Below, one piece after another: positions 1 to 54,661 of a stretch of 54,661 nucleotides of DNA. The translations under genes were made by a program, and so were the position numbers. The stretch is from Thermoanaerobaculum sp. Its GTDB lineage: Bacteria; Acidobacteriota; Thermoanaerobaculia; Multivoradales; UBA5704. The notes beneath the pieces are model-generated. The model did not search any database and had not been told where the DNA came from. It was given only the letters and a program-made list of their open reading frames with translations. The DNA lies in the NCBI GenBank assembly GCA_021154885.1, contig JAJKHS010000083.1, forward strand, positions 1 to 54,661. The letters run 5' to 3'. The first letter of the stretch is position 1, and every line of letters starts with the position of its first letter.

Positions 1-19
1 CGGTCCCAGGGGGGCCAGC

Positions 20-2893
20 TCAGAGGTCCGGGGCGTCAAGGCTACCCTCCAGATACTTCACCTCCCGCTCCCGCCGCCCATACCCCGTCTCATCCACGAT
101 CTTCCGAGCCGCCTCCACGTGCCGCCGTGCCGCCTCGGCATCGCCCTTTTGGAGGCAAAGGCGTGCCCACTCCAGGTGGGCGTCGCAGACAAAGAGGCGC
201 ATCGAACCGCGCTCCGCGATCTCCAGGGCCTCGTCCAAGTCAGCTTTGGCGCCGGCCAAGTCGCCCCGCAGTCGCCGGAAGGCGGCCCGGGCCGGGAGGC
301 CGCGGGGAAGGTGATCTTCTCGCCCGCCCTGGCGCAGACGATCCACGGCGCGGTCCAGGTGCTCCGCAGATCGGGCGAGCTCCGCCTCGGCCTCCTCGCC
401 GGGAGTCGCCGGGTCGGTGGCCGTCAGGGCCAAGCCGAGATGGACCCGGCCCAGAGATAGGTGATCGAGGGCGATATCGAGGAGCCAGCGTTGCGCCGTC
501 ACCCACTCCAGAGTCTGTGTCGCCCGCTCCCATACCTCCCGGCACGCCTCGCGGAACCGTCGCGCCTGCTCGGGGTTCGCGGCGAGGCGGGCCAGCCCGG
601 CCCCGTCCTCCGGCTCCGCCCGGCTCAGCAGCAGGTCGCAGTATCGATAGCCCCGCAGCGAGTAGAGCCGCGGGTACTCGGGCTGCCGCTCCGCCTGCAT
701 CGCTTCGGCCTCGCGGAGGGCCTCCGCGCTCTCCTCCCACCGGCCCGCCTGGTGCAGGGCATCGGCCAGGGTCGCCCGCTTGCTCATCCGGTGGAAAGCG
801 TCGCCGCTGCGGTCGGCCAGCTCGACACTCTGCTCCCCGAAGGCCACGGCGCGCGGCACCTCCCCCAGGGTCAGGGTCAGCTCGCTGAGGTTGCTGGCTC
901 GGATGGCCGCCTCTCGCCAGTCCTCTTGAGCAATGCCCATTTCCAGGCTCGCCTGCATCGGCTGAACCGCCTCCGCCAGCCGGCCCAGGGCGCGCAGTTC
1001 GAAGCCGGCCTCATTGAGGACGAACGCCTGATCCGCCGGGGTGAGGCGGGTGGAGGGCCGGTCCCAGGGGTGATCAAAAAAGCCAGACAGAGCCGTCAGG
1101 TCCGAGCCGAAGGCCCCGAGCTTGCTCCAACTGAAGGCTTCTCGGCCGCGCCGAATCCGACGCAAGAAGACCTCGTCCAGCGCCTCCTGCTGCCGCCCCG
1201 CCCGGCAGCCGTGGATGACCGCGGTGAAGAGAGGCTCCATTTCCTTCAGAGTCTCGGGGAGATCCGGCGCCGCCCCCTTCAGATACTCGTAGAGCCTCAG
1301 ATTGCCCTCCCGCCAAGCCTCGGGATGCTCCTTCCCAAGCTCCTCCTGGAAGTAGGCCCTGACCAGAGGATGGGCGTCGAGATCCCCCGCATAGGAATCG
1401 CCTGGGAGGAGGAGCCCGTGCTCCTGTAAGCTCGAGGTCGCCCAGCTCCACTCCTCGGCGGAGATGTCCACCAGCGTCTCGGTGAGGCCCGGAATCGCCG
1501 GCTTCGCCCGAAGAGCTGCCAGAGCCTTCGTATCGGCCGGCCGGTCGAAGAGGCCCAACAGGCGAAGAATTGCCAGCTCCGGCCCTTCTCCAAGCCAGCT
1601 TGCATAGGCATGGAGGACGCGGAAAGCGTGGCCGCCTTGGCGCTCGTCCGCATCTCCCAGGTCCACCTCCTTGCGCCGCCGGACATCGCCCCCGCAGGCT
1701 CGGCGCAGATAATTCCCCAAGAGGGTCAGCGCCAAGGCGTGGCCGCCCATCTCCTCGGAGGCGTCCCGCAACTCGGAGTCCTTCCCCTTCACCCCGAGAC
1801 GGCGCAGCAGCGTGGCGCCTGCGTCCGGAGTGAGATGCTCCAGATCCCATTGAGGAGCGGTCTGTAGAGAGGAGTTGAGGTCAACGATGTGCTCGCGGGT
1901 GGTGACGAGGCAGAGACCGGGATTCCCGGCGGCGAGGCCCTTCAAGAGGGCGGCGAGACCCGGATCTTTGAGGCGGCCCGCCAGCGGACCCGGCGGGTGC
2001 TGGAGCGGCTCGACGCCATCGAGTACCAGGAGCGTCTTCTCCCGCCGCACCAACTCGACCAGCCGCAGACCGCGGTCCCGGGCCGAGCCGGCCGTGGGGT
2101 CGGGATCTCCGAAGAAGCGCAGGGCGTGGTCGAGGAAGCTGTCGGCGGAGGCCACGCGCTCCTCTGTGCCCTGGCTGTAGAAGGACCAGTCGAGGGCGCG
2201 CCGGACGCCGGGCCACCCCGCGGCGGCCCGGCGATCGAGCCAGCGGCTCACCAGGGCAGATTTGCCAACGCCTCCGAAGGCGACGAGGGTTACGACGTGG
2301 GTGCTCGGGTCGTCCCAGGCGGCGTCGAGGCGGGCGAGCTCGGTTTCGCGGCCCACGAACTCGGGGCCGATCGTGGGGAGGCGGCCGAGGTCGAGGCGGT
2401 TTACTGCGGAGGGAGTTTTCTGATCCCCCGCAGCTTCGTGGATCTTCTGGCAGATCGCCTTTAAAGCCACATCGCGCTCGGCCTTGGAGAGCGTGCTGAG
2501 CGGCCGGGAAGGATCGTGGGCCGCCTGAATCTCCGCCAGAGGCGTGTGCTCGTGAAGGCACGGCGAGACCGGAACCCAGAGGAGATTCACATGCCGCCCC
2601 CGCGCGGCGTTCACGAAGTGGGGCAGCTCTACGTCAGCGATGAACTTCGAGGCGAGGAAGGGAGCGCTGACCAGGAGGACGGCGACCCGGGCCGAGGCCA
2701 TGGCGCGGTCGATCTCCTCCCGCCAGGGCGCGCCCGCCTTGATCTGACCGTCCCACCAGAATTCGACGGCGCCTGTCCGCATCAGCGGAGCCAGCATTGT
2801 GCTCAGGCGTTCCAGCCAGAGGCGGTCCTGGTGGCTGTAGGAGAGGAAGACCGTGGGGCGATCCCCGGGCGGCGCGGGTGGTGTTGGAGGCAT
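20..2893 (-). CDS. TIR-NB-ARC-TPR (STAND-type) protein, putative immune NADase
   Basis: 957 residues. The N-terminus is a TIR domain (about residues 13-135): FLSYSHQD opens strand A, and E89 in the ADVELPHF segment is the likely catalytic Glu. A STAND/NB-ARC NTPase follows, with P-loop GGVGKS (207-212), a Walker B stretch KTLLVLDG near 288 and a GHALALTLLG motif like the plant GLPL box. The C-terminal half is helical with TPR-like repeats (alternating A/L/E-rich helices). Family knowledge: bacterial TIR-STAND proteins sense phage or stress through the repeats and deplete NAD+ through TIR. The gene stands alone and runs to the window edge, so an antiphage role is inference. The start is ATG at 2893. 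Its last ~75 bp are duplicated at 3073-3164. Confidence 0.85.
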   Translation of the reverse strand: MPPTPPAPPGDRPTVFLSYSHQDRLWLERLSTMLAPLMRTGAVEFWWDGQIKAGAPWREEIDRAMASARVAVLLVSAPFLASKFIADVELPHFVNAARGRHVNLLWVPVSPCLHEHTPLAEIQAAHDPSRPLSTLSKAERDVALKAICQKIHEAAGDQKTPSAVNRLDLGRLPTIGPEFVGRETELARLDAAWDDPSTHVVTLVAFGGVGKSALVSRWLDRRAAAGWPGVRRALDWSFYSQGTEERVASADSFLDHALRFFGDPDPTAGSARDRGLRLVELVRREKTLLVLDGVEPLQHPPGPLAGRLKDPGLAALLKGLAAGNPGLCLVTTREHIVDLNSSLQTAPQWDLEHLTPDAGATLLRRLGVKGKDSELRDASEEMGGHALALTLLGNYLRRACGGDVRRRKEVDLGDADERQGGHAFRVLHAYASWLGEGPELAILRLLGLFDRPADTKALAALRAKPAIPGLTETLVDISAEEWSWATSSLQEHGLLLPGDSYAGDLDAHPLVRAYFQEELGKEHPEAWREGNLRLYEYLKGAAPDLPETLKEMEPLFTAVIHGCRAGRQQEALDEVFLRRIRRGREAFSWSKLGAFGSDLTALSGFFDHPWDRPSTRLTPADQAFVLNEAGFELRALGRLAEAVQPMQASLEMGIAQEDWREAAIRASNLSELTLTLGEVPRAVAFGEQSVELADRSGDAFHRMSKRATLADALHQAGRWEESAEALREAEAMQAERQPEYPRLYSLRGYRYCDLLLSRAEPEDGAGLARLAANPEQARRFREACREVWERATQTLEWVTAQRWLLDIALDHLSLGRVHLGLALTATDPATPGEEAEAELARSAEHLDRAVDRLRQGGREDHLPRGLPARAAFRRLRGDLAGAKADLDEALEIAERGSMRLFVCDAHLEWARLCLQKGDAEAARRHVEAARKIVDETGYGRREREVKYLEGSLDAPDL

Positions 2894-3045
2894 TGAAGAA
2901 GATTGTAGCGGAGAGGACGCGCCCGAAGAGGAATGAAAGGGGCGGCCCGCCTCGCCTGCGTCAACGTCTTCGGCCCCGGATCGCGCCCCTTCAGGCCTTG
3001 CCGCCCTCCCCCTGAAGGAGCTGATTCCTGTTTTTAAAGAAGAAG

Positions 3046-3090
3046 CGGAGTAAGTGGCCGGCGGGACGCCGGCGGTCCCAGGGGGCCTGG
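3046..3090. repeat. GCCGGCGGGACGCCGGC dispersed repeat, copy 1
   Basis: The text GCGGAGTAAGTGGCCGGC leads into GGGACGCCGGCGGTCCCAGG, a self-complementary GC-rich block. A close variant is at 7825-7870, and an inverted pair is at 21011-21091. The window begins with the end of another copy (CGGTCCCAGGGGGG, 1-14). The stretch 2894-3330 otherwise holds only the paralog scar at 3073-3164 and no gene I can support. Confidence 0.7.
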
Positions 3091-3113
3091 CTCAGAGGGT
3101 CGGGGCGACAAGG

Positions 3114-3164
3114 CTACCTCTCCAGATACCTCACCTCCCGCTCCCGCCGCCCATACCCCGTCTC
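3114..3164 (-). pseudogene. 3'-end remnant of a second TIR-NB-ARC-TPR gene
   Basis: On the minus strand this encodes ETGYGRREREVRYLER followed by TAG. It matches the C-terminus of the TIR-NB-ARC-TPR gene (ETGYGRREREVKYLEG). The similarity spans about 92 bp (1-91 against 3073-3164), includes the flanking GGTCCCAGGGG repeat, and stops abruptly after GTCTC. The simplest explanation is a tandem duplication of the gene followed by deletion of nearly all of one copy, or recombination between repeats that picked up the gene end. Confidence 0.75.
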
Positions 3165-3330
3165 GCTGCTTCTCCCTGAGATCAGCAGGTGGAGCCCGGC
3201 GGGCAGACGGACACCGAAAACGGTCCGCAGGAACGGAAATCGGAGGTCTTCGTGCTCGTGTTCCGGGCTGGCCCTACTTCGCCGTCTCACCTGCTTTGCC
3301 CGGCTCCCCAGCCCCAGGGTCTCGCCGCAG

Positions 3331-3996
3331 CTACGGCACCACCTTGGTCAGGTCCCGGCTCAGCCGGTTGCACGGCTGCAGGGGACGCGCCGGGTCCGGA
3401 TGCTTCAGGGTCTTGAGCTGCGCCTCGTTGATCTTGAAATCGCAGCCGAGCCGGAAGCTCCACTCGGCGGGCGGCTTGCACTCGCCGGGGGGGTTGTCGG
3501 CGTTGGTGGTCGAGCCTGACCATTCGGCCAGCGGGCGCCCGACGGGCGGCACGATGGGCGTGGCCACGCCGCCCGGGGTGACCCTGGCGCTGTAGGCCAG
3601 CACCACGAACGGCCCCTTCTTGCAGCAGTCGAGCGTCACCGGGTCGCAAGTGCCCGAGCTCACCTCCGCGGCGAAGACGGTGTGGACCTCCACCCAGCCG
3701 GGGCCGGTCTCGCCTGGGCAGCCTTGCGTGTTCTCAACCGGGGCGTGGTAGTGCTGGCCGCAGCGCTGGAGCGTCTGGGGAGCGCAACCCGGGCGCGCAT
3801 AGTACTGGATCGACGTGGCGGGGGGGGACCATTTGACGATGGAGCTCTTCGAGGTCCGATCGTAGAGCGAGGAGCTCGAGGGGTCCAGCTTACGCGGCGA
3901 CTGTGGGTTCGGACAACTGGGCTGCTGGGCGATACCGGGCAACGAAACCGCAAGCAGTAAGACGGCACTCCAGACGGTGGCCTTCAGAACGGTCAT
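3331..3996 (-). CDS. secreted delta-class carbonic anhydrase-like protein
   Basis: 221 residues. The start ATG at 3996 is chosen because GGAGG lies just upstream (4001-4008 region) and a clear signal peptide follows (MTVLKATVWSAVLLLAVSLP, cleavage near IAQ-QP). The mature protein carries CGQHYHAPVE, WVEVHTVFA and the later WSGSTT and WSFRLGC segments, in the order of delta-class carbonic anhydrases: His-x-His zinc ligands, EVH with the third His, then the GSTT and WSxR-C block. The many Cys residues fit an exported, disulfide-bonded protein. It lies 95 bp downstream of the amidase on the same strand and may be cotranscribed. The assignment rests on motif memory; overall similarity is modest, so activity is not certain. 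Confidence 0.6.
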   Translation of the reverse strand: MTVLKATVWSAVLLLAVSLPGIAQQPSCPNPQSPRKLDPSSSSLYDRTSKSSIVKWSPPATSIQYYARPGCAPQTLQRCGQHYHAPVENTQGCPGETGPGWVEVHTVFAAEVSSGTCDPVTLDCCKKGPFVVLAYSARVTPGGVATPIVPPVGRPLAEWSGSTTNADNPPGECKPPAEWSFRLGCDFKINEAQLKTLKHPDPARPLQPCNRLSRDLTKVVP

Positions 3997-4091
3997 ATTT
4001 TTTCCTCCGTGTGTCCCTGGAGGATGGCAGAAAGGCGGGGAAAGCACAAACCGGCGCTGGCGCTTCAACCAGCAAGGAAAGGGGCCCCGCC

Positions 4092-5879
4092 CTACTTCGC
4101 CGTCTCCGCCACCTGCGACGGCCCCCCGGTCCCCTGGCCATAGTAGGCGAGGAGGCCGCGGACCAGGGCTTCGGCGACGTGCTGGCGGTAGGCGCGGGTC
4201 TGGAGGAGGGTGCGGTCCTGGTCGTTGTTCAGGTTGCAGACCTCCAACAGGATCTTCGCCGGGATGGAGTTGTAGCGCAGCACGGCCGGCACCCATTCCT
4301 TGTTGTCGCGGATGATCTTGTCGCGCACCGGGCTGAAGGGGTGGACGGGCAGGCCGCCGGTCTGGAAGGCGGCCACCACCTGCTTGGCCAGCTCGCGGGA
4401 GAGGCCCTCGCTCTGCACCCGCTGGTCGCGCGGGAAGGTGACGCGCGGGCTCTCCTGCACCTCTTTGCGCAGGGCATAGACCGGACCGTTCTTGCCGTAG
4501 CTCTCGTCGCGCATGTCGGCCGCCGGGATGTAGGCCATGGCGCCGCGCAGCGAGGGATGGAGGGAGTCGGCGTGGATGGAGAGGAAGACCACCTTCTGCG
4601 GGTCCTTGTCCGTCTCCACGGTCTTGCGGAACAGGCTGTTGGCCAGGTACCAGCGCAGGTTGACCCCGATCTTGGCGTCGGCGATGGGGTAAGGCGGCGT
4701 GGTCAGCACGGCGTGGCCGCGGGAGAACGGCAGCACGTCCATGTCCTGGATGCGGAAGTCGTCGCCGTCGCGGGTGGTGACCTCCACCCGGGCCGCGGTC
4801 TGGCTCTCCAGCACCCGCTTGACCCGCATCACGATGTCGTAGACGTAGAGGCTCTCCCAGACGCCGCCCTGGCTCGCGCCGGCGTCCAGCCCGCCGTGGC
4901 CCGCGTCGAGGATCAGGGTGATGCCGGCGAGGCCCCGGGCCTTGACCTGGTTGCTGAACTGGGAGCTGGCGCGCAGGCTCGCCTCGTACTCCTTGCGCTT
5001 GGGGTTGCCCTCAGGCAGGAATTCCGGCTGCAAAAGATCGAAGGGGATGCGCACCCGGTAGCCGACGGGGATGCTGGTGACGTCCTGGATACCGCTGCGG
5101 TGGGCGATCTGCAAGGCCAGGGCGTTGACGTCGGCGGCGAAGACGCGGCCGGTGAAGCGCACCACCACGGCGGAGTAGAGGGCCTCGTGCGGCCGCAGCC
5201 GGTAGATGGCGTACTCGCCGTCCTTGTCCACGCCGTAGTCGAGGGAGAACGGCCGCTCCGGCACCGGCAGGACGGAGCGGAAGGAAGGGAGCAGCAGCTC
5301 GGAGGGAATGGTCAGGTCCGTACCCTTGACGATCTCCTCGTCGTGCAGTTCGTTGTACTCGCGGATGGCGCGGAAGTTCTCTCCCGAGCCCGTGAACCAC
5401 TCGGCGACCCGCCAGAGGCTCTCCCGCTGCATGGGGCCCACGCCGCGCACCTGGTGATGCCAGCCCTCGGCCACGCCCTTGTCCTCGGCGAACAGCGCCT
5501 TCACGGCCTTGAGCTGCCAGTCCTTGGACAGCAGGCTGAAGGGGACGGCGTAGCGGATGCCGCCGAGGAGGTCCTTGGCGCCGCCGTTGGCCTCGGCCAC
5601 CTGCGGGGCCAAGCGGGAGTCGCCGCACAGCCGCCGGGCAAAGAGGGCGAGCCCCTCGCCGTGCTTCGGGATGGCCTCGACGAGGAGGCCGCGGTCTTCG
5701 GCAAGGGTGGCCACCACGCCGTCCTCCAAGGCGACACGGACGGTGCCGGACGTCACCGCGGGAGCCGCCAGAGACGACCGAGACGCGGGAGCCGCGGCGC
5801 AGGGCAGGGCGAGCAGGACTCCCAGCAGGAACAACCCTTCGGCGAGGACGGCGGCGCCGCTGCGGGGAATCGCGCGCAT
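4092..5879 (-). CDS. N-acetylmuramoyl-L-alanine amidase (Amidase_3) with N-terminal LysM-like region
   Basis: 595 residues with an N-terminal signal sequence (hydrophobic LAEGLFLLGVLLALPCAAAP). The central part has segments such as LWRVAEWFTGSGENFRAIRE and GTDLTIPSELL that look like LysM or LysM-like cell-wall-binding modules. The C-terminal domain is Amidase_3: LDAGHGG (zinc His), VWESLYVYDI (zinc Glu), FLSIHAD (second zinc His) and LLEVCNLNN (catalytic Glu). The enzyme would cut the lactyl-amide bond of peptidoglycan in the periplasm. The start is 5 bp after gatA, so it is probably in the gatC-gatA operon. Confidence 0.88.
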   Translation of the reverse strand: MRAIPRSGAAVLAEGLFLLGVLLALPCAAAPASRSSLAAPAVTSGTVRVALEDGVVATLAEDRGLLVEAIPKHGEGLALFARRLCGDSRLAPQVAEANGGAKDLLGGIRYAVPFSLLSKDWQLKAVKALFAEDKGVAEGWHHQVRGVGPMQRESLWRVAEWFTGSGENFRAIREYNELHDEEIVKGTDLTIPSELLLPSFRSVLPVPERPFSLDYGVDKDGEYAIYRLRPHEALYSAVVVRFTGRVFAADVNALALQIAHRSGIQDVTSIPVGYRVRIPFDLLQPEFLPEGNPKRKEYEASLRASSQFSNQVKARGLAGITLILDAGHGGLDAGASQGGVWESLYVYDIVMRVKRVLESQTAARVEVTTRDGDDFRIQDMDVLPFSRGHAVLTTPPYPIADAKIGVNLRWYLANSLFRKTVETDKDPQKVVFLSIHADSLHPSLRGAMAYIPAADMRDESYGKNGPVYALRKEVQESPRVTFPRDQRVQSEGLSRELAKQVVAAFQTGGLPVHPFSPVRDKIIRDNKEWVPAVLRYNSIPAKILLEVCNLNNDQDRTLLQTRAYRQHVAEALVRGLLAYYGQGTGGPSQVAETAK

Positions 5880-5884
5880 GGTTT

Positions 5885-7372
5885 TCAGCCGGCTTCGGCC
5901 CCCCGGAAGCTGGGCGCGACGGCGAAGCCCGCCGCGCGCTCGAAGGCCCGCGAAGCGCGGAACACGGTGGCCTCGCCGAAGGGACGGCCCATGATCTGGA
6001 GCGACAGCGGCAGGCCCTCGTCGTCGAGGCCCGAAGGCACGGCCACCGTGGGCAGCCCCACCAGGCTCGCCGGCGTGGTGAAGACGTCGGAGAGGTACAT
6101 GGCGAGCGGATCGTCCACCTTCTCGCCAAGGCGGAAGGCGGCCGTGGGCGTGGTGGGCGTCACCACCACGTCGGCCCGCTCGAAGGCCGTGGCAAGCTCC
6201 TGCCGCATGCGTTCGAGGACGCCCCGCGCCCGGCCGTAGTAGGCCTTGTAGTAGCCGGAGGAGAGGGCGAAGGTGCCGAGCATGATCCGGCGCTTGACCT
6301 CGGGGCCGAACCCCTCGCTGCGGCTGTCGAAGTAGAGGTCGATCAGGTTGTCAGCCTGCTCGGAGCGGTGGCCGTAGCGCACGCCGTCGAAGCGGGCGAG
6401 GTTGGCGCTCGCCTCGGAGGTGGCGATGACGTAGTAGATGGCCACGGCGGCGTCCAGGCTGGGCACCGAGACCTCCACCAGCTCGGCGCCGGCCGCGGCC
6501 AGCCGGTCGAGCGACTGCCGCCAGTTGCGGGCGGCGGCGCCGCTCAGGGCCGCGTCGCCGATCTCGCGGATGACGCCCACTTTGAGACCCGCGATCCCCC
6601 GGTCGATCTCCGCCAGGTAGTCCCCGACCGGCTCGGCGGCGCAGGTGGCGTCGTGCGGATCGGCCCCGGCGATGACCTCCAGGGCGAGGGCAGCGTCGCG
6701 CACGTTGCGGGCGATAGGTCCGATCTGGTCGGTCGACGAAGCGAAAGCCACCAGTCCGTAGCGGGAGACGCGGCCGTAGGTGGGCTTGACGCCCACCACG
6801 CCGCACAGTGCCGCGGGCTGGCGGATGGAGCCGCCGGTGTCCGAGCCGAACGCGAGCGGCACGCTGCCGGCGGCCACGGCCGCGGCGGGCCCGCCGCTGG
6901 AGCCGCCGGGCACGGCGCCCAGGTGCCAGGGGTTGCGGGTGCGCTGGAACGCCGAGTTCTCGCACGACGAGCCCATGGCGAACTCGTCCATGTTGTTCCG
7001 TCCCACGAGCACGGCGCCCGCGGCCAGCAGCCGCGCCACGGCCGTGGCCGTGTACGGGGCCACGTAGCCGGCGAGGATGCGCGAGGCGCAGGTGAGGGCG
7101 TGCCCTTCGAGGCTGAGGTTGTCCTTCAGGGCCACCGGCACGCCGGCGAGCCGCCCCGGGTCCTCCCCGGCTGCGAGCCGGCGGTCGATCTCCGCCGCCC
7201 GCTCCCGCGCCTCGTCCTCGAAGACCTCCAGGTAGGCCGCCACCAGGGGCTCCACCTTGGCGGTGCGGTCCAGGCACGACTCCAGGACCTCGGACGCCGA
7301 GACCTCACGGGCGCGCACCCGGCCGGCGATCTCCTCCACGGCGAGCTCCCAGAGCTCAGGCGACATCGTCAT
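5885..7372 (-). CDS. gatA: Asp/Glu-tRNA(Asn/Gln) amidotransferase subunit A
   Basis: 495 residues, normal length for GatA. The amidase signature is complete: VALKDNLS supplies the catalytic Lys, GGSSGGPAAAVAAG the cis-Ser region, and GSDTGGSIRQPAALCG the nucleophile Ser. GatA releases ammonia from Gln, which GatB uses to amidate mischarged Glu-tRNA(Gln) or Asp-tRNA(Asn). The start (ATG at 7372) overlaps the end of gatC by 17 bp, indicating translational coupling. gatB is not in the window. Confidence 0.96.
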   Translation of the reverse strand: MTMSPELWELAVEEIAGRVRAREVSASEVLESCLDRTAKVEPLVAAYLEVFEDEARERAAEIDRRLAAGEDPGRLAGVPVALKDNLSLEGHALTCASRILAGYVAPYTATAVARLLAAGAVLVGRNNMDEFAMGSSCENSAFQRTRNPWHLGAVPGGSSGGPAAAVAAGSVPLAFGSDTGGSIRQPAALCGVVGVKPTYGRVSRYGLVAFASSTDQIGPIARNVRDAALALEVIAGADPHDATCAAEPVGDYLAEIDRGIAGLKVGVIREIGDAALSGAAARNWRQSLDRLAAAGAELVEVSVPSLDAAVAIYYVIATSEASANLARFDGVRYGHRSEQADNLIDLYFDSRSEGFGPEVKRRIMLGTFALSSGYYKAYYGRARGVLERMRQELATAFERADVVVTPTTPTAAFRLGEKVDDPLAMYLSDVFTTPASLVGLPTVAVPSGLDDEGLPLSLQIMGRPFGEATVFRASRAFERAAGFAVAPSFRGAEAG

Positions 7373-7655
7373 CGTTGCCCCCGCCCTTCACCTCGGGCAC
7401 CAGCAGGAAGCCGTCGAGCGACGCTGGGGCGTTGGCCAGGAACTTCTCCCGCGGCAGGCACTCCGCGGGCTGGTCCTCGCTCTCGTGGACGCCCTCGGAA
7501 CCGAGATCGGGCTCCGCGCCCTCGTAGGTCTGCAACTGGTCGATGTAGTCGACGATCCTGGCGAGCTGGCCGGTGAGCCGCGCCTCTTCCTCCGGGGTGA
7601 ACCGGAGCCGGGCCAGGGTGGCGATTTTCCTTACTTCTTCGTGGGTTAGTGCCAT
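7356..7655 (-). CDS. gatC: Asp/Glu-tRNA(Asn/Gln) amidotransferase subunit C
   Basis: 99 residues, typical for GatC. It starts MALTHEEVRKIATLARL, the standard N-terminal helix, and has LARIVDYIDQLQ and LPREKFLANAP, all conserved in the family. GatC is the belt that wraps GatA and stabilises its contact with GatB. The frame is open upstream to 7820, but that extension reads through repeat DNA, so the ATG at 7655 is the start. Confidence 0.94.
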   Translation of the reverse strand: MALTHEEVRKIATLARLRFTPEEEARLTGQLARIVDYIDQLQTYEGAEPDLGSEGVHESEDQPAECLPREKFLANAPASLDGFLLVPEVKGGGNDDDVA

Positions 7656-7770
7656 GGCCTTGAAGTGAAAGTTTAGCTCCGGTTTGGTGGGAAAGGCAAA
7701 CAGGGGTGCCCGACCTGCCTGACCCGGCCGGTGGCAGGCGCCCCTTCGGGGCGGACCCTCACTCCCCCAA

Positions 7771-7815
7771 CCCCCTCTCTCCCAGCCTCCCCCCCGCCGG
7801 CCGGGAGAGAGGGGG
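7771..7815. repeat. CCCTCTCTCCC hairpin repeat
   Basis: Perfect 13-bp arms CCCCCTCTCTCCC (7771-7783) and GGGAGAGAGGGGG (7803-7815). It lies upstream of gatC in a 337-bp gene-free stretch (7656-7992) that is filled by three repeats. It is related in sequence style to the hairpins at 7901 and 12523. Confidence 0.7.
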
Positions 7816-7824
7816 CTCAAGAAA

Positions 7825-7870
7825 AAACGGAGTAAGTGGCCGGCGAGACGCCGGCGCTCCCAGGGGGGTT
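7825..7870. repeat. GCCGGCGGGACGCCGGC dispersed repeat, copy 2
   Basis: AAACGGAGTAAGTGGCCGGC then GAGACGCCGGCGCTCCCAGG. This matches the copy at 3046-3090 with a few substitutions, including the GCGGAGTAAGTGG-like lead-in. Confidence 0.7.
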
Positions 7871-7900
7871 CTTGCTTCTGCTTGTTTCTGACTAACCACT

Positions 7901-7957
7901 CCCTCTTCTCCCGGCGGAAGGGGGGGAGGCTGGGAGAAGAGGGCCGGGGTGATGAGG
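7901..7957. repeat. CCCTCTTCTCCC hairpin repeat with CCGGGGTGATGAGG tail
   Basis: Perfect 12-bp arms CCCTCTTCTCCC (7901-7912) and GGGAGAAGAGGG (7932-7943), followed by CCGGGGTGATGAGG. The reverse complement of the same tail plus arm is present at 12509-12534. The hairpin lies just past the 3' end of the VWFA-like gene, so it could act as a terminator for that gene. Confidence 0.7.
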
Positions 7958-7992
7958 GCCAACGGTTCGGGAAGGCACTCTGATCGCCGCCC

Positions 7993-9072
7993 CTACCGCA
8001 ACGCCACCGGCCGCGCGAGCACCGTGCCCCTCTTCTCCCGCAGCTCGATGCGGAGCTCGCCGGACTCGCCGGGCAGTTGCGAGCGATCGAGCGTCAGGAC
8101 GTAGTGGCCGGAGATCGCCCGCGCGAGGATATTGGTCGCCTGCTCCGGCAGCCGGAAGGTCTTGAGGTAGAGGCCGCCGGTGGCGTCCGCGACTGCCTGG
8201 AGGCCGACTTCCAGCGAGTGCTCGTCCGCGCTGGTGACGTCGAGCACGAAGACCGAGGCGTGGGCCGCTCCGAGGGCGTGGACAGCGGGCTTGTAGTCGG
8301 GCGTCATCCGCACGCCGTCGGAGCCGAAGCGGCCGAGGCCGTAGCCGAGGAAGATCAGGGTCTTCTCGCCGGGCAGCGGCTCCAGGGCCCGCGCCACGAC
8401 CTCCAGGGCCCGCTCCGGGGAGGCCGCGTTGAAGGCGGCGTCGCGGTCGAAGTGGTCGGCCAGGGAGATGGGATCGCCCGGAGCGACAGCGTGCTCGTGG
8501 CTGTACAGCATGCCCTCGAAGAGGGCCGCGTGGAGGGCCGTGCGGTCGGCCGTGAAGTCCTGCCACAGCTTGAGATGGGAGTCGAAGGAGACGACGGCGG
8601 CCCGGTCCCGCGGCTGGAGGGTCCCGAGCAGCTCGCGGGTGTAGGGCCGCAGGCGGATCTGGCCGCTGATGCGGGTCGGGTTCAGGTCGGCCTGGACGAA
8701 GAAGACGACGAGCCTGCCGGGTGGGGGCGGCGGCGCTTCCGCCGGTTCCTCGGCGGCGGGTGCGGCGGGAGCCGGCGCAGGGGCCGGGGGCTCAGCCGCG
8801 GTCTCGCCCTCTCCGATCCAGTCGAGGCCGACCACCGGAACCTCCCGCTTCCCCACCCGCACCCGGAAGTCCTCCGGCTTGAGGCCGAGGACGGGGCGGC
8901 CCCAGTCGTCCACGACCCGCACCACCACGGGCAACAGGGAGATCGTGATCTCTCCCGTGAACGTCTTGTCCTGTTTGTCCTTCTTGTCCCGGGTCTCCTG
9001 CCCGCCGGCTCCCCTCGGCGAGCCGAGCAGGAGGAGCCCCCCGAGAACGAGCCCTACCGCGCCCCGCAGCAT
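7993..9072 (-). CDS. secreted VWFA-related domain protein
   Basis: 359 residues from ATG 9072, chosen because it directly precedes a signal peptide (MLRGAVGLVLGGLLLLGSP, cleavage near AGGQ). The frame is open further upstream, but that would run into the divergent cca gene. Next comes a short beta domain (VVRVVDDWGRPVLGLKPEDF) typical of VWFA-related proteins abundant in Acidobacteriota, an Ala/Pro-rich linker, then a VWA-like fold (RLVVFFVQADL, RAAVVSFDSHLKLWQDFT). The canonical MIDAS DxSxS is not present; the position reads FVQADLN, so metal binding is doubtful. Function unknown; probably a periplasmic or surface adhesion or scaffold protein. Confidence 0.75.
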   Translation of the reverse strand: MLRGAVGLVLGGLLLLGSPRGAGGQETRDKKDKQDKTFTGEITISLLPVVVRVVDDWGRPVLGLKPEDFRVRVGKREVPVVGLDWIGEGETAAEPPAPAPAPAAPAAEEPAEAPPPPPGRLVVFFVQADLNPTRISGQIRLRPYTRELLGTLQPRDRAAVVSFDSHLKLWQDFTADRTALHAALFEGMLYSHEHAVAPGDPISLADHFDRDAAFNAASPERALEVVARALEPLPGEKTLIFLGYGLGRFGSDGVRMTPDYKPAVHALGAAHASVFVLDVTSADEHSLEVGLQAVADATGGLYLKTFRLPEQATNILARAISGHYVLTLDRSQLPGESGELRIELREKRGTVLARPVALR

Positions 9073-9094
9073 GGAGGCAGTGTAGCATCCCGCC

Positions 9095-10348
9095 GTGACC
9101 GCCCCGACCTTCCGCATCCTCTTGCAGCACCGGGCCGTGCGGGCCCTCGCCGCGGCCTGTGGCGAGACGGAGTGCCACCTGGTGGGAGGGTGCCTGCGCG
9201 ACCGCGCCCTGGGGCTGCCGAGCCACGACGTCGACGCCGTGGTGGCCGGCCGCGGCCGGGAGATCGCGGAGCGCCTGGCCGCGGCGCTGCCGGCCCGCCT
9301 CGTCCTGCTTGGCGGCAAGGACTTCGCGGCCTACCGGCTGGTGGGGCAGGACCTGACGCTCGACCTCTGGGACCGCGCCGGCACCACTCTCCTCGCCGAC
9401 CTCGCCCGCCGCGACTTCACCGTCAACTCCTTCGCCCTCGGCGTGCGGGACGGCCTCCTCGCCGATCCTTTCGGCGGCCTCGCGGATCTCGGGCGTCGCA
9501 TCCTGCGGGCCACCACGCCGGCGAGCTTCACGGGCGATCCCCTGCGGGTGCTGCGCCTCCCCCGGCTCAGCCTGCGCCTCCCGGGCTTCGCCGCCGATCC
9601 GCCGACCTTCCTGCTCGCCCGCGGCTCCTCCCCCCGCCTGGTGGACGTGGCAGCGGAGCGGGTGCGCGACGAGCTGGCCATCCTCTTCGAGCATCCCGAG
9701 GCCCACCGCGGGCTCGGCCTGCTGGTGGCCCTCGATCTTTATCCCGGTCTCTGGCTGGGCGCTCCCGGCGAGCCCGGCCGCCCGGGAGGCGCGGTGACCG
9801 AGCTGGAAGCGATCCCGGAACGCTGCCGCGAATTGCGGGAGCTCGATCCCGAGGCCGCCTCGCACGTGGAAGCCCGAGCCGCCCGGCTGGCCGCCACTTT
9901 CGCCCACCTGCCCGTCCGGGCCGGCCGCGGGTCGCGGGATTTCCTGGAGCTCTTCCGCGACGCGGGCTACCTCACCCGGCAGGCCGCCGCCGAGGTGGCC
10001 CTGCTGCTGGCGGAGGAGGAGATCCCGGAGGACGAGCTCGGCCGCCGACGGTTCCTCCACCGCACCGGCCGCCTCTGGGCGACCGTCGCCGTCTCGCTGG
10101 GAGCCCGGACGGCCGACGCCGCCCGCTGGCGCGCCGCGGTGCGTCCCCTGGTGGACCTCGCCCGGCGCGAGGGCGCCCTCCTGCTCGACCCGCCGCGGCT
10201 GATCACCGGCGAGGAGGTGCAGCGGATTCTGGGGATCGCCCCCGGACCCGAGGTCGGCCGCGCCCTGGCGGCGGTGCGTCAGGCGCAGGTCGACGGCCAG
10301 GTGCGGACGCGGGAGGAGGCGGTGGCGATGCTGAACCTCGGAGAGTGA
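9095..10348 (+). CDS. CCA tRNA nucleotidyltransferase / poly(A) polymerase family protein
   Basis: 417 residues, GTG start at 9095, only 22 bp from the divergent VWFA-like gene. The class II nucleotidyltransferase head is clear: GGCLRD (31-36), DVD (45-47) as metal-binding Asp residues, RRDFTVNS, and GDPLRVLR with the neck helix. The C-terminus is a diverged helical body. Expected role: adding or repairing the CCA end of tRNA. Some bacteria divide this job between A-adding and CC-adding enzymes, and poly(A) polymerase I has the same head, so exact specificity cannot be read from the sequence. Confidence 0.85.
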   Translation: MTAPTFRILLQHRAVRALAAACGETECHLVGGCLRDRALGLPSHDVDAVVAGRGREIAERLAAALPARLVLLGGKDFAAYRLVGQDLTLDLWDRAGTTLLADLARRDFTVNSFALGVRDGLLADPFGGLADLGRRILRATTPASFTGDPLRVLRLPRLSLRLPGFAADPPTFLLARGSSPRLVDVAAERVRDELAILFEHPEAHRGLGLLVALDLYPGLWLGAPGEPGRPGGAVTELEAIPERCRELRELDPEAASHVEARAARLAATFAHLPVRAGRGSRDFLELFRDAGYLTRQAAAEVALLLAEEEIPEDELGRRRFLHRTGRLWATVAVSLGARTADAARWRAAVRPLVDLARREGALLLDPPRLITGEEVQRILGIAPGPEVGRALAAVRQAQVDGQVRTREEAVAMLNLGE

Positions 10349-10413
10349 GCCGTCTTCGGTCTAGGTAAAAGAATCGCCGACCTGCACGGCTCAACACGGC
10401 TCGATGTTCCCTG

Positions 10414-10442
10414 TTGACAAGACATGGGAAGCATGGGAGTAT
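10414..10442 (+). promoter_or_regulatory. possible sigma-70-like promoter for the small membrane-protein pair
   Basis: A consensus TTGACA (10414-10419) is followed after 17 bp by GAGTAT (10437-10442), a weak -10. It lies in the 118-bp gap between the CCA gene and a small gene with a good AGGAGG site. The -35 is convincing; the -10 is not. Confidence 0.35.
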
Positions 10443-10466
10443 CGGCAAGGAGAGGAGGAAGCGAGT

Positions 10467-10658
10467 ATGTCGACGATCAACCTGACCCACCCTGATTGCC
10501 GCCACAGTGACCGGCGGAGTCTCTACACGACGGCTGCAGCCATGTTCCTCGGGCTCCTCGGAGTCGTCTTCTTCCAGGCGCCCGGCGGCGTCGTCGGGTC
10601 CGTTCTGGGAGCGCTCACCGGATATGCCCTCGGCTTCCGGTCGAAGCCGGAGGCATGA
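10467..10658 (+). CDS. small membrane protein, unknown function
   Basis: 63 residues (MSTINLTHPD...RSKPEA). The start at 10467 is preferred over an upstream in-frame ATG because AGGAGGA sits about 8 nt before it. There are two hydrophobic segments (roughly 22-38 and 41-57) with a Gly-rich turn, so probably a hairpin in the inner membrane. It overlaps the next gene by 4 bp (ATGA), so the two are translationally coupled. I do not recognise the family. Confidence 0.65.
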   Translation: MSTINLTHPDCRHSDRRSLYTTAAAMFLGLLGVVFFQAPGGVVGSVLGALTGYALGFRSKPEA

Positions 10659-11023
10659 TCAATCCTCCCCCGCCGCAGTCGCTGACACCCTTTGCAGCTT
10701 GGCTGGACCGCTCGAGCAGGGCGATTCTCCCTTACGCGAGCCTCCAGATGTGTGGCTTGGCCGGGCTCGTGATGTTTTTTGGCTTTCTCGCTCTCAGACT
10801 CTACAAGACCCGGGAGGTCCCGGAGGCAGACGCTTGCCTCCGCGTCGGGCTGACCACGGTAACGCTGCTCACGGCTTTCGTGGCCTTCGTCGGGCTTCTG
10901 CTGCCGACGCCGCCTGCGCCTCCCGAGCTGAGCGAAGGCGTGCTCAGAACCGTCGGCCTCACCTCCGGGATCGCCCTGATCTCCTACACTCTGAAGACTC
11001 TCAAGCAGCTCTTCAAAGATTAG
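10655..11023 (+). CDS. small three-helix membrane protein, unknown function
   Basis: 122 residues. Three probable transmembrane segments: around MCGLAGLVMFFGFLALRLY, VTLLTAFVAFVGLLL and SGIALISYTL. The start codon overlaps the stop of the preceding 63-residue membrane protein, so they are probably a two-subunit unit. Its TAG stop interlocks with the stop of pilT on the other strand (11020-11023). No family recognised. Confidence 0.65.
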   Translation: MINPPPPQSLTPFAAWLDRSSRAILPYASLQMCGLAGLVMFFGFLALRLYKTREVPEADACLRVGLTTVTLLTAFVAFVGLLLPTPPAPPELSEGVLRTVGLTSGIALISYTLKTLKQLFKD

Positions 11024-12459
11024 CGAAAAATCCCCGTCTTCGGCGGCGCTGCGCCGGTCTCGCCGCCGCCCATCAGCCGCTGGTTGAGGTCCTTGATGCG
11101 CTCCATCAGCTTGTCGATCTTCTCCTGCGCCTCCTGGCGCAGGCGCGCGTAGTCCCCTCTCAGGCGCTCGCGCTCGGTGCCGAATTCCTGGAGGCGGACC
11201 TTCAGCTCCTCGAGCTGCTCGTCGCGCTGGTAGATCGCCTGTTGCAGCTCGCCCATCTGCTCGTCCTTCTCGGCGAGCTTGAGCTTGACCTTCTCTTCCT
11301 GCTCCTCATAGAGACGCCTGAACTGCTGGAGCTCGACGATCTGCGAAAAATCCGACGTGGTGGGACTCAATTCGCCTCCCTTCTCCTCGATCAGGGGGAA
11401 CATCTTGCGCAGCTTGAGGGACAGGTCCTCCGGATCGGACGACTGCCGCATCGCCTCGGCGTAGGTGATGGTGCCATGGACCAGCAGGGCGAGCAGCGAC
11501 TGGTTCATCGACTGCATCCGGTAGTAGCCGACCGAGGATTCCACCTCTTCGAGCAGCCCGCTCGTCTCCCCGTCCTCGATCATGCGATTGATCTTGGGCG
11601 AGGCGCGCATGACCTCCAGAGCCGCCACCCGTCCCTGCCCGTCCGCCCGCTCCACCAGCTTCATGGAGACGACGCCCTTCAGGATCTGGGCGAGCTGCGC
11701 CCGCACCTGCGACTGCTGGTCGGCGGGGAAGGTGTCGAGGATGCGGTCGACCGTCTGGGTGGCGCTGTTGGTGTGGAGAGTCGAGAAGACGAGGTGGCCG
11801 GTCTCGGCGGCGGTGATCACCGTCGACACGGTCTCCGGATCGCGCATCTCGCCCACCATGATGACGTCCGGGTCCTGACGCATGGCGTTGCGCAGGGCCT
11901 CGGAGAAGGCGCCGGTGTCGGTGCCCACCTCGCGCTGGGAGATGGAGGCCACGTCGTCGGTGAACAGGAACTCCATCGGGTCCTCGATGGTGATCACGTG
12001 CACCGGCCGGTGGGTGGTGACGTAGCGGATGAGCGCCGCGAGCGAGGTGGACTTGCCGCTGCCGGTGGGACCGGTGATCAGCACCAGCCCCATGGGCATG
12101 TCGCAGAACTCGAGCAGCACCGGCGGCAGCTCCAGGTCCTCGAGGCTCTTGATCTGGTAGGGGATGCGCCGGAAGCAGGCGGCGATGTTGCCACGCTGCA
12201 TGTAGATGTTGCAGCGGAAGCGGGCGAGACCGCGGACGCCGTAGCCGGTGTCCACCGACATCTTCTCCTCCAGCTTCGTCTTCTGCCGCGGGGAGAGGAT
12301 GCCCATGAGCATCTCGCTGAGCTCGTCCGGCTTGAGCGGCGGCGCCTCGATGGGCAGCAGCCGGCCGTTGATGCGCAGCAAGGGGGGCCGGGTCGGCTTC
12401 AGATGAAGGTCCGACGCACCCTTATCCGTCATGAACTTCAGGAGACGATCAAGATCCAT
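11020..12459 (-). CDS. pilT: type IV pilus retraction ATPase PilT with coiled-coil extension
   Basis: 479 residues, about 120 longer than usual PilT. The N-terminal part matches PilT throughout: MDLDRLLKFMTDKGASDLHL, Walker A GPTGSGKST, Asp box TIEDPMEF, Walker B QDPDVIMVGEMRDPET and His box TGHLVFSTLHTNSA. It is a hexameric cytoplasmic ATPase that depolymerises the type IV pilus. The last ~110 residues are charged heptads (EEQEEKVKLKLAEKDEQMGE onward) predicting a long coiled coil, an addition not found in standard PilT that may tether a partner. No other pilus gene is near. Confidence 0.92.
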   Translation of the reverse strand: MDLDRLLKFMTDKGASDLHLKPTRPPLLRINGRLLPIEAPPLKPDELSEMLMGILSPRQKTKLEEKMSVDTGYGVRGLARFRCNIYMQRGNIAACFRRIPYQIKSLEDLELPPVLLEFCDMPMGLVLITGPTGSGKSTSLAALIRYVTTHRPVHVITIEDPMEFLFTDDVASISQREVGTDTGAFSEALRNAMRQDPDVIMVGEMRDPETVSTVITAAETGHLVFSTLHTNSATQTVDRILDTFPADQQSQVRAQLAQILKGVVSMKLVERADGQGRVAALEVMRASPKINRMIEDGETSGLLEEVESSVGYYRMQSMNQSLLALLVHGTITYAEAMRQSSDPEDLSLKLRKMFPLIEEKGGELSPTTSDFSQIVELQQFRRLYEEQEEKVKLKLAEKDEQMGELQQAIYQRDEQLEELKVRLQEFGTERERLRGDYARLRQEAQEKIDKLMERIKDLNQRLMGGGETGAAPPKTGIFR

Positions 12460-12504
12460 GATGTGCGCGCATTGTACAGGAGAGGCGTGGAAAGGCCATA
12501 GCCC

Positions 12505-12640
12505 AGCCCCTCATCACCCCGGCCCTCTTCTCCCATCGCCCTCCCCCCAACCGGGAGAAGAGGGAGAACAGCAAGAGCGCTCCGCCCGCGTCCCCCTCTC
12601 CCGGTCGGGGGGAGGGCGGTGGGAGAGGGGACAGGGGTGA
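12505..12640. repeat. double CCCTCTTCTCCC / CCCCTCTCCC hairpin
   Basis: Two hairpins in the lexA-pilT gap. Arms CCCTCTTCTCCC (12523-12534) pair with GGGAGAAGAGGG (12553-12564), and CCCCTCTCCC (12593-12602) pairs with GGGAGAGGGG (12621-12630). The lead-in CCTCATCACCCCGG is the reverse complement of the tail at 7944-7957, which marks this as a dispersed family. It follows lexA and may end that transcript. Confidence 0.7.
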
Positions 12641-12643
12641 GGG

Positions 12644-13258
12644 CTAGAACTTCCGCATCAGCCCCACCACCACCCCTTGCACGCGCACGTCCTTGGCGGG
12701 GACGCGGAACGGCTGCATGGTGGGGTTGGCGGGCTGGAGGCGGACCATGGCCCCTTCGGGGTAGAAGCGCTTGAGGGTGGCCTCTTCGCCCACCAGAGCC
12801 ACCACCATCTCCCCGGGCTCGGCCTGATCGCGGCGCAGCACGATCACGTAGTCGCCATCGTGGATCCCCTCCTCGATCATCGACTCGCCCACCACGCGCA
12901 GCACGTAGTGGTCGCCGCCCCGGGTGCTCAGCAGGTGGCCGGGCACGGTCACCCGATCGTTGCCGGAGAGGGCCTCGATGGGGCGGCCGGCGGCGATCCG
13001 GCCGAAGTACGGCAGGTCGCGCTCCGACGTCTCCGCGCCGGGGATGGCGCGGATCAGCTCGATGCCCCGCTTCTGGTTCCAGTCACGGCGCAGGAAGCCC
13101 TTCTGCTGGAGGAGCTTCAGGTGCTTGTACGCCGTGCCGTAGGAGGAGAAACCGAAGCGCTCGCAGATCTCCCGGTGAGTGGGGGCGATCCCGCGCTCCT
13201 TGCGGTACTCCTGAATGAACTCCAGAATCTGTTTCTGCCGCTCGGTGAGGTAGGACAT
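12644..13258 (-). CDS. lexA: LexA repressor
   Basis: 204 residues from ATG 13258 (MSYLTERQKQILEFIQEYRK). The frame is open upstream, but the LexA N-terminus begins here. The winged-helix DNA-binding domain covers about 1-68. The S24-type self-cleavage domain has the Ala90-Gly91 scissile bond (RIAAGRP), Ser126 in GESM and Lys163 in EEATLKRF, so RecA-stimulated autoproteolysis should work. It would repress SOS genes. I looked for an operator in the 60 bp upstream and found no CTGT-N8-ACAG or GAAC-N4-GTTC palindrome, so its binding motif may be a phylum-specific one. Confidence 0.95.
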   Translation of the reverse strand: MSYLTERQKQILEFIQEYRKERGIAPTHREICERFGFSSYGTAYKHLKLLQQKGFLRRDWNQKRGIELIRAIPGAETSERDLPYFGRIAAGRPIEALSGNDRVTVPGHLLSTRGGDHYVLRVVGESMIEEGIHDGDYVIVLRRDQAEPGEMVVALVGEEATLKRFYPEGAMVRLQPANPTMQPFRVPAKDVRVQGVVVGLMRKF

Positions 13259-13392
13259 GGTGCAAGTATAGCGGTAAGGGAGCGTAATGCAAGCGGCAGC
13301 CTCCTCCCTCCCGCCTTGACACCCCGCAACGCCCCTCAATACACTGCCGGAGCGCCGGGTCCGCAGCCCTCTCTCCCCGTGCCTGCAACCTG

Positions 13393-14676
13393 ATGAGCTC
13401 CGCGATACCCGACCTCGATCTCCCGTTCCAATACCACAAGCTGGCCAACGGCCTCCGGGTCGTCCTCCACCGCCAGCCCGAGCTCCCCCTGGTCGCCGTC
13501 AACCTCTGGTACCACGTCGGCTCGAAGGACGAGCGGCCGGGGCGTACCGGCTTCGCCCACCTGTTCGAGCACATGCTCTTCCAGGGCAGCGAGCACGTGG
13601 GGACCCACGACCATTTCCGCCTCCTCCAGCAGGTGGGCGGCGTGGCCAACGGCTCGACCTGGTACGACCGCACCAACTACTACGCGACGCTCCCCGCCCA
13701 TCAGCTCGAGCTCGGGCTGTGGCTGGAGTCGGACCGCATGGGCTTCTTCCTCCCCGCCCTCACCCAGGAGAACCTGGACACCCAGCGCGAAGTGGTGATG
13801 AACGAGCGGCGGCAGCGGATCGAGAACCAGCCCTACGGCCTCGCCGGCGAGCGGCTCCACGAGCTCCTCTATCCGCCGGACCACCCCTATCACTGGCCGG
13901 TGATCGGCTACATGGAGGACATCGCCGCCGCCACGCTGGAGGAGGTGCGGACCTTCTTCAGCACCTACTACACGCCGAACAATGCGGTGCTCACGCTGGC
14001 GGGCGACTTCGATCCCGAGACCGCCCTGGAGCGGGTGGAGGCCTGGTTCGGCGAGATCCCCCCCGGACCGCCGGTGCCGCCGGTGACCGTCCCCCCGGCG
14101 CGCTTGGGCGGCGAGCGCCGCGCCGTGCTGCCGGACGCCGTGAGCCTCCCCCGCATCTACGTCGGCTTCCGCGCCCCCGCCTATGGCGAGCGGTCGTGGT
14201 ACGCCGCGGACGTGCTGGCCTCGGTGCTGACCGGCGGCAAGTCGAGCCCCCTCTATCGCGACCTGGTCTACGACCGCCAGATCGCCCAGGACGTCGGCGC
14301 CTCGGTCTCCCCCTACGAGAAGGGTGGGACGTTCATGATGGTCGCGACCGCCCGGCCGGGGGTGGCGATCGAGACCCTGGAGGAGGCGCTCCTGGGCCAC
14401 GTCGCCGCCGCGGCGACCGCCCTTCCCGACCCGGTGGAGCTCGAACGGGCGCGCAACCGCCTGCTCACCGAGATCTACAGCGGCCTGCAGAAGCTGGACG
14501 GCGTGGCCGACCTCTTCTCCCAGTTCGCCACCTACTTCGACGATCCCGGCGGCGTGGCCGCCGAGGCCGGCCGCTACCTCGAGATCACTCCCGAGGAACT
14601 GGTGGAGCTCGCCGCGACCCACTGCATCGAGAGCGAGCGGGCGGTGGTGCAGGTGGTGCCGCGAGAGGCGGACTGA
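13393..14676 (+). CDS. M16 family zinc metallopeptidase, active subunit
   Basis: 427 residues. The inverted zinc motif HLFEH is at 56-60, with the distal Glu in the TQREVVMNERR helix about 75 residues later. The N-terminal (YHKLANGLRVVLHRQPELPL) and second-domain (RIYVGFRAPAYGERSWYAAD) blocks are typical of pitrilysin-like or processing-peptidase-like M16B proteins. No signal peptide is evident. It overlaps the next M16 gene by 1 bp, and the two should form a heterodimer in which only this one carries zinc. Confidence 0.92.
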   Translation: MSSAIPDLDLPFQYHKLANGLRVVLHRQPELPLVAVNLWYHVGSKDERPGRTGFAHLFEHMLFQGSEHVGTHDHFRLLQQVGGVANGSTWYDRTNYYATLPAHQLELGLWLESDRMGFFLPALTQENLDTQREVVMNERRQRIENQPYGLAGERLHELLYPPDHPYHWPVIGYMEDIAAATLEEVRTFFSTYYTPNNAVLTLAGDFDPETALERVEAWFGEIPPGPPVPPVTVPPARLGGERRAVLPDAVSLPRIYVGFRAPAYGERSWYAADVLASVLTGGKSSPLYRDLVYDRQIAQDVGASVSPYEKGGTFMMVATARPGVAIETLEEALLGHVAAAATALPDPVELERARNRLLTEIYSGLQKLDGVADLFSQFATYFDDPGGVAAEAGRYLEITPEELVELAATHCIESERAVVQVVPREAD

Positions 14677-16058
14677 TGGCCTCCCGCCCGCCACGGGTCG
14701 ACCGCTCGTCCCCTCCCTCGCCGGGCCCGATCCGGCCCTTCCAATTCCCCTCGTTCCTGCGCACGCGGCTGGCCAACGGCCTCGCCGTGCTCGCGGCGCG
14801 GCACTCGGACCTGCCGCTGATCAGCCTCGAGCTGGTGACCCCCGCGGGCGGGCAGTACGACCCGGAGGGGAAGTCGGGGCTCGCCGCCCTCACCGCCGGG
14901 GTGCTCGACGAAGGCACGAGCGGGCGCTCGGCCATGGAGATCGCCAGCGCCGCCGAGCGGCTCGGCGGCTACTTCACCACTGGCGCCGACTGGGACGTGG
15001 GCTACCTCTCCACCGGTCTGCTGGCGCAGAACCGCGCCGCAGGCTTCGAGCTGCTCGCCGACGTGGCGTTCCATCCCACCTTCCCCGTGGAGGAGTTGGA
15101 GCGCCTCCAGCGCCAGCGCCTGGCCGAGATCCTCCGCCGCACTCACGATCCGTCCGCACTGGCCGACGACCGCTTCCACCGCGTCCTCTATGAAGGCACG
15201 GTCTACGCCCACCCCCTCATCGGCGAGGAGGACAGCCTGACGACGCTCGACCGCGAGGCGCTCGTGGACTTCTACCAGCGGCACTACGGGCTCGCCGGCG
15301 CGGCGCTGATCGCGGTGGGGGACTTCGATCCGGAGGAGCTGCTGCGCGAGGCCGAAAGCGCCTTCGGCTCCGGCGGCCCGCCCGCGCCACCGCCGCCGCC
15401 GGAGATCCGCCCCCCCTCCCGGCCGGGGATCTCGGTCCACATCGTCGACCGCGCCGGCGCCGCGCAGACCGAGCTGCGGATCGGGCACCCGGGGGTTTCC
15501 CGCAGCCACCCGGACTACCCTTCCCTCGTCGTCTTCAACGCTCTGCTGGGCGGCAAGTTCACCAGCCGGATCAACCTCAACCTGCGCGAGCGGCACGGCT
15601 ACACCTACGGCGCCTCCAGCCGCTTCTCCGCGCGCATGGGTCCGGGACCCTTCACGGTGAACGCCGCGGTGGCCACCGAGTCGACGGGGGCCGCGGCCCG
15701 CGAGGTCCTCTTCGAGCTGCGGCGTATCCGCGAGGCCCTGGTCGAGCCGGCGGAGCTCGCGGAGACGCAGAGCTACCTGGTGGGCGTCTTCCCCTACACC
15801 CTCCAGACCATCGGCGACCTCGCCAAGCGGCTGGAGACCATGGCCGTCTTCGGCCTGCCGGACGACTACTACACCCGCCACCTGGAGCGGATCGCCGGCG
15901 TCACGCGCGAGAAGGTCCTGGAGGTGGCGCGCCGGCACCTCGACCCGGAGCGGGTGGCGGTGGTGGCGGTGGGACCCGCCGAGGATCTGGAGCCGCAGTT
16001 CGAAGGGCTGGGACCGGTGACCGTCTGGTCGCCGCAGGGCGAGCCGCAGCTCGTGTAA
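14676..16058 (+). CDS. M16 family peptidase-like protein, non-catalytic subunit
   Basis: 460 residues from ATG 14676, overlapping the stop of the catalytic partner (TGATG). The fold is M16 (TRLANGLAVLAARHSDLPLI; later TELRIGHPGVSRSHPDYPSL; GGKFTSRINLNLRERHGYTY), but where HxxEH should be it has LAALTAGVLDEGT, so it lacks the zinc site. The R/Y substrate-binding pair in the C-terminal domain (RERHGYTYG) is kept. This is the usual alpha/beta pattern of bacterial M16B pairs. Confidence 0.9.
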   Translation: MASRPPRVDRSSPPSPGPIRPFQFPSFLRTRLANGLAVLAARHSDLPLISLELVTPAGGQYDPEGKSGLAALTAGVLDEGTSGRSAMEIASAAERLGGYFTTGADWDVGYLSTGLLAQNRAAGFELLADVAFHPTFPVEELERLQRQRLAEILRRTHDPSALADDRFHRVLYEGTVYAHPLIGEEDSLTTLDREALVDFYQRHYGLAGAALIAVGDFDPEELLREAESAFGSGGPPAPPPPPEIRPPSRPGISVHIVDRAGAAQTELRIGHPGVSRSHPDYPSLVVFNALLGGKFTSRINLNLRERHGYTYGASSRFSARMGPGPFTVNAAVATESTGAAAREVLFELRRIREALVEPAELAETQSYLVGVFPYTLQTIGDLAKRLETMAVFGLPDDYYTRHLERIAGVTREKVLEVARRHLDPERVAVVAVGPAEDLEPQFEGLGPVTVWSPQGEPQLV

Positions 16059-16066
16059 AGGCGAAG

Positions 16067-16140
16067 ACAGGGACAGCAGGGACTTCAGGGACGGCAGGGA
16101 CGAAAAGCGGCTGGTTTTTTCGTCCCTGAAGTCCCTGCCT
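16067..16140. repeat. GGGAC 9-mer palindrome, copy 1 (bidirectional terminator candidate)
   Basis: AGGGACNNC-type 9-bp units run one way and then back. The arms GCAGGGACTTCAGGGACG (16077-16094) and CGTCCCTGAAGTCCCTGC (16121-16138) are perfectly complementary over 18 bp, with a loop ending in TTTTTT. It fills the gap between the convergent M16 and kinase genes and reaches the kinase stop codon. Sister copies are at 31436, 37617 and 50268. Confidence 0.8.
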
Positions 16141-18151
16141 AGCGTAGGCTGGCTTCGATAACCTGCCCCTCTGCGGAGAGCTGGATCTCCAGAGTGTGGG
16201 AGCTGCCGCCCTGGAAACTGCTCGTCACGGGCCTGAGGATGGCCGCGCGGCCTGCAGGCGTGACGTAGGCACGGATCTCCACCGTCCCCGCCGGCACCTC
16301 GATCGCCTTGTAGGTGTCGCGCTGAGCCGGCTTGCGGGGGAGAAGGAAACGGCGGCCTCCTTCGAACTTGATCTGCGCCATTTGTTTGTCGTTCACATAA
16401 ACGGTCAGCACGCCACCATCCGGAAAGTCGGAGGCCAGGTGGATGCGGAGGCTCGCCGTCGTGGGGGCGATAGGAGAAGGGGGCGCGGCCGGGCTCCTGG
16501 GCATGGGGGTGGCGGGGACCGCCGGCGTCGCGGCGGCCACCGTCTCGCTCGGCAGGGGCGTCCGGGGTGTCTGCGCCTGACGCTGGCGGCGGTTCAGGAT
16601 GGTCTGGGACCGGTTGAGGATCAGCCGGGCTTCCGGGTTGGCGGGATCGAACAACAACGCCGCGTTGGCCGCCGTGATCGCCGCGTCGTAATGCTTTTGC
16701 GTGAAGAACTGCCGGGCAGAGTCCACCCGTGCGGCGACGGTCTCCGCGACCGATGCCTGCGGCGGCGGAGCCAGGGTTATCGGCTGCGCCGGGACCGGCG
16801 CCGGCGTCACCGGCACGGGCTGGACCGGGCGGGTGCTCGCCGCGGCGGTGCGAGGAGCCCTGGGCTGCGACCCCCGCCTCCAGAAAAGGAAGCCGGCCCC
16901 CGCCAGCAGGCCGAGGACGACGACGAGCCCCGCCACCAGGAGGACTTGCGGCACCGTGCTCCGCGCCTTGGGCGGCGGGGGGGCGGTAAGCACCGGCACC
17001 TCGGCCGTGGCGTTGGTGTCCGACAGGTCCGGCGACGGCGGCAGGGGGGGCAGGGGCGGCACCGCGGCGGCAGACGCGCTGGTGTCGCCCGAGGCCATGA
17101 CCTCCGGGGACTCCGGGAGCGGCGGCGGCGCGGGGACCGGGACGGCCGGCGCCGGGGGGACGGGCGGCCGAGGAGCAGAGGCGGCGGGCTCCTTGCGCCA
17201 GCGGCTGAACAGCGACGGTTTCGCGGCCGCCGGCCGGGCGGGGGGCGATGGAGGCGGCAGCACCATGGTGGCCGAGAGGCTCTGCGTCTCGTTGAGCTCG
17301 TCGCGCTGCCGGTTCGCCTCCACCAGCCGGCGCAGGTCGTCCACCATGTCCCGTGCCCGCTGATAACGGCGGGCGGGGTCCTTCTCCAGCGCCCGGGCGA
17401 GGATCGGCTCCAGGCCCGGCGGCAGGTTCCGGACGTACTCCTGGGGCGGCGTGAAGTGGTCGTAGACGATGCGATGGCTCACCACCGTCAGGTTCTCGCC
17501 CTGGAACGGCTTGTGGCGGGTGAGCATCTCGTAGAGCACCACGCCGAGCGAGAAGAGGTCGGCCCGGTGATCCACCTCCTTGCCCTGGATCTGCTCGGGA
17601 GCCATGTAGTTGGGCGTGCCCAGGAGCTGCCCCTCCTGGGTGAGGTTCGAGCTGTCGAGACGGGCGATCCCGAAGTCGGTGATCTTGACCTTGTTGTCGG
17701 TGGTGATGAGGATGTTCGCCGGCTTGACGTCGCGATGCACCACCCGGTTCGAGTGAGCGTAGTCGAGGGCGTCGCCCACCTGGGCGATGGTCTCCAGCAC
17801 GAAGGAGAGCGGCAGCGACTGGTCGTTCTGCAGCAGCAGCTTGAGGTTGGTCCCCCGCACGTACTCCATGGCGATGAAGGCCAGCCCCTCCTCGCTCTGC
17901 TCCACGACGTCGTGGATGGTGACGATATTGGGGTGGGTTAGGATGCCGGCGCTCTGGGCCTCGCGCATGAAGCGGATGCGAAACTGCTCCATCTCGGAGT
18001 CGCGGACGGAGTAGCCGATGCGGAAGGTCTTGAGCGCCACCAGCCGGCCGATCAGCGGGTCCCGGGCGAGGTAGACGATACCCATGGCCCCCTTGCCGAT
18101 CTCGTCGGCGATTTCGTAGCGGCCCAGCTTGGTCGGCGTCAGTGGCAGCAT
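16139..18151 (-). CDS. membrane-anchored Ser/Thr protein kinase (PknB-like)
   Basis: 670 residues. The kinase domain covers about 10-275: Gly loop IGKGAMGIVY, K41 in VALKTF, catalytic loop HRDVKPANIL, DFG in DFGIARLD, and APEQ in YMAPEQ. All catalytic residues are present, as in Hanks-type bacterial kinases. A Pro/Ala-rich linker follows, then one transmembrane segment (VLLVAGLVVVLGLLAGAGFLFW, around 400-420), another Pro-rich stretch, a short TPR-like piece (AITAANAALLFDPANPEARL) and a beta-rich C-terminal domain outside the membrane. There are no PASTA repeats, so the signal sensed is unknown. Confidence 0.9.
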   Translation of the reverse strand: MLPLTPTKLGRYEIADEIGKGAMGIVYLARDPLIGRLVALKTFRIGYSVRDSEMEQFRIRFMREAQSAGILTHPNIVTIHDVVEQSEEGLAFIAMEYVRGTNLKLLLQNDQSLPLSFVLETIAQVGDALDYAHSNRVVHRDVKPANILITTDNKVKITDFGIARLDSSNLTQEGQLLGTPNYMAPEQIQGKEVDHRADLFSLGVVLYEMLTRHKPFQGENLTVVSHRIVYDHFTPPQEYVRNLPPGLEPILARALEKDPARRYQRARDMVDDLRRLVEANRQRDELNETQSLSATMVLPPPSPPARPAAAKPSLFSRWRKEPAASAPRPPVPPAPAVPVPAPPPLPESPEVMASGDTSASAAAVPPLPPLPPSPDLSDTNATAEVPVLTAPPPPKARSTVPQVLLVAGLVVVLGLLAGAGFLFWRRGSQPRAPRTAAASTRPVQPVPVTPAPVPAQPITLAPPPQASVAETVAARVDSARQFFTQKHYDAAITAANAALLFDPANPEARLILNRSQTILNRRQRQAQTPRTPLPSETVAAATPAVPATPMPRSPAAPPSPIAPTTASLRIHLASDFPDGGVLTVYVNDKQMAQIKFEGGRRFLLPRKPAQRDTYKAIEVPAGTVEIRAYVTPAGRAAILRPVTSSFQGGSSHTLEIQLSAEGQVIEASLR

Positions 18152-18338
18152 GGCGGCAGAGCTTTCGCGAGGGGAATTCTAGGCCGGACCCGAGGTCCAG
18201 GTCAAACTGGAAATGTCCGGTTAAATCCTGGTAGTTTTGGGGTTTAGGAGGCGGGTTCCGGGAGCGGCTCGCAGCCATTTTCCCTGTGGTATATTGGCGC
18301 CCCTTGATCGCTCTCAAGCCCCATGAAGGAGGTCCAGG

Positions 18339-20429
18339 ATGCAGGTGGATAGCCCGGAGAAGCTCCGCAACGTCGCGGTTGCGGGACATAACGATACCGG
18401 CAAGACCACGCTCGTCAGCTCTTTGCTCTATGCCGGCGGCGTGACGACTCGCATGCACCGGGTCGAGGACGGCAACACGTTGACCGACTTCGACCACGAG
18501 GAGGTCGAGCGCAGGATCTCGATCGGCCTGGCCCCCTGCTTCGTCCCCTGGCAGCAGCACAAGGTCAACCTCCTGGACTGCCCCGGCTACGGCATCTTCT
18601 TCACCGAGACCAAGGCCGGCCTGCGCGCCGCCGATACGGTAGTGCTCTGCGTCAACGGCGTCTCGGCCGTCGAGGTCAACACCGAGCGGGTGTGGGACTT
18701 CGCGGCCGAGATCGGGCTGCCGCTGCTGGTCAACCTGACCAAGATGGACCGCGAGCGCGCCGACTTCGGCCGCACCCTCGACGCCCTGCACAAGCGGTTC
18801 GGCCGCCTGATCCTGCCCGTCCAGATCCCCATCGGCCAGGAGGCGGGCTTCACCGGCGTGGTCGACCTGGTGGGGCTCAAGGCCTGGCGCTTCACCCGCG
18901 GCGGCAACGGCAAGGCGACGCCCGCGGAGATTCCGCCCGAGCTCGCCGACGAGGTGGAGACCCACCGCTCCCGCCTCATCGAAGCGGTGGCGGAGACCGA
19001 CGACAGCCTGATGGAGGGATTCTTCGAGAGCGGCACCCTCCCACAGCAGGACCTGGAGAGCGGCCTGCGCAAGGCGGTGGCGCGGCGCCAGGTCTTCCCC
19101 CTGACCCTCACGGCCGGCGCTCACGGCATCGGCGCCTCGACGCTGCTCGACGCCTTCCTCGCCCTCCTCCCCTCCCCTGTCGAGCGGGAGCCCTTCCCGG
19201 CGAAGAACCTGGGCGGCGAGGACGTGGGCCTCAAGGCCGACGCCGCCGGCGCCCCGGCCGCCCTGGTGTTCAAGACGCTCTCCGACCCGTTCACGGGCAA
19301 GATCTCCATCCTGCGCGTCGTCTCCGGCACCCTCTCGTCGGACACCTCGCTCTACAATCCGCGGACCGAGGACTCGGAGCGCATCGGCCACCTCATGCTC
19401 CTCCAGGGCAAGCAGGGGAGCAACGTGCCGAAGGTCGTGGCGGGCGACATCGTCGGCGTCGCCAAGCTGAAAACCACCATCACGGGCGACACCCTGTGCA
19501 CCAAGGAGCGTCCCGTGCGCATCGCCTGGATCAACATCCCCGAGGCGGCCATGACCTTCGCCGTCGAGCCCAAGTCCAAGGGCGACGAGGAGAAGATCGG
19601 CGACGCGCTCCACCGGCTCATCGACGAGGACCCCAGCCTCCACGCCGGGCGTGACCCCGAGACGCACGAGCACCTGCTCTCCGGCACCGGCCAGCTCCAC
19701 ATCGAGATCGCCGTGGCCAAGCTCAAGCACCGCTTCCACGTCGACCTGTTCCTGCATCCGCCCAAGGTCCCCTACCGCGAGACCATCCTCAAGCCCGCCG
19801 ACGGCCACGGCCGGCACAAGAAGCAGACGGGCGGCCGCGGCCAGTTCGCCGACTGCCGGATCAAGGTCGAGCCGCTCCCCCGCGGCGAGGACTTCGCCTT
19901 CGCCGACGAGATCTTCGGCGGCGCCATCCCCAACAACTACCGCCCGGCGGTGGAGAAGGGGATTCAGGACGCTAGGCGCCGCGGCTATCTCGCCGGTTAT
20001 CCCATGGTCGATTTCAAGGTCCGCCTGCTCGACGGCCAGTACCACGACGTGGACTCCTCTGAAATGGCGTTCAAGATCGCCGGCTCCCTGGCGTTCAAGG
20101 ACGCCATGGCCAACGCCAAGCCCACCATCCTGGAGCCGGTGATGAAGGTGGAGATCCACACCACCGAGGACTTCATGGGCGACATCATGGGCGACCTGTC
20201 GCACCGGCGCGGCCGGCCGCAGGGCATGGACGCGGTCAACGGCGCCCAGGTCATCAAGGCCTCGGTGCCGATGTCCGAGATGCTCGACTACGACCGCCAC
20301 CTCACCGCCATGACCCAGGGGCGCTCGAGCTTCCACATGGAGTTCTCGCACTACGAAGAGGTCCCCCGGCTGGTGCAGGACAAGCTGATCGCCGAGTACC
20401 AGAAGCACCGGAAGGAAGAGCAGGAGTAA
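18339..20429 (+). CDS. elongation factor G-like translational GTPase
   Basis: 696 residues, full EF-G architecture. The GTPase has P-loop AGHNDTGKTT (15-24), G3 DCPGYGIF in place of the usual DTPGHVDF, and G4 TKMD in place of NKMD. The His-to-Tyr change in G3 is a hallmark I associate with the EF-G-like/EF-G2 subfamily rather than housekeeping FusA. Domain IV is intact (KQTGGRGQFADCRIKVEPL; MGDIMGDLSHRRGRPQGMD). Expression should be strong: a full AAGGAGGT site lies 7 nt before the ATG and a TATATT (18290-18295) lies upstream. It ends 13 bp before efp and is probably cotranscribed. The precise role (translocation, recycling or stress) is unknown. Confidence 0.9.
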   Translation: MQVDSPEKLRNVAVAGHNDTGKTTLVSSLLYAGGVTTRMHRVEDGNTLTDFDHEEVERRISIGLAPCFVPWQQHKVNLLDCPGYGIFFTETKAGLRAADTVVLCVNGVSAVEVNTERVWDFAAEIGLPLLVNLTKMDRERADFGRTLDALHKRFGRLILPVQIPIGQEAGFTGVVDLVGLKAWRFTRGGNGKATPAEIPPELADEVETHRSRLIEAVAETDDSLMEGFFESGTLPQQDLESGLRKAVARRQVFPLTLTAGAHGIGASTLLDAFLALLPSPVEREPFPAKNLGGEDVGLKADAAGAPAALVFKTLSDPFTGKISILRVVSGTLSSDTSLYNPRTEDSERIGHLMLLQGKQGSNVPKVVAGDIVGVAKLKTTITGDTLCTKERPVRIAWINIPEAAMTFAVEPKSKGDEEKIGDALHRLIDEDPSLHAGRDPETHEHLLSGTGQLHIEIAVAKLKHRFHVDLFLHPPKVPYRETILKPADGHGRHKKQTGGRGQFADCRIKVEPLPRGEDFAFADEIFGGAIPNNYRPAVEKGIQDARRRGYLAGYPMVDFKVRLLDGQYHDVDSSEMAFKIAGSLAFKDAMANAKPTILEPVMKVEIHTTEDFMGDIMGDLSHRRGRPQGMDAVNGAQVIKASVPMSEMLDYDRHLTAMTQGRSSFHMEFSHYEEVPRLVQDKLIAEYQKHRKEEQE

Positions 20430-20442
20430 AAGGAGACCGACC

Positions 20443-21000
20443 TTGATCCAAGTCAGCCAAGTGCGAGCCGGCATGTGCATCCTCTTCGAGAACGACGTCT
20501 GCCGGGTCATGAACGTACACCACGTCACGCCGGGCAACTGGCGCGGCTTCGTCCAGGTCCGCATGCGCAGCCTGAAGAGCGGCAACAGCTTCGAGCACCG
20601 TTTCGGCTCGACCGAGAAGGTGGAGCGGGCCATCCTCGAGACCCACCAGATGGAGTATCTGTACTCCGATCCGTCGGGTCACCACTTCATGAACCAGGAG
20701 AGCTACGAGCAGATCACCATGGACGACGAGACGCTGGGCGACACCATGCAGTACCTGCTGCCCAACACCGTCATCCAGGTCGACTTCTACGAGGAAAAGC
20801 CGGTGGGCATCGAGCTGCCCAACACGGTCTCCCTGGAGGTGGTCGACACCGAGCCGAGCATGAAGGGCGCCACCGCCAGCGCCTCCTACAAGCCGGCCAA
20901 GATGGAGACCGGGCTGGTCGTCATGGTGCCGCCCTTCATCGAGGTGGGCACCAAGATCCTGATCGACACGCGCGAGAACAAGTACCTGAGCCGGGGGTGA
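20443..21000 (+). CDS. efp: elongation factor P with atypical tip loop
   Basis: 185 residues, TTG start at 20443 preceded by AAAAGGAG. All three EF-P domains are recognisable (MCILFENDVCRVMNVHHVTP; MEYLYSDPSGHHFMNQESYE; C-terminal VGTKILIDTRENKYLSR). EF-P enters the ribosomal E site and helps form Pro-Pro bonds. In E. coli the tip loop is PGKGQ with modified K34. Here the loop is T29-P30-G31-N32-W33-R34-G35, so the modified Lys aligns with Asn32 and the nearest basic residue is two positions later. No modification gene (epmA, earP, ymfI type) is seen nearby. Pairing with an EF-G-like GTPase suggests a translation-elongation operon. Confidence 0.93.
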   Translation: MIQVSQVRAGMCILFENDVCRVMNVHHVTPGNWRGFVQVRMRSLKSGNSFEHRFGSTEKVERAILETHQMEYLYSDPSGHHFMNQESYEQITMDDETLGDTMQYLLPNTVIQVDFYEEKPVGIELPNTVSLEVVDTEPSMKGATASASYKPAKMETGLVVMVPPFIEVGTKILIDTRENKYLSRG

Positions 21001-21010
21001 GCTTTTCCCT

Positions 21011-21091
21011 GGGACCGCCGGCGTCCCGCCGGCATACTAACTTGCTTTTTTAAAAGCGGAGTTAGCATGCCGGCGGGACGCCGGCGGTCCC
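21011..21091. repeat. inverted pair of GCCGGCGGGACGCCGGC elements (terminator-like)
   Basis: Arms of 32 nt (21011-21042 and 21060-21091) are complementary with one mismatch, and the loop contains CTTTTTTAAAAG. It lies between the convergent efp and methyltransferase genes and overlaps the last ten codons of the methyltransferase, supplying its tail PGTAGVPPAC. It can act as a terminator in both directions. Confidence 0.8.
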
Positions 21092-22135
21092 AGGAGGCTT
21101 GCGCAGCTTGTGGACCACCGCCTTCTTTCCCGAAACCAGAATCGGCCAGCTCTCCACCACCTCCAGTGTTATCGGGAGAGGCAGGGGGAAATCCGGGCGC
21201 GCCAGGAGGATCACCAGCAGGCCGCCCGGCGCCAGCACCCGGCCGAGCTCCGCCAGCACCTCGCGATAGAACGTCTCCGGCCCCTCCTCCAGCTCCCGGA
21301 AGATCCCCCAGGGCGGATCGGTGACGATCTTGTGGATCGAGCCGTCCTCGTAGCGGGAGAGGTGGCGCGCGTCGCCCTGCCGCACCACTACCCGCCGGCG
21401 CAGGTCGGCATGCTTCACCCGGGTCTTGAGCTTCTCCACCTGCGCCGCGTCGAGGTCGCTCGCCAGCACGAGCCCGCGGGGGAACTGCGCCACCCGCGAG
21501 GCCCTCAGGAGGGGAATGGCGCCGGAGCCACAGAAGGGGTCGAGCACCAGCTCTCCCTCCCGCGGCTCGGAGAGCCAGCAGAGCATCCAGGCGAGCTCCG
21601 GCCGCAGCTCCCCTTTCTCCAGCACCTTCTCGTACGCCGTGTGCCGGGTCAGCCGCAGCAGCAGGAAGCCGTGCCCTTCGCTGCGATAGGAGAGCCAGAG
21701 CTCGTGAGCGGGCCGGCCGCGGTGGGGCCGCAGTCTCCCCGGCGGGCCCGACGCCGCGATCCGGGCCTCGACCTTCTCCAGCAGGTCCCGATCGACGGCG
21801 GTCAGCACGTTGCTCCAGGCCGTGACGAGCCGGAAGGTCCCCTTCAAGCGGCCCGGAATGCTGCGCGGGAGATCGGCGTCCCGCAGCGTTGCCGCGAGCA
21901 TCTCGTCCAGGATCTCTTTGCCGCGCTCCGGCCTCAGCCCGGGGAAGGTCTTCAAGACGACGAAGGAATTGTTGAAGAACGGCAGGTTGCAGATCGCCGC
22001 GGTCTCCCCGCCGGCCTCATAGACGATCAAACCGTCCAGCTCCAGCTCGATCCGGACGCCCGGGAGCCGCTCCTCCAGGGCCCGCCGGGCGGGGACCCCA
22101 AGCCCGGCGGTGAAAGTCGAGAGGTAGGTCGTCAT
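21062..22135 (-). CDS. putative RNA methyltransferase (UPF0020/THUMP-type, Rossmann fold)
   Basis: 357 residues if it starts at ATG 22135 (MTTYLSTFTAGLGVPARRAL); the frame is open further upstream. The catalytic half has motif I DPFCGSGAIPLL, an SAM-ribose Asp in LVLASDLDAAQ, and motif IV TDPPWG, the NPPY/DPPY-like loop of N2-guanine or similar methyltransferases. The N-terminal half resembles a THUMP/ferredoxin-like RNA-binding region. Trm14/TrmN-type tRNA m2G methyltransferases are the nearest in layout; substrate not certain. The C-terminal ten residues come from a dispersed repeat. Confidence 0.75.
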   Translation of the reverse strand: MTTYLSTFTAGLGVPARRALEERLPGVRIELELDGLIVYEAGGETAAICNLPFFNNSFVVLKTFPGLRPERGKEILDEMLAATLRDADLPRSIPGRLKGTFRLVTAWSNVLTAVDRDLLEKVEARIAASGPPGRLRPHRGRPAHELWLSYRSEGHGFLLLRLTRHTAYEKVLEKGELRPELAWMLCWLSEPREGELVLDPFCGSGAIPLLRASRVAQFPRGLVLASDLDAAQVEKLKTRVKHADLRRRVVVRQGDARHLSRYEDGSIHKIVTDPPWGIFRELEEGPETFYREVLAELGRVLAPGGLLVILLARPDFPLPLPITLEVVESWPILVSGKKAVVHKLRKPPGTAGVPPAC

Positions 22136-22157
22136 GGCGGCGGATACAATACCGCCC

Positions 22158-22859
22158 ATGGACCCGCATACCCTCGTCCTGGGCCTCACCTGGTTCGTGG
22201 TCTTCATCTTCTCGACCACGCTCCACGAGGCCGGGCATGCCTTCGCCGCTCACAAGCTGGGAGATTCGACCGCCTATGAAGGCGGGCAGGTCTCTCTGAA
22301 TCCCTGGCCGCACATCCGCCGCGAGCCGTTCGGCATGGTGATCGTGCCCATCGCGTCCTTCGCCCTCAACGGCTGGATGATGGGCTGGGCCAGCGCTCCC
22401 TACAACCCTGAGTGGGCCCACCGCTATCCGAAGCGCGCGGCCCTCATGGCCGCCGCCGGGCCGGCCGCCAACCTCCTCCTGGTGCTGATCTCCGGCCTCG
22501 CCATCCGCGCCGGGATGGCGGCCGGCGTGTTCGCGCCGCCCGAGGTCGCCAACTTCACCACCGTGACGGCCGGGATCGGGCCGGCCTGGGGGGCCGCGGC
22601 GGCTCCCCTCTCCATCCTCTTCTCCCTCAACCTCGTGCTCTTCGCCTTCAACCTGCTGCCCCTCCCCCCGCTCGACGGCAGCGCCATCCTCCCCGGCTTC
22701 ATGAGCGATGAGATGGCCGCGCGCTTCCACGCCCTCCTGCGCCAGCCCATGTTCTCCCTCCTCGGCCTGCTCGCCGCCTGGAAGGTGTTCCCCTACATCT
22801 CCGGCCCGCTGCAGACGCTGGCGCTGAACCTCCTGTATCCCGGGGCGGGGTATCACTGA
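22158..22859 (+). CDS. M50 family site-2-type membrane metallopeptidase
   Basis: 233 residues from ATG 22158; an in-frame ATG at 22134 is also possible, and neither has a strong ribosome-binding site. Zinc motif HEAGH (H23, E24, H27) lies in the first transmembrane helix, and LNLLPLPPLDGSAIL supplies the third ligand Asp. This is the minimal rhomboid-like-size M50B layout without PDZ or CBS domains. Such proteases cut transmembrane or leader peptides inside the membrane. It lies directly upstream of the RiPP cluster on the same strand with 139 bp between; a link to peptide maturation is possible but unproven. Confidence 0.88.
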   Translation: MDPHTLVLGLTWFVVFIFSTTLHEAGHAFAAHKLGDSTAYEGGQVSLNPWPHIRREPFGMVIVPIASFALNGWMMGWASAPYNPEWAHRYPKRAALMAAAGPAANLLLVLISGLAIRAGMAAGVFAPPEVANFTTVTAGIGPAWGAAAAPLSILFSLNLVLFAFNLLPLPPLDGSAILPGFMSDEMAARFHALLRQPMFSLLGLLAAWKVFPYISGPLQTLALNLLYPGAGYH

Positions 22860-22940
22860 TGCCGAGGACCGACTGGCCAAACGCCTCCGATTCATGCACA
22901 ATTAGCTATGGAACGCCCCCTGCTCGTCCCGATTGGCGAG

Positions 22941-22998
22941 CTCGCGGGCACTACCAAGGTGGGAGCACGAGAGCCCCCGACCGCCAAAGGAGAAACAG
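22941..22998 (+). promoter_or_regulatory. conserved leader in front of RiPP precursor 1 (copy A)
   Basis: 58 nt ending at the ATG of precursor 1. It aligns at roughly 75% with the 60 nt before precursor 3 (23374-23433): CTCGC-GGCAC, a CC/GG mini-stem, TGGG-GC, AGCCCCC, then the AAAGGAGAAA ribosome-binding site. The G/C blocks could pair into a hairpin just before the site. This may be a true regulatory leader, or simply the unit that was duplicated. Confidence 0.5.
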
Positions 22999-23166
22999 AT
23001 GACCCAGAAGCCTGAGACGAAATCGAAAGCCCTGAGCCTCGAGGTCGAGGCCGTCGAAACGTACTGCAACCCGGGCTGCGGCTCGTCGACGACGAGCAAC
23101 CTCTGCACCTGCCCCATCCATCTCACCACGACCGGCAGCCTGTTCACGGCGCGGACCGTCAGCTAG
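22999..23166 (+). CDS. RiPP precursor peptide 1 (lanthipeptide/thiopeptide-like)
   Basis: 55 residues; AAAGGAG lies 6 nt before the ATG. The leader MTQKPETKSKALSLEVEAVE is charged and Cys-free and has LSLEVE, reminiscent of the FNLD-type box that LanB enzymes bind. The core begins around residue 21: TYCNPGCGSSTTSN, then LCTCPIHLTTTGSLFTARTVS, with four Cys (23, 27, 36, 38) and eleven or more Ser/Thr. Dense Ser/Thr plus Cys is what a LanB dehydratase system would act on. Three sister genes follow. The mature structure is unknown. Confidence 0.85.
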   Translation: MTQKPETKSKALSLEVEAVETYCNPGCGSSTTSNLCTCPIHLTTTGSLFTARTVS

Positions 23167-23180
23167 ACAAGGAGACAACC

Positions 23181-23348
23181 ATGACCCAGAAGCCCGAGAC
23201 GAAATCGAAAGCCCTGAACCTCGAGGTCGAGCAGCTCGAAGTGGTCTGCAATCCGGGCTGCGGCACGTCGACCACCAGCCACAAGTGCACCTGTCCCATC
23301 TCCGCCACCACGACCGGCAGCCTGTTCACGGCCCGGACGACCAACTAG
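23181..23348 (+). CDS. RiPP precursor peptide 2
   Basis: 55 residues, 14 nt after precursor 1, with its own AAGGAG site. Leader MTQKPETKSKALNLEVEQLE is nearly identical to that of precursor 1. Core VVCNPGCGTSTTSHKCTCP then ISATTTGSLFTARTTN keeps all four Cys (23, 27, 36, 38) and the LFTART block. Differences concentrate at the loop between the Cys pairs (SHK against SNL) and the last residues, the pattern expected of variant products made by shared enzymes. Confidence 0.85.
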   Translation: MTQKPETKSKALNLEVEQLEVVCNPGCGTSTTSHKCTCPISATTTGSLFTARTTN

Positions 23349-23373
23349 GCGTCCGTCTGGCTCGGGGGGCCTG

Positions 23374-23433
23374 CTCGCAGGCACCTTCGAGGATGGGGGC
23401 AACGCAGCCCCCCGATCGCGAAAGGAGAAAACC
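23374..23433 (+). promoter_or_regulatory. conserved leader in front of RiPP precursor 3 (copy B)
   Basis: 60 nt matching copy A at 22941-22998. In this copy the hairpin is perfect: GGGGGC-AACGCA-GCCCCC, followed by CGATCGCGAAAGGAGAAA. The paired bases are partly kept between copies (GGGAGC in A), giving weak support for an RNA structure that could set expression of the second precursor module. Confidence 0.5.
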
Positions 23434-23601
23434 ATGGCCCAGAAGCCCGAGACCAAGTCGAAAGCCCTGAACCTGGAAGTCGAGTCCCTCGAGACCTACT
23501 GCAACCCGGGCTGCGGCTCGTCGTCGACGGACCCGCGTTGCACCTGTCCCATCTCCGCCTCCACGACCGCCAGCCTGTTCACTGCCAGGACGGCCAGCTA
23601 G
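23434..23601 (+). CDS. RiPP precursor peptide 3
   Basis: 55 residues with AAAGGAG upstream. Leader MAQKPETKSKALNLEVESLE; core TYCNPGCGSSSTDPRCTCP then ISASTTASLFTARTAS. The four Cys positions (23, 27, 36, 38) and the C-terminal LFTART are kept. The loop now reads DPR, shared in style with precursor 4 (NPR). It heads the second module and is followed 20 nt later by precursor 4. Confidence 0.85.
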   Translation: MAQKPETKSKALNLEVESLETYCNPGCGSSSTDPRCTCPISASTTASLFTARTAS

Positions 23602-23621
23602 ACCAGGCAAGGGAGAGAAAG

Positions 23622-23774
23622 ATGATCAACCAGAAGATCGAAAACAAGCCGAGGGCTCTGGAGCTCGCGGTCGAGGAGCTGGAGTCCGCCTCCAACGCGG
23701 GCTGCAACTCGTCGTCGACGAACCCGCGCTGCACCTGTCCTCCCCCCCTGTTCGCGACGCGGACGGTCAAGTAA
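23622..23774 (+). CDS. RiPP precursor peptide 4 (divergent)
   Basis: 50 residues; GGGAGAG precedes the ATG. Leader MINQKIENKPRALELAVEEL is diverged but keeps the AL-L-VEELE pattern. Core ESASNAGCNSSSTNPRCTC then PPPLFATRTVK: the first Cys is replaced by Ser, leaving three (28, 37, 39), and the Thr-rich stretch before LFATRT is lost, shortening the core by five. It may be a second component of a two-peptide product or a decaying copy; the intact frame and ribosome-binding site argue for a working gene. Confidence 0.8.
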   Translation: MINQKIENKPRALELAVEELESASNAGCNSSSTNPRCTCPPPLFATRTVK

Positions 23775-23855
23775 CCGTCACCCCCCGGGCCGGCGGGCGA
23801 GGTGACAGCGAGCATCGCCGGCCCGGACCTGGCTCCTGATTGGAGGTCCCCTGCC

Positions 23856-24719
23856 TTGGAAGACCAGCTCTGCCTCTTCACCCTGCTCTACGCCCCGCGC
23901 GAGCAGCATGAGCGCATCCTCGCCGACTTCGTGACGCCGGTCGCGCGCGACGTCCGCGACGCCCCCGAGCTTCACTCCCTCTTCTTCGCCCGCTACAACG
24001 TGCCGAGCTGGCAGGTGCGGTTCCGCATCCTGGGCCGGCCCGACTGGGTCTCCGGCCCGGTCTTCGAGCGGGTCGACCGCGACCTCGTCCCGCTACGCGA
24101 GTCGGGTGCCGTCGAAGGGGTCGAGTACGCTCAGTACGACCGCGAGGTAGAGCGCTACGGCGGCGACGAGGGGATGGGCTTGGCCGAGAAGCTCTTCCTT
24201 CACGACTCGCTCGCCTGCCTCGACCTGATGGCGGCCGAGCGGCAGGGGCTGCTCGCCAAGACGCGGCGCGAATTCTCGCTGCTGATGACCGAGCGGCTCC
24301 TCGACCTGCTGGGTTTCGACCGCGAGCAGCGCCTCGCCTTCTATGCCTTCGGCCACCAGTGGACCCACGAGATGGGGACTTGGAAAGAGGCCGAGATCGA
24401 GACCATCGAAGCCAAGTACCAGGCGCTCAAGCCCGGTCTTCAGGACCTCTTCACCGGCGAGCAGAGCCAGGACCCCGAGACGCTCTGGGGGGGCGAGGAG
24501 CCGGCGCGGATCGCCGCCCGCTGGCAGGAGGCCAGCCGGCCGGTCGCCCGGGAGATCCGCGAGGCGCACGACGCCGGCCGAATCCAGCAGGACCTCGGCT
24601 ATCTCGCCTGGTCCTACGCCCACATGAGCTGCAACCGCCTGGGGATCGACCCCACGCCCGAGGCCCTGCTGCGCTACTTCATGCACCGCCTGATCGAGGA
24701 CGGCGGGGGGCCGGCCTGA
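23856..24719 (+). CDS. split LanB: elimination-domain protein (Lant_dehydr_C / thiopeptide-type)
   Basis: 287 residues from TTG 23856, chosen because GGAGG lies 9 nt before it; an in-frame GTG at 23802 would add 18 residues. The sequence matches the SpaB C-terminal or thiopeptide-type bacteriocin biosynthesis domain: an N-terminal WQVRFRILGR strand, then YDREVERYGGDEGMGLAEKLF with the HDS that follows, and a helical C-terminus (YAHMSCNRLGIDPTPEALLR). In LanB enzymes this domain removes glutamate from glutamylated Ser/Thr to give dehydroamino acids. Stand-alone homologues also include thiopeptide pyridine synthases, so a cycloaddition role is the main alternative. It sits 7 bp before the glutamylation protein. 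Confidence 0.85.
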   Translation: MEDQLCLFTLLYAPREQHERILADFVTPVARDVRDAPELHSLFFARYNVPSWQVRFRILGRPDWVSGPVFERVDRDLVPLRESGAVEGVEYAQYDREVERYGGDEGMGLAEKLFLHDSLACLDLMAAERQGLLAKTRREFSLLMTERLLDLLGFDREQRLAFYAFGHQWTHEMGTWKEAEIETIEAKYQALKPGLQDLFTGEQSQDPETLWGGEEPARIAARWQEASRPVAREIREAHDAGRIQQDLGYLAWSYAHMSCNRLGIDPTPEALLRYFMHRLIEDGGGPA

Positions 24720-24726
24720 ATCCTCT

Positions 24727-27318
24727 GTGACCAGGCAGCTCGTCCTCCTGCGCATCGCCGCGCTGCCTTTCGAGACGCTGGCGCCCCTGGCGGCCACGGA
24801 GGCCTTGGCGCGCCTCGCCGCCGCCCGGGAGCTCGAGCACCGTCTCGACGCCGAGGTGACGCGGCTCACCGACGATCTCCATGGCGTGGCGGGCGAGCCG
24901 CCCGGCGAGGGGGACCCGCGGGACCCCGAGGCCGCCCGCACCCGGCTGGCCATCATCACCCTGCGCCGCTCCCTCCACAACCGCCGGCGGGTCTCGCCGG
25001 CGCAGCTCGACGCCCTGCGCGACATCCTGCCGGCGGAGCTGTTCGCCGGGATCGGGGGTCACCTCGCCCGCCGCGCCGAGCTCGCCACCCTCCAGGCAGA
25101 CTTCGCCCGCGCCTACCGCGCCGACCTGCTGCGCGCCCGCCGCGCCCTGCTCGCCCTCGCCGGCCGCCCCGTGTTCAAGGAGGGGATGCGGCTGGTCAGC
25201 CGAGCTCTGCTCGACCGGCTCCAGGCCATGGCGGGGAAAGACCCCGGACGCTGGCGTCACGACGAGCGCCACGCCGCGGCCAAGCTCGCCGCCTACGCCG
25301 CCCGCTTCGCCTCCAAGACGAGCCCCAACTCGGTCTTCTGTGCCACGGCCCTGGCGTGGCTCCACGGCCACGAGGCCAGGGTCACGGGCGAGAACCGGCC
25401 GGCCAAGGTCGATGTCCTCCTCTCCGTGGCCGAAGCGCGCAAGGTCTCGGCCTGCCTGGGGGCCGACCGCGCCGCCTGGCCCGCCATCGTGCCGCGCCTC
25501 AACCCCACCCTGCGCCGCGAGGACGGAAGCTGGACCTTCTGGCGTCCCATCACCCCCCGCCGCGAGACCGACCTCGAGGTCCTCTCGCGCACCAAGGCGC
25601 AGCCGATTCTCAACCTTTTCCATGAAGAGGCCGCGAAGGGGCTCCTCACCCTCCCGGCCCTGCTCGCCGCCGTCGCCGAGCGCTACGAGATCGACGTCGA
25701 GGAGCTGACCCCCTTCTTCGAGCAACTGGTGGACAAGGGGTTCCTGATCGCCGAGATCGAGCCGCCCTACAACGCCCGCCGCCCCCTGGCCTTCGTGGCC
25801 GAGCGGATGCGCGCCGCCGGCATCGGCGACTGCGACGCCCCGTGGCTCACGGAGATCGAGGCGATCGAGCGGGACGTCGAAGCCCTCTCCAGCCTGACGC
25901 CGGAGGAGCGTATCCAAGATATGGATCGCGTCGAGACGCGCCTCGCGGCCCTCCCCCACGTCCAGCCCCTGAAAGGGGACGTCCTGTTCCGAGTGGACAC
26001 GGCCTCGGGCCTCGAGGTCACCGTGCCGGAGCGCGTCCGCGCCGACCTGGAGGTCCCGCTGCGCCGCTATATCCGGCTCTTCGCGGCCCTCTACCCCGAG
26101 CTGGCCTTCCGCCAGGCCTATGCGGGACGCTTTCTCTCGCGCTTCCCCGCCGATACCGACGTCCCCCTGCTCGACCTCTATCACGGTCTCTTCGAGCCCG
26201 AAGCGCAGGAGCGCCCCGACTCCTTCCCCCAGGCGCCGCCCGGCGAGGACGAAGCCGCCGCCGTGCTCAACCGGACGCGGGACCTCTTCGCCGCCCGCGC
26301 CCGGGCCGCGCTCACCGCCGGGGAGGAGGAGGTCGAGCTGACCGGGGAGGACTGGGAAGCCCTCGTGGGCGGCCTTCCGGAGCCCACCTGGTCGGCGGGG
26401 GCCCTCTTCCAGATCGCGGCCCGGGACGCGGGGGAGATCGCGGCCGGCCGCTACCGCATGACTTTGAACGCCCTCTTCGGACCCGGCATCGCCCTCTCCC
26501 GCTTCGCCCATCTCCTCGGTGGCCCTGAGCCAGACAACCCGGACAACCCTGTCACCCGCGAGGTGGCGCGGAGCTGGCAGCCGGTGGCGCGGGAAGGGGC
26601 GATCTTTGCCGAGGTCACCTACAACCACTTCGGCCGTAGCGCCAACGCCGGCCTGCGGCCAACCCTCTTCCGCCATGAGATCGAGCTGCTGGGCGAACGC
26701 GCCAATCCCGACGCCGAGGTGATTCCCCTGACCGAGCTGACCGTGCGCTGGGACGAGACGGCCGGCCGCTTCATGCTGCGCTGGGCTGCCCGCGGCGTCG
26801 AGGTCGTACCGCTCATCACCAGCGGCGTGAGCCCGGAGGGGTTCGTCTCCTTCCTGGTCGAAATCGGCCGCCAGGGTCTCCAGCCCCTCGCCTGGTTCCC
26901 CGGCTTCGACGTCCCGGGGATCGCGCGCTGGCCCCGCTTCACGAGCGGCCACCTCGTCCTCTTCCGCCGCCGCTGGGTCTTCGCTCCGGGCGAAGCGCCG
27001 GAGCCGCCCGCAGAGGGCACTGACCCGGAAGCCGCCGGCGCTCAATTCTTCGCCCGGGCTCAAGCCTGGCGCCGCACCCACGCCCTCCCCCGCCACGTCT
27101 TCCTCCACACCCCCGCCGAGCCCAAGCCCTTCTACGCCGACCTCGACTCCCCCCTCGCCGTCGACCTCCTCCGCCGCGCCCTTTCCCCCTCGGAGGAAGG
27201 CGCTCCCCCTCCCACCCTCCACGTGACCGAGATGCTCCCGGGACCGGATGAGATGTGGATTGGGGACGAGCGCGGGCAGTATGCGGCGGAGCTCCTGCTG
27301 CACTTGAGTGGACCGTGA
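24727..27318 (+). CDS. split LanB: glutamylation-domain dehydratase (Lant_dehydr_N)
   Basis: 863 residues, GTG start. The diagnostic Lant_dehydr_N motif is AARFASKTSPNSVF (191-204), close to the R-x-x-x-KTSPxSxF signature. Further N-domain blocks (RPVFKEGMRLVSRALLDRL, AELAFRQAYAGRFLSRF, VTYNHFGRSANAGLRP) fit too. It would use glutamyl-tRNA to glutamylate Ser/Thr of the precursor core. With the separate elimination protein just upstream it forms a split dehydratase of the TbtB/TbtC or pinensin style. The length is normal for an N-part that lacks SpaB_C. It ends 10 bp from the convergent M24 gene. Confidence 0.9.
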   Translation: MTRQLVLLRIAALPFETLAPLAATEALARLAAARELEHRLDAEVTRLTDDLHGVAGEPPGEGDPRDPEAARTRLAIITLRRSLHNRRRVSPAQLDALRDILPAELFAGIGGHLARRAELATLQADFARAYRADLLRARRALLALAGRPVFKEGMRLVSRALLDRLQAMAGKDPGRWRHDERHAAAKLAAYAARFASKTSPNSVFCATALAWLHGHEARVTGENRPAKVDVLLSVAEARKVSACLGADRAAWPAIVPRLNPTLRREDGSWTFWRPITPRRETDLEVLSRTKAQPILNLFHEEAAKGLLTLPALLAAVAERYEIDVEELTPFFEQLVDKGFLIAEIEPPYNARRPLAFVAERMRAAGIGDCDAPWLTEIEAIERDVEALSSLTPEERIQDMDRVETRLAALPHVQPLKGDVLFRVDTASGLEVTVPERVRADLEVPLRRYIRLFAALYPELAFRQAYAGRFLSRFPADTDVPLLDLYHGLFEPEAQERPDSFPQAPPGEDEAAAVLNRTRDLFAARARAALTAGEEEVELTGEDWEALVGGLPEPTWSAGALFQIAARDAGEIAAGRYRMTLNALFGPGIALSRFAHLLGGPEPDNPDNPVTREVARSWQPVAREGAIFAEVTYNHFGRSANAGLRPTLFRHEIELLGERANPDAEVIPLTELTVRWDETAGRFMLRWAARGVEVVPLITSGVSPEGFVSFLVEIGRQGLQPLAWFPGFDVPGIARWPRFTSGHLVLFRRRWVFAPGEAPEPPAEGTDPEAAGAQFFARAQAWRRTHALPRHVFLHTPAEPKPFYADLDSPLAVDLLRRALSPSEEGAPPPTLHVTEMLPGPDEMWIGDERGQYAAELLLHLSGP

Positions 27319-27328
27319 AGCCTCGCCG

Positions 27329-28561
27329 TCACACCCACGCCCGGGGATCGAGATCGTAAGGCAAGGGTGTCAGGGTTTCGGGGCCGTCCCCGCCCAGGTG
27401 GACCATGTCCTCCAGGCGCACGGCCCAACCTTCTTCGGGCTCGTAGAGACCGGGCTCCAGAGTGAAGACGTCCCCCTCGCGCAGGACGCCTTCGGCACCC
27501 GTGGCCTTTTTGAAGGTGGGAAATTCGTGGAGGTCGAAGCCCACCCCGTGGCCCAGGTTGTGGACATAGCCCCGGGTGGTGGCGGGCGCCGAGATGGGGG
27601 TGGGATACCCCGCGGCCTCGAAGCGGGCGCAAACCCTCTCCTGAACGTCCCAGCCGCGGACTCCCGGCGCCGCGCGCAGGTGCGCCTCTTCGAGCGCCGC
27701 GCGCACCAGGGCGTGGCCGCGGCGCAGGGCCTCCGAGGGCTCGCCCACGCAGAAGGTGCGGGTGCAGTCCGCGAACAGCCGGAGGCGAGGGAACACGTCC
27801 ACCACCAGCGACTCGCCGGCCCGCAACACGCGGTCGGGCGTGCCGGTGCAGTGGGGGATCGCCCCCTCCTCCGCCGGCGTGACCAGGTTCCCCCGTGGCT
27901 GCTCCAGGCCGCTGCCGGCGAGCACCCGCGAGATCTCGGCGCGCACGCGGGCCACCTTCAGCCGCTCGCCCTCCAGCCACAGATCTCCGTTCTCGCCGGC
28001 GGTGGCCGCCGCCAGCAGCCGGGCCACGGCGCGAAAGGCATCGCCGGTGACCGCGGCCGCCGCTCGGAGGCCTTCCACCTCGGAGGGCTCCTTGCGCTTG
28101 CGCGCCGTGTAGACCAGGGCGTTGCCCGGCACCCAGGTCCACCCCTGGCCGCTCAGGGCCGCGCAGGCCGCCTGGATCACCCCAGCCTGGCCGTGCCCGG
28201 CGAGGGCGACGCGCCCGGGTGCCACGCCGCAGCGTTCGAGCGCCCGCCCCGCCACCTGGGCGAGGAAGTACGCCGGATCGGGCAGCTCGCTCGACCAGCG
28301 GGAGACGTCCAGGTCTTCAGGCGTGAGGAGGGCGAGCCCGGTGGCCGCCGCCTCCTCGCGCTCCATGGGGGTCAGGAAGCCGAGGCGCGGCTCGGTTCCC
28401 TGGGGAAGCCGGGGGAGCACCAGCAGGCACTCCCCCAGGTGGGCCGGAGCGGGCAGCAGGAATGCGAGGTCGGAGTCCTGGGACGACGGCGCCAGGACGA
28501 GCAACGCCTCGCAGCCGAGCTCTGCGAGCCCGGCGGACAGCGCAGCGAAGCGCGCCTTCAT
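27329..28561 (-). CDS. M24 family metallopeptidase (aminopeptidase P / prolidase-like)
   Basis: 410 residues. A creatinase-like N-domain is followed by a pita-bread M24 domain with the five metal ligands in order: Asp in LVVDVFPR, Asp in FADCTRTF, His in NLGHGVGFDLHE, Glu in TLEPGLY and Glu in VRLEDMV. It probably removes N-terminal residues before proline. It is convergent with the RiPP dehydratase and overlaps thioredoxin by 4 bp (ATGA), so it belongs to the housekeeping operon. Use as a RiPP leader-trimming enzyme cannot be excluded but has no support. Confidence 0.9.
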   Translation of the reverse strand: MKARFAALSAGLAELGCEALLVLAPSSQDSDLAFLLPAPAHLGECLLVLPRLPQGTEPRLGFLTPMEREEAAATGLALLTPEDLDVSRWSSELPDPAYFLAQVAGRALERCGVAPGRVALAGHGQAGVIQAACAALSGQGWTWVPGNALVYTARKRKEPSEVEGLRAAAAVTGDAFRAVARLLAAATAGENGDLWLEGERLKVARVRAEISRVLAGSGLEQPRGNLVTPAEEGAIPHCTGTPDRVLRAGESLVVDVFPRLRLFADCTRTFCVGEPSEALRRGHALVRAALEEAHLRAAPGVRGWDVQERVCARFEAAGYPTPISAPATTRGYVHNLGHGVGFDLHEFPTFKKATGAEGVLREGDVFTLEPGLYEPEEGWAVRLEDMVHLGGDGPETLTPLPYDLDPRAWV

Positions 28562-28911
28562 GCGGTGGCTTCAGTGGCTTCGCTGGTATGCCGCTCGATG
28601 AGCTCCTGAAACGCCGACTTGCCCCGCGCGCCCACCATCTGATCGGCGACCTGTCCGCCCTTGAACAGCAGGAACATGGGGATGCCCCGGACCCCGAAAT
28701 TGAAGGCGAGCTCCTGGTTCTCGTCGACGTTGACCTTGGCGATGCGCACCTTGTCGTGCATCTCGTCCGCCAGCTCGTCGAGCACCGGCGCCACGGCGCG
28801 GCAGGGGCCGCACCACGGCGCCCAGAAGTCGACCAGCACGGGCTTCTCGGACTTGAGGACCTCGGCCTCGAAGTTCCCCTGGTCGACCATCACGATCTTG
28901 TCATTGGCCAT
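28558..28911 (-). CDS. trxA: thioredoxin
   Basis: 117 residues with the redox motif WCGPC (Cys34, Cys37), the cis-Pro in VRGIPMFLLF and a normal thioredoxin fold length. A cytosolic dithiol reductase. It has no signal peptide. Its stop overlaps the start of the M24 peptidase, so both are made from one message. GAGAGGAAAGG precedes the start. Confidence 0.95.
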   Translation of the reverse strand: MANDKIVMVDQGNFEAEVLKSEKPVLVDFWAPWCGPCRAVAPVLDELADEMHDKVRIAKVNVDENQELAFNFGVRGIPMFLLFKGGQVADQMVGARGKSAFQELIERHTSEATEATA

Positions 28912-28961
28912 TTTGAACCTTTCCTCTCTCCGGAATCAGTCGACGGGCCGCGACCGCGACC

Positions 28962-29939
28962 CTATTCCCCTTCTAACGCGGCCGACGGCGCCTCTTGTTC
29001 CAGCCGCCGCCGAAAGAAGTAGTCCCGGGTGGCATCGACGTCGCGGCGGATCTGGGCCGAGAGGTCCATCACGTTGGGGAAGATGCGCTCCTCCCGCAGC
29101 CGCTTGTAGAACCCGAGCTCGATCTTCTGGCCGTAGACGTCGGCCTTGAAATCCAGGATGTGGCTCTCCACCACCCGCTGGTAGTTCTCGTAGACCGTCG
29201 GCCGGGTGCCGATGTTGGTGACGCAGTCGAAGGTCGCCGGATAACTCGGGAAGAACACCCGGCTGGCGTAAACGCCATCGGCCGGCAGCAGCTTGTTGTC
29301 GGTCATCAGGTTGATCGTCGGCCAGCCCAGCCGCTTCCCCATGCGGTCGCCGCGGGCGATGACGCCCGCGAGGGAGTAGGGCCGGCCCAGCATCTCCGCC
29401 GCCTCGATCACCTTGCCCTCGGAGACGGCGCGGCGGATGCGGGTGCTGGAGATCCGCTCCCCGGCGTAGACCACCTCCTCCACCCCGGCGGCGGTGAAGC
29501 CGAGATCCCTTCCCATCTCCTGCAGCAGCGTCAGGTCCCCCTCCCGCTTGTGGCCGAAGACGAAGCCCGAGCCGACGTAGATCTCCTTGAGGTCCAGCTT
29601 GTCGTGCAGGAGCTCGCGGACGAACGCCCGCGCCGAGACCCGCGACAGCTCCGGGGTGAAGCGGACCACCAGCATCACCGCGACCCCCGCCTCCTCCAGC
29701 AGCCGCTCCTTCTGCTTCGGCGTGGTCAGGGGGATGGGCGTCCGCTCGGGCGCGAGCACGGTCATGGGATGGGGATCGAAGGTCAACACCACCGCCGGTA
29801 CGCCCAGCTCCTCGGCCCGCGCCACCACCCGGTCGAGAATGGCGCGCTGGCCGCGGTGCACGCCGTCGAAGTTGCCGATGGTGCCCACGCCCCCGCGCGG
29901 CAGGTCACTGGCGTTGTACGCGTCCTGGAAGACGTGCAT
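28962..29939 (-). CDS. ribF: bifunctional riboflavin kinase / FAD synthetase
   Basis: 325 residues from ATG 29939 (MHVFQDAYNASDLPRGG). The FMN adenylyltransferase domain has IGNFDGVHRGQ and ISSTRIRRAVSEG. The riboflavin kinase domain has ARGDRMGKRLGWPTINL and NIGTRPTVYEN. It converts riboflavin to FMN and FAD. It lies 10 bp downstream of rimO, likely cotranscribed. Confidence 0.95.
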   Translation of the reverse strand: MHVFQDAYNASDLPRGGVGTIGNFDGVHRGQRAILDRVVARAEELGVPAVVLTFDPHPMTVLAPERTPIPLTTPKQKERLLEEAGVAVMLVVRFTPELSRVSARAFVRELLHDKLDLKEIYVGSGFVFGHKREGDLTLLQEMGRDLGFTAAGVEEVVYAGERISSTRIRRAVSEGKVIEAAEMLGRPYSLAGVIARGDRMGKRLGWPTINLMTDNKLLPADGVYASRVFFPSYPATFDCVTNIGTRPTVYENYQRVVESHILDFKADVYGQKIELGFYKRLREERIFPNVMDLSAQIRRDVDATRDYFFRRRLEQEAPSAALEGE

Positions 29940-29949
29940 GGGAAAAGGA

Positions 29950-31383
29950 TCAGACGAGAACGGCTTCAGAGACTTCGGCGATACCGGCCATGCCTGCGAC
30001 ATCGGCGACAACCACCCGCTCCGCGTCCCGCGGCCGGGCGGCGCCCACGATATGCCCCACCAGGTCGTCCGCGAAGGCTTCGGTGATCTCCACCTCGACG
30101 AGGGTCCCCGCCGGCGCCGAGCCGTCGTTGAGCAGCACGCGGCCGTCGATCTGCGGGGCCATGCCGTAGTGACGTCCCTGAAGGAGGTGCTCGGACTCCT
30201 CGCAGGCGCCCTCCACCAGCACGGTCAGCCGCTCCCCCACCAGTCGCCGCCGTTGCGCGAGGGCGATGGGCTTCTGCGCTTCCAGGAGCTGGCGCAGCCT
30301 TCGCCGCTGGGTGTTGCGGGGCACCCGGCCTTTGAGATCGGCGCCGGGCGTCCCCTCCTCGGGACTGTAGGCAAAGGCGCCCAGATGGTCGAAGCGGGCC
30401 TCGCCGATGAACGCCAGGAGATCCTGGAACTGCTCCTCCGTCTCGCCCGGGAAGCCGACGATGAAGGTGGAGCGCAGGAAGATGTCCGGCGCCAGCTCCC
30501 GGGCCCGTTCGAGGAGGCGCAGGTAGCGCTTCGCATCGCCGCCCCGCCGCATGGCCGTCAGGACGTCGCCGTGGCTGTGCTGGAGGGGCATGTCGAGATA
30601 GGAGCAGAAGCGCTCCTCGGTCCCCATCAGCCGTAGCAGGTCCTCGTCCAGGGTGGTGGGATAGGCGTAGAGGAAACGGATCCAGGGGATCGACGTCTCG
30701 GCGAGCAGGGCCTCCACCAGCCGCACCAGGCCGTGGCGGCGCAGCCCTAAATCCTCGCCGTAGCGGGTGGTGTCCTGGGCGATGAGGTTGAGCTCGGCGA
30801 TACCCGTGGCTTCGAGCTGCTTCGCCTCCGCCACCAGGCTCTCGATCGTGCGGCTGCGGAACCGCCCGCGCCAGATGGGGATCGCGCAGAAGGTGCAGGG
30901 GTTGTTGCACCCCTCGGCGACCTTCAGATAGGCGTGCCCCTGGGTGGTGAGCAGGCGGGGCGCCGTGTGGTCGAACACCAGGTGGGACGGCGCCGGCAGC
31001 GGCGGTCCGCCGCCGAGCTGCACCACGTCGCCCACGTCGCGGAGCTGATCGAGGCCCACGAAGCCGTCGATCTCGGGGATCTCCTTCGCGAGCTGGTCGC
31101 CGAAACGGTTCACCATGCAGCCGGCCACCAGCACCTTCCCGACGCCCCGGCCCTTGCGCCCCACGACCTCCAGGATGGTGTCGATCGACTCCTGCTGGGC
31201 CTCCTCGATGAAGGCGCAGGTGTTGACCACCACCGTATCGGCCGCATCGAGGTCGTTGACCACCTCATAGCCGCGGCGGGCCAGCTCGCCCAGCATGATC
31301 TCGCTGTCCACGAGGTTCTTCGGGCAGCCGAGGCTGATCATGCCCACACGGGGGCGCTGGCTGGGGTGGCCGGGTTCGGACAT
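29950..31383 (-). CDS. rimO: ribosomal protein uS12 methylthiotransferase RimO
   Basis: 477 residues from ATG 31383; the open frame further upstream reads through the GGGAC palindrome. The UPF0004 domain has Cys in SLGCPKNLVDSE, VNTCAF and AGCMV for the auxiliary cluster. The radical-SAM domain has EGCNNPCTFC, and a TRAM domain ends the protein. It adds a methylthio group to the Asp of ribosomal protein uS12. The SLGCPKN and FCAIPIWRG blocks point to RimO rather than MiaB. Confidence 0.94.
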   Translation of the reverse strand: MSEPGHPSQRPRVGMISLGCPKNLVDSEIMLGELARRGYEVVNDLDAADTVVVNTCAFIEEAQQESIDTILEVVGRKGRGVGKVLVAGCMVNRFGDQLAKEIPEIDGFVGLDQLRDVGDVVQLGGGPPLPAPSHLVFDHTAPRLLTTQGHAYLKVAEGCNNPCTFCAIPIWRGRFRSRTIESLVAEAKQLEATGIAELNLIAQDTTRYGEDLGLRRHGLVRLVEALLAETSIPWIRFLYAYPTTLDEDLLRLMGTEERFCSYLDMPLQHSHGDVLTAMRRGGDAKRYLRLLERARELAPDIFLRSTFIVGFPGETEEQFQDLLAFIGEARFDHLGAFAYSPEEGTPGADLKGRVPRNTQRRRLRQLLEAQKPIALAQRRRLVGERLTVLVEGACEESEHLLQGRHYGMAPQIDGRVLLNDGSAPAGTLVEVEITEAFADDLVGHIVGAARPRDAERVVVADVAGMAGIAEVSEAVLV

Positions 31384-31435
31384 AGGCGCGGAGTCTAACA
31401 GATCGGCCGGGAGGATGATTCCGCGGCCGGACCAT

Positions 31436-31536
31436 CCAGGGACAGCAGGGACTTCAGGGACGGCAGGGACGAAGAAAGCCCCGGCCTCGGCAGTGTTCTT
31501 CATCCCTGTTGTCCCTGGAGTCCCTGAAGTCCCTGG
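31436..31536. repeat. GGGAC 9-mer palindrome, copy 2
   Basis: Left arm 31436-31476 is built of AGGGACNNC units; the right arm 31496-31536 is its reverse complement with about six mismatches over 41 nt. The pattern is the same as at 16067, 37617 and 50268. It lies just upstream of rimO, so it is not simply a terminator. Confidence 0.8.
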
Positions 31537-31593
31537 CGAGCAGGCTCACAGCCTGGGTGACCCGTAGGATCATCCCCTCCCGCCGAGGATCTG

Positions 31594-31772
31594 ATGCCCC
31601 GCACCTTCAACACCGCCGGCCCAGAGCTGCTACGCAACTTCACCCATGCCGAAGTGGGCACGCTCTGCGCCCAGCACTCTGCGGACTCCGGACAGGCCTT
31701 ACAACTGAAGCCGTGGACCGCATCTTCGACCTCACCCGCGGGCAGCCGTGGCTGGTCAACGCCCTGGCTCAT
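31594..31772 (+). pseudogene. decayed AAA-type ATPase gene
   Basis: MPRTFNTAGP, the N-terminus typical of a family of stand-alone AAA-like ATPases (often near PD-(D/E)XK or toxin loci), is joined directly to an internal block ELLRNFTHAEVGTLCAQHSA. A frameshift then moves the reading to another frame, where TTEAVDRIFDLTRGQPWLVN continues the same family (QPWLVNALA block). So an internal deletion removed the P-loop part and at least one indel broke the frame. The rest of 31773-32178 shows only repeats and no supported gene. Confidence 0.65.
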
Positions 31773-31773
31773 C

Positions 31774-31812
31774 GTAGAGACGCCCACGGGGAACCCCGTG
31801 GGGCGTCTCTAC
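31774..31812. repeat. 18-bp near-perfect inverted repeat
   Basis: GTAGAGACGCCCACGGGG (31774-31791), a 2-nt AA loop, then CCCCGTGGGGCGTCTCTAC (31794-31812), complementary except for one bulged G. It sits at the point where the ATPase pseudogene loses similarity, so it may be an inserted palindromic element. Confidence 0.75.
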
Positions 31813-31888
31813 AATGCGGATTGCACGGGATCGCCCTTTTCGAGACACCCTCTGAGATCCGGTCCGTGGACGGGCTTCGAGGGACAGG

Positions 31889-31992
31889 GCGAGGCCCGCC
31901 CCGAGTTGGGAAAGACGCGGATCTGGGGAGATATCCCCCGAGTCGGGGGCGAGTCTCCCCCGAGCCGGGAGGCTCCTACCCCGAGTTGGACG
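31889..31992. repeat. degenerate ~21-bp tandem repeat
   Basis: CCGAG(T/C)(T/C)GG cores recur at 31901, 31938, 31960 and 31981, the last three spaced 22 and 21 bp, each preceded by a C-rich, GAG-containing half. It lies in the gene-free stretch between the ATPase pseudogene and the exporter. No coding role is evident. Confidence 0.45.
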
Positions 31993-32178
31993 GGCACCCG
32001 CCCAATTCGTTCGAGCGCTCCCCCGCCTGGGGAGAGGCGCCACCCCATCCGGGACGGAGTCGAGGGAGGACGACGAGGTTGGAAATCGTACAGGCCGGGG
32101 CCGGAGCGCGTGGCCGAGGCCCGGCCGCCCTTCCTGGAGTCTGCGGGCTCCCTGGGCTTCGACCCCGCTTCCAGGGCT

Positions 32179-34446
32179 CTACACCTCCGCCGCCTGCAAC
32201 CGCTCCTTCTCCACCTGGGCGGCCACCAGGCTGGCGTAGACGCCGTCGCGGGCGATCAGCTCGTCGTGGCGCCCCTGCTCGACGAGGCGGCCGTCATCCA
32301 TGACCAGGATCAGATCGGCGTGGCGGATGGTGCTCAGGCGGTGGGCGATGACGATGCGGGTGGTGCGCAGGCCTTCGAGCTCGCGCTGGATCTCCCGCTC
32401 GGTGCGGGTGTCGAGGGCGCTCGTCGCCTCGTCCAGGAGGAGGATGGCCGGCCGGTGGACCAGGGCGCGGGCCAGGGCCAGGCGCTGGCGCTGGCCGCCG
32501 GAGAGGGAGGCGCCGCCGTCCGCCAGGATGGAGTCGTAGCCCATGGGCATGGCCAGGATGTCGTCATGGATGTGGGCCAGCTTCGCCGCCTCCACCGCCC
32601 GCGACAGGGGGAGCGTCGGGTCCGACAGGGTGACGTTCGCCCGGATGCTGTTGCCGAAGAGGTAAGGATGCTGGGGGACCACCCCCACCTGCCGGCGCAC
32701 CGAGCGCAGGTCCAGCTCCGAGAGGTCGATGCCGTCGAACAGGATCCGCCCCTCCGTCGGCGTGTAGAGGCCCACGAGCAGCGAGGCCAGCGTCGACTTC
32801 CCCGCCCCGGAGCGGCCCACCAGGGCGACGAAGCGGCCGGCCGGGATGTCGATCGAGACCTCCTGGACGGCCCACGGCGCGAACGGCCCGTAGCGGAAGC
32901 TCACGTTCTCCAGGCGGATGTTGCCCTTGAGGCGCGGCGCCGGGTTGACCGTGGACGGGTCCTGCTCGCGCGGCGTCTCCAGCACGTCCTCGATGCGATC
33001 GAGATAGCTGCCGAGGAGTTGGAACTGGAAGGCGTTGGTGATCAGGGTTGAAAGGGGCGTCAGGAAGCCGGCGGCGAGGGCGTTCATGGCCAGCATCGTG
33101 CCCAGCGTCAGATGCCCCTGGAGCACCTGCACGGCGCCCCAGACGAGGATCACCAGCGGCGAGGCCGTGCCGAGGGCCGACAGCGTCGAATCGACGAACG
33201 CCTGCAGCCGGCCGCGGGACAGAGAGACGTTGAGCACGTCCACAAACAGGTGCGACCACTGCTCCACCGACCGGTGCTCGGCGCCTGAGGCCTTGAGCGT
33301 CTCGATGCCCGCCAGCAGGTTCACCTGGTAGCTCTGCGACTTCGCCTCGGTCTGCAGCGAGCGGGACATCAGGTCGCGGGTGCGCTTGCGAGTGAAGAGG
33401 AAGAGGCCGATCCGCAGGGCGCCCAACACCAGCACCAGCACTCCCATGGTCGGGCTGGCCACGAAAAGGAGCACCAGGTAGACGGTGACCAGCAGGCCGT
33501 CCAGCACTCCGGACAGGGCACCCGAGGTGAGGATCTCGCGCACCGTGGAGTTGGAGGACAGCCGCATGATGAGGTCGCCCGCCGAGCGCTGCTGGAAGAA
33601 GGCGTATGGCAGGTCGACGAGATGATCGAGAAATTCCAGGGTCATCCGCGCGTCGAGATGGGTGCGCATGTAGAGGAGGAGGTACGAGCGCAGCAGCGAC
33701 GAGAGGAAGCTGAAGCCCACGATGACCGCGAGGCCGGCGCCCAGGACGGTGAGGAGTTGCACGTCTCCCTGGGGAATCACCCGGTCCACCAGCACGCCGA
33801 TCAGGATCGGCATGGCGAGCGCGAAGAGCTGCAGCATGGCCGAGGTCACCAGCACCCGCTGGAGGACGCCGGACTGCTCCTTGAGCAGGCGGATGAAGCG
33901 GTCCAATCGCCGCGGCTGCCCCTCCTGCGGCTCGAAGTCCTCGCCGGTCTCGAACATCAGGGCGACGCCGGTGAACGAGCGGCCCAGCTCCTCGCGGCTG
34001 ACCTTGCGCCGGCCGCCTCCCGGGTCCACGATCTCGGCGCCGTCGCGGGTCATCCGCTCAAAAACGAGGAAGTGGTTGAACTGCCAGTGGAGGATCGAGC
34101 CCGGCGGCAGGAAGCGCAGGTCGTCGACCTCCTCCACCTTGACGCCCCGGCCGCGCAGCCCGAAGATCCGCCCGGCCGAGAGGAGGGCGAGGGCATCGGC
34201 GCCGTCGCGGCCGAAGCCGGTGATCTTGCGCACCTCGTCCAGCCGCAGATGCTTGCCGTGATAGGCGAGCACCATGGTGAGACTGGCGGCGCCGCAGTCG
34301 CTGGGCGTGGTCTGCTGGACGTAGGGCACGCGCCGGCCGCGGCGTGAGAAGGTGATGCGCTGGAGCGCCGGGAAACGCTCGTGGAGCGGGGTTGAAGGCG
34401 GGGCCGGCGACGGCGGCGGGGCCTGGGCCGGCGGCGTCTCAGGCAT
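32179..34446 (-). CDS. peptidase-containing ABC exporter (C39 peptidase, PCAT)
   Basis: 755 residues. The N-terminal C39 peptidase has QQTTPSDCGAASL with catalytic Cys51, His in LHWQFNHFLVFE and Asp in EIVDPGG. A six-helix permease follows (from LVTSAMLQLFALAMPILIGV), then an ATPase with Walker A GRSGAGKST, signature LSGGQRQRLALARAL and Walker B AILLLDEATSALD. Such exporters cut the leader of a peptide after a double-Gly-type site and pump the core out, usually with an HlyD-type adaptor, which is the next gene (8-bp overlap). The four RiPP precursors 9-11 kb away lack a GG site before the core, so the cargo is not certain. Confidence 0.92.
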   Translation of the reverse strand: MPETPPAQAPPPSPAPPSTPLHERFPALQRITFSRRGRRVPYVQQTTPSDCGAASLTMVLAYHGKHLRLDEVRKITGFGRDGADALALLSAGRIFGLRGRGVKVEEVDDLRFLPPGSILHWQFNHFLVFERMTRDGAEIVDPGGGRRKVSREELGRSFTGVALMFETGEDFEPQEGQPRRLDRFIRLLKEQSGVLQRVLVTSAMLQLFALAMPILIGVLVDRVIPQGDVQLLTVLGAGLAVIVGFSFLSSLLRSYLLLYMRTHLDARMTLEFLDHLVDLPYAFFQQRSAGDLIMRLSSNSTVREILTSGALSGVLDGLLVTVYLVLLFVASPTMGVLVLVLGALRIGLFLFTRKRTRDLMSRSLQTEAKSQSYQVNLLAGIETLKASGAEHRSVEQWSHLFVDVLNVSLSRGRLQAFVDSTLSALGTASPLVILVWGAVQVLQGHLTLGTMLAMNALAAGFLTPLSTLITNAFQFQLLGSYLDRIEDVLETPREQDPSTVNPAPRLKGNIRLENVSFRYGPFAPWAVQEVSIDIPAGRFVALVGRSGAGKSTLASLLVGLYTPTEGRILFDGIDLSELDLRSVRRQVGVVPQHPYLFGNSIRANVTLSDPTLPLSRAVEAAKLAHIHDDILAMPMGYDSILADGGASLSGGQRQRLALARALVHRPAILLLDEATSALDTRTEREIQRELEGLRTTRIVIAHRLSTIRHADLILVMDDGRLVEQGRHDELIARDGVYASLVAAQVEKERLQAAEV

Positions 34447-36340
34447 CGCCGGTCCCCTCTTGCGGCTGGAACAGGGCCTTCAGGGCCGGGACCAGGGCCA
34501 CCAGCACGCGCTCGGAGCGGATGCGCACCTCGGCCGTCCCCCACATGCCGTCGTGGAAGCGGCGCACCCGGCCGTCGGACTCGAAGGTATTGGAGGCGAG
34601 GCGGGCCGTGACCCGCACCACCGGTCCGGTGAGCTGCACGGCGTCGGCGATCTCGTCGCCCAGGGCGCGGCGGGCCTCGGCCGGCCCCACCACCTCGTCG
34701 CCCACCGACTCCACCACCAGGTGCTGGTAGGCGTAGCGGTAGCCCTGGACCTCCAGGCGCAGGGGCATGCCGGGCTTGAGCAGCGGGCGGAACTCGCCGG
34801 GCAGCAGAGCGATGACCTGGGGGTGCTCCTGGCCGCGGACCAGGGAGAGGAGCGACTGGCCAGGGGCGATGTGCTGGCCCGGACGCACACGGATGTCGCT
34901 CACCACCCCGGCCGCCGGGGACCGCACCTCGCGCTCGGCGAGGTTGGCCCGCGCCAGCTCGCGCTGCGCCCGCAGGGACAGGAGGCTCTGCTCGGCGCTG
35001 CGGTCGGCAGGATCGCGCAACCGGTTGATGAGCTGCAGCTCGAATTCATGGTCGATGCGATTCAGCTCGGCGGCCTCCCGCGCGCCGTAGAAGCGCACCA
35101 GCAGCCGGCCGGCCTCCACCGTCTGGCCGGTCGTCACCCCCACGTCGGTGACCGTACCGTCGGCGGTGGCGGTGAGGTCGGTGCGGCCGCCCAGGCGCAC
35201 CACCGCCGGACCCGAGGCGTACTCCCGCACCTTGGCGAGGATGCAGAACAGCACGCTGGCCACCATCACGGCGAGCAGCAGCCGGTAGGTCCAGCGCATC
35301 CAGCCGGGATCGACGCGCAGCAGATCCCCCTCGGAGCGCAGCCCCACCTGGTGGTGCTCCACCGCCTCCTCGCGGAACAGGCCGGGCGCCGGCAGTCCCG
35401 AGGTGTTCTTCTCCGCCGCCGCCAGCCGGAGTTGGGCGAAGGCGGGGGCCGCCGCCTCGGCGAGCCGGGTCAGGTGGTCCAGGTCTTCGTCGCCGAACGG
35501 CTTCCCCTCGGGAGGGCGCACGGCGGCCAGCACCGCGAGGACGGCGCCGTCCGAGCCCAGCACCGGCACGGCGGCGAAGCGCTCCTCGCCCGTCGCGTGC
35601 GGGTCGTCTGCATCGCGGTCGAAGCGCGGGTCGCGGCCGATGCGGTCCACGGCCAGCGGCTGGCCGGTGCGGACGACGAAGCTCACCAGACCCACGGCCG
35701 CGGTCTCCCGCCGCTCCTCCTGGTCCTCGCCGCCCATGCCGCCGTCCCACAGGGTCTCGCTCCCCAGCTCGTAGATCAGGCAGTAGCCGCGCTCGGCCTC
35801 CCCGAGATCCTCCACCGCCTCGGCCGCGGCCCGCGCCACGGCGGACGGCCGGCTCTGGGTGGCGAGAACCTGGGTATGGCTCAGGAGACGGCGGGAGAAG
35901 ACGATCCGCTGCCGCTCCTCCTCGCCCCCCTGAAGGGCGGCGGCGCGCCAGCGGCCGGCGGCGCCCCGCAGCAGGGCGATCAGGTCGGCGGACGGCACCG
36001 GCTCCTGACTGAGATAGAAGAGACGGTCGCGGTCGATCAGGTCCTGGAAGAGGGTGGGATCGGGTCCTCCCGCGAGGACGAGGTTCACCCGCTCCGGGCC
36101 GGCGGGGATCGCCTCGGCGTCCTCCACCAGGCGCCGCGCCCGCTCGCCGGAGATCGCGGCCCCCACGGCCAGCACGGCCACCGGCTGGGCTTTGAGCAGG
36201 CGCAGAGCCTCCCCTTCCGAGTCTGCCACCAGCAGGTGCAGCTCGGGCCCGAGCAGGCGCAGGCAGGCTTCCACACTTTCGCCGTCGAAGCCGGCCAGCA
36301 GCGCGATGGGGGTTGAATCTCGGATCTCGGACCTCCTCAA
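34439..36340 (-). CDS. HlyD-family adaptor fused to receiver-like and GAF domains
   Basis: 633 residues if the TTG at 36340 is the start (its TTGA overlaps the stop of the DUF3179 gene); a TTG at 36397 is also in frame. Layout: a CheY-like fold lacking the phospho-acceptor Asp (about 10-120), a GAF domain (about 145-300; ERGYCLIYELGSETLW, PLAVDRIGRDPRFD, AAVPVLGSDGAVLAVLAAVR), one transmembrane helix (WTYRLLLAVMVASVLFCILA), then a HlyD/biotinyl-lipoyl and beta-barrel adaptor (ATADGTVTDVGVTTGQTVEA; SPAAGVVSDIRVRPGQHIAP). The adaptor half serves the neighbouring C39 exporter. A cytoplasmic GAF sensor on an export adaptor is unusual and suggests that export is gated by a ligand. Confidence 0.85.
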   Translation of the reverse strand: MRRSEIRDSTPIALLAGFDGESVEACLRLLGPELHLLVADSEGEALRLLKAQPVAVLAVGAAISGERARRLVEDAEAIPAGPERVNLVLAGGPDPTLFQDLIDRDRLFYLSQEPVPSADLIALLRGAAGRWRAAALQGGEEERQRIVFSRRLLSHTQVLATQSRPSAVARAAAEAVEDLGEAERGYCLIYELGSETLWDGGMGGEDQEERRETAAVGLVSFVVRTGQPLAVDRIGRDPRFDRDADDPHATGEERFAAVPVLGSDGAVLAVLAAVRPPEGKPFGDEDLDHLTRLAEAAAPAFAQLRLAAAEKNTSGLPAPGLFREEAVEHHQVGLRSEGDLLRVDPGWMRWTYRLLLAVMVASVLFCILAKVREYASGPAVVRLGGRTDLTATADGTVTDVGVTTGQTVEAGRLLVRFYGAREAAELNRIDHEFELQLINRLRDPADRSAEQSLLSLRAQRELARANLAEREVRSPAAGVVSDIRVRPGQHIAPGQSLLSLVRGQEHPQVIALLPGEFRPLLKPGMPLRLEVQGYRYAYQHLVVESVGDEVVGPAEARRALGDEIADAVQLTGPVVRVTARLASNTFESDGRVRRFHDGMWGTAEVRIRSERVLVALVPALKALFQPQEGTGDA

Positions 36341-37566
36341 CGGGACCGGAGCGCGTACACCGTCGTCCTTGGATTGTACGCCTTCCAATCGAACCAATAG
36401 TCCTTCAGAACGTAGACTTTGGGCAGCTTCTTCCCCGCCAGGGGACCGCTCACCGCCTCCCCCGCGAAGCTCCAGGCGCTCCCCGTCCCGGCGTCGACGA
36501 GCACCGGCGGCGAGCTTGCCGGCTTGAGGAAGAGCTGCAGCTCCCCCCCGTCCACCCGTCTCTCAAACGCGCGCACCGAGCGGCCGTCCTCACCCACGAT
36601 CAGGATTACGGGGACTCCCCCCAACGCGTCCTGGACCGGATTCTGCTGCCGCAGCGCGGCGAAAGGGTAGGCCCGGGCCGACTCCCCCAGCCGGATCCCC
36701 GCCACCAGCTCGCGGGGAGAGAGAGGATCGCCCTTCGCCGGCGCCACCACCACCGGCAGGCGGGCGACGTCCGCCTCCCAGCTCTCCGACTCCAGCCGCC
36801 CGGGAACGCGGTCCGGCCGCAGCACCCGGCCGCCGGGGTGCTCCCGTTTCCAGTCCGCGAAGGCGATCTCGTCGTGGAACACGAGGTCGAGCCGTCGACC
36901 CTTGAGCGGCCCCTGCACAGCCTCGCCGGTCACCTGCTGCCACCAGGATCCGGTCTCCTCGTCAGCCATGAGGAAGTTCTGATTGTTGATCCCCGCCAGA
37001 TGGAACCGGAGCCGCCGGCCGTCCACTTCTGCTCTCCACACCAGACCGGTGTGACAGAGCGTTCAGTAGGTGGCGGCGACTGGAACGCCGCCGACCTCGT
37101 CCATCACGATGTGGTGATAGGCGATCTGGCGCACCGGCCAGGCCACGGCCTCGCCGTTGCGCTCGACGCCCAGAACCAGGTCCCCGTCCTTCACCCAGTC
37201 GGTCTCCACCGCCCGGGCATAGCGGGGATTCGCCAGGGGCGCGAACATCTTCTCGAAGATATTCGTTCGCGCCACCCAGACCGCTCCGGCCAGCGGCACC
37301 AGGGCCAGGACCAGCAACGCCCGGCGCCACCACCGGGCCCCGCGCCAGAGGCCGGCGACGAGCGCCGCCCCGGCCACCAGCGCCAGGACCGTGGCCCAGG
37401 GAGCCAGGCGCCGACAGGCGTAGGCGAGGGAGACTCCCGCCGGGGTCTGCGGCTCGAACGGCCGGATCTCCCACAGGGGGATCGCGACCAGGGCCACCGT
37501 GGCCACGACGAGGAAAAGCAGGCCGAGGGCGGCGAAACGGCGAGTGAAGGGGTGAGTGGAGGGCAT
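36337..37566 (-). CDS. DUF3179 membrane protein, selenoprotein candidate (in-frame TGA = Sec168)
   Basis: 409 residues if TGA at 37063-37065 is read as selenocysteine. The start ATG 37566 has AAGGAG 8 nt upstream. Several transmembrane helices come first (RFAALGLLFLVVATVALVAI and two more), then DUF3179. The reading frame is open on both sides of the TGA: GGVPVAATY, then TGA, then TLCHTGLVWRAEVDGR. In the family this place reads TYCxLC, so TGA replaces the first Cys of a CxxC motif, giving UxxC. A SECIS-type hairpin follows directly (37031-37060). Similar length and continuing family similarity (NQNFLM, ETGSWWQQVTGEAVQGPLKG) argue against a plain nonsense mutation. Function unknown; a redox role is likely. 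Confidence 0.8.
37031..37060 (-). promoter_or_regulatory. bacterial SECIS element after in-frame TGA
   Basis: Hairpin GCTCT-GT-CACACC, loop GGTCT, GGTGTG-G-AGAGC. Both stem parts are fully complementary, with one small internal bulge. The loop GGUCU is the same as in the E. coli fdhF SECIS that SelB reads, and it begins 16 nt after the TGA, within the usual range for bacterial elements. Confidence 0.8.
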
Positions 37567-37616
37567 GTTCGTCTCCTTGAGCTGCATCGTCAAGCGCGAT
37601 TGTACCGGTAGGGATG

Positions 37617-37701
37617 AGGGACTTCAGGGACAGCAGGGACTCCAGGGACACCAAGCTCCTCGTCCCTGCTGTCCCTGAAGTCCCTGCTGTCCCTGCTAAG
37701 A
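37617..37701. repeat. GGGAC 9-mer palindrome, copy 3
   Basis: Perfect 23-bp arms (37617-37639 and 37663-37685) made of AGGGACTTC/AGGGACAGC units, with extra repeat units inside and outside. It fills the gap between the divergent DUF3179 gene and the adaptor gene, so it sits in a shared promoter region. Confidence 0.85.
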
Positions 37702-37710
37702 TAAATCCCC

Positions 37711-38595
37711 ATGCGCTGCCCCCTGGCCCTCCTCCTCCTCCTTGCCGCCGCCGGCTGCGACCGTCGGGCGGCGCCCACCGCCACCGCCGCGGAGGCCGCT
37801 CCGAAGCCCGCGGCCAAGCCGGCTCCGGCCACGGCCCCGCCGGAGGAGCGCAAAGGCTGGCTCGGCGTCGTGGTGGCCCGGGAGTCGGTCGACGTTACGG
37901 CCGACTCGCAGGGCCGGCTGCAGGCGGTCTACGTCTCGATCGGCGACCGGGTGAAGCGGGGCGACCGCATCGCCTCCCTGGACACCCGCATCGCCGCCCA
38001 GGACCTGGAGATGGCCCGCTCCTCGCTCAAGGCCAACGAAGCCGACGAGCGCCGGGCCGCGGACGAGCTGTCCGAGGCCCAGGCGCGCAACGACCGGCGG
38101 CAGAAGAACCCCGACTTCTTCTCCAAGGAGGATCTGGCCGACGCGGCCCTGAAGGCCAAGACCGCCGCCGCGGCCCTGGAGGTGGCGCGCTCGCGCACCG
38201 CCGAGCAGCAGGCCAAGATCCGGCAGCTCACGACGAGCCTGTCGCGCAACGAGATCCGCGCCCCCTTCGACGGCCGGGTGGCCGCGCGCTTCGCGGACGC
38301 GGGAGCCCTGGTGGGGCCCGGCACCCCGGTGGTGCGCCTGATCAGCGCCGGAGACCTGATGGTGCGCGCCGCCGTCCCTCCCGAAGAGGCCCGCCGCCTC
38401 GTCGCGGGCACTCCGGTGACGGCCACGGTACGCACCCTGAGCCTCCCCGTGCCGGGCACCATCCAGCGCATTTCTCCGGAAGTGGACGCCGCCTCCCAGA
38501 TGGTGCTCATCGAAGTCCACCTCAATCCCGCTCCCGACACCGAGGCGAGATTGCAGACCGGCCAGGTGGTGGACGTGGCTCCCCGGCAGGGGTGA
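37711..38595 (+). CDS. RND-type efflux periplasmic adaptor lipoprotein
   Basis: 294 residues. Lipobox LAAAGC gives a lipid-anchored Cys16, followed by an Ala/Pro-rich tether. Membrane-fusion-protein layout: half-lipoyl GRLQAVYVSIGDRVKRGD, an alpha-hairpin rich in Ala/Arg/Glu (AALKAKTAAAALEVARS), second lipoyl half IRAPFDGRVAARFADAGALV, then a beta barrel. It would join an inner-membrane RND pump to an outer-membrane channel, but neither partner gene is next to it; the following gene is convergent with 1 bp between. Confidence 0.87.
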   Translation: MRCPLALLLLLAAAGCDRRAAPTATAAEAAPKPAAKPAPATAPPEERKGWLGVVVARESVDVTADSQGRLQAVYVSIGDRVKRGDRIASLDTRIAAQDLEMARSSLKANEADERRAADELSEAQARNDRRQKNPDFFSKEDLADAALKAKTAAAALEVARSRTAEQQAKIRQLTTSLSRNEIRAPFDGRVAARFADAGALVGPGTPVVRLISAGDLMVRAAVPPEEARRLVAGTPVTATVRTLSLPVPGTIQRISPEVDAASQMVLIEVHLNPAPDTEARLQTGQVVDVAPRQG

Positions 38596-38596
38596 A

Positions 38597-40237
38597 CTAC
38601 ACCGCCACGCTGTGCAGGCCGCGCCGCTGCGGGGCCGGCTCTTCGAGGTCGATGCCGTTCATCTCGGCCATCTCGAGGAGCTGCTCCATGAAGAAGAAGC
38701 GCAGGGGGGCGACGTGGGCCTCCTCCTTCTTCCACTCGCCGAAGAGGTCTTCCAGGAGGTGCTGCTCGGAGATGAGCTGGCGGCCGCACCAGCGCCGGAC
38801 CACCGGGTGGAGGAAGACGCTCTCCTCCGCCTTGCCGGGCTCGGGGTTGCGGACGACGGCGAAGGGATCGCCCTCCACCTTCCCGAACTCCAGCGTGATC
38901 GTGTAGTAGTGCGGGCTGTTGCCGATCTCGCTGCTGTGGACGTAGGCGAGGGGCATCTCCTCGTAATAGAGGGCGCGGTTCCAGTCCTCGTCCACCACGA
39001 TGACGTCGTGGAGGAAGCCGAACTGCTGCCACAGGGCCGAGGTGCGGTTGATGCGCGCCAGCGTCGCCTCCACCAGTCCTTCCGGCGTGGGCTCGATCTC
39101 CCGCGCCGGCCAGTCCCGGTGATGGTATTTCTTCTCCAGCATGCGGAACAGGGAGCGCACGTTGTAGCGGAAGCCGTGGATGAAGCCGGAGGTGTGCTTC
39201 TTGTAATCGTTGGCCTGCATCAGGGTGCCGGCGAAGTAGAGACCGGGCACGTTGATCGACTCCCAGTCCGGCATCTGGGCCGGCAGGCGGTTGTTGATCA
39301 CCAGCTCCGGCCGGCACTCCTCGGAGAAGATCGAGTCGTCGAAACGGAAACCGGTGCAGACGATCACCCGGTCGTAGATCAGCTCCTCGGTCTCGCCGTG
39401 GGCGTGGCTGTAGCGGACCGACACGACGTAGCCGCCGTCGCGCCGCTCGATGCGGTCCACCGTGCAGTCGAGGACGGCGTTCTGGGTCTTGAGCTGATAG
39501 GTGTCGAGGAAGTTGTTGTTGATCGCCCGCAGGTGCCCCACGAAGTGGGTCTTCCAGGCCATCCGCAGCGGGTTGGGGCTGGCCACATGGAGGAGGGAGG
39601 TGGTGGGAATCAGGTTGTCCGCCGTCTCGAAGGCGGAGTTGCCCTTACCCAGGATGAGCACCCGCTGGTTGGCGAAGTCCTCCGGGTCGACCGAGACGTC
39701 GACGTAGTTCTCCGCCAGCTCGATGCCCGGGATCGCCGGCACGAAGGGCTTGCTCACTCCGGTCGCCACGATGAGCCGCCGGCTGGTGAAGACGTTGCCT
39801 TCGGCGTCCAGGAGACGGAACTGGTTCGGCCGCGGCTTCTCCACCCGCAGGATGCGCGTGTCGCAGCGGACGTTGAGCTCGTGGAAGTCGGCATAGTCGC
39901 CGAGGTAGCGCACGAGCTCGTCGGCGGGCGGGAAGTAGCGGCGGCTGTACTCCCGGAACAGCAGCCGGCCGTCCCCCTCGCTGAGCAGCGAGTTCCAGTC
40001 GAACCGCAGGTTGACCTCCGGGTCCTCGGACCCGGTGTAGACCTTGTTGCTGGAGATCAGGGTGCGGTGGCGAGGGAAGGTCTTGAAGAAGTACCCGGGG
40101 CAATCCCCAGCTTCGAGGATCAGGTAGCTGTGGCCGGCTCGCGAAAGATGGTGCCCCATCTGCAAGCCTGCGGGCCCCGCGCCCAGGATCAGGTACTCGA
40201 AATCGACGTTTCCCCCAAAGGTCACGACAGGATTCAT
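38597..40237 (-). CDS. FOXRED2-like FAD/NAD(P)-dependent oxidoreductase
   Basis: 546 residues. FAD-binding LGAGPAGLQMGHHLSRAGH near the N-terminus and a second dinucleotide fold LILGKGNSAFETADNL mark the flavin-monooxygenase-like group. The blocks SVDPEDFANQRVLILGKGNS, FVGHLRAINNNFLDTYQLK, VIVCTGFRFDDSIF and SGFIHGFRYNVRSLFRMLE match eukaryotic FOXRED2 (ERFAD) in order and spacing as I recall it. No signal peptide or KDEL-like tail, so cytosolic here. Substrate unknown. Confidence 0.85.
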   Translation of the reverse strand: MNPVVTFGGNVDFEYLILGAGPAGLQMGHHLSRAGHSYLILEAGDCPGYFFKTFPRHRTLISSNKVYTGSEDPEVNLRFDWNSLLSEGDGRLLFREYSRRYFPPADELVRYLGDYADFHELNVRCDTRILRVEKPRPNQFRLLDAEGNVFTSRRLIVATGVSKPFVPAIPGIELAENYVDVSVDPEDFANQRVLILGKGNSAFETADNLIPTTSLLHVASPNPLRMAWKTHFVGHLRAINNNFLDTYQLKTQNAVLDCTVDRIERRDGGYVVSVRYSHAHGETEELIYDRVIVCTGFRFDDSIFSEECRPELVINNRLPAQMPDWESINVPGLYFAGTLMQANDYKKHTSGFIHGFRYNVRSLFRMLEKKYHHRDWPAREIEPTPEGLVEATLARINRTSALWQQFGFLHDVIVVDEDWNRALYYEEMPLAYVHSSEIGNSPHYYTITLEFGKVEGDPFAVVRNPEPGKAEESVFLHPVVRRWCGRQLISEQHLLEDLFGEWKKEEAHVAPLRFFFMEQLLEMAEMNGIDLEEPAPQRRGLHSVAV

Positions 40238-40434
40238 AGCTCTCCCCCCATAGGATTGCCGTGTCGTCCCCCGGGGCTGCGTCCGCTCCGTCCGGCTCAG
40301 CCTCCCCGCGGCACCGGTGAATCGCCACGGACCAAGAAAAACATTTGCTTCGGATAGTAAGTGGCACCAGTCGGTGAGAGCGGGACAACCGGGCCCTCAC
40401 CACCCGGCCCTCCTCCCAGAGGGGCCAGGGAGGC

Positions 40435-40650
40435 TCAGCTCGGCGGCCGGCCGCCGGCCTCCGCCTCCACGCGGTCCACCTCTTCCTGCGCCTTGGCCAG
40501 CGTACTGAGAGCCTCTTCGAGCCCGCTGACCGCCGCCACCTCGCAGAGGATGTCGACCAGCCCCTCGGACCGCGGCGTCTCGCCGAACCCGGCGTGGACG
40601 GCGCGCCGCAGGATCTCCCGGCTCTCCTCTGGAATCTCGGACCTCTTCAT
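40435..40650 (-). CDS. small hypothetical protein
   Basis: 71 residues, strongly charged and helical (MKRSEIPEESREILRRAVHA; ALSTLAKAQEEVDRVEAE). GGGAGGAA lies 6 nt before the ATG, supporting a real gene. No Cys, no membrane segment. It precedes the FOXRED2-like gene on the same strand by 197 bp; that gap holds a CCCTCCTCCC-type hairpin (40394-40437) and nothing else I can support. Family not recognised. Confidence 0.6.
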   Translation of the reverse strand: MKRSEIPEESREILRRAVHAGFGETPRSEGLVDILCEVAAVSGLEEALSTLAKAQEEVDRVEAEAGGRPPS

Positions 40651-40832
40651 CGCGATTCCTCCCTGCTTGTGGTCGGAACGGCAGGCAATTTACCAGATCC
40701 CGCAAGGCAGGGCAAAGATCCGCGCGCGGGATCGACAGACAGATGGCACTGAGCGCAGAGGCGGGCCGAGCTTCAGGATCACCCCGTCAGGAAAGCCGCC
40801 AGCGCTCCCAGGCTCGGGTACACTTACCCCGT

Positions 40833-41558
40833 ATGGCCGAGACGACCGCGACCGCCGCCCCCCTCGACAAGTCGGGGCAGACCATCCGCGACATGTTCGC
40901 GGGGGTGGCTCCCCGCTATGACCTGCTCAACCACGTCCTCTCGGCGAGCCTGGACCTGGTCTGGCGCCGGCGGGCGGCGGCGGCCCTGGGCGTCCCCCCC
41001 GGCAGCCCGGTCCTCGACCTGTGCTGCGGCACCGGCGATCAGGCCACCGCCCTGAAGCGCCGGGGAGCGCGGGTGGCGGCGGTGGACTTCTGCGTCCCCA
41101 TGCTGGCGATCGCCCGCAGGAAGTTCGGCCGCTCCGGCGCGCCGCGCCCCGGCGCCCTGGCGGCTGACGCCCTGGCTCTCCCCTTCCCGCTCCGGCATTT
41201 CCAGGGAGCGACCGTCTCCTTCGGCCTGCGCAACGTCGCGGACCTCGACGCCGCCCTGCGCCAGCTCGCCGGCGTGCTCCGCCCGGGCGGCAAGCTGGTG
41301 GTCCTTGAGTTCGCCATCCCCCGCATCCAGCCCTTCAAAGCGCTCTACCTCTTCTACTTCCGCCGGCTGTTGCCGTGGATCGCACGCCTGCTCTCCCACC
41401 GAGCCTCGGCCTACAGCTATCTCCCCAACTCGGTGCTGGAGTTCCCTCAGCGACGGGAGCTTCTGGACCGCATGGCCGCCGCCGGGTTCACAGACCTGGC
41501 ATTCAACGATCTCTCGGGCGGCATCGTCTGTCTCTACCAGGGAAGGATCCCTGCATGA
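40833..41558 (+). CDS. ubiE: demethylmenaquinone / ubiquinone methyltransferase
   Basis: 241 residues from ATG 40833. Class I SAM fold with VRDMF-like opening (IRDMFAGVAPRYDLLNHVLS), motif I LDLCCGTGDQA, and the diagnostic ATVSFGLRNVADLDAAL and PNSVLEFPQRRELLDRM blocks of UbiE/MenG. It methylates the quinone ring in menaquinone (or ubiquinone) synthesis. It overlaps folD by 4 bp (ATGA), opening a four-gene operon. Confidence 0.93.
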   Translation: MAETTATAAPLDKSGQTIRDMFAGVAPRYDLLNHVLSASLDLVWRRRAAAALGVPPGSPVLDLCCGTGDQATALKRRGARVAAVDFCVPMLAIARRKFGRSGAPRPGALAADALALPFPLRHFQGATVSFGLRNVADLDAALRQLAGVLRPGGKLVVLEFAIPRIQPFKALYLFYFRRLLPWIARLLSHRASAYSYLPNSVLEFPQRRELLDRMAAAGFTDLAFNDLSGGIVCLYQGRIPA

Positions 41559-42496
41559 CCCAGATCCTGGACGGCAAGGCCGCCGCCGCCGAGATCCGCG
41601 CCGAGCTGGCGGCCAGCGTGCGCGAGCTGGCCGCGGCCGGGGCCCGTCTGCCGCAGCTCGTGGCCGTGCTGGTGGGCGACAACCCCGCCTCCCAAACCTA
41701 CGTCGGCAGCAAGGTGCGGGGCTGCGCCGAGGTGGGCCTGCTGAGCCGCACCCTGCGCCTGCCCGCCGAGACCTCTGAGGCCGAGCTCCTCGCCCTGGTG
41801 GACGACCTCAACGCCGACGACGCGGTCGACGGCATCCTGGTGCAGCTCCCTCTGCCGGCGCAGATCCACGAGAAGCGCGTCCTCGACCGCATCTCTCCCG
41901 AGAAGGACGTGGACGGCTTCCACCCTGTGAGCGTGGGCCGTCTGTGGCTCGATCAGGAGGGCTTCACCCCCGCCACCCCCACCGGCATCGTCGCCCTGCT
42001 GAAGCGCAGCGGCATCCCCCTCGCCGGCCGTCGCGCCGTGGTGGTGGGGCGCAGCGCCATCGTGGGCAAGCCCATGGCGGGCCTCCTACTGCGGGAGAGC
42101 TGCACGGTGACCGTCTGCCACTCCCGCACCGTCGACCTCGCCGCCGTCACCCGCGAGGCCGACATCCTGGTGGCCGCCATCGGCCGCCCGGCGATGATCG
42201 GGCCGGACCACGTCCGCGATGGCGCGGTGGTGGTGGACGTGGGCATGAGCCGCCTCGCCGACGCCGCCGAGACCGAGCGCCTTTTCCCTGGCGATGCGGA
42301 GCGGCGTGAGCAGGTGGCCCAAAAAGGGTATACCCTGGTGGGCGATGTGGACTTCACCCGCGTGGCCCCGAAGGCCTCTCACATCACGCCCGTCCCGGGC
42401 GGGGTCGGCCCGCTGACTGTGGCCATGGTCCTCTTCAACACCCTGAAAGCCGCCCGGCGTCGCCAGGGCCTCTCCGACCTCCCGATCGCGCCATGA
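41555..42496 (+). CDS. folD: methylenetetrahydrofolate dehydrogenase / cyclohydrolase
   Basis: 313 residues with the FolD signatures: VGDNPASQTYVGSKVRGC (catalytic Tyr and Lys), DGILVQLPLPAQI, and VVVGRSAIVGKPMAGLL with PVPGGVGPLTVAM. It interconverts methylene-, methenyl- and formyl-THF with NADP. It overlaps the preceding ubiE and the following coaE by 4 bp each. Confidence 0.96.
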   Translation: MTQILDGKAAAAEIRAELAASVRELAAAGARLPQLVAVLVGDNPASQTYVGSKVRGCAEVGLLSRTLRLPAETSEAELLALVDDLNADDAVDGILVQLPLPAQIHEKRVLDRISPEKDVDGFHPVSVGRLWLDQEGFTPATPTGIVALLKRSGIPLAGRRAVVVGRSAIVGKPMAGLLLRESCTVTVCHSRTVDLAAVTREADILVAAIGRPAMIGPDHVRDGAVVVDVGMSRLADAAETERLFPGDAERREQVAQKGYTLVGDVDFTRVAPKASHITPVPGGVGPLTVAMVLFNTLKAARRRQGLSDLPIAP

Positions 42497-43098
42497 GCTC
42501 CCGCGCCCTCCGCGTCGGCCTGACCGGCGGCCTCGCCAGCGGCAAGTCTACCGTGGCCGGCTGGCTGCGCGAGACGGGCTTCCAGGTGGTGGACGCCGAC
42601 CGTCTGGTCGCCGAGCTTCATCAACCGGGCGGCGAAGGGGCGGCGGCCGTGCGCGCCCTCTTCGGACCCGAGATGCTCAACGAGCGGGGTGGCGTGGACC
42701 ACACCAAGGTCGCGGCCCGCGTCTTCAAGGACCCCCAGGCGCGCTTCGCCCTCGAGTCCGCCGTCCACCCCCTGGTGCGCAAGAAGTTCGAGGAGCTGGC
42801 CGCCAAGGCGATGGACGTCATCATCCTCGAAGCCACCCTGCTGGTGGAGGCGGGCTACGCTCCGGGGTTCGACCTCATCGTCACCGTCGAGGCCCCCTGC
42901 GAGCAGCGCTTCCACCGTGCCGTCGCCCGCGGCATGGACTCCGACTCCGCCCGCGGCCGGCTCCTCGCCCAAGGCGACGGCGACCAGCGCCGCTGCGCGG
43001 CCCACCGCATCCTCGACAACTCCGGCGATCTCGAGCACCTGCGGCGGCAAGCGGACGAGCTGATGGTGGAGCTGCGGCGGCTGGCCGCCGAGCGTTGA
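42493..43098 (+). CDS. coaE: dephospho-CoA kinase
   Basis: 201 residues. P-loop GLTGGLASGKST, the DADRLVAELHQPG segment that binds dephospho-CoA, and the lid region with RMDSDSARGRL-like text identify CoaE. It performs the last step of CoA synthesis. ATG overlaps the stop of folD. Confidence 0.95.
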   Translation: MSSRALRVGLTGGLASGKSTVAGWLRETGFQVVDADRLVAELHQPGGEGAAAVRALFGPEMLNERGGVDHTKVAARVFKDPQARFALESAVHPLVRKKFEELAAKAMDVIILEATLLVEAGYAPGFDLIVTVEAPCEQRFHRAVARGMDSDSARGRLLAQGDGDQRRCAAHRILDNSGDLEHLRRQADELMVELRRLAAER

Positions 43099-43649
43099 GG
43101 CCCTTCGTCCTCGTCACCGGCAACCTCGGCAAGATCGCCGAGGCCCGGCTCGCGCTGGGCGGCGACGTGGAGACCGTCCTGCTCGACCTCCCCGAGATCC
43201 AGTCCCTCGACTACCTGGAGGTGGTCCGCTCCAAGGCGGACGAAGCGTGGCGGCAGGTCGGCCGGCCGCTGATCGTCGAGGAGGCGGGCCTCGACCTCGC
43301 CGCCCTGAACGGCTTTCCCGGCCCCCTGATCAAGTGGATGCTCAAAGCCGTGGGCGCCGAGGGGCTCGCCCGTACCGCCATCTCCCTGGGAGAGGTCCGC
43401 GCCGTCGCCCGCTGCTTCCTCCTCTATAAGGATAGGGACCAGGAGATCGTCGCCGAAGGGAGGACCGACGGCACCCTCGTCCTCCCCGGCCGCGGCACCC
43501 ACGGCTTCGGCTGGGACCCCGTCTTCCTCCCCGACGGCTCCACCCACACCTGCGCCGAGCTCACCGGCCACGAGAAGGATGCCGTCAGCCACCGGGGAAA
43601 GGCATGGCGAGAGATGGTGAGGCGGCTGGGGCGTGCTCCGTCAGCCTAA
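43095..43649 (+). CDS. rdgB: XTP/dITP diphosphatase (HAM1/ITPA family)
   Basis: 184 residues, TTG start overlapping the stop of coaE (TTGA). TGNLGKIAEA is the substrate-binding start, VEEAGLDLAALNGFPGPLIK the metal-binding Glu/Asp block, and GFGWDPVFLP the base-recognition motif. The FPGPLIKWML text is nearer to eukaryotic/archaeal ITPA (PGPYIKWF) than to the E. coli RdgB version (PGxYSAR). It hydrolyses deaminated purine triphosphates. It converges with argF, overlapping by 4 bp. Confidence 0.93.
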   Translation: MRPFVLVTGNLGKIAEARLALGGDVETVLLDLPEIQSLDYLEVVRSKADEAWRQVGRPLIVEEAGLDLAALNGFPGPLIKWMLKAVGAEGLARTAISLGEVRAVARCFLLYKDRDQEIVAEGRTDGTLVLPGRGTHGFGWDPVFLPDGSTHTCAELTGHEKDAVSHRGKAWREMVRRLGRAPSA

Positions 43650-44581
43650 ATCCCCACCCCCGCCATCAGCCACAGCAGGATCGCCTTCTGCACGTGCAGG
43701 CGGTTCTCGGCTTCGTCGAAGATGCGGCTCTGCGGACCGTCCGCCACTTCGGCGGCCACCTCTTCGCCACGGTGGGCGGGGAGACAGTGGAGGAAGACGG
43801 CCTCCGGCTTCGCCTGGGCCATCAGGGCGCTATCCACGATGTAGCCGTGGAAGTCCTTCAGCCGCTTCTGCGCCTCCGCCTCCTGTCCCATCGACGCCCA
43901 GACGTCCGTGTAGACGGCCGAGGCGCCGGCGACGGCCTCCCTGGGATCGTTGGTCAGCGTGATCTTCGTGCCCGCTTCGTTCGCATCCTCAAAGGCGAGG
44001 CCGGCGTATTGGGCCTTCACCTCGTAGCCCGGAGGCGAGGCCACGGCGATGTCCATCCCCACCTTGGGGGCACCGAAGAGCAGCGAGTGGGCCATGTTGT
44101 TGCCATCGCCCACGTAGGCGATCTTCCGGCCGTGCAGGCGCTCGATACCGCCGAAGACTTCGGAGAGTGTGAAGTAGTCGGTCAGCCCCTGGCAGGGGTG
44201 GAGGTCGTCGGTGAGACCGTTGATCACCGGCACGGAGCCGTACTTCGCGAGGTCGGTCACCGTCTGGTGGGCGAAGGTGCGGGCCATGATGCCGTCGACA
44301 TAGCGAGAGAGGACCCGGGCCGTGTCCGCGATCGGCTCGCCGCGGCCGAGCTGGATGTCGCGGCTCGAAAGGAACAGGCCCTGGCCTCCCATCTGGGCCA
44401 TGCCCACCTCGAAGCTGACGCGGGTGCGGGTCGACGACTTCTCGAAAATCATCGCCAGCGTCCTGCGGTGCAGGTGGCTCTCGTACTGCTGCGGATTCGC
44501 CTTGACGTCCGCGGCCAGCCGGAAAAGGCCGGCGACCTCGGCGGCCGTCAGGTCGTGGATCGAGATCAGGTGACGGGACAT
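43646..44581 (-). CDS. argF: ornithine carbamoyltransferase
   Basis: 311 residues. Carbamoyl-phosphate motif SSTRTR, then HPCQGLTDY and the ornithine-site HCLPAHRGEEV are all present. It makes (or, catabolically, splits) citrulline. Just upstream lies arginine deiminase (28-bp gap), so here it could run in the catabolic direction as in the arginine deiminase pathway (arcB role), though carbamate kinase is not seen in the window. Confidence 0.95.
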   Translation of the reverse strand: MSRHLISIHDLTAAEVAGLFRLAADVKANPQQYESHLHRRTLAMIFEKSSTRTRVSFEVGMAQMGGQGLFLSSRDIQLGRGEPIADTARVLSRYVDGIMARTFAHQTVTDLAKYGSVPVINGLTDDLHPCQGLTDYFTLSEVFGGIERLHGRKIAYVGDGNNMAHSLLFGAPKVGMDIAVASPPGYEVKAQYAGLAFEDANEAGTKITLTNDPREAVAGASAVYTDVWASMGQEAEAQKRLKDFHGYIVDSALMAQAKPEAVFLHCLPAHRGEEVAAEVADGPQSRIFDEAENRLHVQKAILLWLMAGVGI

Positions 44582-44609
44582 GGAATCTCCTCGCAGGAAA
44601 GCGAAGCGG

Positions 44610-45887
44610 TCAGAGGGAGTCCCTTTCGAGCGGCATGGTCATGCAGCGCGGACCGCCGCGGGCGCGGGACAGCTCGTTGGAGTACAGCGCGATGGCCGCG
44701 GGGCCGCCCCCCAGCAGGTCGTGCTTGCCGGAGAGCACCTCGTCCTCGAAGAGAATCCGCCACCCCCGCCGCGCCAGCTCCTCCAGGGTCTTGCGGTTGC
44801 GCCGGTAGAGGAGGATCAGACCCGGGGCCAGGGCGAAGGCGTTGGCGCCGTCCGTCCACTGCTCGCGCTCCTGGTCGATCGCCTCGTCGGGGCCGCCGCA
44901 GGGCGCCACGTCCAGCTCCAGCCCCAGCTCTTTCAGCACTTCGAGCAGCGAGCTGCGCAGCGTGAAGGTCAGGTTTTTGGCGAGGAGGTCGATCGAGTAG
45001 ACGTGGGCTGACTCGGGGCCACCGGGCTGGATCACCGGCACGTGGGCCAGGCAGAGGTTGCGGTCGATGAGGGTGAAGACCGTGTCCAGATGCATGTACG
45101 AGCGCTTGCGCGGCAACTCGACCATGATGAGGTGGCGGAAGGAGGTCTCCACCCGCCGCAGGTAGCCGGCCAGCACCTCGATCCCCCGGCGGTTGGTGCG
45201 CTCGGAGAGGCCCACGAGGAGGATCTCGGGGCTCACCACGAGGATGTCGCCCCCCTCCAGGCTCGGATAGGGGAAGTACGGGTTGTGCTGCGGCGCGCCG
45301 GTGGGGGGCACGTCGATCTCGTAGAGCGTCCCATGGCCCGCAAGCGCCGGGTGACGTTCGAACAGGGTGCGGGAGAGGAGCGGCTCGCGCTCCCGCGCCG
45401 AGGTCGCCATGGAGGAGATGACGACGCCGGTGCCCATCACCACCTGCGGATCGCGCATGAAGAAGTAGTTGGGCACCGGGTAGAGGTCGAAGAAGACCTT
45501 GCGGCCGGCGTCCGAGGCCTCGGGGGGAGTCCGGATCCCCTCCACCAGGGCGGTGGCCAGCTCCTTCGGCGGCAGATCCTGAAGGCGGCGCACGACGTGG
45601 AACGGCGCGCCGTACTCAGTCTCCAGCTCGTCGAGCAACCGCTTGCGGGCCTCCTCATCGCCCAGGACGTCCGCCAGCAGGTCCTGCGCGTCCAGCACCT
45701 CGACTCCGGCCGCCTCGATGACGCGGCGGAAGCCGTCGTGCTCCTCGCGCCCCTCGTCGCCGTCCAGGATGTCGTCGAAGAGCAGGCTCTCCATCATGGA
45801 GGGCACCATCCAGTCGATCTCGCGCCCGGGTCGGTGGATCAGGACGCGCCGCAGGCGCCCGATTTCTGAATCGACTCTGATCGGCAT
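44610..45887 (-). CDS. arcA: arginine deiminase
   Basis: 425 residues. Catalytic Cys415 in GGPRCMTMPL, Asp/Glu/His set in FMRDPQ, LEGGDILV and YMHLDTVFTLID. It converts arginine to citrulline and ammonia; paired with ornithine carbamoyltransferase this gives ATP via carbamoyl phosphate and protects against acid. The start ATG at 45887 faces the CHAT gene across 140 bp. Confidence 0.94.
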   Translation of the reverse strand: MPIRVDSEIGRLRRVLIHRPGREIDWMVPSMMESLLFDDILDGDEGREEHDGFRRVIEAAGVEVLDAQDLLADVLGDEEARKRLLDELETEYGAPFHVVRRLQDLPPKELATALVEGIRTPPEASDAGRKVFFDLYPVPNYFFMRDPQVVMGTGVVISSMATSAREREPLLSRTLFERHPALAGHGTLYEIDVPPTGAPQHNPYFPYPSLEGGDILVVSPEILLVGLSERTNRRGIEVLAGYLRRVETSFRHLIMVELPRKRSYMHLDTVFTLIDRNLCLAHVPVIQPGGPESAHVYSIDLLAKNLTFTLRSSLLEVLKELGLELDVAPCGGPDEAIDQEREQWTDGANAFALAPGLILLYRRNRKTLEELARRGWRILFEDEVLSGKHDLLGGGPAAIALYSNELSRARGGPRCMTMPLERDSL

Positions 45888-46027
45888 GCTGGACCTCAGG
45901 GAACGTGCGCGCGCCCGTGGCGTGGGCGGCGGCGCATTGTAGCACCCCTGCGATTTCGTCTGGACAACCGCGCCTTTACGAACCGTGAAGAGAGGCTTAG
46001 ACTCCGTCCACTCAGGCTTGGAACCCT

Positions 46028-49000
46028 ATGCGTCGCTGTCAACGTCGGGCGGATCTCGTCGTACTGGTCTTCGCGCTGGCAGCGGCCGGCATGGGTACGC
46101 TGGCGTCTCCGGACCCGCTCCAACTCTCCCCCGGAACGGCACGGGAGCGGGCCTTCGCCGCCGGCGACTCCCAGGTCTTCAATGCCGAGCTCGCCGCCAG
46201 CCGGTCATACCTGCTGGCCGTCGAGCAGCGGGGAATCCACTTGGTCGTCGACGTGCGCGGGGCGGACGGCGCGAGCCTCGCCGCAATCGATTCCCCTCTG
46301 GATCGCTGGGGGATCGAAGCCGTTCTCCTCCGACCCGCCTCGGCTGGCTCTTATCAGATCGAGGTACGGGCCGGGACGAAGGGCGTGGGACCTGGGCGTT
46401 GTGAGATCCGTCTGGAGGAGATGACGGAATCCAGCCGGGAGAGGATCACCGCCCTGGCCGCGATGACGGAGGCGGGCACGATCCTGCGCCGCGAGCCCAC
46501 GGGCAGCCTCGACAAGGTCCTGGCGGCCTTGCAGGAAGCGCGCGGTCACTTCCAGGCCGCCGGAGACCGGCCGGGCGAGGCCGAAGCGGTCGCCGCCCTC
46601 GCCGCCGTCACCCATCGTCTTGGGAAGCAGAGCCAGGCCGTAAATCTCTATCGCGAGGCGGTCTCGAGCTGGCAGGAGCTGAGCCGGCCCGAGCGCGAGA
46701 TGGTGGCCTGGAACGATCTCGGGCTCACTCTCTGGGAGAGGAGCGAGCTGCCCGCTGCCGACGAGGCTCTCGCCCGCGCCCTCGATTTCGCGCATCGCCT
46801 GGGTCTTCCCTACTACGAGGCCGTCGTGCGCAGCAATCAGTGCCTGGTCCTCCATTCCCGGAGCGGCGTCCAGCCGGCGCTCGCCTGTTACCGGGAGGCC
46901 CTGGCGCTTTTCCACCAGCTCGGCGAGAGGAAGGACGAGGCCGCGGTGCTCAACAACCTCGGCTTCGCGTCGTTCAGCCTGGGCGAGCCGCAGCCAGCCG
47001 AGGAGAGTTACCGGCAGGCGCTGGAGATCCGCAGGGCGATCGGCGACCGGGCCGGCGAGGCCCAGGCGCTCAACAACCTCGCCGTCCTCTATCGCAGCCT
47101 GGGTGAGATCGACGAAGCGCTCAAGGCCTATGGCGAAGCCCGGGAGATCCTCGCCACTCTGGACGACCGCCGTCAGGAGGCCACCACCCTGAACAACCTG
47201 GGGGTCGCCTACATGGCACTCGGCGAGGCGGAGCGGTCCCGGCTCTATCTGACCCAGGCCCTGGCGCTCCGCCGGACGGTCGAGGACCGGCGGGGCGAGA
47301 TCGTGACCCTCAACAACCTTGGCCGGCTGGAGAGCCGGAGCGGCGCGGCCGACAAGGCGATCTCTTTCCACAGCCAGGCCCTCGAGGTCGCCCGCGCCAC
47401 TTCCGACACGCGCAACGAGGGGATCAGCCGCAGCTATCTCGGCGAGGCCATGGTAGGGGTCGGCCGCTCCGCCGAGGCGCTCGCCGAGCTCGACAAGGCC
47501 CTGGCACTGCAGCGCCAGACCGGAGACCGCCCCAACGAGGCGACCACCCTGGGACACAAGGGCGAGGCTCTGGCCGCCAGCGGCCAAGCCGCGGAGGCCT
47601 TGCCGCTCTTCGAGCAGGCCCTCCTCGGTTTGCGCGCCGCCGGCGATCGCATCAATGAGGCCGCGACCCTCTTCACGCGGGCCCGCACTCTGCGGGACCG
47701 GGGGGAGCTCGGTGATCTCGAAAATGCGGCAAGCGACGCCGAAGCCGCCATCGCAGCCCTCGAATCGCTCCGCACGCGCCTGGGCAACCCTGAGCTGCGC
47801 GCCGCCTTTCTCGGCTCCCGCAGCAAAGTCTACGAGCTCCGCGTCGACGTCCTGATGCGCCTCGCCGCCGCCCATCCCGGCCAGGGTTTCGATCGAGCTG
47901 CCTTCGAAGCGAGCGAGGAGGCGCGCGCCCGCTCGCTCCTCGACGTGCTGCGCGAGAGCGGTGCCGCGATCCGGTCCGGCATCGATCCAACACTCGCGGC
48001 GCGGCAACGCGATCTCGAACGCCGCCTGGCCCTGAAAGCGGATCGCCGGCAGCTCCTCCTCGGCCGTGGCAAGGGAGATCAGGCGGAGAGCAAGACCCTG
48101 GAGATCGAAAGCGAGCAGATCCGGGCCGAGCTCGACAATCTCGACGCCGAGATCCGGCGGAAAAATCCGCGCTACGCCGACCTCACTCATCCCGAGGCCG
48201 CGCGCACCGGGGAGATCCAGGCGCTTCTCGACTCCGGCACGCTCCTTCTCGAATATTCCCTCGGACGCGAGCGTGGCTATCTCTGGGCGGTCGATGCGAA
48301 GGGGCTGCGCTCCTTCATCCTCCCCGGTCGGGAGAAGATCGAGAGCGCGGCCCGCGCCTTCCATCAAGCCGTCAGCACGCCGGGGGGCGGCGACAACCGG
48401 TCGCGGATCGGGCGGACGCTCAGCCGGATGCTCCTCAAACCCGTGGCCGGCGAGCTCGGGGATCGCCGTCTGGCGATCGTCCCCGACGGAGCCCTGGGAT
48501 ACATCCCCTTCGACGTGCTCCCCGAACCCGGACAGTCGAATCCCATCCTGGCACGGCATGAGGTGGTCGAGCTGCCGTCGGCCTCCGTGCTCGCAGCCGA
48601 GCGACGGGAGCTCGCCCGGAGGCTGCCGGCCGGCAAGCTCGCCATCGTGCTCGCCGATCCGGTCTTCCAGCCGGACGATCCCCGCGTCGCACGGAGCCCC
48701 CAGAAGGTCCCGGCCGCGGCTCCCACGGCGAGCGACCAGCGGAGCGGCGGCTCGGGCTCCCTCCTTCTGAGCCGCCTCCGCTTCTCCCGCCAGGAAGCGC
48801 AGGTGATCGCCTCCCTGGCTCCGCCGGGCGCGGTCACCACCCGGCTCGACTTTGCGGCCGATCGCGACCTCGTCCTTTCCGGAGGCCTGCGCGACTTCCG
48901 CTACATCCACTTCGCCACCCACGGCGTCTTCGACGCGGAGCGGCCGGAGCTCTCGGGCCTTGCCCTCTCCCGTGTCGATGCGGCCGGCAAGCCACGGGAA

Positions 49001-49345
49001 GGATTCCTCCGCCTGCGCGACGTCTACGACCTCGACCTTGCGGCCGACCTCGTGGTGCTCTCCGGCTGCCAGACGGCCCTGGGCAAGGAGATCCGCGGCG
49101 AAGGGCTCCTCGGGCTCACCCGCGGCTTCCTCTACGCGGGAGCGCCGCGGGTGGTGGCGAGCCTGTGGTGGATCGACGACCGGGCGACGGCCGCGCTCAT
49201 GTCGGCGTTCTACCGCGGCCTGTGGAGCGAAGGCCTGCGCCCCGCCGCTGCGCTGCGCAAGGCCCGCCTGTCTCTCGCGCGCCAGCATCGTTTCCGCGAT
49301 CCGTCCTACTGGGGAGCCTTCGTCCTCCAGGGGGATTGGCGATGA
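46028..49345 (+). CDS. TPR-CHAT protein (caspase-like peptidase with TPR array)
   Basis: 1105 residues. A signal-like N-terminal hydrophobic stretch (VVLVFALAAAGMGTLA) is followed by a beta domain to about 135 (LVVDVRGADGASLAAIDSPL). A long TPR array follows, with repeated ALNNLGVAYMALGE-type units from about 180 to 570, then a CHAT domain (about 820-1105) with the dyad His965 (HFATHG) and Cys1014 (VLSGCQTALG), both present. CHAT proteases are caspase relatives; TPR-CHAT proteins include effectors activated by partner binding. Two small genes follow on the same strand, and a sigma/anti-sigma pair converges. The substrate is unknown. Confidence 0.9.
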   Translation: MRRCQRRADLVVLVFALAAAGMGTLASPDPLQLSPGTARERAFAAGDSQVFNAELAASRSYLLAVEQRGIHLVVDVRGADGASLAAIDSPLDRWGIEAVLLRPASAGSYQIEVRAGTKGVGPGRCEIRLEEMTESSRERITALAAMTEAGTILRREPTGSLDKVLAALQEARGHFQAAGDRPGEAEAVAALAAVTHRLGKQSQAVNLYREAVSSWQELSRPEREMVAWNDLGLTLWERSELPAADEALARALDFAHRLGLPYYEAVVRSNQCLVLHSRSGVQPALACYREALALFHQLGERKDEAAVLNNLGFASFSLGEPQPAEESYRQALEIRRAIGDRAGEAQALNNLAVLYRSLGEIDEALKAYGEAREILATLDDRRQEATTLNNLGVAYMALGEAERSRLYLTQALALRRTVEDRRGEIVTLNNLGRLESRSGAADKAISFHSQALEVARATSDTRNEGISRSYLGEAMVGVGRSAEALAELDKALALQRQTGDRPNEATTLGHKGEALAASGQAAEALPLFEQALLGLRAAGDRINEAATLFTRARTLRDRGELGDLENAASDAEAAIAALESLRTRLGNPELRAAFLGSRSKVYELRVDVLMRLAAAHPGQGFDRAAFEASEEARARSLLDVLRESGAAIRSGIDPTLAARQRDLERRLALKADRRQLLLGRGKGDQAESKTLEIESEQIRAELDNLDAEIRRKNPRYADLTHPEAARTGEIQALLDSGTLLLEYSLGRERGYLWAVDAKGLRSFILPGREKIESAARAFHQAVSTPGGGDNRSRIGRTLSRMLLKPVAGELGDRRLAIVPDGALGYIPFDVLPEPGQSNPILARHEVVELPSASVLAAERRELARRLPAGKLAIVLADPVFQPDDPRVARSPQKVPAAAPTASDQRSGGSGSLLLSRLRFSRQEAQVIASLAPPGAVTTRLDFAADRDLVLSGGLRDFRYIHFATHGVFDAERPELSGLALSRVDAAGKPREGFLRLRDVYDLDLAADLVVLSGCQTALGKEIRGEGLLGLTRGFLYAGAPRVVASLWWIDDRATAALMSAFYRGLWSEGLRPAAALRKARLSLARQHRFRDPSYWGAFVLQGDWR

Positions 49346-49442
49346 GGGAGACCCTCTGGGAAGCCGGAAAAATTTGGGACTCTTGTCGCTCCGCGCTCAC
49401 TCTACTCTCGAATGTTCCCTTCATGACAAGGAGAAACAGATC

Positions 49443-49742
49443 ATGCCCTACGAGGACTACACAAAGGAATGGACAGTCATCATGAACGGCGAAAGCTCAC
49501 TGTGCAAAGAAGGTCAGAAGGTCGAAATTCTCGGATTGCCTACAGAAGTTAATATAAGCTGCGGTGACGAAAACTTCTATGGAATTGGGAGGTATGACAA
49601 AGACACCAATACGATCAAAGGAATGAACGACGAGTACGAGATCCATATGGTGTTATGTATTAAGCTCATACCGAAGACGGAGAGCCTAATCGCGGGATCC
49701 TGGACTGCCGAAGATCAAGGGCCCTGGCCTGGCGACGGCTAG
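49443..49742 (+). CDS. small protein downstream of TPR-CHAT, unknown
   Basis: 99 residues. The start is fixed by AAGGAG 9 nt before ATG (AAGGAGAAACAGATCATG). GC is clearly lower than in the neighbours (many ATA, TTA, AAT codons), suggesting recent arrival. No signal peptide or membrane helix; Cys at 21, 40 and 72; beta-rich look (WTVIMNGESSLCKEGQKVEI). It ends before a good terminator. Position suggests a partner or substrate of the CHAT protein, by inference only. Confidence 0.6.
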   Translation: MPYEDYTKEWTVIMNGESSLCKEGQKVEILGLPTEVNISCGDENFYGIGRYDKDTNTIKGMNDEYEIHMVLCIKLIPKTESLIAGSWTAEDQGPWPGDG

Positions 49743-49773
49743 GGGCCCCTCCGCCCTCGTCTCTCCCTCCCTG

Positions 49774-49819
49774 TTGGGGCGGCTCGGCAAGCGACAGCCG
49801 GCCGCCCCAAAAAATTTTT
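49774..49819 (+). terminator. Rho-independent terminator
   Basis: Arms TTGGGGCGGC (49774-49783) and GCCGCCCCAA (49801-49810), with an inner CGGC/GCCG extension, then A6T5 (49809-49819). Strong GC stem plus T run, placed 31 bp after the 99-residue gene. Confidence 0.65.
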
Positions 49820-49904
49820 GGAACAAACCGCGCCGGCGCCTCACTACCGGGATATGCCGGGCCGCAATGAGGCGGACCGGAAACCCATCCGGAAGGAGCA
49901 GATC

Positions 49905-50240
49905 ATGCCGCAATCCGCTCAGGCAGTCGAGGCCAAGGCCAAGGTCATCTCATATCTTGGCAGCAAGGTGGTGAAGCTCACCTTCGCCGCATCCACGATG
50001 AGCTCGCAGACGAAGACCGCCTCGTTCGACGCTCCGTCAGGAACGCAGGTTGCCACCATCGCTCTGCAGGACTTCGATCTGAAGTACACGAACACTCAAC
50101 AGTTCGGCTTCGGAGAGCTCGCGATCTCCCTGAGCACCTCGAACACGCAGGCGTCTTGCACCGCGACTCTCCGCGACAACAACGTCAACAAGCGGGAGTG
50201 GCAAGGTACAGTGAGTGGGCTCGTGACGTTCTTCGGATAG
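49905..50240 (+). CDS. small beta-rich protein, second gene after TPR-CHAT
   Basis: 111 residues from ATG 49905, with AAGGAGCAGATCATGCCG closely repeating the ribosome-binding region of the 99-residue gene (AAGGAGAAACAGATCATGCC). Ser/Thr-rich, mostly beta (VVKLTFAASTMSSQTKTASF; FGFGELAISLSTSNTQASCT). No signal peptide. The sequence does not resemble the 99-residue protein. The family is not recognised; the shared start region suggests both are expressed in the same way. Confidence 0.6.
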   Translation: MPQSAQAVEAKAKVISYLGSKVVKLTFAASTMSSQTKTASFDAPSGTQVATIALQDFDLKYTNTQQFGFGELAISLSTSNTQASCTATLRDNNVNKREWQGTVSGLVTFFG

Positions 50241-50267
50241 ATCGGTAACCTTAGAAGCCGAAGCAAG

Positions 50268-50346
50268 GACCTCAGAGACAGCAGGGACTTCAGGGACTGC
50301 AAGGACAAAAAAGCTGTCCTTGCAGTCTTTGAGGTCTTTGCTGTCC
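50268..50346. repeat. GGGAC 9-mer palindrome, copy 4
   Basis: Left half (50268-50307) carries GGGACTTCAGGGACTGCAAG-type units; the right half (50314-50346) returns as GTCCTTGCAGTCTTTGAGG. More degenerate than the other copies. It abuts the MITE-like element at 50347, which may have inserted into it. Confidence 0.7.
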
Positions 50347-50624
50347 CTTAATTCTACTGTCAGATTCCGCCGAGAGGGTGGAGGAGCCAGGCCCAGAGGG
50401 CCGAAGGCGTAGAGCCTGGGCCTTCAGGCCCAGGAAAAGGCCGCCCCAAAATATCCAGAGCCCCGTAGGGGGCGACGGAGGAATGCAGCCGTCGCCCCTA
50501 TGGGGCTCATGAGGATATTAGGGAGCCCCCCTGACCTGGCGCTGAAGCGCCAGGCTTTACGCCTTCGGCCCTCTGGGCCTGGCTCGACTCGAGGTCAAGC
50601 CTGCTCTGACAAAGTAGAATTAAG
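50347..50624. mobile_element. 278-bp MITE-like nested palindrome
   Basis: Ends are inverted repeats: CTTAATTCTACTGTCAGA (50347-50364) against TCTGACAAAGTAGAATTAAG (50605-50624), complementary apart from two extra bases. Inside is a second inverted pair, CCAGGCCCAGAGGGCCGAAG (from 50387) against the 50550-50583 segment, and in the centre GTAGGGGGCGACGG pairs with CCGTCGCCCCTA. No open frame of note. The form is that of a non-autonomous element moved in trans. A target-site duplication is not clear. Confidence 0.6.
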
Positions 50625-50664
50625 ATCCTCGCTGTCTTTGGCTCCCCACCGCTTCTCTTTGCCT

Positions 50665-51444
50665 TCACTCGATCCGCAGCGGGAAACGCCCCACCGGGAC
50701 CGGCGCACCGGTCGCGGGGAGCCCGTCGAGGTCCAGCCGGTAGGCGCCGGGGGCGAGCGACGTCGAGTGGACGGTGACGAGAAGAGCGCCGAGGTCGTTG
50801 AGCACCAGGCGGGAGGCCTGGAAGATGACGGCTCCCCGATCGTTCGAGAGCGTCGCCCGATAGGCCGGATACTCGGTATCGCCAGGCTCCACCCAGAAAG
50901 CGACCCAGCCCTGCCTGGCGGGAAGCTTGAGGGAACGTACCGGCCCGCCACCGCGTACCGGTGTCAAGGGGAGAATCGGAAGGTTTGCCTGGGGTTGGCG
51001 GTCCGCCGCCATCTCCCGGGCGAGGGTTTCGCGTTTCTCCGCCTCAGCCACGAGGTCGCGCCGGGTCTGCTGGAGCTCCTGCTGAACCGTCGCCAGGCGA
51101 TCCGCGGAGCCCTTCTCCACCTTCGCCTGGGCAAGATCGGAGCGCAGGCGCTGGACCTCGCGCAGCTCGAACCAGGCCGGTACGAGGGCGACGGCGAGCA
51201 GGGCCGCCGCGGCCAGAGCCAGCCGTGGCGAGCGGCTCCAGCGCGAATCGCCCGGAGCACGGACCGCCGCCTCCTCGGCCAACCGCCGCAGCCCCCGCTT
51301 CAGGCGCTCGGCGGTCTCGACCCGGGCAATGCAGGAAGGGCAGTCGAGATAGTGCTCCTCGAAGCGCGCGGCCTCCTCGGGAGGCAGACGGCCCGCCACG
51401 TAGCGCTCGGCAATGTCTTCGGCGTCGATCACCCGATGGTCCAT
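50665..51444 (-). CDS. anti-sigma factor with zinc-finger (zf-HC2)
   Basis: 259 residues. The N-terminal zinc motif HYLDCPSC (H31-x3-C35-x2-C38 region) is that of ZAS-type anti-sigma factors. One transmembrane helix (LALAAAALLAVALVPAWF), a coiled-coil stalk (LRSDLAQAKVEKGSADRL onward) and a beta-rich C-terminal domain outside follow. It lies 21 bp downstream of the ECF sigma gene and should hold that sigma inactive until a signal arrives. Confidence 0.85.
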   Translation of the reverse strand: MDHRVIDAEDIAERYVAGRLPPEEAARFEEHYLDCPSCIARVETAERLKRGLRRLAEEAAVRAPGDSRWSRSPRLALAAAALLAVALVPAWFELREVQRLRSDLAQAKVEKGSADRLATVQQELQQTRRDLVAEAEKRETLAREMAADRQPQANLPILPLTPVRGGGPVRSLKLPARQGWVAFWVEPGDTEYPAYRATLSNDRGAVIFQASRLVLNDLGALLVTVHSTSLAPGAYRLDLDGLPATGAPVPVGRFPLRIE

Positions 51445-51465
51445 GCGGTTCGCCCTCTCTCCCCT

Positions 51466-52200
51466 CTATCTGTCCCGTGCAGGATCGCCGCCGATCCTTC
51501 CCACAATTCTCTGCGCTCCCGCGAAGAACCGCTGCCGCTTCTCCGCCCGTTCCCAGAGCTCCCGCAGCCGCTCGCGGGCATGGAACAGGACCTTGTGGAA
51601 GCGCTCCGGCTCGATCTCCAGGTCCGCGCAGATCTCCTCCTTGCTGTCGTCGGAGAGGTAGAAGCGGAACAGGAGCTGGCGGTCGCGATCGAAGCGGAGC
51701 TCGTCGAGAAGCCGCCGCACCTGCCGTGCCTCCTCGTCGGCCAGGACCCGATCGAGCGGCGCCGGGCCGCGATCGGCGAGGGCGGGTTCCGGGCGCGTCC
51801 CTTCTTCGTCCTCCCGGCCGTCGTCGAGGGCGCGGTAGCGCGCCTCCTTGCGCCGGTCGGCAATGAAGAGATTGCGCGCCGTGCTGCGGATGAAGCCGGC
51901 GAGCTTCTCAGGCTCCCGCACCTCGGCGCGGCGGATCTTTTCGAGGACCAGTGCCAGCGTCTCCTGGTGGAGGTCGTCCGCCAGGGCCTGGTTCTGGACG
52001 AGGCGGCGGAGCATCAGGAGGAGACCGTGGCTGAAGCGCGCCACCAGCTCCGCCTCGGCGGCGCGGTCCCCGGCCTGGATCCGGGCCACCAGCCTGGCGG
52101 GTTCGTCACCCGCGCCGCCCGTCCCCTCCGGCGCCGGCAACGAACCGACGACGAAAGGGCCCAGGAGGGAGACCGCGTGGGACCACAGGAGGGAGAGCAT
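51466..52200 (-). CDS. ECF-type RNA polymerase sigma factor
   Basis: 244 residues; the true start may be some residues later. Region 2 has DDLHQETLALVLEKI and GFIRSTARNLFIADRRK; region 4 is a diverged helix-turn-helix (DSKEEICADLEIEPERFHKV). A typical Acidobacteria/Planctomycetes-style ECF with a ZAS anti-sigma next to it. The neighbouring TPR-CHAT gene is often found with such pairs, but no shared promoter motif is evident here. Confidence 0.87.
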   Translation of the reverse strand: MLSLLWSHAVSLLGPFVVGSLPAPEGTGGAGDEPARLVARIQAGDRAAEAELVARFSHGLLLMLRRLVQNQALADDLHQETLALVLEKIRRAEVREPEKLAGFIRSTARNLFIADRRKEARYRALDDGREDEEGTRPEPALADRGPAPLDRVLADEEARQVRRLLDELRFDRDRQLLFRFYLSDDSKEEICADLEIEPERFHKVLFHARERLRELWERAEKRQRFFAGAQRIVGRIGGDPARDR

Positions 52201-52288
52201 CTCGGTAGGAGGGAAGGATACACAACCAGCCGCCCCGGCGATAGCCGGCGGAGCCCGGCCGAGGCCCCCCTGCTAGAATCCCCCCGCC

Positions 52289-53725
52289 ATGCTGCCCGAG
52301 ACCCCGCAGAACCCGCTCTACGAACGCTACGCCTCGCCGGAGATGGCGCGGATCTTCTCCGCCTCCCACCGCTTCCGCACCTGGCGGGAGCTGTGGATCG
52401 CCCTCGCCGAGTGCGAGCGGGAGCTGGGGCTGCCCATCTCCGCCGAGCAGATCGCAGCCCTCCAAGCAACCGCCGGGGACGCCGACCTCGACCGGGTCGC
52501 CGAGCTCGAGCGCCGCACCCGTCACGACGTGGTGGCCCACCTGCGCCACTACGCCGAGCAGGCCGACCGGGTGCACGAGGGTGCCGGGGGCATCCTCCAC
52601 CTGGGGGCCACCAGCGCCTACGTCACGGACAACACGGACGTGCTGCTGATCCGCGAGGCCCTGGAGCTGCTGGCTGGCCGCCTGGCAGCGACGATCCGCG
52701 AGCTGGCGGCCTTCGCCCGCCGGACGCGGGCGATCCCAACTCTCGCCTACACCCACTTCCAGCCGGCCCAGCTCACCACCGTGGGCAAGCGGGCCTGCCT
52801 CTGGCTGCAGGACTTCCTCCTGGATCTCTCGGAGGTCCGCCACCGCATCGCCAACCTCCGCTGCCGGGGGGTGAAGGGGACGACGGGCACCCAGGCGAGC
52901 TTCCTCACCCTCTTCCACGGCGACGGCGCCAAGGTGCGGGAGCTCGACCGCCGCCTCGCCCATCGCCTGGGTTTTGAGGAGAGCTTCCCCGTCACCGGCC
53001 AGACCTATACGAGAAAGCAGGACAGCCAGGTGCTCCAGACCCTCGCCGGCATCGCCGAGAGCTGCCACAAATTCGGCACCGACCTGCGTCTCCTCCAGGG
53101 CGTGGGCGAGCTCTCCGAACCGTTCGACGCCGAGCAGGTGGGCTCCTCCGCCATGGCCTACAAGCGCAACCCGGTGCGCGCCGAGCGGATGTGCGGCCTC
53201 GCCCGCCGCCTGATCACCGACAGCCTGAACGGCCCCCTCAACACCGCCACCCAGTGGCTGGAGCGCAGCCTGGACGACTCCGCCAACCGCCGCCTGGTGC
53301 TGCCCGACTCCTTCTTCACCGCCGATGCCATCCTCGGGCTCGCCTCCCACGTCGCGGCCGGCATCGTGGTCCGCGAGGCCACCCTCGCCGCCCGGGTGAA
53401 TCGGGAGCTCCCCTTCATGGCCACGGAGACCCTGCTGATGGAGGCCGCGCTGCGGGGAGGCGACCGCCAGGAGCTGCACGAGAAGATCCGCCAGTACAGC
53501 CTGCAAGCCCAGGAGACCCTGGAGACCGGGGGGGACAACCCCCTCGTCGGCCTGATCGTGGGCGACCCCGACTTCCGGCTGACCCGGCAGGAGGTGGAGC
53601 CCTGGCTCGACCCCGTGGCCTTCACCGGCCGCTCGGCCCAGCAGGTGGACGAGTTTCTCGAAGAGGTCGTGGCGCCCGCGCTGGCGGGGACCGAGGCGGC
53701 GGCGGTCGCGGCGCCGCGGGTGTAG
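52289..53725 (+). CDS. purB: adenylosuccinate lyase
   Basis: 478 residues. Signature GSSAMAYKRNPVRAERM, plus GGILHLGATSAYVTDNTD and KGTTGTQASFL, place it in the fumarase/aspartase superfamily as PurB. It cleaves SAICAR and adenylosuccinate in purine synthesis. The length and the Thr-Gly-Thr-Gln block resemble eukaryotic-type/PurB group enzymes. It is divergent from the sigma gene with 88 bp between. Confidence 0.95.
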   Translation: MLPETPQNPLYERYASPEMARIFSASHRFRTWRELWIALAECERELGLPISAEQIAALQATAGDADLDRVAELERRTRHDVVAHLRHYAEQADRVHEGAGGILHLGATSAYVTDNTDVLLIREALELLAGRLAATIRELAAFARRTRAIPTLAYTHFQPAQLTTVGKRACLWLQDFLLDLSEVRHRIANLRCRGVKGTTGTQASFLTLFHGDGAKVRELDRRLAHRLGFEESFPVTGQTYTRKQDSQVLQTLAGIAESCHKFGTDLRLLQGVGELSEPFDAEQVGSSAMAYKRNPVRAERMCGLARRLITDSLNGPLNTATQWLERSLDDSANRRLVLPDSFFTADAILGLASHVAAGIVVREATLAARVNRELPFMATETLLMEAALRGGDRQELHEKIRQYSLQAQETLETGGDNPLVGLIVGDPDFRLTRQEVEPWLDPVAFTGRSAQQVDEFLEEVVAPALAGTEAAAVAAPRV

Positions 53726-53900
53726 GTTCCCTCATCACCCCAACCTCTTCTCCATGAACAAAAGACAAAAATAGAGGGTGTCGATCGCAGAGGTTAAAAG
53801 CGAGATTTGGTCCAAGAAGAATTCCACAGGCGGCGCCATGTACAGGTCGGCTGCTGAGATACGTGGAAATAGCCTGATCGATCTACATGGAGAAGCGCAA

Positions 53901-54167
53901 ATGCCACGCTATACAATCCGCGACAAAGAGGGCAATGTGGAGGGATACTTGGATACCGACGAGCCATATGACACGTACAACCCTCCACAAGGCGTACATT
54001 CAGACAACGTTGACCACCCTCAAGCTGCATTGCACATTGTGATTTTCTCTCTTATAATTGCCTTCTTTTCAGGTGCTTACAATAATCGGATCGGGTGGGG
54101 GGCAGCTATTGGACTTGCCGTATTTAGCGTTCTTTATTTTGTATGGATTGTCATTAACGACAAATAA
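53901..54167 (+). CDS. small low-GC membrane protein, unknown
   Basis: 88 residues from ATG 53901 with GGAGA 9 nt upstream; an upstream in-frame start at 53778 is less convincing. A short soluble head (MPRYTIRDKEGNVEGYLDTD) is followed by two transmembrane helices (LHIVIFSLIIAFFSGAY and AAIGLAVFSVLYFVWIVI). GC is much lower than in the rest of the window, which suggests horizontal transfer. Family not recognised. Confidence 0.6.
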   Translation: MPRYTIRDKEGNVEGYLDTDEPYDTYNPPQGVHSDNVDHPQAALHIVIFSLIIAFFSGAYNNRIGWGAAIGLAVFSVLYFVWIVINDK

Positions 54168-54241
54168 CCTGTGCTCCGGGGACATAGTCAAGCTTGAAAA
54201 GCTTACCACTCTGGGTGGCCGCCAGCCAAAGGGCTCTTCAG

Positions 54242-54630
54242 TCAGCCACGCAGAAAGTCGATATACATCTGACGGAATAGAGCAACCGTAGGGCGTCGAT
54301 CTCCTTGCATTGCTGCAGCGGCGGCGCGGTCGTACCCGCTACCCGGTCTCGGGCGAAGGCGCAGAAATGGCGGCAGGCCGTAGCGCATCGCAATGCTGTT
54401 GACCCAAAGTCGGGCAGTGCGTCCGTTACCATTGGCGAATGGGTGAATGCGAACCCATTCCGAATGAGCCCATGCACCCAAGGTAATGATCGCCGCCAAA
54501 TCGTCAGCGGTCAGATCCCGACCGGGTTTGATCAGGTCGTCCAACTCAGCGATTGCCAGCCTGAGAGGCTGTGAAGAAATTCCGGATAGGCGGTTCCTCT
54601 CGACTCGTGTTCATGAGACACTTCGTTCAT
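54242..54630 (-). pseudogene. Fic family AMPylase gene, frameshifted
   Basis: The C-terminal part (from about 54575 down) has the full Fic motif HPFANGNGRTAR plus WAHSEWVRIH and FRQMYIDFLRG. The N-terminal part lies in another frame: ATG at 54630 gives MNEVSHEHESRGTAYPEFLH, typical Fic N-terminal text, then runs out of frame; the C-terminal frame resumes with LRLAIAELDDLIKPGRDLT. One indel near 54575-54590 would join the two. In the C-terminal frame alone only a TTG (54544) could start a 100-residue product. It could also be a sequencing error. Confidence 0.65.
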
Positions 54631-54661
54631 GAGCGAGACACTGTTCCCTATTCCCGAGCCA
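54629..54661 (+). CDS. possible start of a gene cut by the window edge
   Basis: ATG at 54629 begins MSETLFPIPEP and stays open to the last base. It is divergent from, and overlaps, the ATG of the Fic gene (TCATGA). No good ribosome-binding site; too short to identify. Confidence 0.25.
   Translation, partial: MSETLFPIPEP

Follow-up and report, generated by a model that had tools for sequence, protein, structure and literature searches.

A predicted RiPP cluster with a split LanB dehydratase belongs to an apparently undescribed acidobacterial family

Introduction

Split LanB dehydratases, in which glutamylation and elimination reside on separate proteins, are common in thiopeptide pathways and rare in lanthipeptide pathways according to the excerpt of PMC9011353, and pyritides also use them (PMC9247985, in excerpt). 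In the lanthipeptide SapT, according to the same account, the lyase is divergent and without the His, and there is a LanC, SptC (PMC9011353). The pyritide leader, as given in the excerpt of PMC9247985, contains an LDLAVDEE stretch, which we count as a likeness to the leader described below.

Here we analyze a cluster on a 54,661-nucleotide stretch of DNA (contig JAJKHS010000083.1, referred to as the window) from a soil acidobacterium. The cluster belongs to an apparently undescribed RiPP family of this phylum; in the literature searched by titles and the starts of abstracts, with few subscription journals covered, we found no description of such a family.

Results

Precursor genes and their conservation

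In the window, four precursor genes (22999-23774) are followed by the gene for a predicted elimination enzyme (C protein) and then by the gene for a predicted glutamylation enzyme (N protein; Table 1). The first-pass annotation had recognized four small precursors with a shared leader and core, and the frames, their ribosome binding sites (RBS), and their relatives in a second species bear this out. Every precursor frame has an AAGGAGA- or AGGGAGA-type site closely 5' of it, and the four share the leader pattern [KR]-A-L-[SNE]-L-[EA]-V-E and the core pattern GC-x-[ST]-S-[ST]-T-xxx-CTCP. In the program-made list of open reading frames, precursor 4 is present only inside a longer TTG frame. The LFTART end ascribed to all four is found in precursors 1-3; precursor 4 ends in LFATRT instead, and the first Cys of precursors 1-3 is replaced by Ser in it.

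Table 1. Features of the cluster in the window. Codon counts of precursors 1-4 (55, 55, 55, 50) exclude the stop codon.
Feature	Coordinates	Strand	Product	Basis
Precursor 1	22999..23166	+	55 aa	frame, RBS, relatives
Precursor 2	23181..23348	+	55 aa	frame, RBS, relatives
Precursor 3	23434..23601	+	55 aa	frame, RBS, relatives
Precursor 4	23622..23774	+	50 aa, shorter tail	frame, RBS, relatives
C protein	23856..24719	+	stand-alone glutamate-elimination enzyme (predicted)	PF14028, TIGR03891
N protein	24727..27318	+	stand-alone glutamylation enzyme (predicted), presumably Glu-tRNA-dependent	PF04738

A genome of the same genus (G002) encodes two precursors with 72 and 62% identity to precursor 1 of the window, together with enzymes that are 73% (N) and 79% (C) identical to those of the window, and these matches argue against precursors that arose by chance. 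Pooled over six pairs (precursors 1-3 against the two G002 precursors, precursor 4 being left out), pS is 0.48 and pN is 0.216 between the species, which are descriptive figures given without a significance test. Non-synonymous changes per site are thus fewer than synonymous ones, as expected under the purifying selection that the first-pass annotation had named as a check, although constraint is not strong in every pair (w per precursor pair 0.16 to 0.71).

We searched 19 chosen loci, comprising 5069 stop-to-stop frames, with a profile built from the window species and G002 only; 26 precursor frames scored E <= 1.4e-6, and the next frame scored 0.36. All 25 full-length precursors, which come from two bacterial classes, have a leader like LxLEVExxE and fit the core C-x(2-3)-S-[ST]-T-x3-C-T-C; conservation lies in this internal Ser/Thr/Cys segment rather than at the C terminus. 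Six residues separate the leader motif from the first core Cys in 12 of the 25, and among these 12 position -4 from that Cys is Thr six times, Ser once, and Cys five times. An origin of the precursors as chance frames, for which their small size speaks and nothing else does, is extremely unlikely given that pN is below pS, that the profile separates cleanly, that all full-length members fit the leader-core pattern, and that conservation spans two classes.

The split dehydratase

The call of a split LanB, with separate elimination and glutamylation proteins encoded 7 bp apart, holds up in profile searches (C protein, PF14028, E 5.7e-43; N protein, PF04738, E 1.7e-68). The start of the elimination gene had been placed at GTG 23802 and is corrected here: TTG 23856, which lies behind a GGAGG, is the more likely start because the frame of the G002 relative begins at the same TTG, and GTG 23802 is possible.

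Compared with solved structures, the window N sequence alone gave no match below E 0.3. A ten-row profile of the N family had as its best two matches 6ec7 (E 2.6e-26), which we take to be TbtB, and the goadsporin protein 9jhq (E 1.6e-15); the best structural relatives are thus labelled dehydratase or goadsporin protein. Residues Y190, R193, K197, T198, S199, and P200 of N are invariant in all ten family members.

The window C protein retains the residues that match NisB R784, R786, R826, and H961, and every one of the eight N-bearing genomes encodes a C protein with equivalents of all four. Its AlphaFold2 model (pLDDT 93.3) aligns with NisB at a VIA-align Z of 22.7 (rmsd 2.7, 227 aligned) and with MadB at 23.3 (rmsd 3.0, 262 aligned). 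Elimination and [4+2] enzymes have a common fold in this structure comparison, with Z of 21.9-23.3 for MadB, NisB, and MibB versus 19.1-20.6 for the [4+2] enzymes. C adjoins N in nine of the ten N loci, and in only six of these nine does an adjoining C carry all four residues. The sole adjoining C is degenerate in G213:C30 and G232:C14, and both adjoining C proteins deviate at the four-residue site in G314:C2, so these three loci would need a C protein encoded elsewhere for elimination.

Relatives have five PF14028 proteins of this degenerate type, in some cases as a second PF14028 protein. Two to four of the four residues are missing from four of these proteins, and G256:C20a, which lost R826 only, is grouped with them by the tree. 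A profile of four of the five matches 7cww best (E 9.9e-7), an entry whose chain is named TsrE and whose title reads TsrL, and which is presumably a [4+2] enzyme. This match is not specific to the degenerate type because the non-degenerate C profile also matches 7cww (E 3.1e-7), with MadB and MibB far better. The degenerate paralogues could be unrecognized cyclases. Pyritides are defined by a second PF14028 protein as [4+2] cyclase, and the window contig has a single PF14028 protein, in which the elimination residues are present.

LanC and YcaO

No LANC_like match was found on any of the ten N contigs in a profile search, whereas each of five presumed full-length LanB frames (a PF14028 match in an open frame of at least 768 codons: G000:C75, G000:C1, G001:C502, G002:C655, and G256:C22) has one on its own contig at a distance of 5 kb or less. 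G213, G272, and G314, which bear N and are 96-100% complete, are without any LANC_like match genome-wide. Elsewhere in the window genome (G000) there are 16 LANC_like matches, and some of the frames that contain them span 446 to 616 codons, so that this species may have a cyclase acting in trans. The absence of LanC is weaker evidence where contigs are short (four of the ten N contigs, 12.7 to 15.3 kb) and in the incomplete genomes G002 (82%) and G403 (75%). YcaO (PF02624) was found in none of the eight N-bearing genomes; one of the nine genomes searched, G001, was positive.

Class I lanthipeptides are defined by a LanB-type dehydratase, whose glutamylation and elimination parts are recognizable here by sequence, and by a LanC in the pathway, which is missing from all ten N contigs (in trans, it is possible in G000). 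Thiopeptides are defined by an azole-forming YcaO cyclodehydratase, missing from the eight N-bearing genomes, and by a TIGR03891/PF14028 protein with a TbtB-like N, both of which are present. Despite its similar-looking dehydratase, the family therefore lacks a defining feature of each of the two classes, and the lack of LanC and YcaO strengthens, as far as sequence goes, the earlier suggestion of a possibly new product class.

Distribution and genomic surroundings

The family is present in two classes of Acidobacteria, a phylum assignment that rests on one named record. Ten N genes from eight genomes form a tight clade, and precursors of the same family adjoin N in nine of the ten loci; the concern that the enzymes of relatives might act on another precursor is thereby answered. 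Among 396 surveyed genomes, seven have close N genes, with a best E of at most 2.2e-126 in each against 2.5e-25 in the genome ranked next. The same seven carry precursors at E <= 1.4e-16, and precursor matches in two more genomes reach only 7e-4 and 9e-4. This survey scored two candidates per genome for N and 17 for precursors, and the co-occurrence is partly circular because 14 of the 20 rows of the precursor profile came via N or C loci. Five strong precursor matches of the survey sit apart from any N, and in G256 and G314 the precursor genes are scattered over the genome. The missing cyclase, the wider family, and the precursors apart from enzymes go beyond the first-pass annotation.

Within the window's own class, strong precursor matches occur in the genus only (3 of 148 genomes), and six other genomes score 4.5e-4 to 9.6e-3. 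A two-pattern scan of named genomes had QHVW01000176.1, the G002 contig, as its sole match; its patterns were strict and missed the members of the second class, so the scan is uninformative on other phyla. A plasmid search returned 18 records, each covering less than 80% of N, and no match was found among viral contigs.

A candidate attenuator hairpin in the gap between precursors and enzymes did not fold more stably than shuffled sequences (z -0.83 in G000, -0.62 in G002). In an empty-site comparison, M24, thioredoxin, and RibF genes occur together in G001, G002, and G003, and the left cluster border is not settled by it because M50 lies outside the stretches compared (that of G002 has only ~1 kb on the M50 side). 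The upstream M50 peptidase is unlikely to be a cluster member because in G002 and G001 a different gene lies ahead of the precursors. A C39-peptidase ABC exporter (32179-34446), considered as a dedicated exporter, is 5 kb away and remains a candidate; its only blastp match among the genes of nine other loci is a 300-aa ATPase in L096 (31%). A methyltransferase adjoins three related clusters and is not among the neighbors of the window cluster.

Discussion

We propose, with a probability of about 0.65, that this is a RiPP cluster in which Glu-tRNA-dependent dehydration of the SSTT segment precedes any CTC crosslinks, made without a dedicated LanC. In this proposal, the precursors, their conserved leader and core, the intact elimination residues of C, the co-occurrence, and the lack of LanC and YcaO at the loci are read from the genomes themselves; glutamylation, the sites of dehydration, any crosslinks, cleavage, and export are predicted. 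The N protein would bind the leader (LxLEVExxE) and esterify core Ser/Thr with glutamate from Glu-tRNA, and the C protein would eliminate the glutamate to leave Dha/Dhb in the SSTT segment; the Thr of CTC and residues of the tail may be dehydrated as well. The cysteines may then react with Dha/Dhb or form disulfides; spontaneous closure, which we assume and which the fixed spacing S-x-T-x3-C-T-C would favor, appears most likely. Cleavage would fall near the Gly that precedes the first core Cys, and export would depend on proteins encoded elsewhere. A bolder version is a doubtful but appreciable prospect: a new RiPP class of the phylum, with a trans-acting split dehydratase, scattered precursors of near-invariant core, no LanC, YcaO, or known cyclase, and, in part of the family, degenerate elimination-domain paralogues beside CTCxC-type precursors as new crosslinkers.

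The product could instead be an ordinary class I lanthipeptide whose rings are closed in trans by another LanC of G000, where the 446 to 616-codon frames among the 16 LANC_like matches could be stand-alone LanC; in the family's precursors, a Thr (six cases) or Ser (one case) four residues before the first core Cys could give lanthionine. We consider this unlikely, since the three genomes without any LANC_like match hold the same precursors, N, and intact C, and since LANC_like lies on none of the N contigs yet within 5 kb of all five presumed full-length LanB. A pyritide- or thiopeptide-like product, made through [4+2] cycloaddition by a PF14028 protein, would agree with the TbtB-like N profile, with the fold common to both enzyme types, and with the degenerate proteins of relatives, whose profile matches 7cww best. 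It is highly improbable, however, given that the one C protein of the window keeps its four residues and is modeled nearer to MadB, NisB, and MibB, that the 7cww match is shared with the non-degenerate profile, that YcaO is missing, and that the cores are Cys-rich, unlike MroA in the excerpt of PMC9247985. Improbable, too, is an N protein that resembles the peptide aminoacyl-tRNA ligases (PEARL/pearlin systems) and adds an amino acid rather than leading to dehydration: such ligases attach amino acids at peptide C termini (PMC11962472, in excerpt), whereas the conserved part of the precursors is internal, a C with the four elimination residues occurs in every N-bearing genome and adjoins N in six of ten loci, and the structures nearest to the N profile carry dehydratase or goadsporin labels.

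The proposed dehydration pathway without YcaO or adjoining LanC, in a little-studied phylum, offers a testable case in which crosslinks may need no known cyclase, and the near-invariant core in scattered genes hints at a constant target or role, not at diversifying selection.

Among known systems, the cluster resembles the split dehydratases of thiopeptides and goadsporin (TbtB, 6ec7; 9jhq) in its separate N protein and its TIGR03891 C protein, but differs from them in the absence of YcaO from the eight N-bearing genomes, in a window contig without a second PF14028 protein, and in its core. Prochlorosins are made by a class II enzyme and have a hypervariable core, unlike the near-fixed core here. 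As in prochlorosins (PMC10783134, in excerpt), one enzyme set appears to serve scattered precursors, here in G256 and G314. With SapT and pinensin, which are split-LanB class I lanthipeptides, the cluster shares glutamylation and elimination on separate proteins (excerpts of PMC9011353 and PMC7268733), whereas, unlike SapT, the window lyase has the His and no LanC adjoins. The pyritide enzymes MroB, MroC, and MroD likewise include a split LanB-like pair and need no YcaO, but the window contig is without an MroD-like second PF14028 protein, and the MroA cores displayed in the excerpt of PMC9247985 are Cys-free.

A conserved unit of precursor, elimination and glutamylation genes

Four small precursor genes in the window are directly followed by separate elimination (C; PF14028) and glutamylation (N; PF04738) genes lying 7 bp apart, an arrangement described in the first-pass annotation and confirmed here as frames and domain matches. 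NCBIfam assigns C to TIGR03891 (thiopeptide-type) and has no match for N or for any of the four precursors. The start codon of C is probably TTG 23856, which is preceded by GGAGG, because the frame of its relative in the same-genus genome G002 begins at the same codon. The G002 contig (QHVW01000176.1, 'Acidobacteria bacterium isolate gp7 AA5') encodes two precursors, a C that is 79% identical and an N that is 73% identical to those of the window. In G001, also of the same genus, the contig stops within the first precursor, and the upstream gene is the same as in G002 (judged by eye). As this upstream gene differs from that in the window, the unit comprises precursors, C and N.

Coordinates of features in the window and in related loci
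Locus	Position	Strand	Feature
Window	22999-23774	+	Four tandem precursor genes (small frames), upstream of the PF14028 and PF04738 genes
Window	32179-36397	-	ABC exporter carrying a C39 peptidase (NHLP-like match under the cut-off), possible bacteriocin exporter; then protein with GAF and HlyD domains
Window	46028-49345	+	1105-aa protein, CHAT protease domain and TPR repeats
Window	50535-50580	+	Acido-Lenti-1 RNA (RF01687), 41.6 bits, exceeds gathering score
L090 (window genome, contig C81)	9436-9657		Candidate for another RiPP: frame with GG-type leader, core NCSCPPGST...NCSCTGKG (by eye); 3.3 kb from the next entry
L090	5388-6155		PF14028 protein
L145 (genome G314, contig C40)	3166-6100		Three consecutive PF14028 proteins, without N
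L091 (family cluster)	3506-4258		Methyltransferase (Methyltransf_25)
L093 (family cluster)	936-1688		Methyltransferase, 80.8% identical to that of L091
L146 (family cluster)	2941-3708		Methyltransferase, alike by eye

Distribution of the family

Among 396 genomes of the phylum (two candidates scored per genome), N matched at E <= 0.001 in 25, and in only seven did the best match reach E <= 2.2e-126 (the window genome, G213, G232, G256, G272, G314, and G403); the next genome followed at 2.5e-25. The six besides the window genome belong to one other class, where N was found at E <= 1e-30 in 6 of 41 genomes. Close relatives of C (E < 1e-150) occur only in the window genome and G002 among the 72 genomes of the order (next match 8.3e-27), and strong precursor matches within the class were confined to three genus members of 148 genomes.

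With G002 included, there are 10 N genes in 8 genomes, and nine of these loci have an adjacent C and nine have adjacent precursors. The prediction of a RiPP cluster with a split dehydratase is thus borne out by a conserved family, whose enzymes sit beside precursors of the same kind in relatives. The exception is a lone N in G314 (contig C14), with neither C nor precursors beside it; contig C40 of this genome encodes three C proteins and two precursors without N, and these two loci suggest that the family enzymes work in trans. One C40 precursor lies between the second and third PF14028 proteins and the other ~0.9 kb past the third. Three family clusters have a neighboring methyltransferase, which is absent beside the window cluster.

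Precursor peptides

A 20-row precursor profile matched at E <= 1.4e-16 in the same seven of 396 genomes that hold close N (up to 17 candidates scored per genome), a co-occurrence that is partly circular because 14 of the rows derive from loci reached via N or C; two further genomes matched only at 7.3e-4 and 8.7e-4. The profile revealed five new precursors, none on N contigs: the one on G256:C20 has two C proteins beside it, and for those on G256:C11, G256:C18, G314:C16, and G314:C149 the surrounding 12-13 kb contained neither a C nor an N match at E <= 1e-3. A profile built from the window genome and G002 only recovered 26 precursor frames at E <= 1.4e-6, including the truncated one from G001, out of 5069 frames in 19 selected loci (next frame 0.36).

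All 25 full-length precursors share the motif L.L[EA][VI][EQD]..E, separated by 6-8 residues from a Cys, which is followed after 2-3 residues by S[ST]T and, three residues later, by CTC; each also has GGAG in the 20 bases upstream. In 23 of them (counted by eye), a Gly sits one or two positions ahead of the first core Cys. The 12 precursors with a six-residue gap between leader motif and first Cys have Thr, Ser or Cys four residues before that Cys, a placement compatible with a small ring or disulfide; in the other 13 this residue is not constant. Purifying selection on the frames, a check proposed in the first-pass annotation, is suggested by a pN of 0.216 below a pS of 0.48 (six pooled between-species pairs, window precursors 1-3 against the two G002 precursors).

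Enzyme structures and active-site residues

The N family profile had its best matches to 6ec7 and 9jhq, which we take to be TbtB and GodF; a single N sequence gave no match below E 0.3. Residues Y190, R193, K197, T198, S199, and P200 are invariant in all ten N proteins and presumably correspond to NisB Y80/R83/R87/T89, a pairing made by motif spacing.

The model of window C (pLDDT 93.3) is most similar to MadB (Z 23.3, rmsd 3.0, 262 aligned), NisB (Z 22.7, rmsd 2.7, 227 aligned), and MibB (Z 21.9, rmsd 3.4, 266 aligned), ahead of [4+2] enzymes (Z 19.1-20.6). NisB R784, R786, R826, and H961 align with its R54, R56, R99, and H255 (counted from 23859). In NisB, H961A abolished dehydration, which stayed nearly normal in R784A (PMC4341554); lyase-site roles are assigned to a pair of Arg, to a single Arg and to the His (PMC9011353). 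All four residues are present in 10 of 18 aligned C proteins, with at least one such intact C in every N-bearing genome.

Eight C proteins depart from this set. Five we call degenerate: G403:C294b and G213:C30 (all four changed), G314:C2b (three), G232:C14 (two), and G256:C20a (one, R826), the last counted here through its tree grouping with G232:C14 and G314:C2b. Four of them group at 94/91, with G403:C294b apart. The others are G314:C2a and C40a (one change each) and C40c (two, alignment doubtful). All five degenerate proteins lie beside precursors with CTCxC and Thr/Ser/Asn before the first Cys, a pattern noticed post hoc. The only adjacent C at G213:C30 and at G232:C14 is degenerate, and both at G314:C2 deviate, so an intact C would have to act there from elsewhere.

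A degenerate C model (pLDDT 88.1, four-row alignment) gave Z scores too close together for assigning function (MadB 22.6, MibB 21.7, TbtD 21.4, NisB 20.1). The degenerate-C profile matches 7cww at 9.9e-7; the non-degenerate profile also does so (3.1e-7), but with MadB ahead at 3.5e-16. The degenerate proteins might be cyclases, inactive helpers, or lyases of other stereochemistry, the last as proposed for the split-LanB protein SptBb (PMC9011353).

Cyclase and YcaO genes

The window genome is rich in lanthipeptide-type enzymes (16 LANC_like and four PF14028 matches genome-wide), and none of the LANC_like matches is on the window contig. Nor were any found on an N contig of any of the eight N-bearing genomes, or anywhere in G213, G272, and G314; G002 has ten, G403 two pieces, G256 one, and G232 one, which lies in a 1111-codon frame and is probably LanM. 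PF14028 frames of >= 768 codons, taken as full-length LanB (G000:C75 and G000:C1 of the window genome, G001:C502, G002:C655, G256:C22), are accompanied in 5/5 cases by a LANC_like match no more than 5 kb away; G256:C20b (frame 686) was classed as a stand-alone C. No cyclase common to the family was seen. Among nine genomes searched, G001 alone gave a YcaO match, and this genome yielded no stand-alone C; the eight with N had no YcaO.

Comparison with known systems

The RiPP family is genuine and conserved, and it appears to be undescribed within the literature searched. Its best-supported step is the predicted dehydration of conserved Ser/Thr residues by N and C, and the fixed distances from S-x-T to the CTC cysteines suggest defined crosslinks. 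The first-pass suggestion of a possibly new product class gains strength from the lack of LanC and YcaO. Its enzymes resemble thiopeptide-type split dehydratases, whereas the membership tests separate it from class I lanthipeptides (LanC), from thiopeptides (YcaO), and from pyritides (a second PF14028 protein).
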